From assembly GCF_001542855.1 (NCBI RefSeq), contig NZ_LNBY01000019.1, positions 1-64,000 of the forward strand: 64,000 nt of DNA, in the 5' to 3' direction. This DNA comes from Erythrobacter sp. AP23. Lineage in GTDB: Bacteria > Pseudomonadota > Alphaproteobacteria > Sphingomonadales > Sphingomonadaceae. This document shows positions 1-64,000 of this stretch, one piece after another. The position numbers were made by a program, and so were the translations under genes. A model generated the notes under the pieces. The model ran no database searches and was not told the origin of the DNA. It saw only the letters and a list, made by a program, of their open reading frames with translations. Position 1 is the stretch's first letter, and every line of letters begins with the position of its first letter.

Positions 1-159
1 AGGTGTGGTACTTTCGATTCAGGCGACGCTAGACTACGCTGATGTTGTAAAAACAACGACTTAGCCAAAAATATCTACGCCAGGATTGCCTCCAATTCGC
101 CCCTTTTTCCGCTTGCGTGATTACCCGGTGATTGCCAGAAAAAGGCCACGAGGTATCGC
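1..159. other. Left flank, no gene seen
   Basis: This stretch lies upstream of the integrase and is richer in A+T than the rest of the window. ICE integrases commonly sit next to an attachment site in the 3' end of a tRNA gene, so I looked for a T-arm and acceptor stem. A TTCGATTC string at about 13-20 resembles a T-loop, but its flanks do not pair. The attachment site is therefore either outside the window or not tRNA-based. Confidence 0.4.
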
Positions 160-1374
160 ATGGCAACAGGAAAAATCAGCAAGCGCACGGTCGATTCGCT
201 CCCGGTTGGACCAAAGGAAAACTATCTTTGGGACACCGATCTCAAGGGCTTTGGCGTCAAGATTACAGCTGCTGGATCAATCAGTTACATAATCCAGTTC
301 CGAATGGGCGGACGAGAAGCGAAGACCCGTCGTTTCACGATCGGATCACATGGATCGCCCTGGACACCGACTACTGCACGCTTGGAGGCTGAGCGATTGT
401 TGGTGATTGTTGCGCAGGGCATTGATCCGGTTGATGCGGAAAAGCAGCGCCGACGGGAAGCTGTCGACCTCGCCTTCTCGAATTACGCTGACCTCTTCAC
501 CCGCTCCTGCAAACGCGAGGGATGGCGTCGCCTCGTGGAACGATCCATTCGCCTCTACCTCAAGCCCACATTCGGAATGAAGGCGCTGCCAGCGATTACG
601 AAGATCGACGTCGTATCGGTTCTCGATCAGATGCCGCCCAAGCAGGTGGCAAACCGGCGAAATGTCTTTGCCGTTATGCGGCGCCTGTTTCGCTGGGCCG
701 TGAGTCGCGGAGATATCGATCGCAGTCCGATGGAGGGCATGGAAACGCCGCCTCCGGTCAAGCCACGAGAGCGCTGGCTCAAGGATGGCGAACTCCGCCA
801 TATCTGGGACGCGGCACCGGAATGTCATCGATGCTTTGGTCCAATTGTCAGACTTCTGATCGTGACCGGACAGCGCCGTGAAGAAGTCTCCGGGATGCAA
901 TGGCAGGAGCTCAGTCGCAGCGAAAGATTGTGGACCCTGCCCGGATCTCGGACCAAGAACGGAGAACCAAACTCCATTCCGCTCAACGATCTTGCAATCG
1001 CCGAGCTCGACCGGGAGGCTCGCGGCGAGAAGTGGCCACGCAAAGGCCGCGTCTTTGCGACAGCTAGTGGGGCGGGCTTTACGGGATACGCCAAGGGGAA
1101 GGCGAAACTCGATGGCCTGATCGAGGAACGTCGCGAAGAGCCGCTCGACGCCTGGCGCCTTCATGATCTACGACGAACCCTCGCTACGAACTTTCAGCGG
1201 CTTGGCGTTCGGTTTGAAGTCACCGAAGCCGTTCTCAACCACGTCGGCGGATCTCGTGCCGGAGTCGCCGGCATCTACCAGCGCCACGATTGGAAGGATG
1301 AGAAGCGCGAGGCACTCGATGCCTGGAATGACCACCTCGCGACGGTTCTGTCCGAGAGTGGAGAGACGACCTAA
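160..1374 (+). CDS. Tyrosine recombinase / ICE integrase (DUF4102 type)
   Basis: This 404-residue site-specific recombinase probably integrates and excises the element. The N-terminal third has the DUF4102 arm-binding layout of P4-like integrases (LWDTDLKGFGVKI, residues 22-36). The catalytic set is visible: Arg239 (TGQRREEV), His335 and Arg338 (LHDLRRT), His361 (LNHVGG) and the nucleophile Tyr373 (GIYQRH). The ATG at 160 has only a weak GAGG upstream. The gene stands alone and points into the element, with the quorum-sensing operon converging on it from the right. Length and all catalytic residues suggest an active enzyme. Its directionality partner may be the small HTH protein at 52552-52824, which is inferred from family precedent. 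Confidence 0.93.
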   Translation: MATGKISKRTVDSLPVGPKENYLWDTDLKGFGVKITAAGSISYIIQFRMGGREAKTRRFTIGSHGSPWTPTTARLEAERLLVIVAQGIDPVDAEKQRRREAVDLAFSNYADLFTRSCKREGWRRLVERSIRLYLKPTFGMKALPAITKIDVVSVLDQMPPKQVANRRNVFAVMRRLFRWAVSRGDIDRSPMEGMETPPPVKPRERWLKDGELRHIWDAAPECHRCFGPIVRLLIVTGQRREEVSGMQWQELSRSERLWTLPGSRTKNGEPNSIPLNDLAIAELDREARGEKWPRKGRVFATASGAGFTGYAKGKAKLDGLIEERREEPLDAWRLHDLRRTLATNFQRLGVRFEVTEAVLNHVGGSRAGVAGIYQRHDWKDEKREALDAWNDHLATVLSESGETT

Positions 1375-1388
1375 CTCATTGGCGAGGG

Positions 1389-1994
1389 CTAGGCGGTCTG
1401 CTGGTTCAAACGTCCGACCAGAGCGGGTACCAGAGCCTCAATGTGTTGATGATATGCGCGTACCGCTCGGTTTGAGCCATCGAACCCCTGCTGAGCTGTT
1501 CGCTCAATTTGCTCAAGGGCATGCGACGCCCCAAGCCAAATCTCCGGCTCGAGTTCACGTATCGGGTGGAGTCTGTCGCTAATGCGTTCGACCAAATGTA
1601 CGCGAAACCGATTGCCTGAGTTTGCCGCGATGTCTCTGAAGACGTGCGCCAATCGGTCGGCATAAGCACCCTGAGTGACGTTGGATCCTTCGTCGATTTC
1701 CAGTGATTTGCGGTCGGTGTCGGAAGTGTGCTCCAAAAGCAGCGCGTTGACTTGCAGGATGTCGCGCAAGGCCTGTTCGGTAAGCAGCGGTACGCGAAAT
1801 CCTTCGCCGGGCGTGAGGTCGACCAGCCCTTCGCCGACAAGCTGGTTCAGGCTGTCTCTTACCGGCGTCATGCTTACTCCGAAATCGTCAGCCAGTCGCA
1901 TCGCCTCGAGCTTCGCACCGGCCTGGAAGCGCCCTTCCAGCAATGCATTTTTAAGCCGCCTGTACGTAGGCTCGAGGACGTGAGCGGGACTCAT
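1389..1994 (-). CDS. GntR-family transcriptional regulator
   Basis: This 201-residue protein has an N-terminal winged helix of GntR type: YRRLKNALLEGRFQAG, then a recognition region (GVSMTPVRDSLNQLVGEGLV, residues 39-58) and a short wing. The C-terminal part is mostly helical and probably an FCD-like effector domain, though metal-binding histidines are not obvious. It is the last gene of a three-gene operon. Its ATG overlaps the stop of the dioxygenase gene by four bases (ATGA), so it is translationally coupled to it. The placement suggests local control of the quorum-sensing operon or sensing of an acyl-derived ligand. The target is unknown. Confidence 0.8.
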   Translation of the reverse strand: MSPAHVLEPTYRRLKNALLEGRFQAGAKLEAMRLADDFGVSMTPVRDSLNQLVGEGLVDLTPGEGFRVPLLTEQALRDILQVNALLLEHTSDTDRKSLEIDEGSNVTQGAYADRLAHVFRDIAANSGNRFRVHLVERISDRLHPIRELEPEIWLGASHALEQIERTAQQGFDGSNRAVRAYHQHIEALVPALVGRLNQQTA

Positions 1995-2857
1995 CGCCCG
2001 CTGCGGCGCGTCTCGGCGAACTCACGAACCGCTTCTTTCTGGTCGGGGCGCAGACTATCGGTTGCCTGCGGGAATTCGGGCACCTTGTCGCTCAGCAGAA
2101 CCGACGGGCATTGCCCTTCGAAATTACCCAGGTTCGGGCGGTGCTGCACATAACCGGCCAGTTCGGCGAGTTCGGGCGAGAACTCTTTTGCTACTGCTGG
2201 CGGATAGGCCAGCCAGAGATTCTCGTAGGGTTTGAGCCAGCCGAGACTGTAGCCGATTACGACACCGCGGCGGACATCCTCGGTCTGGTTTGGTCCCGCT
2301 CCATGGACGGTGGAGCCAAGAAAGCAGATGGCATCGCCGGGCTTGCAAACTGCGACTATGGGATCGTCGAGACTTTCGAGATTGTCGACAGGCTTTCTGT
2401 GCGTCCCGGGGTAGATGCGTGTCGCGCCATTGAGGCGAGTAAATTCGGTCAGCGGCCAGATGACGTTGAGAAGATATTCGTGATCGCCCTTGCGGCCTGC
2501 CCACATATCCTGATCGCAATGCGGAAACTGTTCTATCTCGCCGGGATGGATCGCGATCGCCTGGGCGACATTGAGCTGTATCCGGTCGCAGGCGCTGCCG
2601 AGAATTGCGCGGGCGAGCGATAGGACTAGCGGCTGCAGGACCAGATCGCCCGCGACCTGCGAGCGGCGAAGGAGGCTTCCAAACCGTTTGGTCCGATGCC
2701 CATAGAAGTCTCCCTTGCCGAGTGGCGCCTGCGCAAACGCAGCTTCCAGGTCCGCATCGAGTGCGGCGATCTGTTGCTCGGCGACAAGCTGCGGAATGAT
2801 GCAATAGCCATCCTCTTGCAGCTGATCGAGCCAATACGCCTCGCTCGGCGCAGTCAT
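1991..2857 (-). CDS. Phytanoyl-CoA dioxygenase (PhyH) family protein
   Basis: This is a 288-residue Fe(II)/2-oxoglutarate oxygenase. The iron-binding triad is visible as His113-x-Asp115 (QFPHCDQD) and distal His185 (STVHGAGPN), with an Arg shortly after that could bind 2-oxoglutarate. I chose the ATG at 2857 rather than the longer frame because it gives a normal PhyH N-terminus (MTAPSEAYWLDQLQEDGY) and overlaps the luxI stop by four bases. The gene is therefore coupled to luxI upstream and to gntR downstream. PhyH enzymes hydroxylate acyl chains and other small molecules. Co-transcription with an AHL synthase suggests that it modifies the signal or its acyl precursor, which is inference. Confidence 0.86.
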   Translation of the reverse strand: MTAPSEAYWLDQLQEDGYCIIPQLVAEQQIAALDADLEAAFAQAPLGKGDFYGHRTKRFGSLLRRSQVAGDLVLQPLVLSLARAILGSACDRIQLNVAQAIAIHPGEIEQFPHCDQDMWAGRKGDHEYLLNVIWPLTEFTRLNGATRIYPGTHRKPVDNLESLDDPIVAVCKPGDAICFLGSTVHGAGPNQTEDVRRGVVIGYSLGWLKPYENLWLAYPPAVAKEFSPELAELAGYVQHRPNLGNFEGQCPSVLLSDKVPEFPQATDSLRPDQKEAVREFAETRRSGR

Positions 2858-3480
2858 GCTGCCAGCTCCATACCACCATAGGCTTCCGGCTGAGGATTGC
2901 GGCAGTAGATCCCTGCGTTGGCGAGTTGCGCGCGTGTATCCTGATCGATGTCGATGCGAAGAGCGACAAGCTGCTGCCCATCGATAGAAACGCACGGTCC
3001 AAGCTGCTGGCAGCGCCAGCCGAACTGGGCGATCTGACGGAACCAGGGCACTGGGGCGACCGCCGAATAACCAGAGATCCCTTCCGATATTGCAAAATCG
3101 GCGAGTGCGGAGACGAGCTGGTTGCGGACACTCCGGCGATCAGCGCGCGGCAACGTGGGATCGATACAGAATCGGGTAATCTCGCGAAATGCCTCATCCT
3201 GCGGAACAGGTCCGGTGCACAGCTGCGGAAAGAGATCGCGTAAGATATGAGGTCCATCAGAACGCAGGAGCCGGGCCGATGCGCGATGCTCGCACTTTTC
3301 GCCGGTGAGGACGAGATAGGCGGCCGAGGGCGTATCGAACTGGTCGATTTCAAAGGTCCCGTCGAGCACCGGAACGTCCCACCCAAGAAGATCCACGAAC
3401 ACGCGCTTGCGCGCCTCGAACATGGCGCGAAGTGCCGGATCGACCAGGTTTGCACCATTTATACCGCTGCTTTGCTGCAT
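2854..3480 (-). CDS. luxI: Acyl-homoserine-lactone synthase (LuxI/TraI family)
   Basis: This 208-residue enzyme makes an N-acyl-homoserine lactone from S-adenosylmethionine and an acyl-ACP or acyl-CoA. The family's conserved residues are present: Arg24, Phe28, Trp34, Glu44, Asp46 and Asp49 (EIDQFD), Arg70 (SARLL), Phe84, Glu100 and Arg103 (REITRFCI). The frame can be extended to 3675, but the ATG at 3480 places Arg24 and Trp34 at their usual family positions. It is the first gene of the luxI-phyH-gntR operon. The likely receptor gene, luxR, lies at 8247-8999, and the mercury and kinase genes separate the two. No obvious lux box is visible upstream. Confidence 0.93.
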   Translation of the reverse strand: MQQSSGINGANLVDPALRAMFEARKRVFVDLLGWDVPVLDGTFEIDQFDTPSAAYLVLTGEKCEHRASARLLRSDGPHILRDLFPQLCTGPVPQDEAFREITRFCIDPTLPRADRRSVRNQLVSALADFAISEGISGYSAVAPVPWFRQIAQFGWRCQQLGPCVSIDGQQLVALRIDIDQDTRAQLANAGIYCRNPQPEAYGGMELAA

Positions 3481-3698
3481 GAAGATTACCTGTGAACTTG
3501 ATGACTGCTCGCATCTCATCAAATCCGGATAGGCAGCGACATACCAAGAACTGGGGAGGGCCCCGTCTGGCGCAATACAGGGCCAGTTTACTGACCGCCT
3601 TACCTGTGCGATGAGCTTCAGCGATTGAAAATCAACAAGATACGACAGGTATCCTATCGGTCCGATTCTGTTCATCCCGAGAAGGTCACAAGCTGGCT
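3481..3698. promoter_or_regulatory. Divergent intergenic region between luxI and the HWE kinase
   Basis: This 218-base region must hold the luxI promoter (leftward) and the kinase promoter (rightward). TTACCTGTG occurs twice on the + strand (3486-3494 and 3600-3608). The core is also inverted as ACAGGTA at 3645-3651, so TACCTGT/ACAGGTA forms a widely spaced inverted pair. These may be regulator sites, but no classical 18-20 base lux box was found. A GAGAAGG ribosome-binding site precedes the kinase ATG at 3699. Confidence 0.35.
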
Positions 3699-4778
3699 AT
3701 GAATGCAAAAGTCATCACGAACTTCCAGCTTGGCAGCCGCGAATCCTCTTCGGCGCCTGATGTCTTGCCCCTGGCTACAGAGCATGCGCTGCAATCCGCC
3801 GGAGCTGCTTTCCATGCGCTCGCCGACACCATGCCGCAGATGGTATGGTCGACTCTTCCCGACGGCTCCCACGATTATTACAATGCGCGCTGGTATGAAT
3901 TCACGGGTGTCCCTGTCGGATCAACCGACGGCGAAGGATGGGCCGGGATGTTCCATGAGGATGACCAGGCCGACGCATGGAAGAAATGGAACCACAGCCT
4001 CGCTACCGGCGAACCGTACGAGGTTGAATATCGCCTGAGGCATCACAGCGGTGATTATCGCTGGATGATCGGTCGTGCGCTGCCGATCCTCAACGAGGAG
4101 GGTGAGATCCAGCGCTGGATCGGCACTTGTACGGATATCGACGAGCAGAAGCGCACCGCCCTCCAAAACGAAATCCTGAGTCAAGAGCTCAGCCATCGCA
4201 TCAAGAACATCTTCGCGATTGTTTCCGGTTTGATCAGCCTGACAGCGCGCGCAAATGAAGCGTTCGGTGAAGCGTCGCGCGACCTGCTGGGCCGGATTTC
4301 CGCGCTGGGGCGCGCGCACGAATTCGTCCGGCCCCACAGCGAAAAGTCCCAGCCCGAGGGCAAGGAAGTGACCCTCGCCACGCTGCTTGCGACGATCTTC
4401 GAGACCTATCCTGCCTTTTCCGAAAGAAGGATTGCTATTTCCGGCCCCGATATCGCGGTCGAAAGCCGCGCCGCCACGCCGGTTGCATTGGTGTTCCACG
4501 AGCTGGCTACCAACGCGATGAAGTACGGAGCTCTGTCCAATCCCGAGGGAAGGATTTCGCTGGACCTTTCAACCGAGGACGAGATGGTCCGCTTCCGCTG
4601 GAGGGAACACGGAGCTCACATCGACAAGGCGAGTGAGCCTCAAACGGGTTTCGGAAGTCGCCTCATCGAGTTGGCCGTGAAGCAACAGCTAGGAGGCAAT
4701 TACGAGAGAACCTGGCATGACGATGGCGTTGAACTCGTCATGGATGTCCGAAAAAGCAGGTTGCAGGAGCCTAGTTAA
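3699..4778 (+). CDS. PAS-domain HWE-family sensor histidine kinase
   Basis: This 359-residue soluble kinase has an N-terminal PAS/PAC sensor (about residues 30-150: MVWSTLPDGSHDYYNARWYEF ending in WIGTCTDIDEQK). The dimerization helix carries the phospho-acceptor His in ELSHRIKN, and the ATPase domain has the N-box HELATNAMKYGALS. The WREHGA string matches the WxE motif that names the HWE family. There are no transmembrane segments, so it probably reads an internal cue such as light, redox or a ligand through PAS. It converges on a receiver-only protein with an eight-base overlap at the two 3' ends, and the pair probably form a phosphorelay. HWE kinases often feed the alphaproteobacterial general stress response. 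No NepR or EcfG homologue is nearby. Confidence 0.9.
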   Translation: MNAKVITNFQLGSRESSSAPDVLPLATEHALQSAGAAFHALADTMPQMVWSTLPDGSHDYYNARWYEFTGVPVGSTDGEGWAGMFHEDDQADAWKKWNHSLATGEPYEVEYRLRHHSGDYRWMIGRALPILNEEGEIQRWIGTCTDIDEQKRTALQNEILSQELSHRIKNIFAIVSGLISLTARANEAFGEASRDLLGRISALGRAHEFVRPHSEKSQPEGKEVTLATLLATIFETYPAFSERRIAISGPDIAVESRAATPVALVFHELATNAMKYGALSNPEGRISLDLSTEDEMVRFRWREHGAHIDKASEPQTGFGSRLIELAVKQQLGGNYERTWHDDGVELVMDVRKSRLQEPS

Positions 4779-5175
4779 AGAAGAGCCTAAGACGGGCTGG
4801 CGGATCGATTTTTTCGCCCTTCCGGACCGCAATGACATAGTCGAGAACCTGCTTGAGAATGCTAAGATCGACCGGTTTTTCCAGCGCGCCCAGCGTTCCG
4901 CTCACCCCTTCGCCGAGTTGTGCGGGATTGGCGGTTACGAAAATAACCTCGATCCCGAAATCCGCAGCAAGCTTCTCGCCGATCCTCGGACCAGTGGCTC
5001 CATCGGCCAGATTGACATCGACGAGCGCCACATCGATCGCGTCTGAAGCCTTTGCCAATGCCGATTGCATGTCGTCGGCTATGCCTGCGGATTCATGACC
5101 GAGATCGTGAACCACCGCCTCCATTTCGACAGCTATGAGGAATTCGTCTTCGACAATCAGAATGGTGGTCGGCAC
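4771..5175 (-). CDS. Single-domain response regulator (receiver)
   Basis: This 134-residue stand-alone receiver has the acidic pair in ILIVEDEF, the phosphorylation site Asp in VALVDVNLADG (about residue 53), a Thr/Ser switch position in VIFVTANP and the conserved Lys in ALEKPVD. There is no output domain, so it would act as a phosphate shuttle or sink, or by protein contact. Its 3' end overlaps the HWE kinase gene by eight bases in convergent orientation. The kinase is therefore its most likely partner, although the two genes need not be co-expressed. Confidence 0.9.
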   Translation of the reverse strand: MPTTILIVEDEFLIAVEMEAVVHDLGHESAGIADDMQSALAKASDAIDVALVDVNLADGATGPRIGEKLAADFGIEVIFVTANPAQLGEGVSGTLGALEKPVDLSILKQVLDYVIAVRKGEKIDPPARLRLFFN

Positions 5176-5314
5176 GGAAGGCTATCAAAAGTTAAATGAC
5201 AAGGCTCTGTAGTGAGGGGACGGACAGGGCGCATATTCGTTGCCTCGCCTCGTCGCATCCGGCTTCGATCGAAATAGCTTCAAGACGCGCACCCGTTCCG
5301 ACGGCATTGCGTCA

Positions 5315-5737
5315 CTATCGGGCGCCAGGACCACGACCAAAGAGCGTATCTATGATGGGGCATTCCGGAACATCACCGCCTTCGCAGCGGGCTGATACAT
5401 CGGCTAGCGTGCGCTCCAACCTAGTCAAATCAGCAATTTTAGCTCGCACGCTGGCCAGATGGTTATTGGTCAGATCCCGAACCTCGCCGCAGCTGTAGGG
5501 GTGCGAATCAACGAGGCTGAGCAGGCTTTTGAGCTCCTCGATCGAAAAACCCAGATCGCGGCCGCGCAAGATAAAGCCGAGCCGCGCCTGGTCGCCGGGT
5601 GGATAGAGCCTGTGCCCGCTTGCCGTACGCTCGGGAGGCTGAAGCAGACCGATGTTCTCGTAGTAGCGGATCGTCTCAAGGTTGCAGCCCGACCGTCTGG
5701 CCAGTTCTCCCCGTTTGATCACTTGCGATGCTGTCAT
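5315..5737 (-). CDS. merR: Mercuric-resistance regulator MerR
   Basis: This 140-residue MerR-family activator has the N-terminal winged HTH (IKRGELARRSGCNLETIRYYE), a long dimer helix and Cys83, Cys118 and Cys126. Their spacing matches the Hg(II) ligands Cys82, Cys117 and Cys126 of Tn501/Tn21 MerR. It is divergent from merT across a compact operator at 5759-5789. By family knowledge it represses without Hg(II) and untwists the 19-base spacer to activate with it. The retained cysteine triad supports mercury over copper or zinc as the inducer. Confidence 0.92.
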   Translation of the reverse strand: MTASQVIKRGELARRSGCNLETIRYYENIGLLQPPERTASGHRLYPPGDQARLGFILRGRDLGFSIEELKSLLSLVDSHPYSCGEVRDLTNNHLASVRAKIADLTRLERTLADVSARCEGGDVPECPIIDTLFGRGPGAR

Positions 5738-5758
5738 GAGCCATATGCCAATTAGTGC

Positions 5759-5789
5759 TTGAACCTGTAGTTACTACAGGGAGTACATT
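5759..5789 (+). promoter_or_regulatory. MerR-type operator-promoter of the mer operon
   Basis: A -35 element TTGAAC (5759-5764) and a -10 element TACATT (5784-5789) are separated by exactly 19 bases, the over-long spacer typical of MerR-activated promoters. The spacer region holds a perfect dyad, CCTGTAGT-T-ACTACAGG (5764-5780). The predicted transcription start lies at about 5796-5797, on or next to the merT ATG at 5797. The message may therefore be leaderless, or translation may begin at the next in-frame ATG (5809). Confidence 0.88.
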
Positions 5790-5796
5790 GGTTTCC

Positions 5797-6159
5797 ATGG
5801 TCGATCAAATGCACAAGAACGCGCAGCGCTTATGGGCGAGCGGCGGGACGCTCGGCGCGATACTCGCCTCGTCCTGCTGTATTGCCCCGCTGTTATTGCT
5901 GAGCCTTGGCATCAGCGGCGCGTGGATCGGCAATCTCACTGCGCTCGAACCGTACAAATGGGTATTTATCGCCATTGCGGTTGTCTTTTTGGCCCTTGGA
6001 TTCCGGCACGTCTATTTTCGGCAAGCCGAACCTTGCGAAGACGGAACATATTGCGCGCGGCCCGGAGCAAACCTGCTCGTCAAAAGCTCCCTGTGGCTGG
6101 CGACCGTATTGGTCGCTGCCTCGTCCACGGTCGAGTGGTGGGCGCCGCAATTCTACTAG
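5797..6159 (+). CDS. merT: Mercuric ion transporter MerT
   Basis: This 120-residue inner-membrane protein carries the vicinal Cys pair in the first transmembrane helix (ILASSCCIAPLLLLSLGIS) and a second cysteine pair in the cytoplasmic loop (PCEDGTYCA). A third hydrophobic helix follows. It would pass Hg(II) from MerP to the cytoplasm. A GTG at 5755 would lie inside the operator, so ATG 5797 is preferred and ATG 5809 is an alternative. merP follows after 11 bases. Confidence 0.9.
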   Translation: MVDQMHKNAQRLWASGGTLGAILASSCCIAPLLLLSLGISGAWIGNLTALEPYKWVFIAIAVVFLALGFRHVYFRQAEPCEDGTYCARPGANLLVKSSLWLATVLVAASSTVEWWAPQFY

Positions 6160-6170
6160 GAGTTCGAAAG

Positions 6171-6512
6171 ATGAAGAAGACGATGATCGTCGCAGTTGCG
6201 ATACTGGGACTGGCCGGAGCGGGTATCTGGGCAGCGACCTTGTTTCCGCCAAACTCCGACGAACGGGTTCAACAAAATTCCGCGCATCTGCAATCGGCAA
6301 GTTTTGCGGTCGAGAATATGACCTGCGCGACCTGCCCGATAACGGTTCGGCGCGCGATGGAAGGCGTGGCAGGCGTGCACGAGGTGACTATCGATTACGA
6401 GACCAGGACGGCGACTGCGCAGTTCGATCCTGAGCGAACAACCACAAGCGCGATCGCCGCGGCGTCGACCGAGGCCGGATATCCGGCGATCCTTTCAGAG
6501 AGCGCGCTATGA
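6171..6512 (+). CDS. merP: Periplasmic mercury-binding protein MerP
   Basis: This 113-residue heavy-metal-associated (HMA) domain protein has an N-terminal export signal (MKKTMIVAVAILGLAGAGIW). The metal site is NMTCATCPITVRRAM with the MTCxxC motif, and a ferredoxin-like fold continues to AGYPA. The region between signal and HMA domain is somewhat longer than in classical MerP. It has an AGGAG ribosome-binding site and its stop overlaps the next ATG (ATGA). Confidence 0.9.
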   Translation: MKKTMIVAVAILGLAGAGIWAATLFPPNSDERVQQNSAHLQSASFAVENMTCATCPITVRRAMEGVAGVHEVTIDYETRTATAQFDPERTTTSAIAAASTEAGYPAILSESAL

Positions 6513-6739
6513 TCAAACTGAAGTCCGAGATCACATGCCCTACTTGCGGGTACAAAAAGCTCGAAAGAATGCCGACGGATGCCTGCTGGTTTTTCTACGA
6601 TTGCAATGGTTGCGGTGTGAAACTCCGCCCCAATGCGGGCGATTGCTGTGTCTTCTGCTCATTCGGCACCATCCCCTGCCCGCCGATCCAGGAAACGCGT
6701 GCCGATCGCAAGGGCGCCACATGTTGCGGAGGGCGGTGA
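6509..6739 (+). CDS. Cysteine-rich GDCCVFCS-motif protein
   Basis: This 76-residue protein belongs to the small GDCCVxC family often found in mer operons. Cysteines lie in CPTCG near the N-terminus, CNGCG in the middle, GDCCVFCSFGTIPCPP, and a C-terminal CCGGR, which suggests a zinc-ribbon-like fold and soft-metal binding. No signal peptide or membrane helix is evident. It is translationally coupled to merP by a four-base overlap and lies one base upstream of the reductase. The biochemical role is not established; metal hand-off to the reductase is a guess. Confidence 0.8.
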   Translation: MIKLKSEITCPTCGYKKLERMPTDACWFFYDCNGCGVKLRPNAGDCCVFCSFGTIPCPPIQETRADRKGATCCGGR

Positions 6740-6740
6740 G

Positions 6741-8099
6741 ATGAGTACGCGAAACTTCGATCTTATAGTGCTGGGTGTTGGTATGGCGGCCGTAAATGCC
6801 GCCAACAAATGCGCCTCAGCCGGTTGGTCGGTCGCGGTGGTCGACGAACTGCCTTATGGCGGCACCTGCGCCCTGCGCGGCTGCGATCCGAAGAAAATGC
6901 TCCGCCGCGGGGCGGAAATCATCGACGCAGCGCGGCTCATGCACGGCAAGGGCATCGAACCGAACGACATCGCCATCAACTGGCCCGATCTGGTCGCCTT
7001 CACGCAGACGTTCACCGACAAAATGCCCGGTCGGATCGAAAACGGTCTGGAGAGCAACGGCGTCACTACCCTTCACGGGAAAGCGCGCTTCGTCGGCGAA
7101 GATACCGTCGAAATCGACGGCGAGGGGCAGTTTCAGGCAAACCATTTCCTGATCGCAACGGGTGCCAAGCCGCGGACGATAGATGTTCCCGGCTCCGAAC
7201 ACCTTACCGACAGCACCGAGTTCATGCGGCTCGATGCGCTGCCCGAACGCATCCTGTTCATCGGCGGCGGCTTCATCTCGTTCGAGTTTGGCCATATCGC
7301 AGCACGCGCGGGCAGCAAGGTGTGCATCATCGACCGTGGCGAGAGACCGCTCAAGGGTTTCGATGCCGATCTTGTCGAAAGACTCGTTGCGCGGGGCGAG
7401 GAAGTCGGCGTCCAACTGCGACGACGCACGTCACTCAAAGCGATCGAGAAGGACGGGACGGGTTTTCTTGTCACGGTAGAAACTGACAGCGGCACGAAAG
7501 ATTTGCGCGCCGATCTCGTCGTCCACGGCGCGGGCCGCGTCCCGGCAATTGGCCGGCTTGACCTGGCCGCAGCCAATGTCGAGGCAGGTGACAAGGGCGT
7601 TGAGGTCAACGCCTACCTGCAAAGCACCTCCAACCCCAAGATCTATGCTGCCGGCGACGCGGCCGACACGCAAGGCGCGCCGCTTACGCCTGTCGCAGTT
7701 TTCGAGGGCAAGGTAGCTGCGTCCAATATGCTCAACGGCAATCGGACAAAGCCGGATTATGCAGGCGTACCGAGCGCTGTATTTACGGTACCAGAGCTCA
7801 GCCGTGTTGGCATGCTCGAAGAGGAAGCACGAGAGGCCAGACATGATATCCGCGTCGTCGAAAATGACACCGGCGACTGGTATTCCAACCTTCGCGTTGG
7901 CGAAAGCTGCGCTGCAACCAAGGTCATAATCGATAACGAATGCGACACTATCCTGGGCGCTCATTTGCTCGGACCGGAGTATGGCGAGATCATCAATTTC
8001 TTCGGTTTGGCCGTCCGACTTGGACTGACAACAAGCGATCTCAAGAAAATGGTTTCGGCCTACCCTAGCGTGGGATCGGACCTTGGCTCGATGGTGTGA
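6741..8099 (+). CDS. MerA-like FAD-dependent pyridine nucleotide-disulfide oxidoreductase
   Basis: This 452-residue flavoprotein has an N-terminal FAD site (LIVLGVGMAAVNAA), the redox-active disulfide GGTCALRGCDPKK, an NAD(P) site (LFIGGGFISFEFGHIAARAG) and a second FAD motif (IYAAGDAAD). By position it takes the place of merA. It lacks the N-terminal HMA domain and the C-terminal Cys-Cys pair that hand Hg(II) to the MerA active site. It also lacks the His-Pro/Glu pair of glutathione reductases, with YPSVGSD in that place. It may still reduce Hg(II), or may be a related thiol reductase supporting a thiol-based route. I call it MerA-like, not MerA. Confidence 0.82.
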   Translation: MSTRNFDLIVLGVGMAAVNAANKCASAGWSVAVVDELPYGGTCALRGCDPKKMLRRGAEIIDAARLMHGKGIEPNDIAINWPDLVAFTQTFTDKMPGRIENGLESNGVTTLHGKARFVGEDTVEIDGEGQFQANHFLIATGAKPRTIDVPGSEHLTDSTEFMRLDALPERILFIGGGFISFEFGHIAARAGSKVCIIDRGERPLKGFDADLVERLVARGEEVGVQLRRRTSLKAIEKDGTGFLVTVETDSGTKDLRADLVVHGAGRVPAIGRLDLAAANVEAGDKGVEVNAYLQSTSNPKIYAAGDAADTQGAPLTPVAVFEGKVAASNMLNGNRTKPDYAGVPSAVFTVPELSRVGMLEEEAREARHDIRVVENDTGDWYSNLRVGESCAATKVIIDNECDTILGAHLLGPEYGEIINFFGLAVRLGLTTSDLKKMVSAYPSVGSDLGSMV

Positions 8100-8246
8100 T
8101 TGTGTTGAAGAAGCGGTTGAATAAGGAATTCGGCATATTCTGATCTGGCGACGCAGAGAGATGCCTGCACCGTAACACTGCATGCTCGAGTTTAATCGAC
8201 GAAGCTGAGGTCGATTAACTGAAACGTTTCGACGCATCTGGTGCGT

Positions 8247-8999
8247 CTATCCGACGTCGCGCCAACGGATGATGTCGGCAAACCCGATCAACCCGTCGAA
8301 CAGCGCCGCGACGACGAGGGACTGCTTACAATGGACCTGGTAGCGTTCGCGGGCCATCTTGAGATGCTGAATGACGGTTTCGGTGCTGATTTCGAGAATC
8401 ATGGCCGTTTCAGCTGCAGTCTTCCCTCTTGCAACCCAGAGCAGACACTCCCGCTGCCGATCGGTCAGGGAGGGAACCTTCTCATCGAGTCTTTCTGAGC
8501 TCAGTCCCAGTGCACAGCTCAAAGCCAGCGTCCCGATCACTTCCGCGACGGCGAAACGCCGTCGGGGCAGTTCTCGATCGGGTCGAACAGCAAAGGTGCA
8601 GGTACCGCGCCCTATCCCGGGTAAGTGCCGCGGAACGGTATAGCCATTGCCAATTCCGCATTCCCGGCCAACATTGAGCATCTGACGGTCGCCGCGCGTG
8701 AGAGGGACGAGTTCGTCAATCCAGTCCCAGGCGAAACCGATGATGGTCTTGTCGCAGGCTCTTCGCACCGGATCCTGCCCTGCGAGGTCGAAGGCGATAT
8801 AGACTTTCGCCCATTCGTCGGGATAGTCGTGCAATAGCAAGCCCGGTGCCTCGCACGATGTCGAACGCATCTCCAGGCTAAGTGCGAAGTGGTCGAAGCC
8901 AAGGCGCCGGGAAACCTGTTTAAGGGCGCCATCGAGTTCAGTGTCCGAACGAACATTGATAAGCTCAGTTGCGAATTCCTCCGCGAGATATGCGTACAT
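8247..8999 (-). CDS. luxR: LuxR/TraR-family AHL-responsive transcription factor
   Basis: This 250-residue regulator has an N-terminal autoinducer-binding domain with Trp63, Tyr67, Asp76-Pro77 and Trp91. All are offset by exactly six from TraR's AHL-contacting Trp57, Tyr61, Asp70 and Trp85. The C-terminal LuxR HTH begins near PSLTDRQRECLLWVARG (about residues 178-194). I chose ATG 8999 because the frame extension to 9146 lacks domain homology. It should bind the product of luxI (2854-3480). Its likely targets are fseA, directly upstream on the same strand, and the luxI operon. A perfect lux-box-like dyad lies 5 bases upstream of its start. Confidence 0.92.
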   Translation of the reverse strand: MYAYLAEEFATELINVRSDTELDGALKQVSRRLGFDHFALSLEMRSTSCEAPGLLLHDYPDEWAKVYIAFDLAGQDPVRRACDKTIIGFAWDWIDELVPLTRGDRQMLNVGRECGIGNGYTVPRHLPGIGRGTCTFAVRPDRELPRRRFAVAEVIGTLALSCALGLSSERLDEKVPSLTDRQRECLLWVARGKTAAETAMILEISTETVIQHLKMARERYQVHCKQSLVVAALFDGLIGFADIIRWRDVG

Positions 9000-9003
9000 A
9001 GAC

Positions 9004-9021
9004 CTGCCGTTCGATCGGCAG
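9004..9021. promoter_or_regulatory. Lux-box-like palindrome upstream of luxR
   Basis: CTGCCG-TTCGAT-CGGCAG is a perfect 6-6-6 inverted repeat of 18 bases, the usual lux/tra-box size. It begins five bases upstream of the luxR ATG on the coding strand. A site this close to the start codon would fit autoregulation, probably repression. Binding by LuxR is inferred from architecture only. Confidence 0.45.
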
Positions 9022-9183
9022 CACGCAATCCAACACGCCGCCACCCGACCGCCTGCTCGGTGCCTGATCAGACGGTTCCATTCCACCTGTTCCGGCAGTT
9101 GCAGTTGCGACCCTGAAGGTCTGGTTCCAATCCGGGCGCGCCACAAAATTCAGCGGCTTGCCCAAGGAAAAACCATAGTGCAT

Positions 9184-9967
9184 TCAGTGCGTTTGAAAAG
9201 GTCGGAACCGGCTTTGACGAAGCAGGTCGAGATAGCCGTGCGACGCCATCTTCCGTGCTTCGGCGACAAGACGCTGGGTCTGTCGGCGTTGCGATGACGA
9301 TTTCCAGTCTATGGCGCGTTGCGCGGATAATCCGCGATAGACGAGGGTTCCCGCAATCTCTCGGAGGGTGACACCCTCAGGCGCTCTGGCCTGATTATCG
9401 AGTATGGCGAGCAGCAAGTGGAGGCGTCTGGACTGATAGGTGGTGGGCCGTAAGGGGTATCGCTTGGTGGGCACAGCGGAGCCAGCAACGCAGCGGTGAA
9501 ACGCATCGAGCGCCGCTAGCCTGATCGGAACCGACTGGTCTTGAGGGATCAGATAATTGTCTCCACCCAACCGGGCTGAGGCCATAACGAGCAGCCGGTG
9601 ACGAGCGCCAGTATCGGCGAGGACCAGATGATCTCCCGCATTGCTCGCTCGTTTGGCGATCAGGTCGCACGCTGCGCGCGCCGCCTTGACTCCGCCGCTA
9701 CCGCTGAGAATTACAACATTGGGGTTTTCCTCGGCTCGCCAGATCGCCGGATCGCTGCGAGCCGAAAGGTCGGGATCAATCGGGAAATTCAAGGCCCCAT
9801 GAACGCGCCATTCGGCGGCAAGCTGGGGATTGCGCGTCGAAGCCGCTTGCGCCGGCGATCCGGGCGTATTGTTGCCGGTAAGCGGAATTGCGGCGCAAGA
9901 ATTCCTGCGCGAAATCCGAAAAGTCGTATCCGGCGGTCCGGTCGTTGCTGTCGAATGGTCGAGCCAT
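9184..9967 (-). CDS. fseA: FseA-like excision activator (DUF6499-DUF2285), expressed by +1 frameshift
   Basis: The gene spans two frames. The first encodes 63 residues (9967 to the TGA at 9776-9778) and has the DUF6499 pattern YDFSDFAQEFLRRNSAYRQQY ending WGLEFPD. The second frame continues the family sequence (FPIDPDLSARSDPAIWRAEE) into a DUF2285 extended-turn HTH domain (REIAGTLVYRG to YLDLLRQ). The join is GAA-TTT-C-CCG, so tRNA-Phe slipping from UUU to UUC yields one 260-residue protein. This is the mechanism published for FseA of ICEMlSymR7A. A strong AAGGAGG site precedes the ATG. The gene lies just upstream of luxR on the same strand, as expected for a quorum-sensing target. A simple inactivating frameshift is the alternative. 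Confidence 0.85.
9784..9787 (-). promoter_or_regulatory. Programmed +1 ribosomal frameshift site (UUUC)
   Basis: On the minus strand the zero frame reads GAA TTT CCC GAT TGA and stops. The +1 frame reads GAA TTT (C) CCG ATT GAT. The motif lies in the conserved WGL-x-FP segment of the DUF6499 domain, where Mesorhizobium FseA is known to shift. The stop codon follows the slippery Phe codon by only two codons. Confidence 0.8.
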
Positions 9968-10374
9968 GAAGCACCTCCTTTCTCGCCGATTGGGCTAGTG
10001 GCGCCAGCACCGCGCCGACATTCCAAGACCAAGGTATCCACTTCCCCAATATTGGGCATATTTGATCAGGCGCTCCCCGAGACCGGAGCATTTTTTTGGA
10101 AGATGATGCTGGCCGCCAAAAGCGGGTCCAAAATGGCTCTACTTACCTCTTGCCAGCCACCCCTATGTTGGGCAGATTGACTGCGCGCGGATTGATATTC
10201 TGGCACCGTCCGCGTGGATATTTCCGCCGGACATCATGCACGCCGGTCCGTCGCAGGCCCGGCGGCCGAACCGATCAAGGGGCGTAAATCAGGCCCCGGA
10301 CGGCGGCACAGACCTGGAACCCGCACCAGTTCGCCATGGCGAACTCAGGTGGCGGTCGCCTCCAAGTTCGAAGC
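9968..10374. promoter_or_regulatory. Divergent region between fseA and the lasso-cluster sigma factor
   Basis: This gap holds the fseA leader on the minus strand and, in the other direction, the promoter of the ECF sigma gene. A perfect 12-base palindrome, CCCAATATTGGG, lies at 10045-10056, about 80 bases upstream of the fseA ATG. It is the best operator candidate here, possibly for LuxR-AHL. No additional gene is convincing. Confidence 0.4.
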
Positions 10375-10956
10375 ATGACTCAAGCTGTCGCCGAAATCCG
10401 GCACCAAGCTCCCCAGTGCGTGGGTCCCGCATATTGCTCTGCAAAAGTAAGCCGAACGGTCGACCGCCGCCGTACACTCGACGCCCTCTACCGCGAGGAA
10501 CGGGCTGGACTGATCGCCTATCTTGCGCGCCGCGTGGGCTCCGAACGCGCCCGCGACCTGGCACAGGACGTGTTTCTGCGTGCAGCGACCAGCAAGCAGC
10601 TAACGGAACTCGTTAATCCTGCAGGCTTTCTGAGGCGGATTGCATTCAACTTGCTGGTGGACGAGGCGCGGCGGCAAAAGTGCCGCGTCAGGACCCAGCC
10701 ACTTCTGGAGAACGCAGATGCGCCAAGCCGCGCCGCGCAGGAAGATGCCGTGCACGTTCGTGAAGCCCGGCACGTGCTGGAAATCGCGCTCGCGGAGCTC
10801 CCGCAAAAGACCGCGCGTATCTTCGCGATGAATCGCATCGAGAAGAAATCCTACCGTCAGATACATCTCGAGCTAGGCATCGCGCTGCCCACGGTCGACT
10901 ATCATATGATGAAAGCTCTAGCGCATTTGCGCCAAGCGCTGGGTCACAGTTGGTGA
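10375..10956 (+). CDS. ECF RNA polymerase sigma factor (FecI-like)
   Basis: This sigma-70-family factor has region 2 at LDALYREERAGLIAYLARRVG through ARDLAQDVFLRA, and region 4 at LPQKTARIFAMNRIEKKSYRQIHLELGIALPTVDYHM. The exact start is uncertain: ATG 10375 gives 193 residues, ATG 10336 adds 13 more, and both have weak ribosome-binding sites. No FecR-type anti-sigma gene accompanies it. It lies 120 bases upstream of the TonB receptor of the lasso cluster. It probably controls receptor and isopeptidase expression in response to lasso-peptide uptake, by analogy with astexin-type clusters. Confidence 0.87.
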   Translation: MTQAVAEIRHQAPQCVGPAYCSAKVSRTVDRRRTLDALYREERAGLIAYLARRVGSERARDLAQDVFLRAATSKQLTELVNPAGFLRRIAFNLLVDEARRQKCRVRTQPLLENADAPSRAAQEDAVHVREARHVLEIALAELPQKTARIFAMNRIEKKSYRQIHLELGIALPTVDYHMMKALAHLRQALGHSW

Positions 10957-11076
10957 CTGCAACCACCCGGCACAAAAAGACCCCCCAAACTTTAATTTCA
11001 AATGAAACTAAGGTGTTCGAAAAAGTGAGCGTCATTCCCTGTAGCGGCCCGACCGCGCCAGAACAGGGAGACCCCA

Positions 11077-13434
11077 ATGTCATTGAGAAATCGCACACTT
11101 TTCGTCCTTCTAACCGGGACAGCATTCGCAAGTGCCGCTCCTCCTCTTTTCGCCCAAGACAGTCCAGGCGAACAGGCACAAGATGACGCTGCCGAGGTTG
11201 GCGATACGGCTTTGGACGACGAAAGTTCTGCGATCGTTGTCACGGGAACGCGAATCCGAGGCGCACGGGTTGTCGGTGAAGTCATCGAGCTTGATCGCGA
11301 GACGATCGTCGAGGCTGGCCAGGTGGATCTGGGTGAAGCGATCCGCAGCCTACCCCAGAATTTCTCGGGCGGTCAGAACCCCGGAGTGGGTTCGGGTGCC
11401 GGGCTCATCAACAGCAACGTGAACTCTGCGGCCACTCCGAACCTGCGCGGTCTGGGTCCCGATGCGACACTTACGCTCCTCAATGGCCATCGCCTTCCGT
11501 ACGATTCCGCCTTCGCAGGGGTCGATATTTCGGCAATCCCGCTCGCGGCGGTAGACCGGATCGAGGTCGTCCCGGACGGCGCGTCGGCGCTATACGGGTC
11601 CGACGCTGTCGCCGGCGTGGTCAATGTAATCCTGCGCCGTGATTTCGAAGGCGTGGAAACATCGGCGCAGATCGGCGCGAGCACCGGTGGCGGATATTTT
11701 CGCCAGCAGGCCGATATCGTCGGTGGAAGCCGGTGGGATGGCGGCGGATTTTTCCTCGCCTACGATTTCACCAACAACTCCGATATCGAGGCGGGCCAGC
11801 GATCTTATGCGGCCGCGCTCGACCCCGAGACCACGCTGTTTCCGTCGCAGGAACGGCATGCCGTCACGCTTTCCGGACATCACGAAATATCACCCGGTAT
11901 CGAGGCAAGCGTCGATGCACTTTATTCGCGGCGCAGTTCGGTTCGCATCACCGGGTCTTCCACGCTCCGTCAGACCGCGGATCCAGTGGTCGAATCCTAT
12001 ACGCTCGCACCGTCGCTCAGGGTCGATATCGGAGCTTCGTGGCAGCTGTCTGTGCTCGGCGTTTTTGGACGCGACAGGACGCGCTACCGCACTACGTTTA
12101 CACGGCCGTCCGCCCCGACAAGCGTGACCGAAGGCTGCTTCTGCAACGAGGTGCTATCGCTCGAAGCAGGTGCGGAAGGGCCACTCTTTTCGTTGCCGGG
12201 AGGCGATGCGCGCCTCGCAATTGGTGCTGGCTTGCGCGATAATTCGCTCGATTTCTCCCGCTCGGAAGGCGGCAATCTCGTTATCGCTTTCGACGAAACG
12301 CAGCGGGCCCGCTTTGCCTATGGGGAGCTGTTCCTCCCGTTGGTGTCGTCGCGCAATGCGATTGGAGGTATCGACGAGCTAGGCCTCTCGCTGGCCGCAC
12401 GGCACGAAAGCTATCCCGGTCTCGACAGCCAGACCACGCCGCGCATGGGCTTGGTCTACGCACCCGTCCCCGGCTTGACCCTGCGGGGAAGCTGGGCGAG
12501 ATCGTTCAAGGCTCCAACGCTTTACCAGAGGTTCATTCCGTACCAGACCATCGTGCTGCCAGCGTCGATCTTCGGCGCGGGTACGGCTCCGGAAACCGTC
12601 TTTATAGCAAGCGGCGGCAACCCGGATGTCACCTCGGAACGCGCGCACAGCTGGACAGCCGGTTTCGAATATCGTCCGCCGTCAGTGCCGGGTTTGCTCG
12701 TATCGGCCACCTGGTATGACATTCGCTATCGCGACCGGGTGGTTCGCCCGATTGCGGGATCGGTTGTCGCCGGTTTTCGCGATCCGGGTTATGCAAGCCT
12801 GATCGATTTCTCGCCCGATCCCGCAATCTTTTCCGGGCTGATCGACAATTCTTTGTTCGGCCTCGAAAATTTTTCCGGCTCGCCTTATGATCCGGCCAAT
12901 GTCGTAGCCTTCATCGACAACCGCAATCGCAATGTCGCCGTCTGGGCAGTCGAAGGGATCGATGCGCGGATTTCGTGGGACCACGACCTCGGCAATCAGC
13001 GCAGACTGGGTCTGGAAGTCGCTGGCAGCTGGCTCGACAGCAACCAGCGCCTGAATTCCGACCTACCGCAGGTTCAGCTCGCCGGGACGATTTTTAATCC
13101 GCCGCAATACCGCGCACGCGGCGTGGCCCGCTTCGAAGCCGGCACTTTCAAGGCCAATGCGGCAGTCAATTATATAGGAGCACTGGAAGATCCACGTTTC
13201 GGCGTGGCGGAACGTCTGTCGCCAAGCGCCACACTCGATCTTGGCGTGAGCTACGATGTGATCGGTGGCGAAGGACGCAACCCCGGACTCACACTGTCGC
13301 TGACCGTGCAAAACGTGTTCGATGACGAACCCGAGATCATTGGACAGACGGGCCCGACCGATACGCCTTTTGATTCGACGAACTACTCCCCGATCGGACG
13401 GTTTGTCGCATTCGGAATCCGGAGGCACTGGTGA
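11077..13434 (+). CDS. TonB-dependent outer-membrane receptor of the lasso-peptide cluster
   Basis: This 785-residue protein has a signal peptide (cleavage near FAQ-DSPG), a TonB-box-like IVVTGTRIRG, a plug domain (LGEAIRSLPQNF to ALYGSDAVAGVVNVILRR) and a C-terminal beta-barrel ending in the aromatic GIRRHW. A CAGGGAG ribosome-binding site precedes the ATG. Its stop overlaps the isopeptidase start (TGATG). In related clusters this receptor imports the cognate lasso peptide so that the isopeptidase can open it. The specific ligand is inferred from neighbours. Confidence 0.9.
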   Translation: MSLRNRTLFVLLTGTAFASAAPPLFAQDSPGEQAQDDAAEVGDTALDDESSAIVVTGTRIRGARVVGEVIELDRETIVEAGQVDLGEAIRSLPQNFSGGQNPGVGSGAGLINSNVNSAATPNLRGLGPDATLTLLNGHRLPYDSAFAGVDISAIPLAAVDRIEVVPDGASALYGSDAVAGVVNVILRRDFEGVETSAQIGASTGGGYFRQQADIVGGSRWDGGGFFLAYDFTNNSDIEAGQRSYAAALDPETTLFPSQERHAVTLSGHHEISPGIEASVDALYSRRSSVRITGSSTLRQTADPVVESYTLAPSLRVDIGASWQLSVLGVFGRDRTRYRTTFTRPSAPTSVTEGCFCNEVLSLEAGAEGPLFSLPGGDARLAIGAGLRDNSLDFSRSEGGNLVIAFDETQRARFAYGELFLPLVSSRNAIGGIDELGLSLAARHESYPGLDSQTTPRMGLVYAPVPGLTLRGSWARSFKAPTLYQRFIPYQTIVLPASIFGAGTAPETVFIASGGNPDVTSERAHSWTAGFEYRPPSVPGLLVSATWYDIRYRDRVVRPIAGSVVAGFRDPGYASLIDFSPDPAIFSGLIDNSLFGLENFSGSPYDPANVVAFIDNRNRNVAVWAVEGIDARISWDHDLGNQRRLGLEVAGSWLDSNQRLNSDLPQVQLAGTIFNPPQYRARGVARFEAGTFKANAAVNYIGALEDPRFGVAERLSPSATLDLGVSYDVIGGEGRNPGLTLSLTVQNVFDDEPEIIGQTGPTDTPFDSTNYSPIGRFVAFGIRRHW

Positions 13435-15581
13435 TGTCGCTGGCACTCGCTGCAGCGCTGTCCCAATCCATCGTTCCGCACGTGGACCTGCCGCCGCCGC
13501 AAGAGGATCCGTGTGCAGGTTTCGAAGAGGCGGAGGGTCTATCGGGCATTGGCCAGCGGGCCTTTACGCTCGATGACCAGGTCAGGATGGCGGACATCGG
13601 ACGCGCCAATCCGGTCGGCGCTGCGCGGGCCATCGGCGTAGCGCCCGACGGCGAGCACATCGCTTTCGTCGTAAAACGCGCAAATCCGGAAGCCAACGTC
13701 TACTGCCAGAGGCTTATGATTGCGGCGATGGACGGAAGCGGTGCCGCCGTCGAGGTCGACCGGGGCGGCGAATTCATCCGCGATGATTTCCGATTGCGCG
13801 ACTTTCCCGCGATTATGGCCGGATGGGACAGGCCCAACCCGCCCCGCTGGTCTTCGGACGGCTCCCGGATCGGCTATCTCAAGAGGTTGAACGGTTCGAC
13901 CCAGGTATGGCTGGTCGATCCTGACCGAACGGTACCACCGCGACAGGCAACCGCCCTTCCCGATAATGTCGATAGTTTCGCATGGACGAACGACGGAACT
14001 GCACTGATAGTCGCGACGCGTCCCGGCATACGCATCCAGTCAGAGGCTATCGCACGCGAAGCGGCCGAAGGATTTTTGTTCGACGAGCGTTTCTCGCCGC
14101 AATTCGCCGATCGGCCAATCCCGACCGGACAGCTTGAAACGCACTATAGCTACGTGTCGCTGGCGGATGGCGAAGTGTGGGTCGCGAGTTCGGAAGAAGC
14201 GCGCCTGCTCTCGGGCGAAGCGCCAGAGGGCCTCCCGGCTAGAGCCCGCGCCTATGCCGAGAATGACTCGGGGATTGCGGCCTGGCTCGAGCCGAGCGAG
14301 CCCACTCGGCTGATCAGCCCCACCAGGCTTGTCGTCGGGTGGCCTGACGGCAATCAGATAGTCTGCGAACAAAAAGCTTGCGAAGGGATCCGCGAGCTGT
14401 GGTGGTCGAGCGATGGAACCGCGCTACTCGCCCTCCAAGCGACGGGCTGGGCAAACAGTCAGACGGCCATTTTGCGATGGGAGCTTGGCGAGGCGCAGCC
14501 GCGCCAGATCCTGCTTACCGAAGATGCGTTGGTCGGATGCACAGTGGCCGGCGGCGAATTGCTGTGCGGCCGCGAAGGGTTCGGTCAGCCTCGCCGTCTG
14601 GTTGCAATCGATGTCGTCACCGGAGCAGACCGGCTCATACACGATCCCAATCCACGGCTTGAAGAAAGGACCTTCGGGACCGTTGAGCGCCTCAGGTTCC
14701 GCAACGCCTTCGGGGCCGAAAGCTATGCGGATCTTGTCCTGCCACCGGACCACCAGGCCGGGCAACGTCATCCCCTGATCGTCGTGCAATATACAAGTGT
14801 AGGGTTCCTGCGCGGCGGTACCGGGGACGAGGTCCCCATCCATCCGCTTGCCAACCGCGGTTTCGCCGTGCTCAGTTTCGATCGCCCGGACTTCTCTGCC
14901 GCGGCGCTTGGCGCGACCACCGAAGAGGAACTGACCCGCGCCAACCGCGCAGACTGGATTGACCGTCGCCGAGTCCAATCCTCGCTCGAGACTGCGATCT
15001 CGCTCGCCATCGATACCGGTTCGGTCGATCGCGCACGGATGGGCATCAGCGGCTTCAGCGATGGCGGATCGACCGTCCAGTGGGCGTTGATCAATTCGGA
15101 CCTCTTCCAGGTCGCGTCGATGGGCTCATGCTGCGAAGACATGTATTCTTACCCACTCGCCGCGGGTCCGCGCTTTACAGATTTCGTACGCGCGATGGGA
15201 TACCGCCATTTCGAGCCTGGCACCGAAGAGTTCTGGAAACCGATGTCGCTCATTCTCAATGTCGATGATGTCGATGTGCCGATCCTGATTCAGACCGGCG
15301 ACAGCGAATATGAAGCGGGCCTCGATGTCTTCGAGACCTACTCGTACCGCGGCAGACCGATCGAACTCTACGTCCTGGAAGACGAGACCCACATCAAGTG
15401 GCAGCCCGCACACCGTCAGGCAATCTACCGGCGATCGGTGGAATGGTTCGAATTCTGGTTGATGAAGCGGATGGACTGCGACCCGGCAAAGGTCGGGCAA
15501 TATGCACGGTGGCTTGCAATGGATGGCGCGCCCGCCCGAAAGGACCTACGATGCTCGGATGGTCGCAGCTCGCTCCCATGA
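13434..15581 (+). CDS. Lasso peptide isopeptidase (prolyl-oligopeptidase-like, S9)
   Basis: This protein of about 715 residues has a beta-propeller-like N-terminal half and a C-terminal alpha/beta hydrolase. The catalytic triad reads as Ser542 in GISGFSDGGS, Asp623 in QTGDSEYEAG and His653 in EDETHIKWQ. Short, weakly hydrophobic residues at the N-terminus could be a signal. The ATG at 13434 is coupled to the receptor stop; a GTG three bases earlier is possible. By family (AtxE/SpI type) it hydrolyses the Gly1-Asp isopeptide bond of threaded lasso peptides. It is convergent with the cyclase gene and overlaps it by 36 bases. A generic S9 peptidase would be the alternative call without this context. 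Confidence 0.87.
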   Translation: MSLALAAALSQSIVPHVDLPPPQEDPCAGFEEAEGLSGIGQRAFTLDDQVRMADIGRANPVGAARAIGVAPDGEHIAFVVKRANPEANVYCQRLMIAAMDGSGAAVEVDRGGEFIRDDFRLRDFPAIMAGWDRPNPPRWSSDGSRIGYLKRLNGSTQVWLVDPDRTVPPRQATALPDNVDSFAWTNDGTALIVATRPGIRIQSEAIAREAAEGFLFDERFSPQFADRPIPTGQLETHYSYVSLADGEVWVASSEEARLLSGEAPEGLPARARAYAENDSGIAAWLEPSEPTRLISPTRLVVGWPDGNQIVCEQKACEGIRELWWSSDGTALLALQATGWANSQTAILRWELGEAQPRQILLTEDALVGCTVAGGELLCGREGFGQPRRLVAIDVVTGADRLIHDPNPRLEERTFGTVERLRFRNAFGAESYADLVLPPDHQAGQRHPLIVVQYTSVGFLRGGTGDEVPIHPLANRGFAVLSFDRPDFSAAALGATTEEELTRANRADWIDRRRVQSSLETAISLAIDTGSVDRARMGISGFSDGGSTVQWALINSDLFQVASMGSCCEDMYSYPLAAGPRFTDFVRAMGYRHFEPGTEEFWKPMSLILNVDDVDVPILIQTGDSEYEAGLDVFETYSYRGRPIELYVLEDETHIKWQPAHRQAIYRRSVEWFEFWLMKRMDCDPAKVGQYARWLAMDGAPARKDLRCSDGRSSLP

Positions 15582-17291
15582 GCGCGACCAGTTCTCGGCC
15601 TCGACGAGGTCGAGCAGGCGGTAAACCAGCGATCCGCGCCGCGATGTTTCGAGCGTGAAAGCCTGCTCGACAGCTGCGCGATCAATCACACCTTGTTCCG
15701 CCAGTTGGCCATCGAGAAGCAGATCACGAAGCACGGCGCGATGACGGTCGAAGGCACTTCGAATGAAACTGTCGGGTCCCGCCTTGGACGTGCGATCGAG
15801 AACGCTGCGAGGAAGCAGGTCCGCGAAGGCGGCGCGGGCGAGCGCACGGTTCTGACCGCCTGTCACCCAGGTCCAGGTGGGGACGCCGAGGCAGAATTCG
15901 AGCAGGGGCTGGCTCATCAGCGGAGAGAAGCGCGCTGGCCCGGGACCGAAGCCGTGTACATGATGCTGCGCGCGCATGATCAGCGCGAGGTGATCGTGTT
16001 TGCCTGGGTGGCGCCAGGTCGACAGGCGATGCCACGGCGTCAACGGTACGGGTGAGTCCTCCAAGATGGCCGCATCGGCAAGCAATCGGCTGTCTGGCGC
16101 CCAATTCTGTTTCGAATGGCCTCCCATCAGACGCTTGCCGGTCGCGCGCAGCATGGTCGGAACATCGCAACCTGTGACACAGCACATGTCTGGCAGAGTT
16201 TCGAAAAGCGCCGCCCTTGGCCCCTCGTTCCGCAGCCGGTCTACGATCGGTGCTGCGGAATGGAGAAAACAGAAGAGATTATCACCGCCATTGCCATCTA
16301 GGACGATGGCTTTTCCCAGCTCTGCAGAACCCGCGGCGAGCAGGGCGTCGACCGCCGTCAGAAACCCCTTTCGACCGGGCCGCGAACGACCCGCGGAGGC
16401 ACATGCGGTGGGACGGTAACAGGTCGTATCATAAACCCGCCGTGTGAAATCCGCACCCAGATGCTCGGCAAGTAGCCGAGCATACTCGCTTTCGTCGCCG
16501 CTGCTGTCAGAGGTCGCCAGCGTGATGCATCCAAAATCACTGTGCCCGGCGGCTAGCGCGGCGCACAGAAAGGAAGAGTCGACCCCGCCAGAGGTTGCGA
16601 CAGCCACGGGTCCGAACCGGTCTGTCCATGCTGCGCAAGTCCGGATTGCCAGCTCTCTCAGTTCTGCGGCAGCATCGCTGAATGAAGGTTCGGTTCCTCG
16701 CGGAAGATAATCGGCAGCGCGCCAGACGGGCAGCTCGGATTCCTGATCGCCGGCGGTCACCATGAGCGTACCCGGGGTGAGCTCCTCCACGCCCGCGAGG
16801 CACGCTTGCTTCTGCCGCAATTCCGGATAACGAAGGAACAACGCGAGCGCGCCCCAGTCGACCTTGAGGCGATCTCCGACAGCTTCTCCGACCAGACAGG
16901 CATCGGAAGAGAACACCACATGCGTCTGGCTCATTCCGCGGTAGACCGGAAACAGGCCAGAGGGATCGACCAGCAACGCAAGAGTGCGGCGCCCCGGATC
17001 AGGCAGGATCGCGACGTAGGCACCCCAATAATTCCGAACAAGCCGCTTGGCGGCGGCCTGGACGGACTCGGATTCAGGTAGCGGGACAGCGTCGACCGTT
17101 CGGGCGGTTTGTGCAGAGAAGACGCACCCGATCAGGTACCCGTGCGTTCCCAGACTGGCTTCGGGAGTGTCATCGCTGGTCCAGAATGAAGCATTGTCAC
17201 CGCAAACATCGTCAGGACTTGCGCTTCTGCGAACGACCGGCGGGACGCCACGCCGACGCGGGACGGCAAGCACGAAGCGGCCCTGTTTCAA
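15546..17291 (-). CDS. Lasso peptide cyclase (asparagine-synthetase-like, C protein)
   Basis: This 581-residue protein has a degenerate N-terminal glutaminase-like half and an Asn-synthetase ATPase half with the PPi loop SGGVDSS at residues 234-240, followed by ATSDSSGDESEYARLLAEHL. It adenylates the ring Asp/Glu side chain of the core and closes the isopeptide with Gly1. The N-terminal Cys of true glutaminases is absent, as expected for lasso cyclases. Its ATG overlaps the stop of the B gene by four bases. The last 36 bases overlap the isopeptidase gene on the opposite strand. Confidence 0.9.
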   Translation of the reverse strand: MKQGRFVLAVPRRRGVPPVVRRSASPDDVCGDNASFWTSDDTPEASLGTHGYLIGCVFSAQTARTVDAVPLPESESVQAAAKRLVRNYWGAYVAILPDPGRRTLALLVDPSGLFPVYRGMSQTHVVFSSDACLVGEAVGDRLKVDWGALALFLRYPELRQKQACLAGVEELTPGTLMVTAGDQESELPVWRAADYLPRGTEPSFSDAAAELRELAIRTCAAWTDRFGPVAVATSGGVDSSFLCAALAAGHSDFGCITLATSDSSGDESEYARLLAEHLGADFTRRVYDTTCYRPTACASAGRSRPGRKGFLTAVDALLAAGSAELGKAIVLDGNGGDNLFCFLHSAAPIVDRLRNEGPRAALFETLPDMCCVTGCDVPTMLRATGKRLMGGHSKQNWAPDSRLLADAAILEDSPVPLTPWHRLSTWRHPGKHDHLALIMRAQHHVHGFGPGPARFSPLMSQPLLEFCLGVPTWTWVTGGQNRALARAAFADLLPRSVLDRTSKAGPDSFIRSAFDRHRAVLRDLLLDGQLAEQGVIDRAAVEQAFTLETSRRGSLVYRLLDLVEAENWSRSWERAATIRAS

Positions 17292-17902
17292 ATTATCAGT
17301 ATCGGCGTGTAGCGCCGAACTTCTTCCAAGCTGTCATTCAGCACAATGTCGCGATGCTGGACCCAGGCGTGGGCACCGAACGGCCGGTCCTTCACGCCAA
17401 TAACAAGATGCGTGCGCAGTCTCAGCTTGGCGAGGCGTAATTTCAACGCGATCGAACGCGGGAGACAGCGGTCTGCGGCCGAACGCAGAAGGCGGGCTTG
17501 CTCGAAAGCACGTACTGTGGGACCCGACCGGGATTTGGTGGAATGGCCCTGCGTGCGTTGCTCGGTCAGGTGGCGAAGTTCAACGAGGACCGTCTGGAAT
17601 GATGTCCGCGCAAGGCGATGTTCGATCCGGCGCTGCGACCAGACAGCTGCGGCCACATCGGCCAGCCGGAAAGGTCCTTCACCAATATCATGGGAAACAC
17701 GCTGTGGGACGAGCCAGTCCGCAGGGCGCGGCAGTGGTGGCGGCTGATGCCAGGACACCGTGGCTTCGATGCCGAGCCTTTCGAGAAACACGTGCTGCAC
17801 TCCGTCCGCCAACGCAAAATAGCGGTCCCGCGCGATGTCCAGAAAGATGAAACGTTCGCTCACCTTGCACCACGCGAGAGCCTCGGGATCCGGATTGACC
17901 AT
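17288..17902 (-). CDS. Lasso peptide leader-binding/leader peptidase (fused B1-B2)
   Basis: This 204-residue protein fuses two functions. The N-terminal 80 residues resemble a PqqD-type RiPP recognition element (WCKVSERFIFLDIARDRYFAL). The C-terminal part is a transglutaminase-like cysteine protease with Cys146 (DRCLPRSIAL), His178 (FGAHAWV) and Asp190. It binds the leader and cuts before the core Gly. The start at 17902 lacks a good ribosome-binding site and follows an intercistronic hairpin, so its translation may be tuned relative to the precursor. Confidence 0.88.
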   Translation of the reverse strand: MVNPDPEALAWCKVSERFIFLDIARDRYFALADGVQHVFLERLGIEATVSWHQPPPLPRPADWLVPQRVSHDIGEGPFRLADVAAAVWSQRRIEHRLARTSFQTVLVELRHLTEQRTQGHSTKSRSGPTVRAFEQARLLRSAADRCLPRSIALKLRLAKLRLRTHLVIGVKDRPFGAHAWVQHRDIVLNDSLEEVRRYTPILII

Positions 17903-17920
17903 GAAGTTTGTACGAGGAGA

Positions 17921-17951
17921 AGGGGCGCGGCCAGGTCCGGCACGCGCCCCT
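17921..17951 (-). promoter_or_regulatory. Stable intercistronic hairpin between lasso precursor and B gene
   Basis: AGGGGCGCG (17921-17929) pairs perfectly with CGCGCCCCT (17943-17951), and inner GCC/GGC pairing can extend the stem. There is no T-tract after it on the minus strand, so it is more likely an mRNA-stability or attenuation element than a terminator. Such hairpins occur after precursor genes in proteobacterial lasso operons and help keep precursor transcript above enzyme transcript. Confidence 0.65.
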
Positions 17952-17959
17952 CGCGAGGT

Positions 17960-18097
17960 TCAGTCGTCAGCCATGCCGGTGGCATAGGACAAACGACCGC
18001 CGCTCACATCGATGTCGAACAGGGCGTCGCCCTTGGTCTCCTCGGATGCGCTGCCGAGATCGATGATCTCTCTCTGGATTGTGTCGAGTTCCTTCAT
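17960..18097 (-). CDS. Lasso peptide precursor (A protein)
   Basis: This 45-residue peptide gene is too short for ordinary gene callers. The leader is MKELDTIQREIIDLGSASEE followed by Thr-Lys. Thr21 sits at the conserved -2 position. The core starts at Gly23 with GDALFDID, so an eight-residue ring would be closed by Asp8. The 15-residue tail runs from VSGG to ATGMADD and has bulky candidates for steric plugs (Arg, Leu, Tyr). A GAGGAG ribosome-binding site lies seven bases before the ATG. The B and C genes follow in order. Expected product: a 23-residue class II (single-ring, no disulfide) lasso peptide. Confidence 0.88.
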   Translation of the reverse strand: MKELDTIQREIIDLGSASEETKGDALFDIDVSGGRLSYATGMADD

Positions 18098-18430
18098 TGA
18101 TCACTCCTCTGCTTTGATCGCGACTCCAATCGTCGCGGTCAGAGCATGAAGAGCATGGCCAGATGGGGCCAACTTATAATGGAATTATAAACAGATAGTC
18201 CGACAAATGAGGTGCGACCGGGTGATGGAAGCACTCGTTGGCAAGTGCATCGATGGTTTTAGCGAGGAGCCTGGACATGAGCATCGCCACCCGGTCGCGA
18301 GGAACCTGAATTCCCGATCCGACAGTAGAGCCGATCATGTACAGGAATACAGAGCAATTCTACCTATTGGCACATTTCTTTTCTAATACTGGTTAAGAGA
18401 AACCAGAAAAAGTCCGGACAGTCTCAGAAC
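18098..18430. promoter_or_regulatory. Intergenic region with AT-rich palindrome upstream of the lasso operon
   Basis: These 333 bases separate the lasso precursor from the end of the trb operon, and no gene is visible. A perfect inverted repeat, TTATAAT-GGA-ATTATAA, lies at 18174-18190 and stands out in this GC-rich DNA. It contains a TATAAT -10 box on each strand. The minus-strand copy lies about 90 bases before the precursor start and is the best promoter candidate, though no good -35 is visible. AT-rich sequence continues to about 18400. Confidence 0.4.
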
Positions 18431-18667
18431 TTATCGACTTGATGATGCATGCGTTCTTCTGCGTGCCTTGGCGAAATCCCGGTCACTGGCGACGAAGCGC
18501 TCGATCATTGGTGGGATCAGAGCTGCGGGCTCGGGTGCACCCTCTGAAACGCCGCCATTGAGCACGACCCCATATTCGACCAGCCGGCGATGGAGCCGCG
18601 CAGGGATCTCTATCGTCAGCTTGACGGGCTTGCCATCGGTAATGTCGGAGAGCTTGAGCCGGGTCAT
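18431..18667 (-). CDS. DUF2274 family protein
   Basis: This 78-residue protein matches the DUF2274 pattern: L-K-L start, DGKPVKLTIEIPARLHRRLVEYG, then LIPPMIERFVASDRDFAKARR. It looks like a ribbon-helix-helix type small DNA- or protein-binding module. It is the last gene of the trb operon and overlaps trbI by four bases, its usual place in alphaproteobacterial ICEs. Function unknown. Confidence 0.85.
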   Translation of the reverse strand: MTRLKLSDITDGKPVKLTIEIPARLHRRLVEYGVVLNGGVSEGAPEPAALIPPMIERFVASDRDFAKARRRTHASSSR

Positions 18668-19842
18668 GCTCCACCCTCCAGCACAATATCGCGCGTCACC
18701 AGAACGCGTACGGGAAAGCCGGGACGGATCGTCAGCGTCGGGCGTATATCAAGCTCGCGTGCAACGACCTGCTCGCCCGCGCGATTGATGCTGTCCTGGC
18801 TGCCGCGGCGAACAGCGCGCAGCAGGTCATCATCTCCGCCTGCGCCGAGTTCGCCGCCAATTCCGAGCAAAGTGGAAACGAGCGCCGCTTTGACGACACC
18901 GCCCCAATGGTAATCGACGCCGTCCTCCAGTCCAGCATAGCCCGAGGGATCGGCAACTGGCTGACGATCGAGCACAATCGAGCGACCATCAGGCAGGATA
19001 AGCCTGGTCCAGGCCAGCAGCACCCGGCGTTGGCCGAACCCGACATCGGACTCGTACTCACCGATGAGGCGCGCACCTTGCGGGATCAGAAGGTGCCGCC
19101 CGGTCAGGCTGTCATAGACATTCTCGGTCACCTGCGCGGTCACGAGGCCGGGCTGGTCCGACCGGATACCGGTGATCAGCGCTGCCGGAATGATCGACCC
19201 GGCCGAAAGCAGCGTCCCCGATGGCACCGCCTCAAGCCGCTGCATGGACACTGTCCGCGTGTCGGCGGGCCGTTCGAGAAAACTCGGCCGCGCGGTGGAG
19301 ACCGATGGCTGAACTGGTGCTGGGGGTTGCGGCCCAGCAGCCGAAGCTGCCGGGCCGGGACTGGCAGCTTGTGTCCCGCCGCCGAAAAACAGGCTGCTGC
19401 CGCGCGCCGCCTCGCTTTCCTGTTCTAGGCGTTCGCGCTCAATCTCTTCAGGGCTCGGCGCCGCCCGCTGTGACGGTGTCGGAGACGGGGCGCCGACCGG
19501 TTGAAGCGCGGCAACAGCCCCGCGATCCTGCGCCTCGAGGATCGGTTGACCGAGATCGCCCGGTAGCGGTGGCCCTAACCTCGGAACCTGGGAATAGTCC
19601 GCCGGGGCAGTGGCAAGTCCGTCTGCCACAGCAATCCCCTCGGTGTTGACCAGCTCTTCGCCGCCGTCCTGCGAAGCCGGTTGCAGGGCGTAGAGCAGTA
19701 TACCGCCAAGCACGGCCAGACCCGCGGCGCTGGCAATGCCGATAGCCTTGCGCGAGAGCCTGACCACGCGCGGTCCTTCCCCGCGCAATTGAACGATGCT
19801 TTCGGCATCGGGTGGCGGCTCGGTCTTGCTTTCCTCGTTCAC
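18664..19842 (-). CDS. trbI: Conjugal transfer protein TrbI (VirB10-like)
   Basis: This 392-residue protein has an N-terminal cytoplasmic segment, one transmembrane helix (IGIASAAGLAVLGGILLYAL, about residues 33-52), a Pro-rich periplasmic linker and a C-terminal VirB10 beta-barrel domain (IPAALITGIRSDQPGLVTAQV; RLIGEYESDVGFGQRRVLLAW). It spans inner to outer membrane in the transfer channel. Its start overlaps the trbG stop by four bases. Confidence 0.93.
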   Translation of the reverse strand: MNEESKTEPPPDAESIVQLRGEGPRVVRLSRKAIGIASAAGLAVLGGILLYALQPASQDGGEELVNTEGIAVADGLATAPADYSQVPRLGPPLPGDLGQPILEAQDRGAVAALQPVGAPSPTPSQRAAPSPEEIERERLEQESEAARGSSLFFGGGTQAASPGPAASAAGPQPPAPVQPSVSTARPSFLERPADTRTVSMQRLEAVPSGTLLSAGSIIPAALITGIRSDQPGLVTAQVTENVYDSLTGRHLLIPQGARLIGEYESDVGFGQRRVLLAWTRLILPDGRSIVLDRQPVADPSGYAGLEDGVDYHWGGVVKAALVSTLLGIGGELGAGGDDDLLRAVRRGSQDSINRAGEQVVARELDIRPTLTIRPGFPVRVLVTRDIVLEGGA

Positions 19843-20828
19843 GACCGCCCCCGCTTGCGGTTTTCAATCTTCACGCGGACCTGTCTGCGACCGGTACCGA
19901 GGCGCAGTTCGGCCTTGTGGAAGAGGCGGTCGACGATGAGATAGCGCCCGGCGATCCGGTAGTTGACCAGCTCGGCTGCGCCATCCGTGCCCACCACGAA
20001 GAACGGGGGCATTTCGCCCTGGGCGATATCGGGTGGAAACTCGACCAGGGTCCGCTGTCCGTCGTCGAAGACCCGTAGCGGGCGCCAGTCAGGCTTGGCA
20101 CCCGAGATGCGGTACTCGAAATTGAGCGCCTCAAGCGTGAACCCGTCGGCGACTGGTGCGGCTCGCGCCGCTCGCTCTTCTTCGCGGCGCAGCGCGATCA
20201 GTTCGTCGGCCGGATAGGACCAGCTGACCGAGGCCATATAGATGTTCGGGTTGGCGCGCAGTTCGATATGATAGGTGCGGCGGTCGGTATTGATGACCAG
20301 ATTGGTTGCGATATCGGGCCGCGTCGGTTTGATGAGGATATGAACCCGCTGCGTCGCTCCCGAGCCGCTCAGCGTGTCGCCGATCATCCAGCGCACGGTA
20401 TCACCCGCCGCGACCGGCCCGGGTCCAACCAGCGTTTCGCCTTCCTGCAAGGCGATGTCAGTTACCTGCCCGGGTTTGGCGTAGACCTGGAACAATGCAC
20501 CTTCGCGATAGGCAAAGCGCTGGATGGCATTGTCGAACCCGGCATCGTCCGGTTCGATCCTGGCGGCCTCGTTCGCCGCTCCCACATGCCCCCCTGGGTC
20601 AGAGGCAGGGGAGCGGCGCGCGGCAGTGGGGGAGGCCTGCCGCGAAGGGGTGGTCGCATGTGCCAAGGCCCGAACAAGGCGGGAAGCATCGGCGAGGTCG
20701 GAGGCGGTGATCGCCCGCAATGCGGCCTGCGCCTGCGGCGCAGGCGTCGCTGCTGCCGGCGATCCGGCAAGGAGCAGAACGCCGGCTGCGAGCAGCGGCG
20801 GACGGGAGAGTTGAAGTAAATGGGTCAT
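19839..20828 (-). CDS. trbG: Conjugal transfer protein TrbG (VirB9-like)
   Basis: This 329-residue periplasmic/outer-membrane component has a signal peptide (PPLLAAGVLLLAGSPAAA) and an Ala/Pro-rich N-terminal linker. The VirB9 domain starts around IQRFAYREGALFQVYAKPGQVTDIALQEGE and ends with YLIVDRLFHKAELRLG. It partners TrbI in the core complex. Start and stop overlap both neighbours, so it lies firmly inside the operon. Confidence 0.92.
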   Translation of the reverse strand: MTHLLQLSRPPLLAAGVLLLAGSPAAATPAPQAQAALRAITASDLADASRLVRALAHATTPSRQASPTAARRSPASDPGGHVGAANEAARIEPDDAGFDNAIQRFAYREGALFQVYAKPGQVTDIALQEGETLVGPGPVAAGDTVRWMIGDTLSGSGATQRVHILIKPTRPDIATNLVINTDRRTYHIELRANPNIYMASVSWSYPADELIALRREEERAARAAPVADGFTLEALNFEYRISGAKPDWRPLRVFDDGQRTLVEFPPDIAQGEMPPFFVVGTDGAAELVNYRIAGRYLIVDRLFHKAELRLGTGRRQVRVKIENRKRGRS

Positions 20829-21508
20829 CAGCCAAGCTCCTTTGACCAGTTGATCGAGGTGACGAAGATCCCGAGCGGATTGCTGGTGAGCGCGTCGGGC
20901 GTTCTGGGAGGCTGGACGGCAACGCCGAGAATAGCGGTCCAGCGAGTGGTTTCGGCGAGCGCGCCGTCACGGTAGCGCCGCTCGACCCAGGCCACGCGAA
21001 AGCTGCGCGGCGAGGCACGGATCACGCTGGTGACATCGACCGCAACCTGTTCGCGGCCGATTGCCGCGAACGGGTCGTTGGCCCGCGCATAATCGTTGAG
21101 CGCCAAGGCGCCCTTGTCGCTGGCGAATTGGTAGGCTCTGAGCCAGTTCTCTCGCACCACAATTGGATCGTCGGGGATAGCGCGGACATGCTCGATAAAC
21201 CGGGCGAGGTGAAAGGCGATCTGCGGATCGGTCGGCTCGTAATCCGCAGCGGCGGGAGCTACGGTGCGGGCCTCGCCCAGCCTGTCGACCTCGACCACCC
21301 AGGGCACGATGGTGCCGCGCGCATTCTGCCACACGAGCCCGCCGGTCAGCGCTGCCGACAGGCCGAGCGCACCGAAAAAGGCGTAGCGCCAACTCTTTGC
21401 CTGGACGCGCGCGGAACCGATGCGCTCGTCCCAGACCTGCGCCGCGCGCTGGTAGGGCGTCTCTGCTTGAGGCGTTTTTGCGTACCGGATCGAAGGCCGT
21501 TTGAACAT
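20828..21508 (-). CDS. trbF: Conjugal transfer protein TrbF (VirB8-like)
   Basis: This 226-residue inner-membrane protein has a cytoplasmic N-terminus (NPYQRA-like motif TPYQRAAQVWDERIG), one transmembrane helix (YAFFGALGLSAALTGGLVW) and a periplasmic NTF2-like VirB8 domain (HLARFIEHVRAIPDDPIVVR). It nucleates assembly of the secretion channel. One base overlaps trbG. Confidence 0.93.
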   Translation of the reverse strand: MFKRPSIRYAKTPQAETPYQRAAQVWDERIGSARVQAKSWRYAFFGALGLSAALTGGLVWQNARGTIVPWVVEVDRLGEARTVAPAAADYEPTDPQIAFHLARFIEHVRAIPDDPIVVRENWLRAYQFASDKGALALNDYARANDPFAAIGREQVAVDVTSVIRASPRSFRVAWVERRYRDGALAETTRWTAILGVAVQPPRTPDALTSNPLGIFVTSINWSKELG

Positions 21509-21514
21509 TGGAGG

Positions 21515-22828
21515 CTAATCCTTCTCTTTGGTGTCGATGGAAGCGCCTGCACCATGGCCATCACCGGAGCGCACGGTGTGCGCGGCAAGCGAGGCCGAGT
21601 GCCCCAGGCTTTGCCTGTGCTTCATGGACCGCGCCCAGGCCGGCGGGCCGTTCGTCTGTTCCGGATCCGGTGACGAAGCACCGTGAGCAGGAACGATGCG
21701 TCCACCCATGTTCCCGACCGACGCACGCGCCCCGTCGCGGAAATTACTCTTGGCGCTGTCTGCCGCCTTGCGCAGCGGCGACATGGCGGCACCGCCTGCT
21801 GCGCGGCCAACACCCGCCATTCCGCCTGCAACCGCGGCGCCGCCGCTCTTGCCCGCCGAACCGGTGGCATAGGCCATGGTCGCACCTCCGGCGGCGCGCG
21901 AGGTGCCTCGCGCGACGGAAGAGGCAGCACTGGCGACCGCGCCGCCCGCAAGTTTGGCACCGGCCACGCCGCCAACCGCAGCACCGCCTGCAAGAAGCGC
22001 GGTGCCCGCAGCAGCGCCTGCACCGAGCTGCGGACCGCCCGCGACAATGCCATTGGCGATCCCCGGCCCGAAAATGCCCAGACCGAGCAGAGTGAGGCTG
22101 GCGAGCACGATGGCCAGCGCATCCTCGATGGTCGGCTCGCCGGGGATGGCGCCGGTGAATTCGGCGAAGAGCGTCGAACCGATGCCGATGATGACGGCGA
22201 GAACGAGCACCTTGATTCCCGACGAGACCACATTGCCGAGCACGCGTTCAGCGAGGAATGCGGTCTTGCCAAACAAGCCAAAGGGAATGAGCACGAAACC
22301 CGCCAAGGTCGTCAGTTTGAACTCGATCAGGGTGACGAACAGCTGGATAGAGAGAATGAAGAAGGCGATGATGACAATCGCCCAGGCGACCAGCAGAATG
22401 ATGATCTGCAGAAAATTCTCGAAGAAGCCGACATAGCCCATCAGATCGGCAATCGATTCGAGGAGCGGCCAGGCGGCATCGATGCCGACCTGCGCCACCC
22501 TTCCCGGTTGCAACAGATCGCCTGCGCCGAGCCCCGAGCCACTCGCCTTCAGGCCTAGCCCGGCGAAACTGTTGAACACGATATTGGCGAGCGCGCTCCA
22601 GTTGCCGATGATGTAGGCAAAGATGCCGACGAAGAGCGTCTTCTTGACGAGCCGGGCGATGATGTCGTCGTTCGCGCCCCAGCTCCAGAAAAGGGCGGCG
22701 AGCGTGACATCGATCACGATCAGCGTGGTCGCGATGAACGCCACCTCGCCAGAAAGCAGCCCGAAGCCGCTGTCGATATATTGCGAGAAGATCGCGAGGA
22801 AGCGATCGACAACACCGGTGCCACCCAT
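21515..22828 (-). CDS. trbL: Conjugal transfer protein TrbL (VirB6-like)
   Basis: This 437-residue polytopic inner-membrane protein has at least five hydrophobic segments between about residues 25 and 265. The C-terminal 170 residues are rich in Gly and Ala (GAGAAAGTALLAGGAAVGG) and end in a hydrophilic tail. I chose ATG 22828 (MGGTGVVDRFLAIFSQYID) over the longer frame because the VirB6-like region begins there. It forms part of the inner-membrane pore. Confidence 0.92.
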   Translation of the reverse strand: MGGTGVVDRFLAIFSQYIDSGFGLLSGEVAFIATTLIVIDVTLAALFWSWGANDDIIARLVKKTLFVGIFAYIIGNWSALANIVFNSFAGLGLKASGSGLGAGDLLQPGRVAQVGIDAAWPLLESIADLMGYVGFFENFLQIIILLVAWAIVIIAFFILSIQLFVTLIEFKLTTLAGFVLIPFGLFGKTAFLAERVLGNVVSSGIKVLVLAVIIGIGSTLFAEFTGAIPGEPTIEDALAIVLASLTLLGLGIFGPGIANGIVAGGPQLGAGAAAGTALLAGGAAVGGVAGAKLAGGAVASAASSVARGTSRAAGGATMAYATGSAGKSGGAAVAGGMAGVGRAAGGAAMSPLRKAADSAKSNFRDGARASVGNMGGRIVPAHGASSPDPEQTNGPPAWARSMKHRQSLGHSASLAAHTVRSGDGHGAGASIDTKEKD

Positions 22829-22829
22829 G

Positions 22830-23156
22830 TCAGTTCTCCCTTCGCGCTTCACTGGGCAAGGACTCAGGCAGCGCCTTGTCGCCGATCCCCGAATAAGCCT
22901 CGGGGTGATCGACGCCAAAGAAGCGGCGGCGCTTCTCGGCCCAGGCGGCGCGGCAATCGGGCGAGGACAGCGCCAGTTCGCCGATTTGAGCGCAAACCCT
23001 CAGCTGTGCCGGCAGCGGATCGCCGTCGGGCACCCATATGCGCCGGTCGGCTTGCCGCACCGGCGCGGGCTCCTCGCGCAGCTGGACGATCGTCGTCGCG
23101 ATGGCGAGACCGACGAACACAGCGGCACCGGTGCGCGCGAGGAGCTTGGTGTCCAT
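22830..23156 (-). CDS. trbK: Entry-exclusion protein TrbK-alt
   Basis: This 108-residue protein has one N-terminal transmembrane helix (GAAVFVGLAIATTIVQL) and a periplasmic part with two cysteines (RVCAQIGELALSSPDCRAAW) that could form a disulfide. Position between trbJ and trbL and the CAxIG...DC pattern fit TrbK-alt. By family it would block redundant transfer into cells that already hold the element. Confidence 0.83.
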   Translation of the reverse strand: MDTKLLARTGAAVFVGLAIATTIVQLREEPAPVRQADRRIWVPDGDPLPAQLRVCAQIGELALSSPDCRAAWAEKRRRFFGVDHPEAYSGIGDKALPESLPSEARREN

Positions 23157-23162
23157 CGCGGA

Positions 23163-23909
23163 TCAGTCCGATCCGCCGGGCAGATAGCGCGGACGAATAG
23201 CGAGAAACCGCCCCAACTGCTCGCGCGCCTGTGCCTTGGCCGCCGCGCGTTCGGCGGCATCGAGCGCCTGCGCCCTGCCAGTAGCGGCGATCGTGGCGGT
23301 CAGGTCGGCCAGCTGGCGGGCCTGCAATGCCAGCAGCTGGTTGCCAGCCTGTGCTGCCTGCAAGGCGCCCGTGGCGGACTGGCTTGCGGAAACGAGGCTG
23401 CCGAGCGCATCGCGCGAACCTTCGATATTGGCAACCGTGCCCGCCTGGACCTTGAGGGCATCTTCGAAGGCCGCCACGCTGTTTTGCCAGCGCGCCTCGG
23501 CGCCTTCGACCATCGCCCGCTGCGAGGCACCGAGCGGTACGTTCTTGTAATGCTGGTCGAAAGCGCCCTCGATGGTGCGGACATCGTAGGCGATGCGCTG
23601 GGCTTCGTTCAGCAGTTGCTGGGTCTGCCGGATCTGGTCCTGCAGGGGCTGCACGATCGTCAGCGGCAGGCTCTGAAGGTTCTTCGCCTCGTTGATGAGC
23701 GACGTCGCCTGGTTCTGCAGCATGCGGATCTGGTTGTTGATCTGCTCAAGCGTGCGCGCGGCAGTCAGCACGTTTTGCGCGTAATTGGACGGATCGTAAA
23801 CGATCCCGCCGAACTGGGCGTGTGCAGGCGTTGATACCAAGGTGCTCGTACTCGCCAAGGCGAGCGCGGTGCCCATGGCCATGCTGCGGACGATTTTTCG
23901 AGAGGTCAC
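23163..23909 (-). CDS. trbJ: P-type conjugative transfer protein TrbJ (VirB5-like)
   Basis: This 248-residue secreted protein has a signal peptide (MAMGTALALASTSTLVSTPAHA), the conserved start FGGIVYDPSNYAQNVLTAARTLEQINNQI and then long amphipathic helices. It is a minor pilus-tip or adhesion component. It overlaps trbE by four bases. Confidence 0.92.
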   Translation of the reverse strand: MTSRKIVRSMAMGTALALASTSTLVSTPAHAQFGGIVYDPSNYAQNVLTAARTLEQINNQIRMLQNQATSLINEAKNLQSLPLTIVQPLQDQIRQTQQLLNEAQRIAYDVRTIEGAFDQHYKNVPLGASQRAMVEGAEARWQNSVAAFEDALKVQAGTVANIEGSRDALGSLVSASQSATGALQAAQAGNQLLALQARQLADLTATIAATGRAQALDAAERAAAKAQAREQLGRFLAIRPRYLPGGSD

Positions 23910-26368
23910 TTCAGGTCTCCTTCTGGTGGGTTTGGGGGGTCGGAAGAGTGCGCATCGCTGCCGAGCAATTCGGCGGCCCAGTGGAGGCCGCGATACCTCA
24001 GCCAGTGGACGGCAAAGCCGCTCCGACCATGCTTTTCGATGATGCGGGACATAGCGAGCTGGTCGCTCTTGGAAGAAGCGGCGGCAAAGGCGAGCGCCAC
24101 TTCGCCAAGGCCAAGTTCGAACAGGCGATTGCCGCGAGAGGACTGACAGTAATAATCGCGCTTGGCCGTTGCCCGGCTGAGGATTTCAATCTGGCGGTCG
24201 TTCAGTCCGAAGCGGCGATAGATACCCAAAATCTGGGGTTCGACCGCCCGGTCATTGGGCAGGAAAATGCGCGTCGGACAGCTTTCGATAATCGCCGGCG
24301 CGATCGCCGAGGTCTCGATATCGGCAAGGCTTTGAGTGGCGAAAACGACGCTCGCATTCTTCTTGCGCAGGGTCTTGAGCCATTCGCGCAGCTGCGCGGC
24401 GAAGGCCGGACTGTCGAGCACCAGCCAGCCTTCGTCGATAATAATGAGTGTGGGCGAGCCGTCGAGGCGACCTCCGATACTGTGAAACAGATATGACAGC
24501 ACGGCGGGCGCAGCCGCCGATCCGGTCAGCCCTTCGGTCTCGAACGCCTGGAAACTCGCTTCGCCCAGCCGTTCGCTTTCGGCATCGAGGAGCCGTCCGA
24601 ACGGCCCACCGACGCAGTAGGGGGCAAGCGCCTGCTTCAATGCCTGCGATTGCAAAAGGACAGCAAGTCCGGTGAGCGTGCGCTCAGCGACCGGGGCGCT
24701 CGCCAGCGAGCTCAGCGCCGACCACAGATGATCCTTGGTCTCCGGATCGATTGCGACACCCTCCGCAGCGAGGATCGCCTGGAGCCATTCCGAGGCCCAG
24801 TTCCGCTCCGCCGGCTCATCGATCCGCGCCAGCGGTTGCAGCAGGACTGCCTCGTCGCTGTCCTCGGACAGACTCGATCCCAGATCCTGCCAATCGCCGC
24901 CGCAGGCGAGCGCCGCCGCACGGATCGAGCCGCCGAAATCGAAAGCGAAAATTTGCGACCCGGCATAGCGGCGAAACTGCAGCGCCATCATTGCCAGCAA
25001 GACCGATTTGCCCGCCCCGGTCGGACCGACGACGAGGCTGTGTCCGACATCGCCGACATGAAGCGAAAATCGGAACGGGGTCGAGCCTTCGGTCTTGGCG
25101 TAAAACAACGGCGGCGCGTCAAAATGCGTATCGCTTTCCGGTCCGGCCCAGACGGCCGAAAGCGGCATCATATGCGCAAGGTTCAGCGTCGAGATCGGGG
25201 GCTGGCGAACATTGGCGTAGACATGGCCGGGCAGCGATCCGAGCCAGGCCTCGATCGCATTCATGCCTTCGGTCACGCAGGTAAAATCGCGTCCCTGGAT
25301 GACCTTCTCGACCAGCCGCAGCTTCTCGGCGGCAAGCGCTGGCTCTTCGTCCCACACCGTAACGGTCGCGGTGACCAGCGCGAGCCCGACATGGTCGGCG
25401 CCCAGCTCCTGTAGAGCGGCATCGGCATCCTCGGCCTTGTTGGCTGCATCGTTGTCGACCAGCACCGAAGCCTCGTTGGTCATCACTTCCTTGAGGATCG
25501 CGGCGACCGATTTGCGCTTGGCGAACCACTGGCGGCGGATTTTCGAAAGCAGCTTCGTCGCGTCGCTCTTGTCGAGCATGATCGCCCGCGTCGACCAGCG
25601 ATAGGCGAAGCCCTGCGCATTGAGTTCATCGAGCAGCCCGGGGAAGGTCGCGCTAGGAAAGCCGATCACGGTCAGCGTCCGCAGATGGGCCGTACCCAGG
25701 CGCGGTTCGAGACCGCCGGTCAGCGGCTCGTCGGCAAGCAGCGCATCGAGATGCATCGGGGTTTCGGGAACGCGTACATCGTGCATCCGCGTCGAGATGC
25801 AGCTGTGAAGATAACTCAGTGTCTCGCCATCATCGAGCCATTGGACCTCTGGGAAGAACCCTTCGAACAGGCGCAGCAGCCGGTCGGTCCGATCGGCGAA
25901 GCCCTCGAGAAGCTCGCGCGGATCCACGCCCCTCTCGGCCTTGCCTTCGTAGAGCAAGCTTTCAGCCCGCGCGGCATCCTCGGCAGGAGGCATCCACAGG
26001 ACGGTCAGATAATAGCGGCTCTCGAAATGTGTGCCCTCCTCTGCGAACTGCGCGGCGCGCTCTCGTTCGACCAGTGCCGAGGCCGGATCGGGAAAGGCGC
26101 AGACGGGATAATCCAGTGCCGGACGGCGCACCGCCTCGACGAAGAGAGCCCAGCCAGACCCGAGCCTGCGCAGAGCACTGTTCAAGCGCGCCGTCATTGC
26201 AACCAGTTCGGCAGGGGTCGCGCTGTCGAGATCCGGCCCGCGAAAGCGAGACGTGCGCTGGAAGCTGCCGTCCTTGTTGAGCACGACGCCGGGGGCGACG
26301 AGCGCCGCCCATGGCAGGAAGTCCGCAAGCCGGTCGGCCTTGTTCCGATATTCGCGCAAGCTCAGCAT
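23906..26368 (-). CDS. trbE: Conjugal transfer ATPase TrbE (VirB4-like)
   Basis: This 820-residue cytoplasmic/inner-membrane ATPase powers pilus assembly and substrate transfer. It has a Walker A (GPTGAGKSVLLAMM, roughly residues 450-463), a Walker B (PTLIIIDEGWLVLDS) and the motif ATQSLADIETS typical of VirB4. The N-terminal CagE/TrbE domain is complete. The start MLSLREYRNKADRLADFLPW is the family norm. Confidence 0.95.
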   Translation of the reverse strand: MLSLREYRNKADRLADFLPWAALVAPGVVLNKDGSFQRTSRFRGPDLDSATPAELVAMTARLNSALRRLGSGWALFVEAVRRPALDYPVCAFPDPASALVERERAAQFAEEGTHFESRYYLTVLWMPPAEDAARAESLLYEGKAERGVDPRELLEGFADRTDRLLRLFEGFFPEVQWLDDGETLSYLHSCISTRMHDVRVPETPMHLDALLADEPLTGGLEPRLGTAHLRTLTVIGFPSATFPGLLDELNAQGFAYRWSTRAIMLDKSDATKLLSKIRRQWFAKRKSVAAILKEVMTNEASVLVDNDAANKAEDADAALQELGADHVGLALVTATVTVWDEEPALAAEKLRLVEKVIQGRDFTCVTEGMNAIEAWLGSLPGHVYANVRQPPISTLNLAHMMPLSAVWAGPESDTHFDAPPLFYAKTEGSTPFRFSLHVGDVGHSLVVGPTGAGKSVLLAMMALQFRRYAGSQIFAFDFGGSIRAAALACGGDWQDLGSSLSEDSDEAVLLQPLARIDEPAERNWASEWLQAILAAEGVAIDPETKDHLWSALSSLASAPVAERTLTGLAVLLQSQALKQALAPYCVGGPFGRLLDAESERLGEASFQAFETEGLTGSAAAPAVLSYLFHSIGGRLDGSPTLIIIDEGWLVLDSPAFAAQLREWLKTLRKKNASVVFATQSLADIETSAIAPAIIESCPTRIFLPNDRAVEPQILGIYRRFGLNDRQIEILSRATAKRDYYCQSSRGNRLFELGLGEVALAFAAASSKSDQLAMSRIIEKHGRSGFAVHWLRYRGLHWAAELLGSDAHSSDPPNPPEGDLK

Positions 26369-26371
26369 GGC

Positions 26372-26650
26372 TCAGACCTGCAGATGCGCGGGGAACCGCA
26401 GATGCCGCCGCGCGACATCGACGAATTGAGGATCGTGCCGGGCGGCCCAGACCGCGACCATGTGGCCGAGCGCGAAAAACGCGACGCCTGCGATCCACAG
26501 CTGCAGACCCAGTCCGATCGCACCCGCCAGCGTCGCGTTGGCGATGGCAAGTCCGCGCGGCGCACCGCCGAGCAGGATATGCTCGGTCAGCGCCCGGTGG
26601 ACAGGGACGGCAAAGCCGTTCGGCAGAGAAGATTGACCGCTATCCATCAC
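26372..26650 (-). CDS. trbD: Conjugal transfer protein TrbD (VirB3-like)
   Basis: This 92-residue inner-membrane protein has two adjacent hydrophobic segments (LAIANATLAGAIGLGLQLW and GVAFFALGHMVAVWAA) and the N-terminal PVHRALTEHILLGGAPR motif of VirB3. It lies between trbC and trbE with a four-base overlap to trbC. Confidence 0.91.
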   Translation of the reverse strand: MMDSGQSSLPNGFAVPVHRALTEHILLGGAPRGLAIANATLAGAIGLGLQLWIAGVAFFALGHMVAVWAARHDPQFVDVARRHLRFPAHLQV

Positions 26651-26979
26651 ACCAGTGCTCCGCCGCCGAAGGAGAAGAACGAAAGGAAGAAAGAGGACGC
26701 GGCAAAGGCGATCGAAAGCCCGAAGACGATCTGGATCAGGCGCCGGAAACCTCCCGAGGTATCCCCGAAAGCAAGTGCCAGCCCGGTGGCGATGATGATG
26801 ATCACCGCGACGATCTTAGCGACCGGGCCCTGGATGGATTCGAGGATCGCCTGGAGCGGCGCTTCCCACGGCATCGACGAGCCGGCGGCATGGGCGGGCG
26901 CCGCAAATGCCAGCGCAATGACGCTGCCAACGATCAAAGCGGACAGGCGCGGGTGCGCTCGCGACAAGATATGGGTCAC
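26647..26979 (-). CDS. trbC: Conjugal transfer pilin TrbC (VirB2-like)
   Basis: This 110-residue prepilin has a long signal peptide (to about AHAAGSS) and two hydrophobic helices separated by a short loop (IVAVIIIIATGLALAFGD; LSIAFAASSFFLSFFSF). It would be the major subunit of the mating pilus, possibly cyclised as in RP4. Four bases overlap trbB. Confidence 0.91.
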   Translation of the reverse strand: MTHILSRAHPRLSALIVGSVIALAFAAPAHAAGSSMPWEAPLQAILESIQGPVAKIVAVIIIIATGLALAFGDTSGGFRRLIQIVFGLSIAFAASSFFLSFFSFGGGALV

Positions 26980-27956
26980 GAATGGTCTCCTGTTGTGGAT
27001 GGAAGGGGTGCGAGGACGTATTCGCCGGCGGCATCGAGTCCGCGCACCTCGGCGAGTTCGGCAAGGCGCCGGCCGGTGCCGTCGCGTACGAGCACGGCGA
27101 TGATATCGATGGTCTCGGCGATCAGCGCGCGCGGCACGGTGACCACGCTTTCCTGGATAAGCTGTTCAAGCCGCCGCAGCGTACCAAGCGCCGAGCCGGC
27201 GTGAAGCGTGCCGATCCCACCCGGATGACCGGTGCCCCAGGCCTTGAGCAGATCGAGCGCTTCTGCACCGCGTACTTCACCAATGGGAATGCGGTCGGGC
27301 CGCAGACGCAGCGCGGACCGGACAAGATCGGACAGGGTCGCAACGCCCTCCTTGGTCCGCAGCGACACCAGATTGGGCGCTGCGCATTGCAGCTCCAGCG
27401 TATCCTCGATCAGGACGACACGGTCGGACGTGGACGCGACCTCGGCGAGCAACGCATTGGTGAGCGTCGTCTTGCCGGTCGAGGTGCCACCGACGACCAG
27501 AATGTTCTTCTTCGCAGCGACCGCACCGGCAAGCGCTTCCGCCTGCCATTTGCTCATGATCCCGGTCCTCACGTAATCGGCCAGCGCGAACACCGCGATA
27601 GCTGGTTTGCGGATGGCGAAGCTCGGGGCGGCAACCACCGGGGGCAGCAGACCTTCGAAGCGCTCGCCGCCTTCCGGCAGTTCGGCGGACACACGCGGTA
27701 CGCTTGCATGAACCTCGGCGCCGACATGATGGGCAACCAGCCGGATGATGCGCTCACCATCGGCTGCACTCATCAGACATTCGGTCGCCGCGAGACCCTC
27801 GCCCAATCGGTCGACCCAGAGACGCCCATCGGGGTTGAGCATGACTTCGATGACATCGGGCTCGTCGAGCCAGCGAGCGATGTCGCCGCCAAGCGCAGTG
27901 CGCAGCATGCGCGCACCGCGCGATGAGATTTCGGACCGAAGGGGGATAACGCTCAT
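26976..27956 (-). CDS. trbB: Conjugal transfer ATPase TrbB (VirB11-like)
   Basis: This 326-residue hexameric ATPase has a Walker A ([17 protein letters not shown]), an Asp box ([12 protein letters not shown]), a Walker B-like [11 protein letters not shown] and a His box ([15 protein letters not shown]). I chose ATG 27956 ([14 protein letters not shown]) because the frame extension to 28049 has no family homology. It is the first gene of the trb operon. The 241 bases to the divergent sspA gene must hold its promoter. Confidence 0.94.
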
Positions 27957-28197
27957 GGACTGCCTCGGATGCGGCAACCGACCACCGGCTGCATTCGCGA
28001 GGCAGATCAAAAAGACATTACTTTGCCCTCGGGCAACAGGGATCTGCAATCAGCGTAGAAGGGCGAAGAATAAGAAAGAAAGGACAAGATTGAATCGGGA
28101 GGGCGTCGCATTCAGGCTCGAACGCCGCGCGATCGTGGTTGCTTTGGCTGGCCAGGTTTGGTCTTATCGGTGCAACGATTTCAATAAAGGTTGTTCC

Positions 28198-29355
28198 TTG
28201 CGCAGACCCGGTCCCGCCTATCTCGATTTCATGGCCTCAACTCCGGTCGATCCCTCGGTGATCGATGCGATGACGGACGCGATGAGCCATGACTGGGGCA
28301 ATCCGCATTCGGATCACGCGCATGGTCTGCAAGCCTCGAAAATTGTCGAACGATCGCGCGAAGCGCTCGCGGCGCTGCTCGGTGCCGGGGAGGACGAAAT
28401 CCTCTTCACCAGCGGAGCAACCGAGGCGAACAACCTCGCCATCAAAGGTGTCATGAGCTCAGCCGAACGACGCGGAAACCATCTGTTGGTGTCGTCGATC
28501 GAGCACAAATGCGTGCTGGAAGCCGCCGGTTCGCTCATGAAAAGCGGGATCGAGGTCACCGAAATCCGACCAGGGTCAGATGGCCGCATTCGCGCAGAAG
28601 CCATCGCGCAGGCTCTAAGGCCCGACACGGCGCTCGTATCGGTCATGCACGCCAACAACGAGACGGGCGTCATTCAACCCGTGCGCGAGATTGCCGAAAT
28701 CTGTCATCGCCAGGGTGTCCTGTTTCACACAGACGCGGCGCAGACCGTCGGAAAGATCGATGTCGATTTCACTTATATCGGTGCCGATCTGCTGAGTTTC
28801 TCCGGTCACAAGTTCTACGGTCCCAAAGGGATCGGCGGGCTTGCCGTGTCGCGCGCCGCGAGGTTGCGGCTCGTTCCGCAGCTTGATGGCGGTGGACAGC
28901 AGCCTCTCGGACGCAGCGGCACGGTGCCGGTTCCGCTTTGTGCCGGGCTTGCAGCGGCGGCGCGGCTTTACGAGCGCCACGGCCAGTCGGCACGCACACA
29001 TATTCAATCATTACAAAGACTTTTCGAAGATCGGGTCACCAGGAAGGGATGTCCTTTCACTATCAATCCGCATGCCGAGCGCATCCCGGGTTGCACAAGC
29101 CTCAGGGCCGAGGGAGTGAATGCGGAAGACATCCTCTTGCATGCCCGCGGCGAACTATCGGCATCGACAGGCTCAGCCTGCAACTCAGGCAGCATCGAGC
29201 CGTCTTACGTCCTGTTGGCGCAAGGGCTTTCCTTTGACGAGGCTTCGTCGTCCGTTCGCATCGGGATTGGCCGAACCACTTCCGAGGCGGACATTGACCG
29301 TGCCGTCACTGCGCTCTTGGCTGCGTACGAGAAAGCCTACCGCGCCGCTGCCTGA
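28198..29355 (+). CDS. sspA: Cysteine desulfurase SspA/DndA-like
   Basis: This 385-residue PLP enzyme draws sulfur from cysteine for DNA phosphorothioation. The signature YLDFMASTPVDPSV opens the protein. The PLP contacts are HTDAAQTVGK and the Schiff-base Lys in SFSGHKFYGPKG. The sulfur-carrying Cys lies in the mobile loop STGSACNSGS. No ATG sits at the expected position. A TTG at 28198 with AAAGG seven bases upstream gives the family length. The four ssp partner genes follow on the same strand. Confidence 0.9.
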   Translation: MRRPGPAYLDFMASTPVDPSVIDAMTDAMSHDWGNPHSDHAHGLQASKIVERSREALAALLGAGEDEILFTSGATEANNLAIKGVMSSAERRGNHLLVSSIEHKCVLEAAGSLMKSGIEVTEIRPGSDGRIRAEAIAQALRPDTALVSVMHANNETGVIQPVREIAEICHRQGVLFHTDAAQTVGKIDVDFTYIGADLLSFSGHKFYGPKGIGGLAVSRAARLRLVPQLDGGGQQPLGRSGTVPVPLCAGLAAAARLYERHGQSARTHIQSLQRLFEDRVTRKGCPFTINPHAERIPGCTSLRAEGVNAEDILLHARGELSASTGSACNSGSIEPSYVLLAQGLSFDEASSSVRIGIGRTTSEADIDRAVTALLAAYEKAYRAAA

Positions 29356-29425
29356 AGCCTAAAACTTCGTACAAGAGGCGCGGGCAGGGTTGCCAACTGG
29401 GGGAAATCCCCAGTAGGAACAAATC

Positions 29426-30382
29426 ATGCTCAGAGGACCCCTTGGACAGCCCGGCGTCAAGACGCGCTTCGCGGGACATGAAACCTTCCCGCTGAGGCGG
29501 CTGTGGCTGCGCAAGGCTTACGATGCCGTCTGCGAGGATTCGGAAGCTCCGGCCCCCAATACCTTCGACAAGGACGAAGGGATCATCCGGTTCGGGGTCG
29601 GCAAGAATATGGTTGCGGCGATCAAGCATTGGGCGCTCGCGTGCCGAATCATTGAAGAAGACCCGGAGAGGGGTGTCGGTGCCTTGAAGGCAACGCCCTT
29701 CGGAGATCTCATCTTTGACCGCGATTCAGGTCTCGATCCGTTCATGGAAAGCCTCGCGACCACATGGCTGCTCCATTGGCAGATCGCCAGCAATTTCGAG
29801 CGCGCCACGACGTGGTATTATGCGTTCAACCATCTGAATGCACATGGGTTCGACCGCGACGGCATTGCCGAGCCGATCCGCCTGCTGTGTGCCCAACTCG
29901 ACCGGTCGCGGGCCTCCTCCACAACGATCAAGCGCGACGTGGAATGCTTTGTCAGATCCTATGTCGCCAAGGTCGGCGCGGGCGCGGTTGACGATCAGGT
30001 GGAAACCGTACTTGGCGAACTTGGCCTTATGCGCGAAGTGTCATCGCGATCGTTCGCTTTCCGCCATGGGCCCAAGCCCGGCTTGCCCGACGGTATCTTC
30101 CTTTTTGCGCTTGCAGATTTCTGGGCGAGGCGTGCGCCCGAGCAAGCAACGCTCGCCATCGATACGCTGGTATACGAGCCCGGATCGCCGGGGCGGATCT
30201 TCAAGCTAGACGAGGATGCGCTGATCGACCGGCTTGTCGATATCGAAAGGGTCGCCAAGGGCGCCTTTCTGTGGACCGACAGCGCAGGTGTGCGCGCGAT
30301 TGCCAGGCGGGGAGAAGGCCTGCCTGATCCGGCCTCCTTCATCGCCAGCGCCTATCCGCACACCAAGGCGCTCGCGGCATGA
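29426..30382 (+). CDS. sspB: DUF4007 protein SspB-like (phosphorothioation)
   Basis: This 318-residue protein carries DUF4007 near the N-terminus (TRFAGHETFPLRRLWLRKAYD; GVGKNMVAAIKHWALA), which then runs through most of the protein. SspB is reported as the nickase that gives access to the backbone for sulfur insertion. Its stop overlaps the sspC ATG by four bases. Confidence 0.86.
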   Translation: MLRGPLGQPGVKTRFAGHETFPLRRLWLRKAYDAVCEDSEAPAPNTFDKDEGIIRFGVGKNMVAAIKHWALACRIIEEDPERGVGALKATPFGDLIFDRDSGLDPFMESLATTWLLHWQIASNFERATTWYYAFNHLNAHGFDRDGIAEPIRLLCAQLDRSRASSTTIKRDVECFVRSYVAKVGAGAVDDQVETVLGELGLMREVSSRSFAFRHGPKPGLPDGIFLFALADFWARRAPEQATLAIDTLVYEPGSPGRIFKLDEDALIDRLVDIERVAKGAFLWTDSAGVRAIARRGEGLPDPASFIASAYPHTKALAA

Positions 30383-33300
30383 CGCAGGCCTATCTCTCAG
30401 ACCATGTTTCGGTCGCCCCGCGCTACCAAAGATCGATCAGGATCGATGCCGATTTTGGCCAGGCCGATCCCCTCTCCGGTTATGTACTTCAAGGATCGGC
30501 GCGCGATGCGTTGACCACCACGCTCCGCCTCGCGACAAACGGCCAGGGCGCGTTCACCTGGACGGGCCCTTACGGCGGCGGCAAGTCGAGCCTCGCGCTT
30601 GCGCTTGCCTCCTACTCGCTCGGGCGCGGGCCCGCCTACAGGGAAGCGAAGCAACTGCTTGGCGATGTGCCCGAAGTGGCCGACGTTTTCGGGCGTGCGC
30701 CCAAAGACTGGCTCTGCGTGCCGGTGAGCGGTCGGCGGGGCAACCCGGTGGAGGACCTGCGCGAAGCGCTCGCATCCGCAATCGCTGGCGAGCCGGGCCA
30801 CGCTCGGACCAAGCGGTCCAGGATGGAAGCCGCTGACGGGCGCGATATCGTCGAGCGGCTGCAACGCGAGGTTGAAGCGCGCGCCAAGGGCGGGGTTCTC
30901 GTCATTGTCGACGAACTGGGCAAATATCTGGAAGGTGCTGCCGATCACGCCGTCGACATCCATTTCTTTCAGGATCTCGCAGAGGCGGCCAATCGCAGCG
31001 AGGGAAGACTTATCGTTGTGGGCGTGCTGCACCAGGCTTTCGAGCGCTATGCGGATCGCCTCGGACAAAGCGTCCAGGACGAATGGCGCAAGGTTCAGGG
31101 CCGCTTTGCGGATGTCCCGATCATTACGGCGGTCGACGAGGTCATCGAATTGGTCGGTCGTGCCGTCACGACAGAGCGTTCGCACTCTCAGTCGCATCCA
31201 ATTGCCGCTATTGTAGCCAGCGAGATTGCCGAGCGGCGACCAGGCGTGCCCAAGGATCTTGCGGAAAGGCTCGACGATTGCTGGCCTCTCAACCCTGCGG
31301 CGGCAGCGCTGCTTGGGCCGATCACCCGGCGGCGCTTCAGCCAGAACGAACGCAGCCTGTTCGGTTTTCTTGCCTCGGCGGAACCCAGCGGCTTCACCGA
31401 ATTCCTTCAGCGAACGACACTCGCCTCGGGAAGAACGTTCGGACCGGCAGAACTGTGGGACTATCTTCAGGTCAATCTGGAGCCGGCGATCATGGCTTCG
31501 CCCGACGGCCATCGCTGGGCACAGGCCGCAGAGGCGATAGCGAGAGCGGGCCGCGACGGTACCCACCTGCGCTTGCAGATTGCGAAGACCGTGGCGGTCA
31601 TCGATCTGTTCAGCAATGGATCGGGACTGGCAGCCTCGCCCCGGACGATTGCGGCAAGCCTCGGTCATTCCGATGCGGACGTCGAAGAGCAGCTTGCCGA
31701 TCTCGTGAAGATTTCGGCGCTGGTCTACCGTCGCCATCTCGGCGCCTATGCAATCTATGCCGGCAGCGATTTCGACATCGAGGGCGAAATCGAGGCCCGC
31801 ATCGCCGAACGCGGGCGGCTCGAGATAGCGTCGCTGAACGATCTCGCCTCGCTGCAGCCGATTCTGGCCAAGCGGCATTACGCCGAATACGGCACCCCGC
31901 GCTGGTTCGACGCACAAATCGGCGAACTGGCGCCGCAAGGGCTTGGTCCGAAAGACGTTCGGATTACAGCCGGGGCTGCTGGCAAGTTCCTGCTGCTTCT
32001 GCCTGGGATCGACGTCGATCCCGACCAAGCGGAGGCGAGTCTGATCGAAGTCTCGCGCACGGAGCATCGGCACGGTCTGCCCGTAATTGTCGGTCTTGCA
32101 TCGAACAGTGCGGACATTCGCAAAACAGCGATCGAGCTCGAAGCCGCGCGCGACGTGCGCAACGAAAGCCCCGAATTGGCCGGAGATGCAGCCGCCAGGC
32201 GCGAGATCGATGCCCGCATTGCCCATTTGTCCGCGCAGCTGGAAGGTCTCCTGAGAGAGGGTTTCGAGCGCGCGCACTGGTTCGACACTGGTAAGCCGCT
32301 CGATTTGCAGTCGCTTTCCTATGGCCTGTCGCAAGCAGCAAGCGATATCGCCCGGCGGACTTTCCGGCAGGCTCCGATCGTGCATTCCGAACTCATCAAT
32401 CGTCGGCGGCCTTCGAGCAATTCCAATGCGGCGTTGCGAGCCCTGTTGCATGCTATTGTAGTGGGCCGCGGCGAGCAGCACTTCGGGATCAAGGGCTATC
32501 CGGCCGAGAAGGGCCTAGCGGTTACCGTTCTGGAACGCGCGGGTCTCTATGTCCGGCAAGGCGAGCGGTGGGACTTCGTTCCGCCCGGCGAAACCAGCAC
32601 GTTCGCCCCTCTCTGGTCGCTAACCGATGGCCTGCTCGAAGCCGGCGAGCAGGTTGGTGTTGCCGACATCTACCGGGCTTGGGGCGAGCCGCCTTACGGC
32701 GTGCAGCAAGGCGTGATGCCCCTATTGCTCGTGACCTATCTTTTCTCGCGCCGTCACAGCACTGCGATCTATGCGAAAGAGGCCTTCCAGCCGGCAATAT
32801 CCGATCTGGTCATGGATCTTCTGCTGCAGGACCCCGACCATATTGCGCTGAGATCGGTTCCGACCGATGCCGCGAATGCGGTCGCGCTGAAGGAGTTTGC
32901 AGCCGTCGCGAGCGAATTCGTCGAAGAGGCGCCGTCGGAGGAGCCGCTCGAGATAGCACAGGCGCTCGTGCAGTTTGCGTACAGCCTTCCCAACTGGTCG
33001 CGCAAGGCGCAAGCCACGCTCTCCAAGCAAGCAATCGATGTGCGTCGCTTGTTGCTAGATGCGGACGATCCCTACCAGCTCCTCTTCGTCGACATCCCCG
33101 AAGCGCTCGAGGCTTCGGGCGAAGGCACCGCACCTGCGCTGCGCACGGTCCTGAGCGAACTTGATCACGCTTACCCAGACATGATCGAGGATCTGAAAAC
33201 CCGGATGCTGGAGGGCCTGAAACACCGCGATGCAGGAAATCTCTCCGAGTTGGTGGAACGAGCCAAGCGAATAGCGGGTCACGGGGGAGACGACCTCAAG

Positions 33301-33747
33301 CTTCGAGGCTTCATCACGAGGCTGGCCGAGTTCGATGGGTCGACGGAAAGCATGGCGGAAATTTGCGGTCTCGTGATGGGTAAGCCGGTGACGACGTGGC
33401 ACGATCTCGAGCCGAGTCGGGCGGCGATGCAGCTGTCGGAATACGCCTACCGGTTCCGCCGCGTGGAACTGTTCGGCGACAGCGACCAGCAACCGACCCA
33501 GACCGCGGTGATGGTGATGGCGGGTGTCGGGTCGACCGAACGAAGCGTCGTCCGCAGAGCACAGATTGCAACCGAGGCGCAGAAGCGCCTCGGGCCACTC
33601 CTCGACGAGATTGGCAAGACGCTCGACGCCGCCCGGCTCGAGCCCGATATGGTGCTCGCTGTGATTGCGGAGCTCGCACAGCGTCATATCGAGGATGACG
33701 GCGAGCGCGATGTCACTGTGCCCATTAGCGCGGAGAAGGAAGCGTGA
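30379..33747 (+). CDS. sspC: Large ATPase SspC-like (phosphorothioation)
   Basis: This 1122-residue P-loop protein has a Walker A, GPYGGGKSS, at residues 63-71 and a Walker B, GGVLVIVDELGKYLE, near residue 175. The remaining 900 residues have no recognisable enzyme motif and probably mediate assembly with SspB and SspD. It sits between DUF4007 and PAPS-reductase genes with four-base overlaps on both sides, which fixes the family assignment better than its own sequence does. Confidence 0.85.
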   Translation: MTQAYLSDHVSVAPRYQRSIRIDADFGQADPLSGYVLQGSARDALTTTLRLATNGQGAFTWTGPYGGGKSSLALALASYSLGRGPAYREAKQLLGDVPEVADVFGRAPKDWLCVPVSGRRGNPVEDLREALASAIAGEPGHARTKRSRMEAADGRDIVERLQREVEARAKGGVLVIVDELGKYLEGAADHAVDIHFFQDLAEAANRSEGRLIVVGVLHQAFERYADRLGQSVQDEWRKVQGRFADVPIITAVDEVIELVGRAVTTERSHSQSHPIAAIVASEIAERRPGVPKDLAERLDDCWPLNPAAAALLGPITRRRFSQNERSLFGFLASAEPSGFTEFLQRTTLASGRTFGPAELWDYLQVNLEPAIMASPDGHRWAQAAEAIARAGRDGTHLRLQIAKTVAVIDLFSNGSGLAASPRTIAASLGHSDADVEEQLADLVKISALVYRRHLGAYAIYAGSDFDIEGEIEARIAERGRLEIASLNDLASLQPILAKRHYAEYGTPRWFDAQIGELAPQGLGPKDVRITAGAAGKFLLLLPGIDVDPDQAEASLIEVSRTEHRHGLPVIVGLASNSADIRKTAIELEAARDVRNESPELAGDAAARREIDARIAHLSAQLEGLLREGFERAHWFDTGKPLDLQSLSYGLSQAASDIARRTFRQAPIVHSELINRRRPSSNSNAALRALLHAIVVGRGEQHFGIKGYPAEKGLAVTVLERAGLYVRQGERWDFVPPGETSTFAPLWSLTDGLLEAGEQVGVADIYRAWGEPPYGVQQGVMPLLLVTYLFSRRHSTAIYAKEAFQPAISDLVMDLLLQDPDHIALRSVPTDAANAVALKEFAAVASEFVEEAPSEEPLEIAQALVQFAYSLPNWSRKAQATLSKQAIDVRRLLLDADDPYQLLFVDIPEALEASGEGTAPALRTVLSELDHAYPDMIEDLKTRMLEGLKHRDAGNLSELVERAKRIAGHGGDDLKLRGFITRLAEFDGSTESMAEICGLVMGKPVTTWHDLEPSRAAMQLSEYAYRFRRVELFGDSDQQPTQTAVMVMAGVGSTERSVVRRAQIATEAQKRLGPLLDEIGKTLDAARLEPDMVLAVIAELAQRHIEDDGERDVTVPISAEKEA

Positions 33748-34583
33748 CCGGCGAGGCGATGCATGTCCTGGGTCTGTCCGGCGGACGAGACAGCGCTGCC
33801 CTCGCGGTCTGGATGCGCGATCACCGTCCGGACATCGATGTGCGGTATTTCTTCACTGACACCGGCAAGGAGCTGCCCGAGGTCTACGATTATCTTGGCC
33901 GCCTTGAGGGCTTCCTTGGCAAGACCATTGAGATGCTCAACCCTGGTCGGGATTTCGATTTTTGGCTAGCCGAATACGGCCACTTCCTGCCTTCCCCGCG
34001 TACCCGCTGGTGCACCCGGCAGCTCAAGATTCAGCCGTTCCAGAAGTGGCTCAAACCGCATCTCGACGCAGGCGTAGAGGTTCATTCCTATGTCGCGATC
34101 CGGGCCGACGAGCCAAGCCGCTCGGGAATGATCGCAACCCACCCCAACATGCACGTCCATTTCCCCTTGAGGGAGGCCGGCCTCGACAAGGCTTCGGTTA
34201 TTGGTCTGCTGGAAAACTCCGGGCTCGGCCTACCGGATTACTATCGCTGGCGCTCTCGCAGCGGTTGCACATTCTGCTTTTACCAGCAGAAGATCGAATG
34301 GGTGCGGCTGATGCGCGAGCACCCGGACGCCTTCGAAGAAGCCAAGCGCTACGAGAAATCAGCCATCGAGCACGGTTCACCGTTCACCTGGACCCAGAAC
34401 GAAAGTCTCGAAGAACTGGCGCGGCCGGAGCGGGTTGCCGAGATCGAGCGCAATCATGAAGAGCGCAAGGCACAGGCGCTCGCTCGCAGAATGCCAAATC
34501 CGCTGCGAGCACGGATCACCGATGAGACGGTGGAACAGATGCTGGCCGAGGAGGACAGCGGCTGCCTCGTCTGCCATAAATAG
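33744..34583 (+). CDS. sspD: PAPS-reductase-like sulfur transferase SspD
   Basis: This 279-residue ATP pyrophosphatase has the PP-loop LSGGRDSAAL (residues 11-20) and cysteines in WCTRQLK, SGCTFCFYQQ and a C-terminal CLVC pair. The first CxxC may hold an iron-sulfur cluster, as in DndC. It would activate the DNA backbone with ATP for sulfur insertion. Translation starts at GTG 33744 overlapping the sspC stop (GTGA), or at ATG 33759. Confidence 0.88.
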   Translation: MTGEAMHVLGLSGGRDSAALAVWMRDHRPDIDVRYFFTDTGKELPEVYDYLGRLEGFLGKTIEMLNPGRDFDFWLAEYGHFLPSPRTRWCTRQLKIQPFQKWLKPHLDAGVEVHSYVAIRADEPSRSGMIATHPNMHVHFPLREAGLDKASVIGLLENSGLGLPDYYRWRSRSGCTFCFYQQKIEWVRLMREHPDAFEEAKRYEKSAIEHGSPFTWTQNESLEELARPERVAEIERNHEERKAQALARRMPNPLRARITDETVEQMLAEEDSGCLVCHK

Positions 34584-34769
34584 CCATTCGCCATCTTTCT
34601 CCTCAAGGAAGGCGCGAAACCGCACCCAGTATATGCCTCGGAGTGTCCCGGGTCCGAGAATTCTTATATCACAATTCTGTTGCCTCTTGCCCGAGCATGC
34701 TTTTCTTACCAGCCGAAATATCGCTAGGTAATCAAAGCACATGGACACAACCGCTGGGGGTAGGGTCTC

Positions 34770-37097
34770 TTGACCATCGATGTAGAAAAGGCCTTTCGGG
34801 CAAATCCAAGAAGCGTCTTACAATTCCTGCAAGTCCCGGGGCAGGGTTGCTACATTCCCGCCTATCAACGGGAATACCGGTGGGACAAAGAAAACGTCAA
34901 TCGACTGTTCGAGGATGCGCTTCACGGCCTGAGTCTGCTTCCTGAGCGAGAGGAAACGATCAGCTTCCTCGGTACGATCATCGCGATCCACGACACGCAG
35001 TATGTGACCGTGAAGCCGCATTTCCGGAACGAGATGCCACGGCCGGTGATGACGATCATCGACGGCCAGCAGCGCATCTCGACGTTCATTCTGCTCTTTG
35101 TTTCAATTCACAATCTTCTGGCGACCTGCCTGCCCTCGGTCGAGAAAGATGACGAAGAAGGCAGCGCCTGGCTGCTTGAAGAAATTCAAAAGATGATGGC
35201 GGAACTTCGCGACTGTTTCATCCTCGACAAACGCAGCGGAAAGGCGCTCAACAGGTACTATCCACGTCTCATCAGATCGTTCGACGATGTGTGGTCTTCA
35301 AAACCGGAAGCCCGGTATTCGAGCGCGATCGCCCGCCTGATTTGGGACTACCTCAAGCATATCGAGAACGAGGAGACCGAGGCCAAGCAATTTCGTCCGA
35401 GCGAGCCCGATGGCGAAAAAGCTTCGACGCACAAGAATGTGGCCGCCGTCTTCCGGCATATGAACAAACGCCTTCGCGACCTTGTGCAACCGCAGGAGGA
35501 GATGCCGAGCCTGATCGAGCAGGCGCTCAAAGCCGGATTCGGCGAAGCGCTCTTTGGTTTCGAAGTCCCATCCGAAGTCGCCGAAAGGCTCCGCAAGGAT
35601 GACGAGACGACCACGGGCAAGCGTTTCCGGCTTGCCTTTGCCGCGATCATTTTTGCTCACTATTTGCAAAGGCGAATGGCCTTCACAGTTGTCGAAAGCG
35701 AAGGCGAAGATGACGCTTTCGATATGTTCGAGGCTCTCAATACGACCGGCGAACCGCTCACCGCCTTCGAAACCTTTCGGCCCCGGGTGATCGACGCGGA
35801 AGGGCTAGAGGATTATCAATCCACCCCTTCGCACGCGGACATGCTGCGGACCGAGAAATACGTCGATCGCTACGCCAAGGACGCGAGCAAGCTGCAGCGC
35901 ACGACCTCCGAACTTCTTGTCGCTTTCGCGCTCGCAGAAACGGGCCAGAAGCTGGGTAAGAAGCTCAACGAGCAACGGCGTTACTTGCGCGCACAATACG
36001 GCGATCCGGACGACAAGACCCGGACGGAATTCCGGCGGGGCTTCGTAAAGCGTTTGGGCGATGTGTCCGATCTCATGTCGACTTCGTGGGATCCTGCAGA
36101 AACCCTTAATCCCAGCTTCGGCGGCCTCTCGAACATCGACGAGCCGGCGAAGGTCGCGTTCGAGTTTCTGCGTGGACTTAAGCATACGGTCACGATTCCA
36201 CCGCTCAGCAGATTTTTCGGGGCCGCATTATCCGCCGATCCGGAAGAGCGCCTTCAGAAATCGGTGGCCTTTGCCGATGCAATCAAGGCGAGCGCTGCCT
36301 TCACTGCGATCTGGCGCGGAGCATTCGGCACGACGTCGGGCATCGATGCGGTGTATCGCGATGTCATGCTTTCCGGCGACGGGCAGGCTGCCCTTGCGGC
36401 ACGGCCCTTCTCAGGAAACCCATCCACCAAACGCAAGAGCGCGCTCGACATCGCACTTTACAAACGCGTCCTGTGCGATGCGCTGGAAAAGGCCGGCATT
36501 TCGGAGAAAGGGAGCTGGTCCGGTAAAGTCGAAACGAGCCTGTTAGCCAAGCACGCGACCGAGGTTGCGAAATTCCTTCTGATAGCTTCGGCGCACGACG
36601 TAGAACCCGACCTCAAGAATCCGGGTTTGGTCGTATCCGGCCGGAAAGGTGTTCATCCAACCTTGACGCTTGATGCCTGGAACCTGCTTTCGCCCATGCA
36701 AGTCGAGCACATCGCTCCACAGCAAGGGGCTAGCACTGACTGGCCCGCTGACCTCTACGACGAACGAGAGCTGTTCCAGACTCTGGGCAACCTCACGCTG
36801 CTGCATCGCGACCACAACATAGTGGTGTCAAATCATCCCCAACCGAAAAAGATGGCAAGCTACCGCGCCTTGGCATCGAGAACGCCCGAAGCGTTCGAGG
36901 CCGCGCGCGAAGAAGCCAGAAAGTTGGGGTATGACTTGCCCGAAAGATCGGAAGCGATCCTCGCCGAAGCAACCCACGCGAGATTGTTGATTCCGCTCGT
37001 CGAATGTCCGTCCGACTGGGACGGGGAATTTGTGCGTCAACGCTCGCGCAGGCTGGCGGAAATTGCATGGGATCGCTTACGGCCGTGGCTAGATTGA
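34770..37097 (+). CDS. sspE: Phosphorothioation-dependent restriction effector SspE (DUF262-DUF1524)
   Basis: This 775-residue two-domain effector has an N-terminal DUF262 nucleotidase domain with IPAYQREYRWDKE (29-41) and DGQQR (98-102). The C-terminal DUF1524 HNH-like nicking domain has VEHIAPQQ (about residue 645) and LGNLTLLHRDHN. By the described SspABCD-SspE system, modified host DNA stimulates the GTPase, and the nuclease nicks unmodified phage DNA. It is separated from sspD by 186 bases, so it may have its own promoter. The best start is TTG 34770 after GGGGGTAGGG. Confidence 0.9.
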   Translation: MTIDVEKAFRANPRSVLQFLQVPGQGCYIPAYQREYRWDKENVNRLFEDALHGLSLLPEREETISFLGTIIAIHDTQYVTVKPHFRNEMPRPVMTIIDGQQRISTFILLFVSIHNLLATCLPSVEKDDEEGSAWLLEEIQKMMAELRDCFILDKRSGKALNRYYPRLIRSFDDVWSSKPEARYSSAIARLIWDYLKHIENEETEAKQFRPSEPDGEKASTHKNVAAVFRHMNKRLRDLVQPQEEMPSLIEQALKAGFGEALFGFEVPSEVAERLRKDDETTTGKRFRLAFAAIIFAHYLQRRMAFTVVESEGEDDAFDMFEALNTTGEPLTAFETFRPRVIDAEGLEDYQSTPSHADMLRTEKYVDRYAKDASKLQRTTSELLVAFALAETGQKLGKKLNEQRRYLRAQYGDPDDKTRTEFRRGFVKRLGDVSDLMSTSWDPAETLNPSFGGLSNIDEPAKVAFEFLRGLKHTVTIPPLSRFFGAALSADPEERLQKSVAFADAIKASAAFTAIWRGAFGTTSGIDAVYRDVMLSGDGQAALAARPFSGNPSTKRKSALDIALYKRVLCDALEKAGISEKGSWSGKVETSLLAKHATEVAKFLLIASAHDVEPDLKNPGLVVSGRKGVHPTLTLDAWNLLSPMQVEHIAPQQGASTDWPADLYDERELFQTLGNLTLLHRDHNIVVSNHPQPKKMASYRALASRTPEAFEAAREEARKLGYDLPERSEAILAEATHARLLIPLVECPSDWDGEFVRQRSRRLAEIAWDRLRPWLD

Positions 37098-37138
37098 GGG
37101 ACTCGAACGGCGAGCTGTTCGGTCAGCGCGCTAAGTCG

Positions 37139-37170
37139 GCGCCATGAGTCAGGCGCGGCCGTCTCTTTTT
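37139..37170 (+). terminator. Possible terminator after sspE
   Basis: GCGCC-ATGAGTCA-GGCGC (37139-37156) forms a five-base stem, followed after seven bases by CTCTTTTTA. The stem is short and the T-run is not adjacent, so this is a weak call. The rest of the 192-base gap to the PepSY gene is AT-rich and holds no gene. Confidence 0.3.
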
Positions 37171-37289
37171 ACCCTCTAAAAAAACGGATATTTGCAAAAA
37201 TGGCACAAATGGGGCCTGTTGCAAATCGCCCGGAATCAGCGTGAGAGCTGCTCAAAGCGGACGCGGACTTCAAATAACGCTAGCAAGAG

Positions 37290-38366
37290 CTAATTCGCCG
37301 CCTTTGCCGGGCGCAGGACATTCGGCGGACGACTGGTGAATTTACCGATCCAGAAAGACCAGCTCGCGAAGAGACCGAGCAGTACGAGAGCCAAGCCTGC
37401 GAAGGTCATTGCAATCCGCCACAGGAAGCCACCAACCTTGGCGGCGTGTATCGGGTAGAACTTCTCGACAATGGCATAAGCCGTGTCACGCAACGCCGGA
37501 TCATCTTTGGCAACGACGGTTCCAGTATCTGGCGCGACCCATGCATAGCTTCGACCGTTAGGCGTCCACTCAAAGTCCTGTCGAAACCGAATGGCAATCG
37601 GTTCGCCTGACGCTGCAGGCATCATCAATCGACGGGCTGCAGCCGAGGGATAGACCGATTGCGCATTGGCAAGCACAACGGCCCAATCGGTACTTTCGCT
37701 GATCGGTGCGAGGTCCGTCGGGAGTTCGGGTGTGACATCGGCAGTCGCGATCGGTGAGAGCAACTCGGAAGAGATCGCCGGGAACACCATCATTGTGCCC
37801 GTGGCAGCTGCGATAAGCAGCAAGGGCGATGCCACCACGCCCATATCCCGATGATGCCTGACGATTGCACTAGCCGTGTAGCGCGCCGGCCATAGGCGGA
37901 ACCTAAAGGTCTTTCTGGTACGCCACCATAGGATCGCCCCAGTGATGGTGAACGCCAGCAACAGGAGCCCCAGAACTCCGGTAATGGTTTTTCCAACTTC
38001 TCCCAACAGCAGGTAGTGATGCAATTCGAACAACCACAGTTCGGGGCGCTCCCAAATTCCCGACCAGCGTTCGATAACAGTCCCATCCTGTGCGATGTAC
38101 GCGCCGCTGCCGTCCGAATAGATTGCCTGGTGTAATCCGATCTCCTCGCCGGCAAAAGTAATCCGCGACAGCCCGGGTGCGGTCTGAATTGCAACTTCAA
38201 TCGCTTTGGCTAGTTCGGCAGGGCTGCTGGCCGGTGCGTCGTTGGCACCGTCCAACAGGATCCAGTTGTCTTCCCAAAGAAGAGCGGTGCCGGACAGTCC
38301 GATCACAGCGAGCACCACGCCGACAAAGCCGCCTGTCCAGCGGTGCAGGAGCGAGAGAAGTTTCAT
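37290..38366 (-). CDS. PepSY-associated transmembrane protein (iron uptake accessory)
   Basis: This 358-residue inner-membrane protein starts with the typical KLLSLLHRWTGGFVGVVLAVIGLSGTALLWED and has four predicted transmembrane helices, two PepSY-like periplasmic regions and conserved His residues (LFELHHYLLLG; IVRHHRDMG; FYPIHAAK) that could bind heme. Related proteins sit next to siderophore receptors and are proposed ferric-siderophore reductases. It is 41 bases downstream of a TonB receptor on the same strand and probably shares its Fur control. Confidence 0.84.
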   Translation of the reverse strand: MKLLSLLHRWTGGFVGVVLAVIGLSGTALLWEDNWILLDGANDAPASSPAELAKAIEVAIQTAPGLSRITFAGEEIGLHQAIYSDGSGAYIAQDGTVIERWSGIWERPELWLFELHHYLLLGEVGKTITGVLGLLLLAFTITGAILWWRTRKTFRFRLWPARYTASAIVRHHRDMGVVASPLLLIAAATGTMMVFPAISSELLSPIATADVTPELPTDLAPISESTDWAVVLANAQSVYPSAAARRLMMPAASGEPIAIRFRQDFEWTPNGRSYAWVAPDTGTVVAKDDPALRDTAYAIVEKFYPIHAAKVGGFLWRIAMTFAGLALVLLGLFASWSFWIGKFTSRPPNVLRPAKAAN

Positions 38367-38407
38367 CTAATCAACCGAAAGGGAAGGTAGCTCATCCAGA
38401 GTGTGCC

Positions 38408-40534
38408 TCAGAATTCACCCTTCCAGCGCAAAGTAAGGGCTCGGCCACGGCCCGAGACGAAATCGCGATCGCTTACGAAACTGACCGTCTGGGAGAAATA
38501 CGTGATGTATTGTTCGTCGAGCAGATTGCTTGCTGCCAGCGTGAATTCCCCGGCGTTTTTGGTTGGGTAGCGCAAGACCAGATCGATCAGTGTGTAGCCG
38601 TCGAAATCAAATTTCGGGTCATTTCCCTCAAAGCTGCGATTGAACAAACGTGAGAGCTGCAGCCGTCCTTGGAGATTCCCGATAAGGGGGCCTTCCGCAA
38701 AGGCGTTGAACCGATCAGGCGCGATATTGCGACCATCGAGATCGCGATCGACAATATCGTCACCGTCGCTGTCGTACCGACCGTCTAGCGCAGCAAAGCT
38801 TAGCCCGAGGCGGTGGCTGCTGGATAAGCGGTAGCTCGCTGCAAGTTCAAAGCCTTCTATTTCGGTGCGTTCGCGGCGTACCTGCCCCGCGCCACCGACA
38901 ACCTGAATGCGCGATCCCAAGTCGGAATTCGACCAGAAGTAGCTGGCTGCTAACTCCAGGCCATCTCGACGCCAGGCAGTGCCAACCTCGATGTTATCCG
39001 CGATGATAGGTTGCAGATCGACGAGATCCGAGACCTTCTGACCGGGAGTATTGACCGAACGCAAAATGAGTCCTGCGTCAGGCATGGTGAAACCCTGCGC
39101 GTAAGAGCTGAAGATCGTGAAACCAGCGACTGGTTCAATCACAACACCAGCGTTGGATAATATCTTATCGAATCTGGGAGCGCCTCCCTCTACCGATGTC
39201 CGGTTGGCGCTAGCTATGGTGGTAAAGTCCGGCACATCGAGGGTCGCGTTTTCCCAGCGGACGCCCCCTGAAAGACGCACTATGTCTTGAAAGAGAGACT
39301 GTTCAAGCTGAACGAAGGGAGCCCAGCCCTTGTAGATCAATTCGGGCACCCACAATCGATCAGTTTGGGCCAGCTCCTGGAAACTCTTATCGCGCAGGTA
39401 GTCGGCTCCAATCACCATCTGGAGGCCCTCCCACAGAGCATCTTTCCGCACCCAGGTCAGCTTCGCGCCGTACTTTTCCGAACTCAGGGCCGATTGATCA
39501 AAGAGAGTGCCAGCGGGCGCGATCGCGGGGTCCTGAAACACCGGGAAAGTGTCTCCACCATAGAGCGCATAGAAATCGAAGTAATGACCCTGTAGCGTTA
39601 ATTCACCACCAAAAACTGCATCATTAGAGTAAGATAAGGATGCATTCAGCGCCTCGGTGAAAGTCGGATCTCCGGAAGGCGTCCCTTCAATCGAGGTCGC
39701 GGGAATTTCGTTCGCACGACTCCCGGGTACGGTTGAATAGTCCCCATCGCCGGTGACCTCATAATAGTTTATCATACCTTCTAGGCGTTGGCCGGAGGTT
39801 GGCTCGATGCCCGCCTTTCCAAACAGGCTTATGCTTCGACTGTCCATGAGCTCGCCCTGGACGGTATCGACTGCGATCGCGCGGCCCTGGCCATCGTAAA
39901 AGAGGTCGTGTTTCTCGTAAGCAGCGCCTGCTACAAAGTCGAAGCTGCCCATGCGTTTGCCGGTGAGGCCTGCCAGTCGATAATGAAACCCATTTGACTC
40001 AAAATCATCCGTCGTCATTTCCGCGGTAATGCGGTTGAGCCACTTGCCATCACGAGGTGCATCGACCGTTTCGTAATTTATCACCCCTCCCGTGGCGCCT
40101 ACGCCTTGGATTGCATTGGCACCGTAGATGACCTCGATCCGGTCAACGAATGCGGGGTCAATGGTGAAGCCGCTGCGCTTTCCGTCACGAAGGGGGGTAG
40201 ACTGCGGGATGCCGTCTACCATGTACAAAGGGGTCCGCCCGCGTAGAGATTCGCCTGTGCTAGTCAGCTTTTGCCGCGCTGGCGCAAGACTGGGAACCGA
40301 GAACGCAAGGCTATCGAGCAAGCTGGCGCTTACCGCGAGTTGGGTCTCCATTTCTGCGCGATTGATCACTTTCACGGTGTTGGGAATGGCAGTGATCGGG
40401 GTCGGCGTGCGAGTGGCGGAAACTACGATGACGTCATCTTCAACGGCTTCCGCCGGTTCATCCGCCTGCCCTTGTGCGTAAGCCTGCGCTGAAAGCCCAA
40501 GGGATGTGGCGGCGAGATAAGTGAGCTTGCGCAA
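38408..40534 (-). CDS. TonB-dependent siderophore-type receptor
   Basis: This 708-residue receptor has a signal peptide (LTYLAATSLGLSAQAYA), a TonB box-like DDVIVVSATRTPTP, a plug domain (SLRGRTPLYMVDGIPQSTP; ANAIQGVGATGGVINYET) and a barrel ending ALTLRWKGEF. The start is a TTG at 40534 with GCAGGAGGG six bases upstream; an earlier TTG (40555) would overlap the Fur box. The Fur site and the PepSY partner indicate ferric-siderophore uptake. The ligand is unknown. Confidence 0.89.
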   Translation of the reverse strand: MRKLTYLAATSLGLSAQAYAQGQADEPAEAVEDDVIVVSATRTPTPITAIPNTVKVINRAEMETQLAVSASLLDSLAFSVPSLAPARQKLTSTGESLRGRTPLYMVDGIPQSTPLRDGKRSGFTIDPAFVDRIEVIYGANAIQGVGATGGVINYETVDAPRDGKWLNRITAEMTTDDFESNGFHYRLAGLTGKRMGSFDFVAGAAYEKHDLFYDGQGRAIAVDTVQGELMDSRSISLFGKAGIEPTSGQRLEGMINYYEVTGDGDYSTVPGSRANEIPATSIEGTPSGDPTFTEALNASLSYSNDAVFGGELTLQGHYFDFYALYGGDTFPVFQDPAIAPAGTLFDQSALSSEKYGAKLTWVRKDALWEGLQMVIGADYLRDKSFQELAQTDRLWVPELIYKGWAPFVQLEQSLFQDIVRLSGGVRWENATLDVPDFTTIASANRTSVEGGAPRFDKILSNAGVVIEPVAGFTIFSSYAQGFTMPDAGLILRSVNTPGQKVSDLVDLQPIIADNIEVGTAWRRDGLELAASYFWSNSDLGSRIQVVGGAGQVRRERTEIEGFELAASYRLSSSHRLGLSFAALDGRYDSDGDDIVDRDLDGRNIAPDRFNAFAEGPLIGNLQGRLQLSRLFNRSFEGNDPKFDFDGYTLIDLVLRYPTKNAGEFTLAASNLLDEQYITYFSQTVSFVSDRDFVSGRGRALTLRWKGEF

Positions 40535-40550
40535 TGCGCCCTCCTGCAAT

Positions 40551-40565
40551 TGCAAATCATTCGCA
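40551..40565. promoter_or_regulatory. Fur box upstream of the siderophore receptor
   Basis: TGCAAATCATTCGCA fits the alphaproteobacterial Fur pattern TGCRAAT-N-ATTYGCA at every fixed position. It ends 17 bases before the TTG start of the receptor gene. Iron-replete Fur bound here would block the receptor-PepSY operon. Confidence 0.75.
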
Positions 40566-41015
40566 CAAGCGGATAAGCAGGCGGTGTTTTTTCGTCAAGG
40601 GCGTTTAAGAATGCGCGGTCCAGGTGGACTGGAGCCTGGTATAATTTAGTCTATCACCAGCCAGTTGAAGGACGTCGAGCCACATCCGCCCGGAGATCTA
40701 TCGCTCTTGTGGAGGGAGCTCTTGGTTGCGGCCAATTCTGCGGAATGAGCTTGGCTGGTTCTTTGACCATGGTCGGCCCATGGTGGCGTTTTTTAAACGA
40801 AGCTGCGACCGGCGATATTCTGGGTACCGCAGTGCTATAAGCGGTCCCTGCGGACACCCTTTGATCCACCACAGCTAGCCGCAATTCAGATGTGTCCGTT
40901 CGTCGAATTTGCCGTGAAAGCCGATGTCTGCTTTCAGGCAGTCGCATGGATAGGCCGATAGGCCGAAATCAGGGCGCAAAGCAGTCACCTAGTAAACCCA
41001 ATAGGCGAGAATCGA
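40566..41015. other. Intergenic stretch without a supported gene
   Basis: About 450 bases lie between the receptor promoter and the end of the MNT-HEPN gene. Two short open frames exist (40654-40947 minus; 40892-41128 plus). They lack ribosome-binding sites and recognisable composition, and I do not call them. The segment marks the join between cargo (iron uptake) and backbone-associated genes and may hold decayed DNA. Confidence 0.4.
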
Positions 41016-41939
41016 TCAAGCGCCGGTTTCACTTCCGAGCTTTTCGAGGCGCTCCGAACATATCTCATGCACTACGCGACCGAGTTCCTCGACCTGTTCG
41101 CCAAGCCATTCGAGCTCTTCCTTGGTGATGCGGTAATGCTTTGAATACCGCGCTTTGACGTAAGCTTCCTTCAGCTTCTCGAAGCGCGCACGATCGCGAC
41201 GCGTGTCGCGCGGCCAGACGTAGGTCAGGCGTGGGTCGATCCGCTCCGCCTGGGTGCGAAGGAAACCAAGATTGTGCACATGCGGCGTATAAAAGGTGCA
41301 GACCAGAAGTACGCAGTGATAAAGGAATTCGGCTGCCTGATGAGTATCAAAAGCTGCTTCTTTTAGGCGGCCCTGGTTGGCTGTGTATCGGGCCGTGTCC
41401 AATCGACCAGCACCACCCGGAAACCACTCGTCAAAATACTCCTGCGCCATCGCTAGCGCCTCGGCAGGCGTCTTGGGCTTGGGCGTATGCAGTTCGGTAT
41501 CGTCGGACTCGTAGAGCGCAATTCCGTCCTGCTTCACGTCCATGAAGAAATAACGCCCGTGGGCCAGCCCGTCGTTCACCTCCTGCAGCGCATGGACGAT
41601 GAAATTGACCGGCGTCTTGAGCGATTTGGTCACGCCGTACTCGCGCATCAGCCGGTCATCGAGCTTCGACCAGTACTTGACCCGGTCGACCAGCCGCTTG
41701 TCGTTGACGATGATGAGCAGATCGTAGTCCGACTGGTAGCCCTTGGCCGTATGCGGCTCGTCGACCCAAGTGCCGCGGGCATAGCTGCCGTAGAGAATGA
41801 CCTTGAGAATGCGGCCGGCCTTCTTCCACTCGTGCTTCGCCAGGGCAAAGGCATCATCGAACTCTTCGAAAATCAGCTGCACCACGCGCTCAAGTTCGCG
41901 TTGCTTTTGCGGAGGCAGATGATCGAGTTCGGTGCGCAT
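41016..41939 (-). CDS. Nucleotidyltransferase-HEPN fusion protein (MNT-HEPN)
   Basis: This 307-residue protein has an N-terminal minimal nucleotidyltransferase with VILYGSYARGTW and a downstream acidic pair (YQSDYDLLIIVND). The C-terminal helical HEPN domain (AAFDTHQAAEFLYHCVLLVCTFYTP; KARYSKHYRI) follows. I chose ATG 41939 (MRTELDHL). MNT and HEPN usually occur as separate toxin-antitoxin genes. Here both are in one chain, a form common on ICEs. A defence or toxin-control role is likely; substrate unknown. Confidence 0.82.
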   Translation of the reverse strand: MRTELDHLPPQKQRELERVVQLIFEEFDDAFALAKHEWKKAGRILKVILYGSYARGTWVDEPHTAKGYQSDYDLLIIVNDKRLVDRVKYWSKLDDRLMREYGVTKSLKTPVNFIVHALQEVNDGLAHGRYFFMDVKQDGIALYESDDTELHTPKPKTPAEALAMAQEYFDEWFPGGAGRLDTARYTANQGRLKEAAFDTHQAAEFLYHCVLLVCTFYTPHVHNLGFLRTQAERIDPRLTYVWPRDTRRDRARFEKLKEAYVKARYSKHYRITKEELEWLGEQVEELGRVVHEICSERLEKLGSETGA

Positions 41940-42073
41940 TACTGGACCTTTAGCAAGCACTTGGAATGGTTGCACCCTCGCATTCCCGCAGGTGCGCCGG
42001 CATACCTTAGAAAGCGTCCCTCTCCTCTACTGGTTGGGTTACCCCGCCGGACTATCGAAGGCTTCTGTCAGGG

Positions 42074-42544
42074 CTACGCCGGAGGCTCTGGGCTGCTTCC
42101 GTCTGTCTTCTCGACCTCACCAAGCTCTGGTTCCGGGACCGCGCGAATGAGATCGTCAGCGAGATGCCTGCCCGTTTCCATGCGCCGCGCGAGCGCTTCG
42201 ACGAAGAAGTCGAACCGCTTTTCCGCATCGGCACGCGCGGCGGCATTGGCTTCAAACGGCATGGCCGGGGTCACCGCCAGCCATCGCCTGAGGTAGAGCG
42301 CGAATGCCTCGTTCCCGACCTCGATATGATAGTCGAGCTTGCCGATCTGTCGGCTTATGCGATCAAGGCGTCGACTGAAGGCCGCTTCCATGCGTTCCGA
42401 TCCATCGGGAGAGAGAAACGAGCCGATCGCGGCCTCCACCACCGAAGCCTGCGAAACGCGCTTGCGACCCGCATAGTCCGCAAGCTGCCTGGAAAGGGCT
42501 GGCGGCAGACGGAAGGTATGCTTGATACGGTTGCCCTTGCTCAT
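42074..42544 (-). CDS. Ribbon-helix-helix conjugation-associated protein
   Basis: This 156-residue protein has an N-terminal RHH fold (KHTFRLPPALSRQLADYAGRK, then VSQASVVEAAIGSFL), a coiled-coil-like middle and a C-terminal helix. It lies immediately after traG with a four-base overlap, the usual place of a CopG-type protein between traG and trbB in these elements. It may bind oriT DNA or regulate transfer genes. Here the trbB neighbour has been pushed 14 kb away by cargo. Confidence 0.78.
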   Translation of the reverse strand: MSKGNRIKHTFRLPPALSRQLADYAGRKRVSQASVVEAAIGSFLSPDGSERMEAAFSRRLDRISRQIGKLDYHIEVGNEAFALYLRRWLAVTPAMPFEANAAARADAEKRFDFFVEALARRMETGRHLADDLIRAVPEPELGEVEKTDGSSPEPPA

Positions 42545-44535
42545 AGCTCGATCCCGTCGCCGGGATCGAGCGCAGCGCGCCGCGCATTGGCCTGCATCCG
42601 CTGGGCCATTCTGCGATTGCGGTTTGCCTGATCGTCGTCCGTTCGGTCGTCAAACTCAAATTCGTTGGGGATCTCGACTGGCGGCGGCGCCACATCTTCG
42701 TATTCCGGCAATTCGGGCGATTGGCGGATCCCGCCATCGGACTGGTGATCATCGACCTCGTACTCTTCGGACTCGGTCAGCAATTTCGCGGATTGCGAAG
42801 GCGCGGTCACATGTCTCCCGTGCCATTCGCTCCCGTCCGCCGCAAACTCCGACTTCTCGACCTTCGGTGGACGCTCCACCCGTTTGCTGAGCCGGGGGTC
42901 GCGGTAGTAGCGCGCTTTCCTGGCACGGATCGGATGCACGCCTGCGAGCATCACGATTTCGTCGGTGTCGGGCAGCTGCATGATTTCGCCCTGGGTCAGA
43001 AGAGCGCGCGCCGTCTCCGAGCGCGAGACCATCAGGTGACCAAGCCACGGAGAGAGGCGGTGTCCGGCATAATTGCGCATCGCCCGGGTTTCGGTCGCAG
43101 TCCCGAGCGATTCCGAAACGCGCTTGGCAGTGCGCTCATCATTGGTCGCGAAGCACACCCGCACATGGCAATTGTCGAGAATGGCATTGTTCTGCCCGTA
43201 GGCTTTCTCGATCTGATTCAATGACTGGGCGATCAGAAAGGCCTTGATGCCGTAGCCCGCCATGAAGGCGAGCGCGCTTTCGAAAAAGTCGAGCCTACCC
43301 AAGGCAGGAAACTCGTCGAGCATAAGGAGAAGCCGCTCGCGAACGGCACCTTCCTGCAGATCCTCGGTCAGACGTCTTCCGAGCTGGTTGAGAATGAGCC
43401 GGATGAGCGGCTTGGTGCGGCTGATGTCTGACGGCGGAACGACGAGATAGAGCGTGACTGGGCGGCCCTGTGCCACGAGGTCCGCGATGCGCCATTCGCA
43501 GTGCCGCGTGACCTTTGCGATAACCGGATCGCGGTACAGGCCGAGGAACGACATGGCGGTCGAGAGCACGCCCGAGCGTTCGTTCTCCGACTTGTTGAGC
43601 AATTCTCGCGCCGCGCTCGCGACAACCGGATGGACGCCGTCTTCCCCCAGATGCGGTGTGTGCATCATTGCGGTCAGTGTCGCCTCGATGGATCGGCGTG
43701 GATCGGAGAGGAAGTTCGCCACCCCGGCGAGCGTCTTGTCAGGCTCGGCATAAAGCACATGCAGAATGGCCCCGACGAGCAGCGCGTGGCTGGTCTTTTC
43801 CCAGTGATTGCGCCGTTCAAGCGAGCCTTCCGGATCGACCAGCACGTCGGCGATGTTCTGCACGTCGCGCACCTCGTTGATGCCGCGTCGCACTTCCATC
43901 AGAGGGTTATAGGCCGCCGATGCCTCATTGGTCGGATCGAACAGAAGCGTGCGGCTGAACCGGGTACGGAAACCAGCTGTCAGCTCCCAGTTCTCGCCTT
44001 TGATATCGTGCACGATCGCCGAATGCGGCCAGGTCAGGAGCGTTGGCACGACAAGGCCGACCCCTTTGCCGCTGCGGGTCGGCGCGAAGCAGAGCACATG
44101 TTCGGGGCCGTCGTGACGAAGATAGAGATTGGCATGCTGGCCGATAATGACGCCCTTGCCTGCCAGAAGGCCCGCGCGTGAAATTTCGGAACGGGTCGCC
44201 CAGCGCGCCGAGCCATATGTCGCGCTGTTCCTGATCTCTCGGGCGCGCCAGACCGACATGCCGATCGCGACCGCCACCGACACGAGACCGCCCGATGCGG
44301 CAATCATTCCGCCGGTCTCGAAGATGCGCGGCGCATAGGCTTCGTAGCTGAACCACCACCAAAAGATGGCATAAGGCGGATAGACAAGCGCTCCGGAGAT
44401 ACTGAACCAGGGCGCGCCCAGCTGCGCCTGATAGCCAAGCGCGTGCGCCGTCCACTGGGTGCCCGCCCACACACCTGCGAGCGTTAGGGTGAAGACGACG
44501 AGTATCTGACCCCACAATATCCGGGTTGCCGACAA
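42541..44535 (-). CDS. traG: Type IV coupling protein TraG (VirD4-like)
   Basis: This 664-residue protein has two N-terminal transmembrane helices, a Walker A (CFAPTRSGKGVGLVVPTLL, about residues 149-167), a Walker B (LLLMLDEFPALGRLD) and the DxxQ-like FLIAQSLNQIEKAYG. It recruits the relaxase-DNA complex to the Trb channel. The C-terminal 120 residues are acidic and hydrophilic. Confidence 0.95.
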   Translation of the reverse strand: MSATRILWGQILVVFTLTLAGVWAGTQWTAHALGYQAQLGAPWFSISGALVYPPYAIFWWWFSYEAYAPRIFETGGMIAASGGLVSVAVAIGMSVWRAREIRNSATYGSARWATRSEISRAGLLAGKGVIIGQHANLYLRHDGPEHVLCFAPTRSGKGVGLVVPTLLTWPHSAIVHDIKGENWELTAGFRTRFSRTLLFDPTNEASAAYNPLMEVRRGINEVRDVQNIADVLVDPEGSLERRNHWEKTSHALLVGAILHVLYAEPDKTLAGVANFLSDPRRSIEATLTAMMHTPHLGEDGVHPVVASAARELLNKSENERSGVLSTAMSFLGLYRDPVIAKVTRHCEWRIADLVAQGRPVTLYLVVPPSDISRTKPLIRLILNQLGRRLTEDLQEGAVRERLLLMLDEFPALGRLDFFESALAFMAGYGIKAFLIAQSLNQIEKAYGQNNAILDNCHVRVCFATNDERTAKRVSESLGTATETRAMRNYAGHRLSPWLGHLMVSRSETARALLTQGEIMQLPDTDEIVMLAGVHPIRARKARYYRDPRLSKRVERPPKVEKSEFAADGSEWHGRHVTAPSQSAKLLTESEEYEVDDHQSDGGIRQSPELPEYEDVAPPPVEIPNEFEFDDRTDDDQANRNRRMAQRMQANARRAALDPGDGIEL

Positions 44536-44635
44536 GGCTGGCTCCTTTCGTGAAGGACAGCACGGCGGCTTTGCATTACATATTCAAGTCGGAAGCTGCG
44601 TGATCGCAGGTTGGCGTAGCAAAAGCGGCGTACGG

Positions 44636-45337
44636 CTAGATTGCTTCCCGACTATAGTCCGGGTTGCCGGACCAGGTCAGGCGGTACATCGCCCCTTGCG
44701 CGACCGATTGCACGACGTTGGGCCACAGGGCCGCGATGCAAGTCCCATCCGCATGGCGCACAGAGGGATAGATAATGCCGTTATGACCGGCGGCGCGTGC
44801 CTCCGCCGCTAGAGCATTGCCGACAGGATAGCCTTTCGTCTTGTCCGGATCGAGGGCCGGGTGTCCGGGCTGCTCGCGCAGATCGATAAAGACGCCCGCC
44901 ATGCTGGCGATCGTCTCGCCATATTCGACAACGGCATCGAAATCGCCGGCATCGGCGAGCGCCTGTGTCAGGTGATGACCGACCTCGGCAATACAGGTCT
45001 CGACATCGAGCGCGGCATACCATGCGCCGCGGTTCGCGGGGTTGAAGCGATTGGGCTCGCGCGGTTTGGCGTAAGCAAAGCTCGCATTAATGAACCTGGC
45101 ATGCGGCACGCCATGAACCAGCTCGTCGGCTGTCAGCCCGCCAAACCCGCGCTCTTCGGCGATCAGGCGCGAACTCGTCGCCCCCTCGATTTCAGCGAGC
45201 AGCGCAAGCTCGGCATCACTGTCGGCAAGTGGAGCCATGACCGCTTCGCGCAAGCGCGCGCTGGAAACGAGCCGGACAGTCCGCTCGAACGCTTCGCGGA
45301 TCTGCGGCGGCTCGCCTGCCTCCTCAGAGCCCGCCAC
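44636..45337 (-). CDS. RES-domain toxin
   Basis: This 233-residue protein contains the RES fold: Arg in PHARFINASF, Glu and neighbours in AWYAALDVETCIAEVGHHL, and Ser in IIYPSVRHADG. RES toxins degrade NAD+. It overlaps the upstream Xre/ParS-type gene by 14 bases, the standard antitoxin-toxin order. The roughly 90 N-terminal residues before the RES motif are longer than in the shortest family members. The pair probably stabilises the element. Confidence 0.86.
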   Translation of the reverse strand: MAGSEEAGEPPQIREAFERTVRLVSSARLREAVMAPLADSDAELALLAEIEGATSSRLIAEERGFGGLTADELVHGVPHARFINASFAYAKPREPNRFNPANRGAWYAALDVETCIAEVGHHLTQALADAGDFDAVVEYGETIASMAGVFIDLREQPGHPALDPDKTKGYPVGNALAAEARAAGHNGIIYPSVRHADGTCIAALWPNVVQSVAQGAMYRLTWSGNPDYSREAI

Positions 45338-45755
45338 GAAGCGCGTCGATATATTGTCTGGTCTCCAGCATGCGCGGAATGCCGCCTTCGATCATCGCCC
45401 CGATGGGCGAGCGGCGATCAAACAACGGGGCCCTGTTTTCGAGCTTTGGCCAGCGATCGGCCATGTCGTTGGCGAACAGCAGATGCAGTCCCTTGAACAG
45501 ACCGATCAGCGCCGACGCGCGGGTCAGCTGGTCCTGACCGAGCGAGCCTTCCCAGGTTCCGGCTTTCATCCGGTCCCAGGTGCTTTCGGACACGCCGAGC
45601 AGCGCAGCGCCCTCAGCGTTGCTCGCACCCCAGGCCCCAATGAGGCGCAGCACGGCCTTTACCGCAGCGCTGGTGAGGCGGCTGCGATCACCGTCGCTTG
45701 CAAAGGTCTGAAGCCCCGGGGGAGCTTCGGCATGCTGAATCGCTGCACTTACCAT
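45324..45755 (-). CDS. Xre/MbcA/ParS-type antitoxin (DUF2384)
   Basis: This 143-residue protein has an HTH in NAEGAALLGVSESTWDRMKAG and a C-terminal DUF2384 region (LIGLFKGLHLLFANDMADRWPKLENRAPLFDRRSPIGAMIEGG). The ATG at 45755 has an AGGAG site seven bases upstream. It would bind and neutralise the RES toxin and autoregulate. The promoter lies in the 74 bases before the relaxase gene end. Confidence 0.88.
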   Translation of the reverse strand: MVSAAIQHAEAPPGLQTFASDGDRSRLTSAAVKAVLRLIGAWGASNAEGAALLGVSESTWDRMKAGTWEGSLGQDQLTRASALIGLFKGLHLLFANDMADRWPKLENRAPLFDRRSPIGAMIEGGIPRMLETRQYIDALRGGL

Positions 45756-45829
45756 ATCGCATCTCCTGATGCGTTTATAAGCATCATATGGTGCGTTTGT
45801 CAAGATTTCCGTTATGATGCCGGTGCTCC

Positions 45830-47572
45830 TCAAACCGCCGGACCGCGCGAACGCGCAAAGTTCCAGTCGACACCGCCTCGCACATGGACCTTGCCAGCGA
45901 CTTCTTTTCCAAGATGCCGCTCGAGGTCTTGCCTCCAGGGCACGAGCTGGAAACCCACTCCGTCATCGATCATGGCGAAGCGACCCGACGCCAGCGAAAT
46001 GCGCTCGCGGTAGATGCCGGAAATGTGATCACCTTCCGTTACCGGATTTGCCAGACGACCATGACGCGCAGCCAGCGCTTTACCTGCCGCGTCCAGTTCC
46101 TGCTTGCGGAGCGTTCCGAGCAGGTTGCGCACCAAGGTCACGCTCCTACCATGTCGCTTCGCAAGACTTTGATCGACGAGCCATTCACGGCGCTCGTCAA
46201 GAGCCTTCCGGACTTCATTGCCGAAGCCGCCTCCCAGCGACGCGGCTCGTGCCGACAGCAGCTGCCGGTCGAGCCAGGTCGCCCCGCGCGCGTCAATCTG
46301 CCGCTCGAGCGGCAGGTCCGAACGCACCAGCAGGCTGCTGCGCCGTCGCCCGTTGCGGTCGGTCCATTCGCCTGTCTCGACGATGGCGCCGGGTGCTGCA
46401 TCGCTTGTCTGGTCCAGATCGGGAAAACGCAGATAATGCGCACGCCCGTCCACTCCTTCGACGATCGCATAAGCCTCGCCTGTCAGCTCATCATGAAGAC
46501 CGCGCTCGACCAACCTTCCGATGACCCGGCGGTTCTCGTCTTCTCCATGCAGCGCGAAGGATGCAAGGGCGCCTTGTGCGCCGCGTCCACGCATCGCCTT
46601 GTGCAAGGTCTTGATGATGTCGCCGCGCTCGCCCAGCGCGCGCAATGTCGGTTCGAGGTCTGCGGTCAAGGTCCAGCGCGCCGACCCGACCCGCTCGGCC
46701 AATCCCATGCGTTCGAGCATTTGTGCGCGGCCAATAAGGAATGCGCGGTTGCTGCGGCGTGTCGCATCGTCCTCGGGGGACAAATCGACCACGCCAAGAT
46801 CGTCGCGCTGATTTTGCAAGCGGCGGTCGAGCGAGGTCCAGCGCTCGGCATCGACCTCGCGGCGGAGCGCTTGCTGAATATTGCGCTCGCTGCGCGGGCC
46901 GAGCTCGACGGTGACGCGCTCCTGGGCGCGGGCCCGCATACCTTCGCTGATATAAGAGCGATCGATCACCAGGTCCCTGCCGTCCGAGGCAACGCCGCGG
47001 ACCAGGACATGGACATGCGGGTTGTCGGTATTCCAGTGATCGACCGCCACCCAGTCGGGCTTGGTGTCGAGATCGCTCGCCATATCTTCAAGGAGTTCGC
47101 GCGTGAAAGCGCGCAGGTCAGCCATCTCGCTTGCGTCTTCCGGCGACACGATGAAGCGGAAGTGATGCCGGTCGTCTTCGCAGCGCGCGGCGAAGGCATC
47201 GCCATCGACCTCATCCGATAAGGCATCGAACATCTGGGCATCCGATCCGTCACGGGTGACGCCGTCGCGTTCGAGATAGGCGATGTGGCGGGCGAGCGGT
47301 GCCGAGCGGAACCGGCTGCCGCCATGGCGAACGACGCGCGCCTTGATGATGACCCGCCGCTGGAAAGCATGGGGGCGGCCTCGGAACGCAGCACGTTTGC
47401 CGCGTCCCAGATGCCCGGTTCCGCCGCCTGCCCGGCCTCGCCCGAGCGGCGTATAGCCTGACCGGCGCGAGGCCTGCAGCACGCGCCCGACCAGCGTACC
47501 GGCCTTGCGATAGGCGCGCGCATCGCTGTCTCTTGACCGACCCGGCCTGATATCGAATTCGTCGTCAGCCAC
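45830..47572 (-). CDS. Conjugative relaxase (DUF3363, VirD2/RlxS-like)
   Basis: This 580-residue nicking enzyme has the HUH motif in VAVDHWNTDNPHVHVLVRG (His-x-His near residue 185). The N-terminus is rich in Arg and Gly, and the C-terminal half is DUF3363. It starts at GTG 47572 and lacks a clear ribosome-binding site. In related elements it ends the operon that begins with the excisionase and contains traF and the lytic transglycosylase. An IS110 element now lies between it and that operon. The oriT it would nick is not identified. Confidence 0.9.
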   Translation of the reverse strand: MADDEFDIRPGRSRDSDARAYRKAGTLVGRVLQASRRSGYTPLGRGRAGGGTGHLGRGKRAAFRGRPHAFQRRVIIKARVVRHGGSRFRSAPLARHIAYLERDGVTRDGSDAQMFDALSDEVDGDAFAARCEDDRHHFRFIVSPEDASEMADLRAFTRELLEDMASDLDTKPDWVAVDHWNTDNPHVHVLVRGVASDGRDLVIDRSYISEGMRARAQERVTVELGPRSERNIQQALRREVDAERWTSLDRRLQNQRDDLGVVDLSPEDDATRRSNRAFLIGRAQMLERMGLAERVGSARWTLTADLEPTLRALGERGDIIKTLHKAMRGRGAQGALASFALHGEDENRRVIGRLVERGLHDELTGEAYAIVEGVDGRAHYLRFPDLDQTSDAAPGAIVETGEWTDRNGRRRSSLLVRSDLPLERQIDARGATWLDRQLLSARAASLGGGFGNEVRKALDERREWLVDQSLAKRHGRSVTLVRNLLGTLRKQELDAAGKALAARHGRLANPVTEGDHISGIYRERISLASGRFAMIDDGVGFQLVPWRQDLERHLGKEVAGKVHVRGGVDWNFARSRGPAV

Positions 47573-48097
47573 AGACAGGAAAACCGGTAGACGGCGCTTT
47601 CAGCATTGAAAAGCCTAAGGATTCCGATCCAAGCGCCTGCAGGCGTACAGCAGAGACGGCGCATATTCTCCCGCAAAACCAACCACCTGCACCCCGACCG
47701 ACGGCGGTGCTTTTATCTCGCCATCTTATTTGGCTGTCTGGTTTTCGTAGTATTCGCCATCGTCGTTTCCTCTCTTTAGCACTAATGGACCAACTATTCG
47801 ACGCCGCTGCGCGCAGGTCTGCGAAGTAGCGTTTGGGGTCTGATACGCCGCGCAATCTTCCGTGCTCATCGAGGCCGGTATCGCTCTGCATCGAGGCGGT
47901 ACCCGCACGCTCGCGGCACATGTCGCTATCGGAGTTACGGGGCAGCATCACAGGCAATCGAGCGCGGTCCGCTGTGCGCGGCCGCAGGCGAGATATCGTG
48001 CTTCCCGTCTTCCTGGTCTGTATCATTCCTTCTGCCGCTCGCGCGGACCTCCGTATGTCGTCGAGCCATCAGTCGGCTGCGGTTGGTGTCTTCGTCA
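47573..48097. other. Gap between relaxase start and IS110 transposase end
   Basis: These 525 bases have no supported gene. They should include the right (3') end of the IS110 element and the original intergenic DNA before the relaxase, perhaps with its leader. IS110 elements lack long terminal inverted repeats, so the boundary is not visible by eye. I looked for an RP4-like nick string (ATCCTG) and found none convincing. Confidence 0.4.
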
Positions 48098-49186
48098 TCA
48101 TGACCGCGCGTAGCTCAGCCGCTGCATCTTGGCGGCGTAGGCGCTGTCGATCTCTTGCGCTTCGGCGTCGGGATCGCCGACATAAAGCGTGCCATCGCGC
48201 CACATCGCGTGCATTACGATGGCGAGCTTGCGCGCAACCGCGACGCGCGCCTTGGCGTGGCACTTGGTCTTCGCGAGCTTCAGTCCCCATGTCTTGATCG
48301 TGTCGCGACCCTTGAACCGGGTGAGCATCGCAGATGCCGCTTCGTAGAGCGCACGGCGCACGTCGGGATCGCCCGCCTTGCTGATCCGGCCCTTCACGTC
48401 GATCGATGAGCCCGACTGCCAGCGGCGTGCGGTCAACCCGAAGTAGGCCGCGACATTGCGCGAGCGGCGGAACCGGGCGGGATCGTCGATCGCGCTCTTG
48501 AAGGTCAGCGCGGTGACCGGGCCGACGCCCGGGATCGCCATGAACCGGCGGCACAGCTCGTCGCGCATGGCGAGCTGGGTGACCAGTTTGTGCAGGATCA
48601 GGTACTCCTCCCACAGCGCCGCGCGTGCTCTCAGCATGCAGTCCATCAGCCCTGCGGTCATCGCATCGCCCGCAACCGCCTCGCGCACAGCCTTCGCCAT
48701 CGACCCGCGCCCGACCTTGCCTAGCCGGATCCCGAACACCTTCAGCGAGTGCCTTATGGCGTTCTCGATATCGAGGAACTTGCGCTTGAGGTTGCGCCGC
48801 TGCACCAGAAGCAAGCGTATCCGGTAGCACTCCTCGGTCTTGATATGCGCCTGCCGGAACCATCCGGTGCGCATGATATGGGCGATGCCGAGCGCATCGG
48901 CGGCGTCTGTCTTGTTGCGCTGGGCCGACAGCGCAGCGCGCACATGACGCGTCTCCAGACAGACAGCGGGCAGACCCAGCGCGAGCAACCCGGCATGCAG
49001 CCAGGGCGAGATCGAACCCGCCTCATGGCCGACCCGGCGCAGGCGGCCGGCAAAGCGCTCCAGCGCTTCGGCGATCAGCTCCGGTTCGGTCGGCACCTCG
49101 GTCTCCAGCGCCACCTTGCCGTCATCGCCCACCACGCAGATCGCGGTCTCTTCGACCGACACGTCCAGCCCTGCAAAGTACTCCAT
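48098..49186 (-). CDS. IS110-family transposase (DEDD/Tnp_20)
   Basis: This 362-residue serine-dependent DEDD transposase starts MEYFAGLDVS with the first catalytic Asp. It has KTDAADALGIAHIM with two more acidic residues. The C-terminal Transposase_20 domain has MAIPGVGPVTALTFKSAI and FRRSRNVAAYFGLTARRWQSGSS, including the catalytic Ser. It is full length, so potentially active. I chose ATG 49186; the open frame extends to 49870 without homology. It interrupts the transfer operon between the lytic transglycosylase and relaxase genes. Confidence 0.92.
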   Translation of the reverse strand: MEYFAGLDVSVEETAICVVGDDGKVALETEVPTEPELIAEALERFAGRLRRVGHEAGSISPWLHAGLLALGLPAVCLETRHVRAALSAQRNKTDAADALGIAHIMRTGWFRQAHIKTEECYRIRLLLVQRRNLKRKFLDIENAIRHSLKVFGIRLGKVGRGSMAKAVREAVAGDAMTAGLMDCMLRARAALWEEYLILHKLVTQLAMRDELCRRFMAIPGVGPVTALTFKSAIDDPARFRRSRNVAAYFGLTARRWQSGSSIDVKGRISKAGDPDVRRALYEAASAMLTRFKGRDTIKTWGLKLAKTKCHAKARVAVARKLAIVMHAMWRDGTLYVGDPDAEAQEIDSAYAAKMQRLSYARS

Positions 49187-49379
49187 CACCCGACTCCTTC
49201 GCTTCCGTTTAACCGGAGCGAGGGAAGCGCCAGGTGCAGCAGCCGTGCAAGCCTTGGCCGCTGCCAAGTCCTCGCCGAATACAGCGGCAATCCCTCCTTT
49301 CTTTTGATGCGTAAGGCTCCGCTTATACGCCCGGTTTCGCCTGGAAACGCATGCCTGCGCGAAGGTGCGAGGCTCGCTT
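48098..49379 (-). mobile_element. IS110-family insertion sequence (approximate extent)
   Basis: The element comprises the DEDD transposase gene plus flanking non-coding ends whose exact borders I cannot place. The roughly 190 bases upstream of the transposase (49187-49379) contain no gene and end exactly at the lytic transglycosylase stop. In the IS110 group this upstream end encodes the bridge RNA that chooses target and donor sites. Some of the 3' end continues into 47573-48097. Confidence 0.7.
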
Positions 49380-50060
49380 TCATTGGGAGGAGACCGTCGA
49401 AGCAGGCGCGAATAGATCGTGCGCGGGCTGTTCCGGACGCGCGAAGGGGTTCGCTGCGGGACCGGGCATAGCCACCTCGTCCAACTCTTCTCGCCCAGCG
49501 CGGGGCGGCTGCAAGACGCCAGCCGGAGCATTCCCGGCCTGTAAAGGCACCGCCGCAAACATGCGCTCGGACTGCAACAGCGGCGCAATCCGGGCGACAT
49601 AGAGGCGTGTTTCGAGTGGCAGCGAACGCCGTCCGGCAAGCCAGTCTTCGTAGCGTCCCGGACCCGCATTGTATGCAGCGAGGAAGCCTTGCGCGCCGTA
49701 GCGATCGTACATTTCGCGCAGGTAAGACGTGCCGGCCAGAATGTTGTCGCGCGGGTCGAACGGGTCTTGCCCGAGCGTGAACCGGGCGCGCTGCCGCGAC
49801 CAGGTTCCGGGCATGAGCTGCATGAGACCCATCGCTCCTGCTCTGGAAACCGCCCGCACCCGGCCCGCACTTTCGGCGCGGATCACCGCGTAGATCCAGT
49901 GCTCGGGAATGCCGAATTGCTGAGATGCTTCGCTGACATGCGCTGCAATCTCGACGCGCTGGGAAGCTCGGACAAACTGCTCCGATTGCGCAAAAACCTG
50001 TGCCGGACTCGCCGCCCACATGGTGGCCAGGAGTCCCTGCAGAAGATACAGGCGGAGCAC
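49380..50060 (-). CDS. Lytic transglycosylase (TrbN/VirB1-like)
   Basis: This is a soluble lytic transglycosylase with a signal peptide (LRLYLLQGLLATMWAASPAQVFA), the catalytic Glu in YAVIRAESAG, then GAMGLMQLMPGTW and FLAAYNAGPGRY. It opens the peptidoglycan for the transfer apparatus. GTG 50060 places the signal at the extreme N-terminus and lies four bases after the DUF736 stop. ATG 50111 is possible but would overlap DUF736 by 47 bases. Confidence 0.9.
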   Translation of the reverse strand: MLRLYLLQGLLATMWAASPAQVFAQSEQFVRASQRVEIAAHVSEASQQFGIPEHWIYAVIRAESAGRVRAVSRAGAMGLMQLMPGTWSRQRARFTLGQDPFDPRDNILAGTSYLREMYDRYGAQGFLAAYNAGPGRYEDWLAGRRSLPLETRLYVARIAPLLQSERMFAAVPLQAGNAPAGVLQPPRAGREELDEVAMPGPAANPFARPEQPAHDLFAPASTVSSQ

Positions 50061-50064
50061 GGAA

Positions 50065-50397
50065 TCAGCCCTTTGCCGGGCGGCGCGCGCCGCGCGACCA
50101 TATAAGGACATGGTTCTGGTCGTCAGAACTGAACAGATTGGCGCGCAGGGGCCGAGGCAATACCGGATCGTCGATGACGAGCGTGACAAAACTGCCTGCC
50201 TTGTCGCCGACATGTTTCCAGCCTGCACCCACCTCGTAGGTTTCCTCGCCTTCACCTGCCATGATGCGATAGTCAGGGGCGTTCTCGGTGTCGCCGGGGT
50301 CGGCGGCCACCAGGGTCAGCGGTGCGTCGATGGTCAGGGTTTGCAGCCGCCCTTCAAAGCCGTCGGGTGTGGCTGCAAAAGTGCCGATACAGGTCAT
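50065..50397 (-). CDS. DUF736 family protein
   Basis: This 110-residue cytoplasmic protein matches DUF736: start IGTFAATPDGFEGRLQTLTID, middle NAPDYRIMAGE, then EVGAGWKHVG, VTLVIDDPVLPRPLRANLF and the C-terminal HVLIWSRG. It is common in alphaproteobacterial conjugative operons; function unknown. It overlaps traF by four bases. Confidence 0.88.
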   Translation of the reverse strand: MTCIGTFAATPDGFEGRLQTLTIDAPLTLVAADPGDTENAPDYRIMAGEGEETYEVGAGWKHVGDKAGSFVTLVIDDPVLPRPLRANLFSSDDQNHVLIWSRGARRPAKG

Positions 50398-50975
50398 TGT
50401 GCGTCTCCATCATTTACGTTGGGAATGGGAAAGTCGGCGGGCGAGGCGAGCAGGACATAGTCCCCGTCGCCCGCTTCGTTGGTCCAGACGGGCCGCGCGC
50501 GCCCGATGACATCGGCGCGTGCGACCGGGCCGAAATAACGCCCGTCAAAGCTGCCGGGGGCGCGCCTGTTCATCACGAACAGTTCATCCGCAGCGATAGT
50601 CCGGCATCCTTTCCAGACGGGCAGTTCGCGTCCAAGGCTGTCGCGCCGACGCGCCGAGCCCGCAGGTGTCCCATTGATCTCGATGAGCAGGTCGCGCCGG
50701 CAGACCGTATCCCCGCCAAGCGCCGCAACCTCCTTGATGAGCGGAACACCCGCAGGAAGATAGCCGCGCGAGGCGAGGTATTTCTGCAGCCTGAAAGCAG
50801 GATCGATCGCGACGCGGTCGCCCCTCTGGAGACCGGTCTTTCCGCCGATTGAGTACAGTCCAACCGGCACGCTGGCCGTCACGTTCCAGACCAAAAGTCG
50901 CGAGAGCGGGATTGCGATGCTGGCCAGTGTCGCTGCCGCGACCATGCCTGCCAGAAAGGCGGTGCGCCGCCTCAT
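50394..50975 (-). CDS. traF: Conjugal transfer signal peptidase TraF (S26)
   Basis: This 193-residue membrane-anchored serine peptidase has an N-terminal helix (FLAGMVAAATLASIAIPL), the nucleophile Ser in ASVPVGLYSI and the general-base Lys in VPLIKEVAALGGDTVCRR. In RP4, TraF matures the TrbC pilin. ATG 50975 overlaps the DUF2840 stop by four bases. Confidence 0.92.
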   Translation of the reverse strand: MRRRTAFLAGMVAAATLASIAIPLSRLLVWNVTASVPVGLYSIGGKTGLQRGDRVAIDPAFRLQKYLASRGYLPAGVPLIKEVAALGGDTVCRRDLLIEINGTPAGSARRRDSLGRELPVWKGCRTIAADELFVMNRRAPGSFDGRYFGPVARADVIGRARPVWTNEAGDGDYVLLASPADFPIPNVNDGDAQ

Positions 50976-51664
50976 GATTGCAGCTTTCGCCGCCGCAGCC
51001 AGTCGCGATGGCGCGCAGGGGAATAGGAACGTACTTGCATGCCCCCTGCCAGCCTGTTGTGGACATGATGCCAGTGGTCGGGAGCTACATCGCAGGGATC
51101 GATGCCAACGTCCTCGATCGCATCGATCAGCGCAAAGACCTGGCGAACCTTTGGCCAGCTTCGCACCGAGAGCAGGATTTGCGCGCCAGGATCGACCTGC
51201 GGCAGAGTGGTGAACGGCTCGCCGAAACCGGCGGCTTGGGCGATCGTGAGTGTGGAGCCAACGGTCCCGTAGTCGTTCGAAGCCCACCGAACCAAGGCAA
51301 AGACCTGTCCCGGAGCATAGCTTTCGATACGCGTCCGGCGATCGAGGATGCGCTCTGCAACGGGCTTGCCGAACCGAAGCCAGTCTTCCTGCACGCCGCC
51401 GCGCCACACCAGCGTGACATGCGTAAGTGGCGGATCACCGGAACCTGCCTCGACCGGTTCCGGAGGCGGAAGCGAAGCGCGCGCTGCGCTTTTGCACAGG
51501 CGTGGCTGTGTTAGCAGGAATCTGAAAGATTCCTTGTTAGCATTGTTAAGGGCTTCGCAGGCGCCGCGTTTTCGGCGAGTCGCGCAGGCTCCCGGTTCCC
51601 GATAGTCCGGGAATAGGGTTCCCGATCGTCCGAACGTCATGGTTCCCGATAGTCCGAACATCAC
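50972..51664 (-). CDS. DUF2840 family protein, start uncertain
   Basis: The conserved DUF2840 domain fills the last 155 residues (THVTLVWRGGVQEDWLRFGKP; FALVRWASNDYGTVGSTLTIAQA; DPCDVAPDHWHHVHNRLAGG). The 75 upstream residues are not conserved. The first 25 or so are encoded by the iteron repeats, giving a repeated FG-x-SGT peptide. Between the iterons and the domain there is no in-frame ATG, GTG or TTG, only CTG codons. Translation must therefore begin in the iterons (ATG 51664, 51661 or 51640) or at a rare start. It couples to traF by ATGA. Confidence 0.78.
   Translation of the reverse strand: MMFGLSGTMTFGRSGTLFPDYREPGACATRRKRGACEALNNANKESFRFLLTQPRLCKSAARASLPPPEPVEAGSGDPPLTHVTLVWRGGVQEDWLRFGKPVAERILDRRTRIESYAPGQVFALVRWASNDYGTVGSTLTIAQAAGFGEPFTTLPQVDPGAQILLSVRSWPKVRQVFALIDAIEDVGIDPCDVAPDHWHHVHNRLAGGMQVRSYSPARHRDWLRRRKLQS
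51510..51542. repeat. Dyad flanked by direct repeats in the putative oriV
   Basis: GGAATC-TGAAA-GATTCC (51517-51533) is a perfect stem-loop. It is bracketed by two identical GTTAGCA direct repeats (51510-51516 and 51536-51542). The segment is locally AT-rich and lies next to the iterons and repA. It could be a melting region or an initiator site. It lies inside the extended DUF2840 reading frame. Confidence 0.45.
51594..51659. repeat. Three iteron-like direct repeats (putative oriV)
   Basis: On the minus strand, TTCGGACTATCGGGAACC and two close variants (one with G for T, one starting CC) recur with 23- and 24-base periods, on one face of the helix. The copy at 51596-51613 also forms the inverted repeat TTCCCG-ATAGTC-CGGGAA. 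They begin two bases beyond the repA stop codon. Iterons next to an initiator gene are the classical layout of a theta origin. Confidence 0.7.
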
Positions 51665-52542
51665 GCACCCTTTTCCACAGGGGGCAGCCCGATACGGCGC
51701 CGCGCGGACGCGAAGGGATCGACAGGCGCTGCAACGAACAGGAGCCGCTCGCGGCCGAACTGGTGCTCAAGAGCGAGATTGTAGCCGGGGAGCGACTGGC
51801 GGCGAACGATGGCCCGCACTTCGAAAGCGAAACGCTTCAATGGCGAGAGCGCGCCGGACTTCACATGCAGGTGCGAAATGTCGAAACTCCACCCGCCCTT
51901 CTGCTTCCCGCCATGCTTGCGTACGATGCGATAGAGCCAGCGCTCAAGACCGCCGGTAAGCGCGAAATAGGCCGGGTCGATGGTCAGGACGAGCGCACGA
52001 TCGAGCACGCCCTCGTAGAGCCAGTCCGGCACGATCATTTCGATGCCGAGCGCGCGCCCGTTGTCGTCGAGCCGTTCGCGCCATTCGTTGATCCAGGAAA
52101 ATCGTCGGCGGCGTCGCGCCCCGGCCTGCCGGATGGAGGTGGCAATGCTGGTCGACTGCAAGCGGTCGAGCGCCGCCTTCAGGCGCTCGTAGCCAGCCTT
52201 TCCGGTTCCGCGCCGGGTGAAGGTAAGGATTTCATGAGGCGTCGCCGCGATAAGGCGCGAGGTGGCTTTGCCGGCATCGCGCGCCTCGACGATCTGGCTC
52301 GCTACCCAGATCAGTACATCGGCGTCCCAGATGGTGGCCATGCCATGTTCGGCGGTCGCTTCGACCAGAATGGCGACCTCGCCCATACGAAAGTCGATCG
52401 GCTTCACGCGCTTCGTCTTGGCGAGGCTGAAGAAAGGCCAGGCCATCAGATCCTGCGCATCGCGCGCGGCGATGTCGCAGCCCGCGCCGACGAACAGGTC
52501 GAGCTGTCCGGCCTCGCCGTCCGATGTCTTCAAGGAGCGCAT
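51661..52542 (-). CDS. repA: Replication initiator protein RepA (RPA family)
   Basis: This 293-residue protein resembles the plasmid replication initiator family PF10134: DLMAWPFFSLAKTKRVKPIDFRMG, then TAATPHEILTFTRRGTGKAGYERLKAALDRLQSTSI and LERWLYRIVRKHGG. The domain is complete. It follows the small HTH gene by nine bases and is followed directly by iterons. On an ICE this suggests that the excised circle can replicate. Confidence 0.9.
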   Translation of the reverse strand: MRSLKTSDGEAGQLDLFVGAGCDIAARDAQDLMAWPFFSLAKTKRVKPIDFRMGEVAILVEATAEHGMATIWDADVLIWVASQIVEARDAGKATSRLIAATPHEILTFTRRGTGKAGYERLKAALDRLQSTSIATSIRQAGARRRRRFSWINEWRERLDDNGRALGIEMIVPDWLYEGVLDRALVLTIDPAYFALTGGLERWLYRIVRKHGGKQKGGWSFDISHLHVKSGALSPLKRFAFEVRAIVRRQSLPGYNLALEHQFGRERLLFVAAPVDPFASARRRIGLPPVEKGA

Positions 52543-52551
52543 GGTACCGCT

Positions 52552-52824
52552 TCAGCGCCGGACCGGACCGGTGTAGCCGTCGATCCGCTTGGCAGGATGA
52601 ACGACGCCCTTGCCCGGATCGCTGGTCGAACGGCGCAAGCCCTGCTCGGCCCAGGCGTCGAGATCTTCGGGCCGGTAAACGATGCGGCCGCCGAGCTTGT
52701 GGTAGACCGGCCCTGTTCCATAGCATCGGTGCTTTTCGAGCGTGCGCGGCGAAAGCCCCAGATGCACCGCGGCATCCGGGGTGCGCAGGTAGCGGGGACG
52801 GACCGGATCGGGAACGGCGGGCAT
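52552..52824 (-). CDS. Small AlpA/RdfS-like helix-turn-helix protein (candidate excisionase)
   Basis: This 90-residue protein has a MerR/AlpA-type HTH: YLRTPDAAVHLGLSPRTLEKHRCYGTGPVYHKLGGRIVYRPEDLDAWAEQ in the first two thirds, then a basic tail. A GGAG site precedes the ATG. It heads the operon HTH-repA-DUF2840-traF-DUF736-transglycosylase, the same neighbourhood in which RdfS of ICEMlSymR7A sits. A recombination directionality factor that is also the target of the FseA-like activator is the best hypothesis. A plain repA regulator is the alternative. Confidence 0.75.
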   Translation of the reverse strand: MPAVPDPVRPRYLRTPDAAVHLGLSPRTLEKHRCYGTGPVYHKLGGRIVYRPEDLDAWAEQGLRRSTSDPGKGVVHPAKRIDGYTGPVRR

Positions 52825-53351
52825 GGGGTTAGCTCCAGGAGGCTTGGGTGGCTGCGGCTAACTGCCGCTGATTGCGGAGGGTGATGGCGCATGCCCTGGC
52901 AATGGGGGGAGCGACACGATGCCGCGTTCGGATTTGTCGCCCCTACCGATCTGAGCTCGGCAGGATCGAGGAGGGGCGGCATCCGCGCAGAACCCGGCGC
53001 TATCGCGCTGCCCGGCAGGCTTTCGGCTGCAATGCCGAAGGCTCAGAGCAATGAACCGCACCTGCGAGAGAGGCAGTGGCCAAGGGCCTGTGGGAAGCAA
53101 GGCAAGCGGGACCTGTCGCGGCCGTAGCTTCCCGCTCGCCCGACCCGCTGCCGGTTCGCAAGTGCATGCGGGGCCCCAAAAACACGTAATGCCGCACCCT
53201 CAGGAGCGTATCGCCAGATGCGCGGGACAGAGTGCGTCCCCAGCCCCGCTCCATTTATCCCGATCGCCAGTTGGCCAAGCCGATGTTTGGAGAACCGCCG
53301 ATTGCTGCTGGATCGAAACTTGAACCTGTAGCTCAGCCCATAAGAGACACG
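52825..53351. promoter_or_regulatory. Long leader upstream of the HTH-repA-tra operon
   Basis: About 530 bases have no supported gene. They must contain the promoter of the putative excision/transfer operon and, if the FseA analogy holds, the activator's binding site. Overlapping short frames are compositional noise. An oriT could also lie here, but I found no recognisable nick motif. Confidence 0.4.
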
Positions 53352-53385
53352 AAAAAAGGGCAGGAACCGCTGCCGGTCCCTGCCC
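53352..53385 (-). terminator. Rho-independent terminator after the 73-residue gene
   Basis: On the minus strand GGGCAGG (pairs 53385-53379) and CCTGCCC (53364-53358) form a stem. It extends through one mismatch to ACCG/CGGT around a short loop and is followed by six Ts (53357-53352). The hairpin begins 11 bases after the stop of the gene at 53397-53618. Confidence 0.85.
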
Positions 53386-53396
53386 TGCAGAATGCC

Positions 53397-53618
53397 TCAG
53401 AATTCGTCGAGCATTCCGCCATGGACGGTATGAACGACCCGGATCGCAAGATGCGGGGGCAGCGCATTGTAGTCGCCTTCGTCGACCGCGCGATATCCGA
53501 GTTCGTCATCCTCGATAACATGCTGGTCGAAGAAGCTGTGCAAGGCCCGTTGCTCAGCTGTTTCCAGAGCCTCGAAATAATTGCGCGAAGGCAGTGTGCA
53601 TTTCGTGAAATAGGTCAT
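53397..53618 (-). CDS. Hypothetical small acidic protein
   Basis: This 73-residue protein starts MTYFTKCTLPSRNYFEALE and ends HTVHGGMLDEF. It is acidic and rich in His and aromatic residues, with no signal or membrane segment. A perfect AGGAGG site lies six bases before ATG 53618 and a strong terminator follows, so it is a real, well-expressed single gene. I do not recognise a family. Its place beside the SSB gene and the rep/tra operon points to element maintenance or regulation. Confidence 0.72.
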   Translation of the reverse strand: MTYFTKCTLPSRNYFEALETAEQRALHSFFDQHVIEDDELGYRAVDEGDYNALPPHLAIRVVHTVHGGMLDEF

Positions 53619-53965
53619 GATAATCCTCCTGAAATCTGTCGCGAGACGACAGGAGGTTGGCCGATGGGCCCGGGCAGACCGGGTCACAGGATCGCCTGAC
53701 AGGGCGACCGCGAAGCGGCGCAGGGGGAAACGGTTTTGTCCGGTGCCGGATGCAATCCGGCGGCGGACAAAATGGTGGGGCCCCTGCCGTCCTTGATGCG
53801 GGCGGCGCGGGACCATCATGCTGGAAATGCGGTAAGCCAGGCCAATCCAGTCCACCTCAAACGACCGTTTCAGATGATCGCTGCCATAATGGGTCGGGCC
53901 CTCCGGGCAGCGCCTGGCTATTCCCCGGAGAAAAGACCGAGCGAAAGGAAGGGTGAACAGCGAAA
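53619..53965. other. Intergenic stretch, no gene seen
   Basis: About 350 bases lie between the SSB terminator and the start of the 73-residue gene, whose promoter must be here. Open frames that cross it (such as an upstream extension to 54104) lack a start signal and any family resemblance. Confidence 0.4.
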
Positions 53966-53993
53966 GAGGCCCTGCCGTTTCCGGCAGAGCCTC
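53966..53993 (-). terminator. Terminator hairpin after ssb
   Basis: GAGGC-C-CTGCCG-TTTC-CGGCAG-A-GCCTC is a near-perfect 12-base stem (one internal mismatch) with a tetraloop. On the minus strand it is followed by TTTCGC, a short T-run. It lies 25 bases after the ssb stop. Confidence 0.72.
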
Positions 53994-54018
53994 CTTTGGC
54001 TGGTTCGATGGCGCCGGA

Positions 54019-54405
54019 TCAGTCGATCGGAGGGGCGTCCTGGTTGTCGCCGCCATTGGCCCGCGAGAGGAAATCGACCTTGTCGGCAAGGATCTCCGAG
54101 CCATACCGCGTCACACCGTCCTGGTCTTCCCACTGCGTGTAGTGGATGCGGCCCTGGACCGAGACCAGCTGGCCTTTCGAGCAGTACTGACCGACGGTCT
54201 TGGCGAGGCCGTTGAAGCAGGTCACACGGTGGAATTCGCTGTCCTTGGCGGTGTAGCCGTTCTCGTCCTTGTAGGTCTTGCCGTCCTTGTCGCGTGCAGG
54301 ACGATCGGTGACGACGGTGATCCCGGTGACGCTGGTGCCGCCCTTGGTTTCGCGGGTGTCCGGATCGCGAGCGATACGGCCGGTGAGGATTGCGATATTG
54401 GTCAT
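54019..54405 (-). CDS. ssb: Single-stranded DNA-binding protein
   Basis: This 128-residue OB-fold protein starts MTNIAILTGRIARDPDTRETKGGTSV and has the SSB hallmarks EFHRVTCFNGLAKTVGQYCSKGQLVSVQGRIHY and YGSEILADKVDFL. The C-terminus (DNQDAPPID) is acidic but lacks the classic DDDIPF tip. A plasmid- or ICE-type SSB would protect the transferred strand. The gene has its own terminator. Confidence 0.93.
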   Translation of the reverse strand: MTNIAILTGRIARDPDTRETKGGTSVTGITVVTDRPARDKDGKTYKDENGYTAKDSEFHRVTCFNGLAKTVGQYCSKGQLVSVQGRIHYTQWEDQDGVTRYGSEILADKVDFLSRANGGDNQDAPPID

Positions 54406-54673
54406 GGTGAAAGTCCTTCAGTTCCTCAAACCGGAGACCATCTCCGGCTTGCGAACATCCAGAAGAAGCAGGGCATGGGAGGACTGCACCGCAGGCCTGA
54501 AGGGCCGAAGGGAAACCTGTTCATGACGGGTGGTGCGGGCAGGCGGCGAAGCCGCCAACACGGCCGGAAAGGAACGGGTTGCGGCTCCTCAGCTGACCTG
54601 GTTCAGGACTGTTCGCGAAGAAAGCCGGATGGGTATCGGGTGCGGGTCTGAAGGTGCCAAGACCCTGCTGCAA

Positions 54674-54943
54674 TCAGCTTACCTCATTGCCTTCCGATGC
54701 CGCCAGGAGATCCATGAAGTTGCGGGCTGCTTCCCGGTCTTCCTCGTTCTCGAAGGCCACGTCGAGGTCGGGGGCAGACCCGAGCAGGTAGAGCATGGCC
54801 CACAGGGCAAAGCGTTTTCCCCGGTCCTGCTCCAGACCGAGATCGACCTGGCATCGCTCGATCCCCGAGGCCAAGGTTTCTGCGCCAACCGCTCCAGGAT
54901 CGGCAGTGCCAAAATAGCGCATGAGAAGCGTATCGAGGTCCAT
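54674..54943 (-). CDS. Hypothetical protein of the conjugative element
   Basis: This 89-residue acidic, helical protein (MDLDTLLMRYFGTADPGAVGAETL, then LGLEQDRGKRFALWAMLYLLGSAPD) ends in NEVS. It has no signal peptide. An overlapping alternative frame of equal length at 54679-54948 has Arg/Ser-rich composition and is rejected. No family recognised. It lies between ssb and another orphan gene, all on the minus strand. Confidence 0.65.
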   Translation of the reverse strand: MDLDTLLMRYFGTADPGAVGAETLASGIERCQVDLGLEQDRGKRFALWAMLYLLGSAPDLDVAFENEEDREAARNFMDLLAASEGNEVS

Positions 54944-55014
54944 CGCACTCTTTTCGGATCATCGGTCGGGCCGCGGCGAGGAAGGCCAGCATTCGTGGCC
55001 CGGTCAAGCGTCGC

Positions 55015-55368
55015 TCAATCAGCGGTGGGTTGCTCGCGAAGCCGCCGGGCGCGCTCGACGAAGTGCTCCATCTGGGTGGCGGCATGCAGGGTAAGCGGAT
55101 GCGGCTTCGCATCGGCACGCGGGGATATGAATTCCGCGATTTCTTCGATTGCTGCAAGCTGATCGGCGCTGGCCTTCGACAGAAGGCCGAGCACCATGTT
55201 CTCAAGGGCGATCACCCTGATGCGCAATTGGATGATCTCGGCATCGGAAAGTGGCGGAATATCCCATTTCTCGCAATCGGCAGCGAGCGCTTCCTGCGGC
55301 CCGCAGGGCAATGCCCCGCCTTCGTCTTCCCAGCGCGACAGCGCCCCGGCTTTTCCCGTTTCCGACAT
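55015..55368 (-). CDS. Hypothetical protein with helical segment
   Basis: This 117-residue protein starts MSETGKAGALSRWEDEGGALP. A leucine-rich amphipathic helix (LSDAEIIQLRIRVIALENMVLGLLSKAS, about residues 40-67) suggests oligomerisation. It is cytoplasmic. I recognise no family. It is the first of a minus-strand series leading to the 89-residue gene and ssb. Confidence 0.65.
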   Translation of the reverse strand: MSETGKAGALSRWEDEGGALPCGPQEALAADCEKWDIPPLSDAEIIQLRIRVIALENMVLGLLSKASADQLAAIEEIAEFISPRADAKPHPLTLHAATQMEHFVERARRLREQPTAD

Positions 55369-55475
55369 ATGCGGTTCCTTTCATAACCAACGAGGCGATC
55401 GTCTGCACGCTGCTCACATAGCACAAAGCCCTACCGGGATGCGCCTGGCACGGCGACAGCGAAGCCGGGCAAACG

Positions 55476-55509
55476 GAACCCCGCGCGGGTTGGTCTTCAC
55501 GCGGGGTTC
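55476..55509 (-). terminator. GC-rich hairpin downstream of the copper operon
   Basis: GAACCCCGCG (55476-55485) and CGCGGGGTTC (55500-55509) are perfect complements around a 14-base loop. It lies about 140 bases after the last copper gene and before the backbone orphan genes. The downstream T-run is weak, so it could stop transcription between cargo and backbone or only stabilise the 3' end. Confidence 0.5.
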
Positions 55510-55651
55510 CTGAACGACCCCTTGGGGGCACCTGCGACCCGCAGGGCTTCGGGGGGAGGCGGGGCCGTCCTTTCCTGATCTTGCGTTGTTCGTTGCGATT
55601 TCTTGCCGAGGGTCTCTCCTGAATAACTGTGTCACCGGGAAACGCGTCCGA

Positions 55652-56059
55652 TCACATGCCTTCCATGTCGTGATCGGCCATCGAGGACATGTCATGGCCC
55701 GCATGGGGATCGGCGGGTTGGGTCGCTTCGCTCGCGGGTTGCGTGCCCGCTGCTGGCGCTGCGGGTGTGGCAGTTGCGCGTGATGCGGGAGAGGCAGCAG
55801 GCCGTGAGGCGGTCGGCGCGGCGCCATTTGTCGAAAGAGCGTCCTGCCGCGCAGTCGCTGCCTCATCTTCGGAGGGAGAGGCTGCCGGATCGGCGAGGCC
55901 CGGCTCGGGTGCCGTGCCAGCCACCACCGCAGCTTCGCCCATAGGCGAAACCTCGGTGATCGGTGTGCTCTCCTGCGCCTCGTCGCAAGCAGCAAGAGCG
56001 GACATCAAGGGCGCGATCGCGAGAAACCCGATCGCTACATTCAATCTGGAAGTACGCAT
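55652..56059 (-). CDS. Putative copper-binding lipoprotein
   Basis: This 135-residue protein has a lipoprotein signal (FLAIAPLMSALAAC, lipobox Cys25), a low-complexity Ala/Pro/Thr linker and a C-terminal metal-binding tail with HAGHDM, SSMADHDMEGM. The Met/His tail resembles the repeats in the neighbouring CopB and CopA. It would capture copper at a periplasmic membrane face. It is the last gene of the copper island on this strand, 14 bases after DUF2231. Confidence 0.76.
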   Translation of the reverse strand: MRTSRLNVAIGFLAIAPLMSALAACDEAQESTPITEVSPMGEAAVVAGTAPEPGLADPAASPSEDEAATARQDALSTNGAAPTASRPAASPASRATATPAAPAAGTQPASEATQPADPHAGHDMSSMADHDMEGM

Positions 56060-56073
56060 GCTCTTCAACTCCT

Positions 56074-56745
56074 TCAGAGCCAGGAAATACCGAGGTGGTT
56101 CGGTCCATGCGCGAGCTCGCCGCCAAGGAAGCCCTGGATGAGAACGAGTGCCGCCATGGAGAAGATCGAGGCGCGCAACCATGCACGGCTCTGGCTCGGC
56201 CTGCTCGCGAGATAGGCCATCGCAATGCCGAGAACCGCGATCAGCATACCGTTCCATCGATGCACCTGCATGACAGTGTCGCCGCCGAACCACAGCCCGG
56301 TGTGAATCCATCCGAACAGGACTGCGACGACCGCGCCGATGGCCCCGCCGTAGACAAGCACGCGCACCGCACTTTCCAGGCCCGCTCCTTTCCGGCGCAT
56401 CACGAACAATTCGGTGGCCGCAGCCATGAGAAACAAGGCGATCGGGAAATGGATCGTTGCCGGATGCAGCTTCTTCAGTACGGCCATGACGCCGGTTTCG
56501 CTCTCATCCGCATGGCCACCGGCCTCGTCATGGGCTGCGCCCGCTTCATCGTGCGCGCCGGAGGACTCGCCAGCATCCGCAGTCTCGCCCATCTGCGCCA
56601 TGGCCGCCTCGTCATGCGCATCGCCATTGGTGGCAGCAGGCGCGGCGCTCGCCTCTTCGCCGTGCTTTTCGTCGCCATGAGCCTGAACGGGTCCGACGAA
56701 GAGCAGGCTTGCGGCGAGCAGCGCCAGAAATGAGGGGGCTTTCAT
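56074..56745 (-). CDS. DUF2231 membrane protein with His-rich N-terminus
   Basis: This 223-residue protein has a signal peptide (SFLALLAASLLFVGPVQA), a periplasmic His/Glu/Ala-rich segment (DEKHGEE, SGAHDEAG, AHDEAGGHAD) and then a DUF2231 four-helix membrane domain (LHPATIHFPIALFLMAAATELF; QVHRWNGMLIAVLGIAMAYL). The conserved His pair in LHPATIHFP could bind heme or metal. I chose ATG 56745. It has its own ECF-type promoter motif at 56795-56820. Confidence 0.82.
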   Translation of the reverse strand: MKAPSFLALLAASLLFVGPVQAHGDEKHGEEASAAPAATNGDAHDEAAMAQMGETADAGESSGAHDEAGAAHDEAGGHADESETGVMAVLKKLHPATIHFPIALFLMAAATELFVMRRKGAGLESAVRVLVYGGAIGAVVAVLFGWIHTGLWFGGDTVMQVHRWNGMLIAVLGIAMAYLASRPSQSRAWLRASIFSMAALVLIQGFLGGELAHGPNHLGISWL

Positions 56746-56794
56746 GTCTCGTATGTCTCCCGACCCTGCAGTTAAAGTGCGACCTATGTGCCTG

Positions 56795-56820
56795 ATACGC
56801 ACGGCAGCCGCATGCCCCTC
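56795..56820 (-). promoter_or_regulatory. Copper-island ECF promoter motif (upstream of DUF2231)
   Basis: On the minus strand GAGGGG - 14 bases - GCGTAT. This matches the other three copies in the island in both boxes and in spacer length. The -10-like box ends 50 bases before the DUF2231 ATG. Confidence 0.65.
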
Positions 56821-56976
56821 GCATTAATTTGATGGTATTGGCGCGACAGATGTGCGTCCGCCGTATCACGTCTGATGGCGGCACCATCGCGATCGTCGAA
56901 CGCATTCGGCTCCTGGCCGCGTTCGGCCTGGCGAACGAGGGTAAGGCGTTCGCCCACGCGCATTAGCCCCATGGGC

Positions 56977-57708
56977 TCAGGCGAGCTTGCTCTTCTTTGC
57001 GCGGCGGCGCAGCCTCGGCATCCGGTTCGCAAGCAGGACGAAACCCGACAGGGCTATGATCGTACCGCCAATGCCGAACAGCAGAAGCCACCAACTGTTG
57101 ATGCGATCACGCTCGGTCCAGTCCATGATGTGCAGGCCCCAGATGAAATCGAACAGGCGCCAAGTATCACTACGCGCCGCCCCGAGGGTACCGCTGCTGG
57201 CATCGATGTAGAGGCGCGTCGAAGCCTCGTCAGCATAGGTGACCTGCCAGGCCGGAAAAGGGCCGCGAAACTCGGTCCCCACCGGTTCGTGAACGAGCCG
57301 CGCGCCTTCGATCGTCGTGCGCGGTCCGGTCCATGCGCGCAAGGCGATGGATCTTGCCGTCGCAGCCGAGATGGGGGAGAGTTTGCGCCCTGTCACCGGA
57401 TCGTGAAGGCTCACGCTACCGTCAACCTTTCGGACCTCAGTCACGGCATCGCCGTCGAGCGAACGCGTCGTCACCGCTGCAAGAGTACCGTCATTTGCGA
57501 CCCAGGCCGGGAGCGGGGCATCGGCGGGCAGCGCCTCTTGTTCACGCGAAACGACATGTTCGGAGCGAACTTCTTCCAGGTCGAGAAACGACATGAGGGC
57601 GCCGGTTCCCATCCACAAGAGAACCTGGACACCGACGAAAATCGCCAGCCATTTGTGGATCTTGCTGCCGAGCACATGCAGGCGCAGCTTCAGCGACGGC
57701 GTTGCCAA
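56977..57708 (-). CDS. PepSY domain membrane protein
   Basis: This 243-residue protein has an N-terminal transmembrane helix (WLAIFVGVQVLLWMGTGALMSF), two PepSY modules in the periplasm (AATARSIALRAWTG; WQVTYADEASTRLYIDASSGTLGA), the conserved FDFIWGLHIMDW His, and C-terminal helices (WWLLLFGIGGTIIALSGFVLLA). Such proteins accompany copper and iron genes, perhaps as reductases or assembly factors. Its role in copper resistance is inferred from context. Confidence 0.82.
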   Translation of the reverse strand: MATPSLKLRLHVLGSKIHKWLAIFVGVQVLLWMGTGALMSFLDLEEVRSEHVVSREQEALPADAPLPAWVANDGTLAAVTTRSLDGDAVTEVRKVDGSVSLHDPVTGRKLSPISAATARSIALRAWTGPRTTIEGARLVHEPVGTEFRGPFPAWQVTYADEASTRLYIDASSGTLGAARSDTWRLFDFIWGLHIMDWTERDRINSWWLLLFGIGGTIIALSGFVLLANRMPRLRRRAKKSKLA

Positions 57709-57735
57709 CCGGTGCTACCTCTTCGAAAGCCGTAA

Positions 57736-58254
57736 TCAGTTGCGCGGCGCGCGCGACGAGGAATGGTACTGGACGATTCTCCAGCCGTCCGCATCGTGAG
57801 CAAGCACCGATGTCGCCACGCCGTCGCGCTCTATCACCCGGCCATCGGTAAGTTCGATGCGATAGCCATACGTCTCATTAGCATGGGCCATGTGCCCCAT
57901 CCGGGTGACGGTCAGCGTGGGGTCGGTAAAGGTGAAGCTCACAATCGCGTCGAGCTCGGGGCCCAAATGGTGCTCCATGTAATTGGCAAAGCTTCCTTCC
58001 GCCTTGCCATTCTCGAAGATCGCCGAGTCCTCGGCGAAGAGCGCACGCATTGCCTGCGCGTCGCGCGCTTCAAGAGCGGTGCGATAGGCCTTGAGGGTTT
58101 CTTCAGCGCCCGCGACATCCTCCGCCGAAGCGTCCATCGCGTGCATCTGATGGTTCGCATGGGAAGAGTGGTCCATCTGCTGCGCGAAGGCTGGCTGCGG
58201 TATCAGCGCGGCAACAAACGAAGTCGCCGCGATGCGCGTCAAAGTCTTGGTCAT
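57736..58254 (-). CDS. Secreted NTF2-like (SnoaL/DUF4440) protein
   Basis: This 172-residue periplasmic protein has a signal peptide (ending AFAQQ), a Met/His-rich linker (MDHSSHANHQMHAMD) and an NTF2-like alpha+beta domain (LKAYRTALEARDAQAMRALFAEDSAIFENG; WRIVQYHSSSR). The His/Met linker suggests copper binding. No enzymatic residues are certain. It lies in the copA-copB operon, 24 bases after copB. Confidence 0.8.
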   Translation of the reverse strand: MTKTLTRIAATSFVAALIPQPAFAQQMDHSSHANHQMHAMDASAEDVAGAEETLKAYRTALEARDAQAMRALFAEDSAIFENGKAEGSFANYMEHHLGPELDAIVSFTFTDPTLTVTRMGHMAHANETYGYRIELTDGRVIERDGVATSVLAHDADGWRIVQYHSSSRAPRN

Positions 58255-58278
58255 GGAAGTTTTATCCTTTTTGAGGTT

Positions 58279-59592
58279 TCAGAACCAGAATCGCACACCG
58301 ACGACATAATTGGTGACGCTCGGATCCTCTCCGGCGGCCCGCGCAAAATCCGCGCTGTCGCCGATGCGCCATTCCTGCGAAACGCCGACATAGGGTGCGA
58401 ATTCGCGCGCGAACTCGTAGCGTAGACGCAGGCCCGCCTCGATCCGATCAAGACCGGCTCCGATGCCCAGCTCGGGAATGTCCTGCGCAGAAAGCGCGAG
58501 TTCGGCTCTGGGCTGGAGGATCAACCGCTGCGTGATGCGCTGGTCGAGTTCGCCCTCGATCCGCGCGGTCACATCGCCCTTGGTGGAGACGAAGGCCGCG
58601 GCATCGACCTCGAAGCGGTACGGCATGAGACCCTGGATACCGATCGCCGCATGGGTGCGCTCCGGACCGGTCAGGTCCTGGCGAACACCTGCCTGGAAAT
58701 CGAAGAAGGGCGCAATGGCGCGGCTCCAGAGCGCCTGGACCTCGGCGCCTTCTATGGGTTCGCCGAAGCTGCCCTCCCCCTCTGACTTGAACCAGAATTT
58801 GTCGATGTCGCCGCCATAATAGCCCTGGATGTCCCACAGATATCCATCCTTCCCCTCGCGGGCGCGGTATTCGAGCCGATCGCCCTGAAACCAGAAGCGC
58901 ATTCCTCCGTCGGTCTCGCGGACAAGCTCGCGGCGCGCTTCGTTCATGGCTTCCTCGCCCCAGATGGCGACCGCCGCGCGCGCGGGGCCGCTCCCGGCTT
59001 CTGGAGGAGGCGGCAGCAGCGGGATATCATCGTCCGCGCCCATCTGCATCGCCGAATGGTCCATGCCCTGCATGTCCTGCGAAGGCGTCTCCCCATGGTT
59101 CACCTGGCTGTGATCCATCTGCCCATGGTCCATCGACGAACTGGCTTCCGCCTGTCCCATCTCGCCGTGATTCATCTGCGAATGATCCATCGCGCCTTCG
59201 GCAGGCTTGCCCTGCGGCACCGAGCCGTGATCCATTCCGTCATGACTTTCGGGCGATGCCTGTGGACGGGCAGCGTCCATCGGCATTGTCATGCCAGAAT
59301 GGCCATCCAGAGCTGTCATCGAACCATGATCCATGATTGAATGATCCATCTCGGAGCGGTCCATGGCGGCTTCAGGCTGAGCAGCCGGTTCGCATGCTCC
59401 ATCTGCTACCGGATGCCCCATCGCGCGATGGCGCTCGGCTTCTTGCTCGCACTTTGTCTTCGCGTCAGCCTGCGCCTCGGCGCTTTGCTGCGGTTCCGCC
59501 GGCGAATGACCGGCATGCTGTGCCGCCGCGGGCAAGGCGAGAATTGAGCCGGCTGCGACCGATGCGAGCAGGCTGGCAATACGAATTTTCAT
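58279..59592 (-). CDS. copB: Copper resistance protein CopB
   Basis: This 437-residue outer-membrane protein has a signal peptide (ending ALPAAAQH). A long Met/His/Asp low-complexity segment (residues 75-190) repeats MDHS, MDHG and MNHGE units and should bind many copper ions. The CopB beta-barrel follows (FWFQGDRLEYRAREGKDGYLWDIQGYYGG; LALSAQDIPELGIGAGL) and ends in Phe. Its start overlaps the copA stop by four bases. Confidence 0.93.
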   Translation of the reverse strand: MKIRIASLLASVAAGSILALPAAAQHAGHSPAEPQQSAEAQADAKTKCEQEAERHRAMGHPVADGACEPAAQPEAAMDRSEMDHSIMDHGSMTALDGHSGMTMPMDAARPQASPESHDGMDHGSVPQGKPAEGAMDHSQMNHGEMGQAEASSSMDHGQMDHSQVNHGETPSQDMQGMDHSAMQMGADDDIPLLPPPPEAGSGPARAAVAIWGEEAMNEARRELVRETDGGMRFWFQGDRLEYRAREGKDGYLWDIQGYYGGDIDKFWFKSEGEGSFGEPIEGAEVQALWSRAIAPFFDFQAGVRQDLTGPERTHAAIGIQGLMPYRFEVDAAAFVSTKGDVTARIEGELDQRITQRLILQPRAELALSAQDIPELGIGAGLDRIEAGLRLRYEFAREFAPYVGVSQEWRIGDSADFARAAGEDPSVTNYVVGVRFWF

Positions 59593-61388
59593 GCTTCGCT
59601 CCCGTCGGGATTGGCGACCGTGACGATCTGAAACATCCCGGCATGCATGTGATAGAGAAGGTGACAGTGGAAGGCCCAGTCGCCCGGCTCGTCCGCCGTC
59701 AGGTCGAACTGCGCGCTACCACCCGGCTGCAGGATCACCGTATGCTTGAGCGGTTGACGATCGGCCGGGGCGCCATTGACCAGCTCGAAGAAATGACCGT
59801 GCAGGTGAATGGGGTGCGCCATCATCGTGTCGTTGACGAGCTTCACGCGCACGCGCTCGTTATAGGCGAAACGGATCGGCTCGTCGGAGACGGCGGAGAA
59901 CTTCTTGCCGTCGAACGACCACATGTAGCGCTCCATATTGCCGGTCAGATGGATTTCCATTCGCCGTGACGGCGTGCGGCCCTCGCGGTGCGGCGTCAGA
60001 GCGCGCAGCTTGCGATAGTCGAGCGTTCGATGAGGGACATCGGCGAGACCGATGCCGGGATCGCCCATGCGGTCGACCGGGTTCATCGAGACCATGTCGA
60101 GACCGGGCCCGACCTTCACATCGGGCGGCAGAAGCGAGGTGTCGCGCATCTGCATGCCCGACATGCCCGCCATCTCGGATTGACCGGAGGTACCATGATC
60201 CATCCCCGCCATGTCGCCGCCACTTCCGTGGTCCATTCCCGACATGCCGGCATCGCCCGACGAGCCGTGGTCCATGCCGCTCATGCCCATGTCCGCCATG
60301 GTGAGGAGCGGCGGATCGCGCAGCGGCGGAATGGCGGCCCGCGCGCCGGGTGCGCTCGCGAGTGTGGCAATACCCATGCCCGAGCGGTCCATCGACTCCG
60401 CGACCAGCGTGTAGGCCTGTTGCGCGCCCGGCGTCACGACGACGTCGTATGTCTCGGCCACACCGATCTGGAACTCGTCGACCTCAACCGGCTCGACGTT
60501 CTGCCCGTCCGCCTGAACGATGGTCATCGGCAGGCCGGGAATGCGAATATTGAAGAAGGTCATGGCGCCGGCATTGATGAAGCGCAGCCGCACGCGTTCG
60601 CCCGGGCGGAAGAGGTATTCCAGATTGTCGAGCGGGCCATGGCCGTTCAGAAGATAGGTATAAGCCGCGCTCGACACGTCGAGGATGTCCGTCGGCATCA
60701 TGCGCATTTTCGCCCACATCCGGCGATCCTCGCCCGAAAGCGGGTAATCGTCGGTCCAGGTGTTCTGGTGGTAGTTGAAGTAGCCTTCGCCCTTCTTGAG
60801 CTTGTCGAAAATCGTGTGGGGCGACATTGCGCTGAATTCGCTCAGCACCACGATATATTCGCGGTCGGCCTGAACCGGATCGGGTCCGGCGGGATCGACC
60901 ACGATCGCGCCGTAATGCCCGGCCTGTTCCTGCAGCCCGCTATGCGAGTGCCACCAATAGGTGCCTGACTGGCGAACCGGGAATTCGGCGGTGAAGGTCT
61001 CTCCCGGCTTGACGCCGGGGAAGCTTACTCCCGGCACTCCATCGAGTTGAAACGGCACGAGCAGACCGTGCCAGTGGATCGAGGTATCTTCCTCGAGCTG
61101 GTTATGGACATTGAGCCGGACGGTCGTGCCTTCCTGCAAACGCAGCAGCGGACCGGGGATCGTGCCATTGACGGCGATCGCTCCCCCGCGCCTGTTACCG
61201 GTCGCGAAGGCCGATCGGGCAACGGTGAGGTCGATATTGGGGCCGGATACCTCGTCCAGCCCCTTGCGGGCGTTACCTGCGAGGATGTCCGCGCCGCGTG
61301 CCCAGGCAGGCATCGCCCCGGCAAGGCTGAGCAGACCCATTCCTCCTGCTCCGGCTCCGAGAAACTTGCGTCGATTGACGGCGATCAT
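59589..61388 (-). CDS. copA: Multicopper oxidase CopA
   Basis: This 599-residue periplasmic enzyme has a Tat signal (NRRKFLGAGAGGMGLLSLAG). All four copper motifs are present: IHWHGLL and YWWHSHSG in the first domain, HPIHLHGHFF and DWAFHCHLLYHMHAGMF in the last. A Met-rich insert (GMSGMDHGSSGDAGMSGMDH and repeats, about residues 365-410) is typical of PcoA/CopA. It oxidises Cu(I). An ECF-type promoter motif lies upstream, overlapping the end of the sigma gene. Confidence 0.95.
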   Translation of the reverse strand: MIAVNRRKFLGAGAGGMGLLSLAGAMPAWARGADILAGNARKGLDEVSGPNIDLTVARSAFATGNRRGGAIAVNGTIPGPLLRLQEGTTVRLNVHNQLEEDTSIHWHGLLVPFQLDGVPGVSFPGVKPGETFTAEFPVRQSGTYWWHSHSGLQEQAGHYGAIVVDPAGPDPVQADREYIVVLSEFSAMSPHTIFDKLKKGEGYFNYHQNTWTDDYPLSGEDRRMWAKMRMMPTDILDVSSAAYTYLLNGHGPLDNLEYLFRPGERVRLRFINAGAMTFFNIRIPGLPMTIVQADGQNVEPVEVDEFQIGVAETYDVVVTPGAQQAYTLVAESMDRSGMGIATLASAPGARAAIPPLRDPPLLTMADMGMSGMDHGSSGDAGMSGMDHGSGGDMAGMDHGTSGQSEMAGMSGMQMRDTSLLPPDVKVGPGLDMVSMNPVDRMGDPGIGLADVPHRTLDYRKLRALTPHREGRTPSRRMEIHLTGNMERYMWSFDGKKFSAVSDEPIRFAYNERVRVKLVNDTMMAHPIHLHGHFFELVNGAPADRQPLKHTVILQPGGSAQFDLTADEPGDWAFHCHLLYHMHAGMFQIVTVANPDGSEA

Positions 61389-61419
61389 AAAGGGCTCCTG
61401 ACGTGGTGTTTACCGTTAC

Positions 61420-61445
61420 TTACGCGCGCGCCCACCCAACCCCTC
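61420..61445 (-). promoter_or_regulatory. Copper-island ECF promoter motif (upstream of copA)
   Basis: On the minus strand GAGGGG - 14 bases - GCGTAA. The -35-like box overlaps the stop codon of the ECF sigma gene and the -10-like box lies 31 bases before the copA ATG. It would let copA-copB be transcribed independently of the regulatory genes. Confidence 0.68.
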
Positions 61446-62004
61446 AAAGTTTTTCGAAGCGCTCCTTCAGCCTGTTGCGCGCGCGGTATACGCGGGTTTC
61501 GATCGCCTTTTCGGTCGTTCCGAGAAGATCGGCCGCCTCGGCCTGGCTACGCCCCTCGATGGTGACGAGCACAAGCGCTTCGCGCAGCCTTACAGGCATT
61601 CGCGCGATCTCGGCCTGGACACGATTGAGCTCTTCCCTGGAAACGGCCGACGTTTCAGGACCCGGCAAATCGTCGGCGATGGAATGGAGTTCGTCATCGC
61701 CCGACAGTCCGAAAAAGCCCGCGACCTTGCGCCTGCGCAAACGGTCCCGGCAGCGGTTGAGGACAACGGTTGTCAGATAGGGTCCGATCGGCTTGTCCGG
61801 ATCGAGCCGATGGCGCGTCAGCCACACCGAAGCGAGGCTGTCCTGAACAACGTCCTCCGCCTGAGAAGGAGAGGAAAGCATGCGTGTCGCGAGCGCGAGA
61901 AGCCGACCCGTTTCATGCTCGACGAGTTGGCTGAAAGCCCGCTTGTTTCCAGTCCTCGCTTGCGAAACAAGGGCCTCATCCGGATTGTCGCCCGCCCCCG
62001 ACAT
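61444..62004 (-). CDS. ECF sigma factor of the copper island (CnrH-like)
   Basis: This 186-residue sigma factor has region 2 (GNKRAFSQLVEHETGRLLALATRML, then QAEDVVQDSLASVWLTRH) and region 4 (MPVRLREALVLVTIEGRSQAEAADLLGTTEKAIETRVYRARNRL). It is the third gene of a Y-X-H set like cnrYXH of Cupriavidus, with a six-base gap to the X-like gene. It presumably reads the RAGGGR-N14-RCGTAW promoters. Confidence 0.9.
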   Translation of the reverse strand: MSGAGDNPDEALVSQARTGNKRAFSQLVEHETGRLLALATRMLSSPSQAEDVVQDSLASVWLTRHRLDPDKPIGPYLTTVVLNRCRDRLRRRKVAGFFGLSGDDELHSIADDLPGPETSAVSREELNRVQAEIARMPVRLREALVLVTIEGRSQAEAADLLGTTEKAIETRVYRARNRLKERFEKL

Positions 62005-62010
62005 GGCGCT

Positions 62011-62445
62011 TCAGTCCCGCGGGTCGCGGGTCAGGGCGTCGGAGACCTTGCGGTCGAACTGGCGTTGCTGATCGGGTTCGAGAATTTCGCGCATGTCGAA
62101 GACATGGCGCACCGTTGCTTTCTGCAGATCGCCCATGCGTGCATGCACCTCGTCGATCGCGGCCGAGACCTCGGGACCGTACTCATGCTCGGTTTCCATC
62201 GCCTGGGCGAGCCGGGCATTGGCTGCGCGCGCCGATCCTTCGAGCCTTGCCCTTTCGACAGCAAAACGGGCCTCGAGCGCATCGAGACGCTGCTCCTGGT
62301 CGGCCGTCAGGGTGAGCTCGTCGTGCACGAAATCGTGGAGGCCGGAGCCAGCCTCGTGATTGGCCCAGCGATCCGCGGCAATCGCGCCGAGGCATCCTGC
62401 GAGCGCTGCGAGAAGCACCGCGAGAACGATATGCGTCGACTTCAA
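62011..62445 (-). CDS. Periplasmic metal sensor, CnrX-like
   Basis: This 144-residue protein is anchored by an N-terminal helix (THIVLAVLLAALAGCLGAIAA) and has a helical periplasmic hook. His37, His41, Glu58, His114 and Met118 reproduce the spacing of the CnrX Ni/Co ligands His42, His46, Glu63, His119 and Met123 with a constant offset of five. It would sense metal and release the anti-sigma protein. Its copper neighbours make the true inducer an open question. Confidence 0.86.
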   Translation of the reverse strand: MKSTHIVLAVLLAALAGCLGAIAADRWANHEAGSGLHDFVHDELTLTADQEQRLDALEARFAVERARLEGSARAANARLAQAMETEHEYGPEVSAAIDEVHARMGDLQKATVRHVFDMREILEPDQQRQFDRKVSDALTRDPRD

Positions 62446-62448
62446 ACC

Positions 62449-62745
62449 CTATTGCTCCACATGGAGGAGCGCCGATGGAGACAGCTGTTCGCCGAGGATC
62501 GCACTGTCGCCAAATGGCGCGGACGACGTGCCATACCCCCCGGGCCAACCGCTCGTTCCGGCGCCAGCCCCGAGCCCGACGACAAACAGACCGACGAACA
62601 AAGCCGTGCGGCGGCGTCGGTCGGCGATTTCGCCAAGCTGTCCGGCGCGCTGCCAAACGCCATCCATAAAGTCGGCGGGGACCTCGCTAGCGGCGCTGGC
62701 GGAGAGGGTTCCGAGCACCGCATCAAGAGAGTGTTTGTCACGCAT
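62449..62745 (-). CDS. Membrane anti-sigma factor, CnrY-like
   Basis: This 98-residue protein has an N-terminal cytoplasmic part (MRDKHSLDAVLGTLSASAASEVPADFM) that could clasp the sigma factor, one transmembrane helix after a basic stop (DRRRRTALFVGLFVVGLGAG) and a short periplasmic tail. Size, topology and gene order Y-X-H match CnrY. ATG 62745 has a CAGGAG site. The frame extension to 62910 runs through the divergent promoters and is rejected. Confidence 0.8.
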   Translation of the reverse strand: MRDKHSLDAVLGTLSASAASEVPADFMDGVWQRAGQLGEIADRRRRTALFVGLFVVGLGAGAGTSGWPGGYGTSSAPFGDSAILGEQLSPSALLHVEQ

Positions 62746-62776
62746 CCGAAAAACTCCTGTGGGTTCCACGTGCCCT

Positions 62777-62802
62777 ATACGCGCTCGCCTGCACAATCCC
62801 TT
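62777..62802 (-). promoter_or_regulatory. Copper-island ECF promoter motif (upstream of the Y-X-H genes)
   Basis: On the minus strand AAGGGA - 14 bases - GCGTAT, 31 bases before the ATG of the CnrY-like gene. It would make the sigma operon autoregulated. It is back to back with a plus-strand copy at 62817-62842. Confidence 0.7.
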
Positions 62803-62816
62803 AAACTTCTTTTTTT

Positions 62817-62842
62817 GAGGGAATGTCCCCCGCCATACGTAA
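62817..62842 (+). promoter_or_regulatory. Copper-island ECF promoter motif (upstream of methyltransferase)
   Basis: On the plus strand GAGGGA - 14 bases - ACGTAA, 36 bases before the methyltransferase ATG at 62879. It shares spacing with the three minus-strand copies, so the divergent methyltransferase-DUF411 unit would belong to the same regulon. Confidence 0.6.
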
Positions 62843-62878
62843 TCGAGACGGGTCTGCCAGAATCGGGTCGAACCCGGG

Positions 62879-63583
62879 ATGAATGGGAGCGAACGCGTGA
62901 ACAATATCACCGCGCCTGAAGATCACGGCGAATTCACGCCTCTTCTTGGCAAGAGCTTTCTGACGCCGCTTTACGACCGGGCGCTCGGTCTGTTCACCCG
63001 CGAACATCTCTGGCGACAAAAGATTGTCGAAGAGCTGCACCTTGTCCCCGGCGACCGGGTGATCGATGTCGGCAGCGGAACCGGTACACTTCTCAAGGCC
63101 TTGATGACGGATTGCCCGGAAGCGGGTCTGATCGGTGTCGAACCCGACCAAGAGGCGCTCGCGCTTGCGCGGCGCAAGTTTGGGGCGGGAGCCGATCTCG
63201 TCAAATGGCACAATGGCTTTCTCGAAAGCCTCGAGCTGCCCGCAGGGTGGCAGCCGAACAAGATCGTCAGCAGCCTCGTCCTTCACCAGGTTCCCTTGCG
63301 CAAGAAGCAGGCAATCCTGGAAACCATCGAAAGCTTGCTCGTGCCAGGCGGAACCGTCTTGATCGCCGATTATATGAAGCAGGATAGCCCACTCATGCGG
63401 AGCCTCTTCCGGGCGACCGTCCAGTCGCTTGACGGCATTAGCGACACGCAGCCCAGCGCCGACGGCGAAGTCGAAAAACTGTTCGCCGAAATCTTCACCG
63501 AGCCATGCCTGCTCCACCGGTTCCCGACGGTGACCGGGACGATCTCGCTATGGCGCGGATACAAGAAAGGAATTGCACAATGA
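62879..63583 (+). CDS. Class I SAM-dependent methyltransferase
   Basis: This 234-residue cytoplasmic enzyme has the SAM-binding motif I VIDVGSGTGTLLKAL, the acidic motif II LIGVEPDQEAL and post-motifs NKIVSSLVLHQVP and LLVPGGTVLIADYMK. It resembles ubiquinone/menaquinone-type methyltransferases that recur in metal-resistance islands. Substrate unknown. The start is ATG 62879 or GTG 62897. It is translationally coupled to the DUF411 gene (ATGA). Confidence 0.85.
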   Translation: MNGSERVNNITAPEDHGEFTPLLGKSFLTPLYDRALGLFTREHLWRQKIVEELHLVPGDRVIDVGSGTGTLLKALMTDCPEAGLIGVEPDQEALALARRKFGAGADLVKWHNGFLESLELPAGWQPNKIVSSLVLHQVPLRKKQAILETIESLLVPGGTVLIADYMKQDSPLMRSLFRATVQSLDGISDTQPSADGEVEKLFAEIFTEPCLLHRFPTVTGTISLWRGYKKGIAQ

Positions 63584-64000
63584 TCTGGAAAAAGCCTGCC
63601 CTGTTCCGGCGATCGGTCAGCGGCGCGGCCTTGCTCGTGCTGGCAGCCTGTTCGAACGTGGCTCAGGCAGCGACCTATACGATGTTCAGGGACCCCGGAT
63701 GTGGATGCTGTCTCAACTGGGCAGGCCATCTTGAAGATGGGATGAACGCGAAGGTGGCATCGGTCGATAGCAACGACATGGCGGCGATCAAGACAGCGCG
63801 CGGCGTACCGGAAGAATTGTGGTCGTGCCACACGATGGAGGTCGATGGATACATCATCGAAGGTCACGTGCCCGCCGAAGCCGTCGCCCGACTTTTGCGC
63901 GAGCGGCCCGACGGCGTTGCCGGTCTAGCGGTTCCGGGAATGCCTCTGGGATCGCCCGGCATGGAGGCCGGAAACCGGATCCAGCCCTATGAGGTCATCG
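63580..64000 (+). CDS. DUF411 metal-binding protein (truncated by window end)
   Basis: The visible 140 residues start MIWKKPALFRRSVSG, followed by a lipoprotein-like or Sec signal (ALLVLAACSNVAQA) and then the DUF411 motif TYTMFRDPGCGCCLNWAGHLEDGM, with ELWSCHTMEVDGYIIEGHVPAEAV and GMPLGSPGME. The Cys-Gly-Cys-Cys and Cys-His sites bind copper or silver in this family. The frame is open at the window edge. Confidence 0.88.
   Translation, partial: MIWKKPALFRRSVSGAALLVLAACSNVAQAATYTMFRDPGCGCCLNWAGHLEDGMNAKVASVDSNDMAAIKTARGVPEELWSCHTMEVDGYIIEGHVPAEAVARLLRERPDGVAGLAVPGMPLGSPGMEAGNRIQPYEVI

Follow-up and report, generated by a model that had tools for sequence, protein, structure and literature searches.

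A frameshifted activator is a known way of keeping the transfer of an ICE rare. In FseA (Msi172-Msi171) of ICEMlSymR7A from Mesorhizobium japonicum, as described in the available part of PMC10359603, a DUF6499 domain is followed by a DUF2285 domain and the two are joined by a +1 frameshift. The same part of that survey (NAR 2023) covers 4709 FseA homologues, ~61% of which need the +1 site, reports FseA-like genes with a conserved +1 site throughout the gamma-, beta- and alpha-proteobacteria, and notes a UGGGGG stretch at FseA junctions. The word stem "sphingo" does not occur in that portion of its text, and no paper on the element of Erythrobacter sp. AP23 was among the matches listed in our literature search. 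A first-pass annotation of the AP23 DNA had claimed that its gene carries such gating into a remote group of hosts, a claim to which the survey's report across three proteobacterial classes leaves no novelty; frameshifted fseA is already in print, and the AP23 gene is a well-preserved further example.

The AP23 locus further resembles ICEMlSymR7A in its candidate LuxR-type control and in an rdfS homologue with an inverted repeat as the presumed target, which in AP23 is a likeness of sequence (available parts of PMC11963761 and PMC5882170). It differs from that element in that luxR lies directly downstream of fseA, with luxI ~5 kb and rdfS ~43 kb away, in the absence of a detected QseM-like gene, in its cargo, and in apparent integration at trmB as opposed to the tRNA-Phe of R7A. 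QseM-linked sphingomonad fseA genes, such as those at loci L144 and L158, share the DUF6499-DUF2285 pair in +1 register with TTT at the junction, but they have a DUF2285-only gene just upstream, rdfS ~0.1 kb downstream and no LuxR/LuxI match. RovC of Yersinia (PDB 6xz5), after which PF10074 is named, belongs to the same superfamily (E 0.0003, query positions 15-78 only, in the DUF6499 half), but it activates a type VI secretion system and not ICE excision (available part of PMC10359603). The prfB gene (RF2) likewise combines a +1 slip with an upstream SD-like stretch (available part of PMC12421855), although it slips at CUU beside a premature stop, whereas the stop of fseA is not adjacent and its distance is not conserved.

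The fseA gene of AP23

The window analysed here is the whole 64,000-nucleotide stretch of AP23 DNA, and its fseA gene lies on the minus strand in two parts. A DUF6499 (Trans_reg_dom) frame of 63 codons that stops at TGA (9776..9967; PF20109, E 5.7e-15) is preceded by the ribosome-binding site AGGAGG (9974..9979, minus strand) ahead of its ATG, and a second part in the +1 frame (9184..9783) holds the middle region and DUF2285 (RovC_DNA-bd; PF10074, E 1.8e-22). The ORF list gives the open frame that overlaps the first part as 9184..10059 (minus strand). An in-frame ATG at ~9586 (minus strand), 66 codons past the junction and just before DUF2285, could yield a QseM-like internal product. On the minus strand the join reads TGG GGC CTT GAA TTT CCC GAT TGA, with the slip site UUU_C at 9784..9787 and 0-frame codons GAA UUU CCC GAU UGA; when the C after TTT is skipped, a scripted fusion returns a single 260-aa protein, in which the predicted peptide across the join is SWGLEFPIDPDLSAR. 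The motif AQEFLRRN of the AP23 gene is one residue off the AWEFLRRN-like motif of the family, and the +1 site that the FseA family has between its domains is present as TTT_C. Judged by its sequence, the AP23 DUF6499-DUF2285 pair is an FseA homologue with an intact +1 slip site, and the two-frame layout, the strong ribosome-binding site and the FseA assignment all stand as the first-pass annotation had given them.

We consider it very probable that this gene encodes an excision activator of FseA type, belonging to an ICE like ICEMlSymR7A, and is gated by +1 slippage at UUU. The published model for this reading is the R7A circuit, as laid out in the available parts of PMC11963761 and PMC5882170. 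LuxR with homoserine lactone would activate fseA from an upstream dyad, and most ribosomes would stop at the UGA two codons past the slip codon, giving a short DUF6499 protein. A minority would slip +1, with peptidyl-tRNA-Phe moving from UUU to UUC, and so make the 260-aa activator, which would bind the inverted repeat upstream of rdfS and bring about excision and transfer. In ICEMlSymR7A FseA, too, the slip is reportedly from UUU to UUC. Because no QseM-like gene was detected in the AP23 genome, where fseA is the sole PF10074 match (one Pfam model), post-transcriptional restraint in this element probably comes mainly from the frameshift. The AP23 copy, in a marine sphingomonad element with quorum-sensing genes and no detected antiactivator, could serve to test the effect of the frameshift alone.

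Conservation of the slip codon in homologues

Scripted pairing of DUF6499 with DUF2285 over 218 loci, some of which contain the same gene, returned 212 pairs, of which 168 were +1, 41 shared one frame and 3 fitted neither, and a redundancy filter at <=90% identity kept 161 (124 +1, 34 same frame, 3 other). The junction motif was recognised in 118 of the 124 +1 rows, to which all counts below refer unless stated; two of these rows are identical around the junction, and the rows are related to one another, so significance drawn from them is overstated. The slip codon is TTT in 117 of 118 (99/100 and 85/86 under stricter redundancy limits), the exception being AGT in L049, and the base that follows is C in 111 and T in 7, a pyrimidine in every row. 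This compares with a background of 266 TTT among 816 Phe codons of the same genes (0.326, ~33%) and with 12 of 48 at the Phe of the FLRRN motif, which served as a matched control and is present in 85 of the 118 rows. At the aligned position, the 19 of 34 same-frame homologues that have the motif carry TTC in 9, TTT in 1, Tyr in 4 and other codons in 5. Setting UUU-C against UUC in this way upholds the claim that the slippery codon is conserved. The accompanying claim, that the nearby stop is conserved too, fails: the 0-frame stop falls within 2 codons in only 12 of 118 rows, at 3-10 codons in 34, at 11-50 in 61 and beyond 50 in 11, and a stop two codons past the slip codon is confined to the AP23 lineage and a few others.

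The six +1 rows that lack the motif were inspected individually. L074 and L120 have TTT_C at the join; L157 and L181, near 10150, carry TGT or TGG at the usual slip place, with TTT_C two codons further on, suggestive of a displaced slip site; L201 has TGT at the join and no TTT_C; and the sixth is a misplaced duplicate of L119, a locus already represented correctly in the 118. The clear exceptions to a TTT slip codon are thus L049 and L201. The pairs of L194, L180 and L080 lie in neither register, possibly through another indel. Five named plasmid genes outside the census (three from Mesorhizobium, one from Novosphingobium and one from Agrobacterium vitis) all read TTT plus a pyrimidine where the frames meet, and all five records annotate fseA as two proteins. 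In M. japonicum, a plasmid-borne gene of strain MAFF303099 reads TTT_C.

Sequence context of the junction

Upstream of the slip codon, AP23 carries the SD-like stretch UGGGG (9795..9799, minus strand), for which -4.7 kcal/mol was computed on the identical letters of L122. Median SD-like pairing is -9.1 kcal/mol in split homologues (n=118), -5.8 in same-frame homologues (n=19) and -2.7 in random stretches, so the stretch of the AP23 lineage is weak against the median of split homologues, and frameshift efficiency may accordingly be low there. An excess of GGG at the Gly codon (71/118) was considered as a slip signal and rejected, since same-frame homologues show GGG too (8/19).

A further regularity was found immediately before the slip codon, where an Arg, when present, is encoded by CGA in 30 of 31 homologues (28/29 and 23/24 under stricter limits), compared with 366 of 3746 Arg codons in the same genes and 12 of 167 for the Arg pair in FLRRN. 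Same-frame homologues with Arg at that position use CGC in 4 of 4, but these are distant relatives. The AP23 gene has GAA before its slip codon, and CGA is therefore a trend of the family and not a feature of the AP23 copy. E-site pairing strength is reported to oppose +1 slippage at the RF2 site in the available part of PMC6321510, in which the authors' own limited mutagenesis did not find E-site pairing to be the main cause of the switch studied. The CGA trend is absent from the available parts of the published FseA accounts that we compared. The synonymous-site signature as a whole (UUU, a pyrimidine next, and CGA before it when Arg) is clear and could be used by annotation tools.

Regulatory genes and neighbours of fseA

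Directly downstream of fseA lies a LuxR-type (TraR-like) regulator (8247..9146, minus strand), and a LuxI/TraI-type acyl-homoserine-lactone synthase is found at 2854..3675 (minus strand). A candidate lux/tra box, the dyad CCCAATATTGGG (10045..10056), precedes the fseA ATG by 83 bp, measured from its centre. In 15 of 17 LuxR-linked genes a dyad resembling CCCANNANTGGG has its midpoint 81-83 bp ahead of the fseA start, and a dyad score of 8 or 9 of 9 is reached in 11 of 17 LuxR-linked compared with 1 of 74 QseM-linked genes. The pattern was drawn from the AP23 lineage, so the weight lies in the fixed position and in the distant rows (L163, L021, L137); a 12-mer with <=2 mismatches to the dyad is not rare by chance in the window.

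The presumed target gene of FseA, at 52552..52824 (minus strand), encodes 90 aa with the look of an HTH protein; it had no NCBIfam match, and we take it to be an RdfS homologue from its position and general likeness. Relatives at E <= 1e-10 occur in 84 of 298 genomes of the family. Five genomes from four other genus groups encode an RdfS with 100% identity to this one, and the fseA genes of the named non-Stakelama relatives are <=82% identical. Upstream of rdfS stands an FseA-box-like inverted repeat, GCGACA-N18-TGTCGC (52911..52940, minus strand), which occurs once in the window and also in 5 of 100 shuffles; this chance count and that for the dyad are lenient, the FseA-box pattern having been taken from the site itself and the lux-box pattern from the AP23 lineage. 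Upstream regions of rdfS were found for 19 of 30 loci (15 non-redundant), and 12 of the 15 share G(C/T)GAC-N17-21-TGTC(A/G)CTCC, which begins 116-118 bases ahead of the start codon, while the repeat is absent from L228, L236 and L246. The FseA box is described in print as a pair of inverted hexamers that precede rdfS and are separated by 15-16 bp (available part of PMC10359603); the AP23 repeat agrees roughly with this description in spacing and distance, and its boundaries differ somewhat.

Neighbours were assigned for 103 non-redundant fseA genes whose flanks were long enough (600 bases upstream, 500 downstream). They are LuxR in 15 (either side within 1.5 kb), an upstream DUF2285-only, QseM-like gene in 68, neither in 20 and both in 0, and the LuxR-linked genes are in +1 register in 15 of 15. 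That LuxR and a QseM-like gene never both stand beside fseA, together with the CGA preference before the slip codon, is what these data add to the available parts of the published accounts. A tree of 158 rows built with FastTree groups 13 of the 14 LuxR-linked rows in a single clade (98*), nested among the QseM-linked ones, and requires at least 11 changes between the split and the same-frame state. The exclusion may thus rest on few events, and the slip site has persisted while the neighbouring genes changed. L173 has LuxR and LuxI genes ~8 kb from its fseA-rdfS pair, and R7A has both TraR and QseM (available part of PMC5882170), which makes the exclusion a local one and no general rule. Tentatively, and at slightly less than an even chance, we propose that the +1 slip could be a fixed gate with exchangeable input, supplied in sphingomonads by LuxR/LuxI or by a DUF2285 antiactivator but not by both, in a cassette to which, next to UUU-pyrimidine, an E-site codon under selection (CGA when Arg) would also belong.

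Alternative explanations of the split gene

The DUF2285 part might also, or only, be made without a frameshift. Translation would then begin at an upstream ATG in the +1 register (10059) or inside the gene, and an internal start immediately ahead of DUF2285 would produce a protein resembling QseM. Among 15 LuxR-linked loci, 11 do have a +1 frame that is open for at least 80 codons upstream of the junction and contains an ATG or GTG, yet in the other four (L129, L013, L016, L021) it is open for only 2-51 codons and has neither. An ATG or GTG 50-89 codons after the junction is present in 12 of 14 LuxR-linked genes (ATG in 10) versus 52 of 76 QseM-linked genes (ATG in 21), but the places of such starts vary (codon 54-69 and beyond), and none has an SD-like match of at least 5 of 6 (0/14 and 0/76). 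Free initiation of DUF2285 would not demand UUU, moreover, and the activator of ICEMlSymR7A is the fused protein (available part of PMC10359603). Overall we judge this route very improbable; from the start positions and the missing SD-like match, a free start is unlikely as the sole route to DUF2285, and a side product is possible.

A slip at the next codon, from CCC to CCG, would give the same peptide as the UUU slip in the AP23 copy, so the claim that only slippage at the Phe codon joins the frames was too strict. CCC is also the commonest next codon (67 of 118). That codon varies, however (CGC 34, CCT 6, others 11), against an invariant UUU, which leaves UUU as the favoured position and a CCC slip with very little likelihood.

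Even less credible is decay, in which a frameshift mutation would have split a formerly single-frame activator gene. Same-frame homologues do exist (34 of the 161 non-redundant pairs), and fseA evolves faster than its neighbours, with dN/dS between AP23 and L122 at 0.46 (DUF6499) and 0.45 (DUF2285) compared with 0.06 for luxR. Against it, the same junction recurs in relatives of other genera, the conserved slip codon speaks strongly for a maintained site, and each half has a dN/dS below 1 in 11 of 11 comparisons. Six of these involve AP23 (DUF6499 0.11-0.46, DUF2285 0.28-0.45) and five are among relatives (0.23-0.83 and 0.24-0.51). Close pairs, AP23 versus L122 included, are the weakest evidence of constraint, and one DUF6499 pair stands at 0.83. 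With the near-invariant UUU and the pyrimidine in every row, these values bear out the earlier argument against random decay. A sequencing error, with one extra base in the AP23 assembly, is very unlikely because other genomes carry the same frame break.

The mobile element

Gating by +1 slippage at UUU would operate in an element with the gene set of an ICE: a tyrosine integrase (160..1374, plus strand), mating-pair genes for TrbI, CagX, VirB8 and TrbL with a CagE_TrbE_VirB/TraG P-loop ATPase (18664..26368), a TraG-type coupling protein (42541..44535) and an RlxS-type relaxase (45830..47572; NF041267 at E 3e-165, below the curated cut-off, and DUF3363). A TraF-type signal peptidase (50394..51407; TIGR02771 at 97.0 bits, just below the cut-off of 100.25) and a replication initiator protein A (RPA; 51661..52542) follow, and all of these except the integrase are on the minus strand. 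Together with rdfS and LuxI/LuxR, this gene content looks like that of an ICE of the ICEMlSymR7A kind and accords with the first reading of such an element in a sphingomonad.

Insertion is apparently at trmB, the 3' end of which (1..32, plus strand) would mark the attachment-site side. In the AP23 genome trmB is interrupted where contig C18 ends, and C19 starts with its final codons; in the relatives from Stakelama marina (L122) and Qipengyuania citrea (L130) the integrase adjoins a putative trmB. No second copy of the 17-base end pattern, at <=1 mismatch, was found that could be attR. The window contains no tRNA as attachment site, and in 14 relatives there is one tRNA, at the far end of L130.

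Several further gene blocks lie in the window. The stretch 10336-17902 encodes an ECF sigma factor, a TonB receptor, an S9 peptidase, an asparagine synthase and a transglutaminase-like protein, probably a lasso-peptide cluster by this gene pattern. A defence-like block at 27745-37097 comprises a class-V aminotransferase, DUF4007, a GmrSD restriction enzyme and a 1122-aa protein with weak ATPase-domain matches only, and a single ORF at 41016-41975 matches both nucleotidyltransferase and HEPN domains. Genes for copper resistance protein CopB and a multicopper oxidase lie at 58279-61388.
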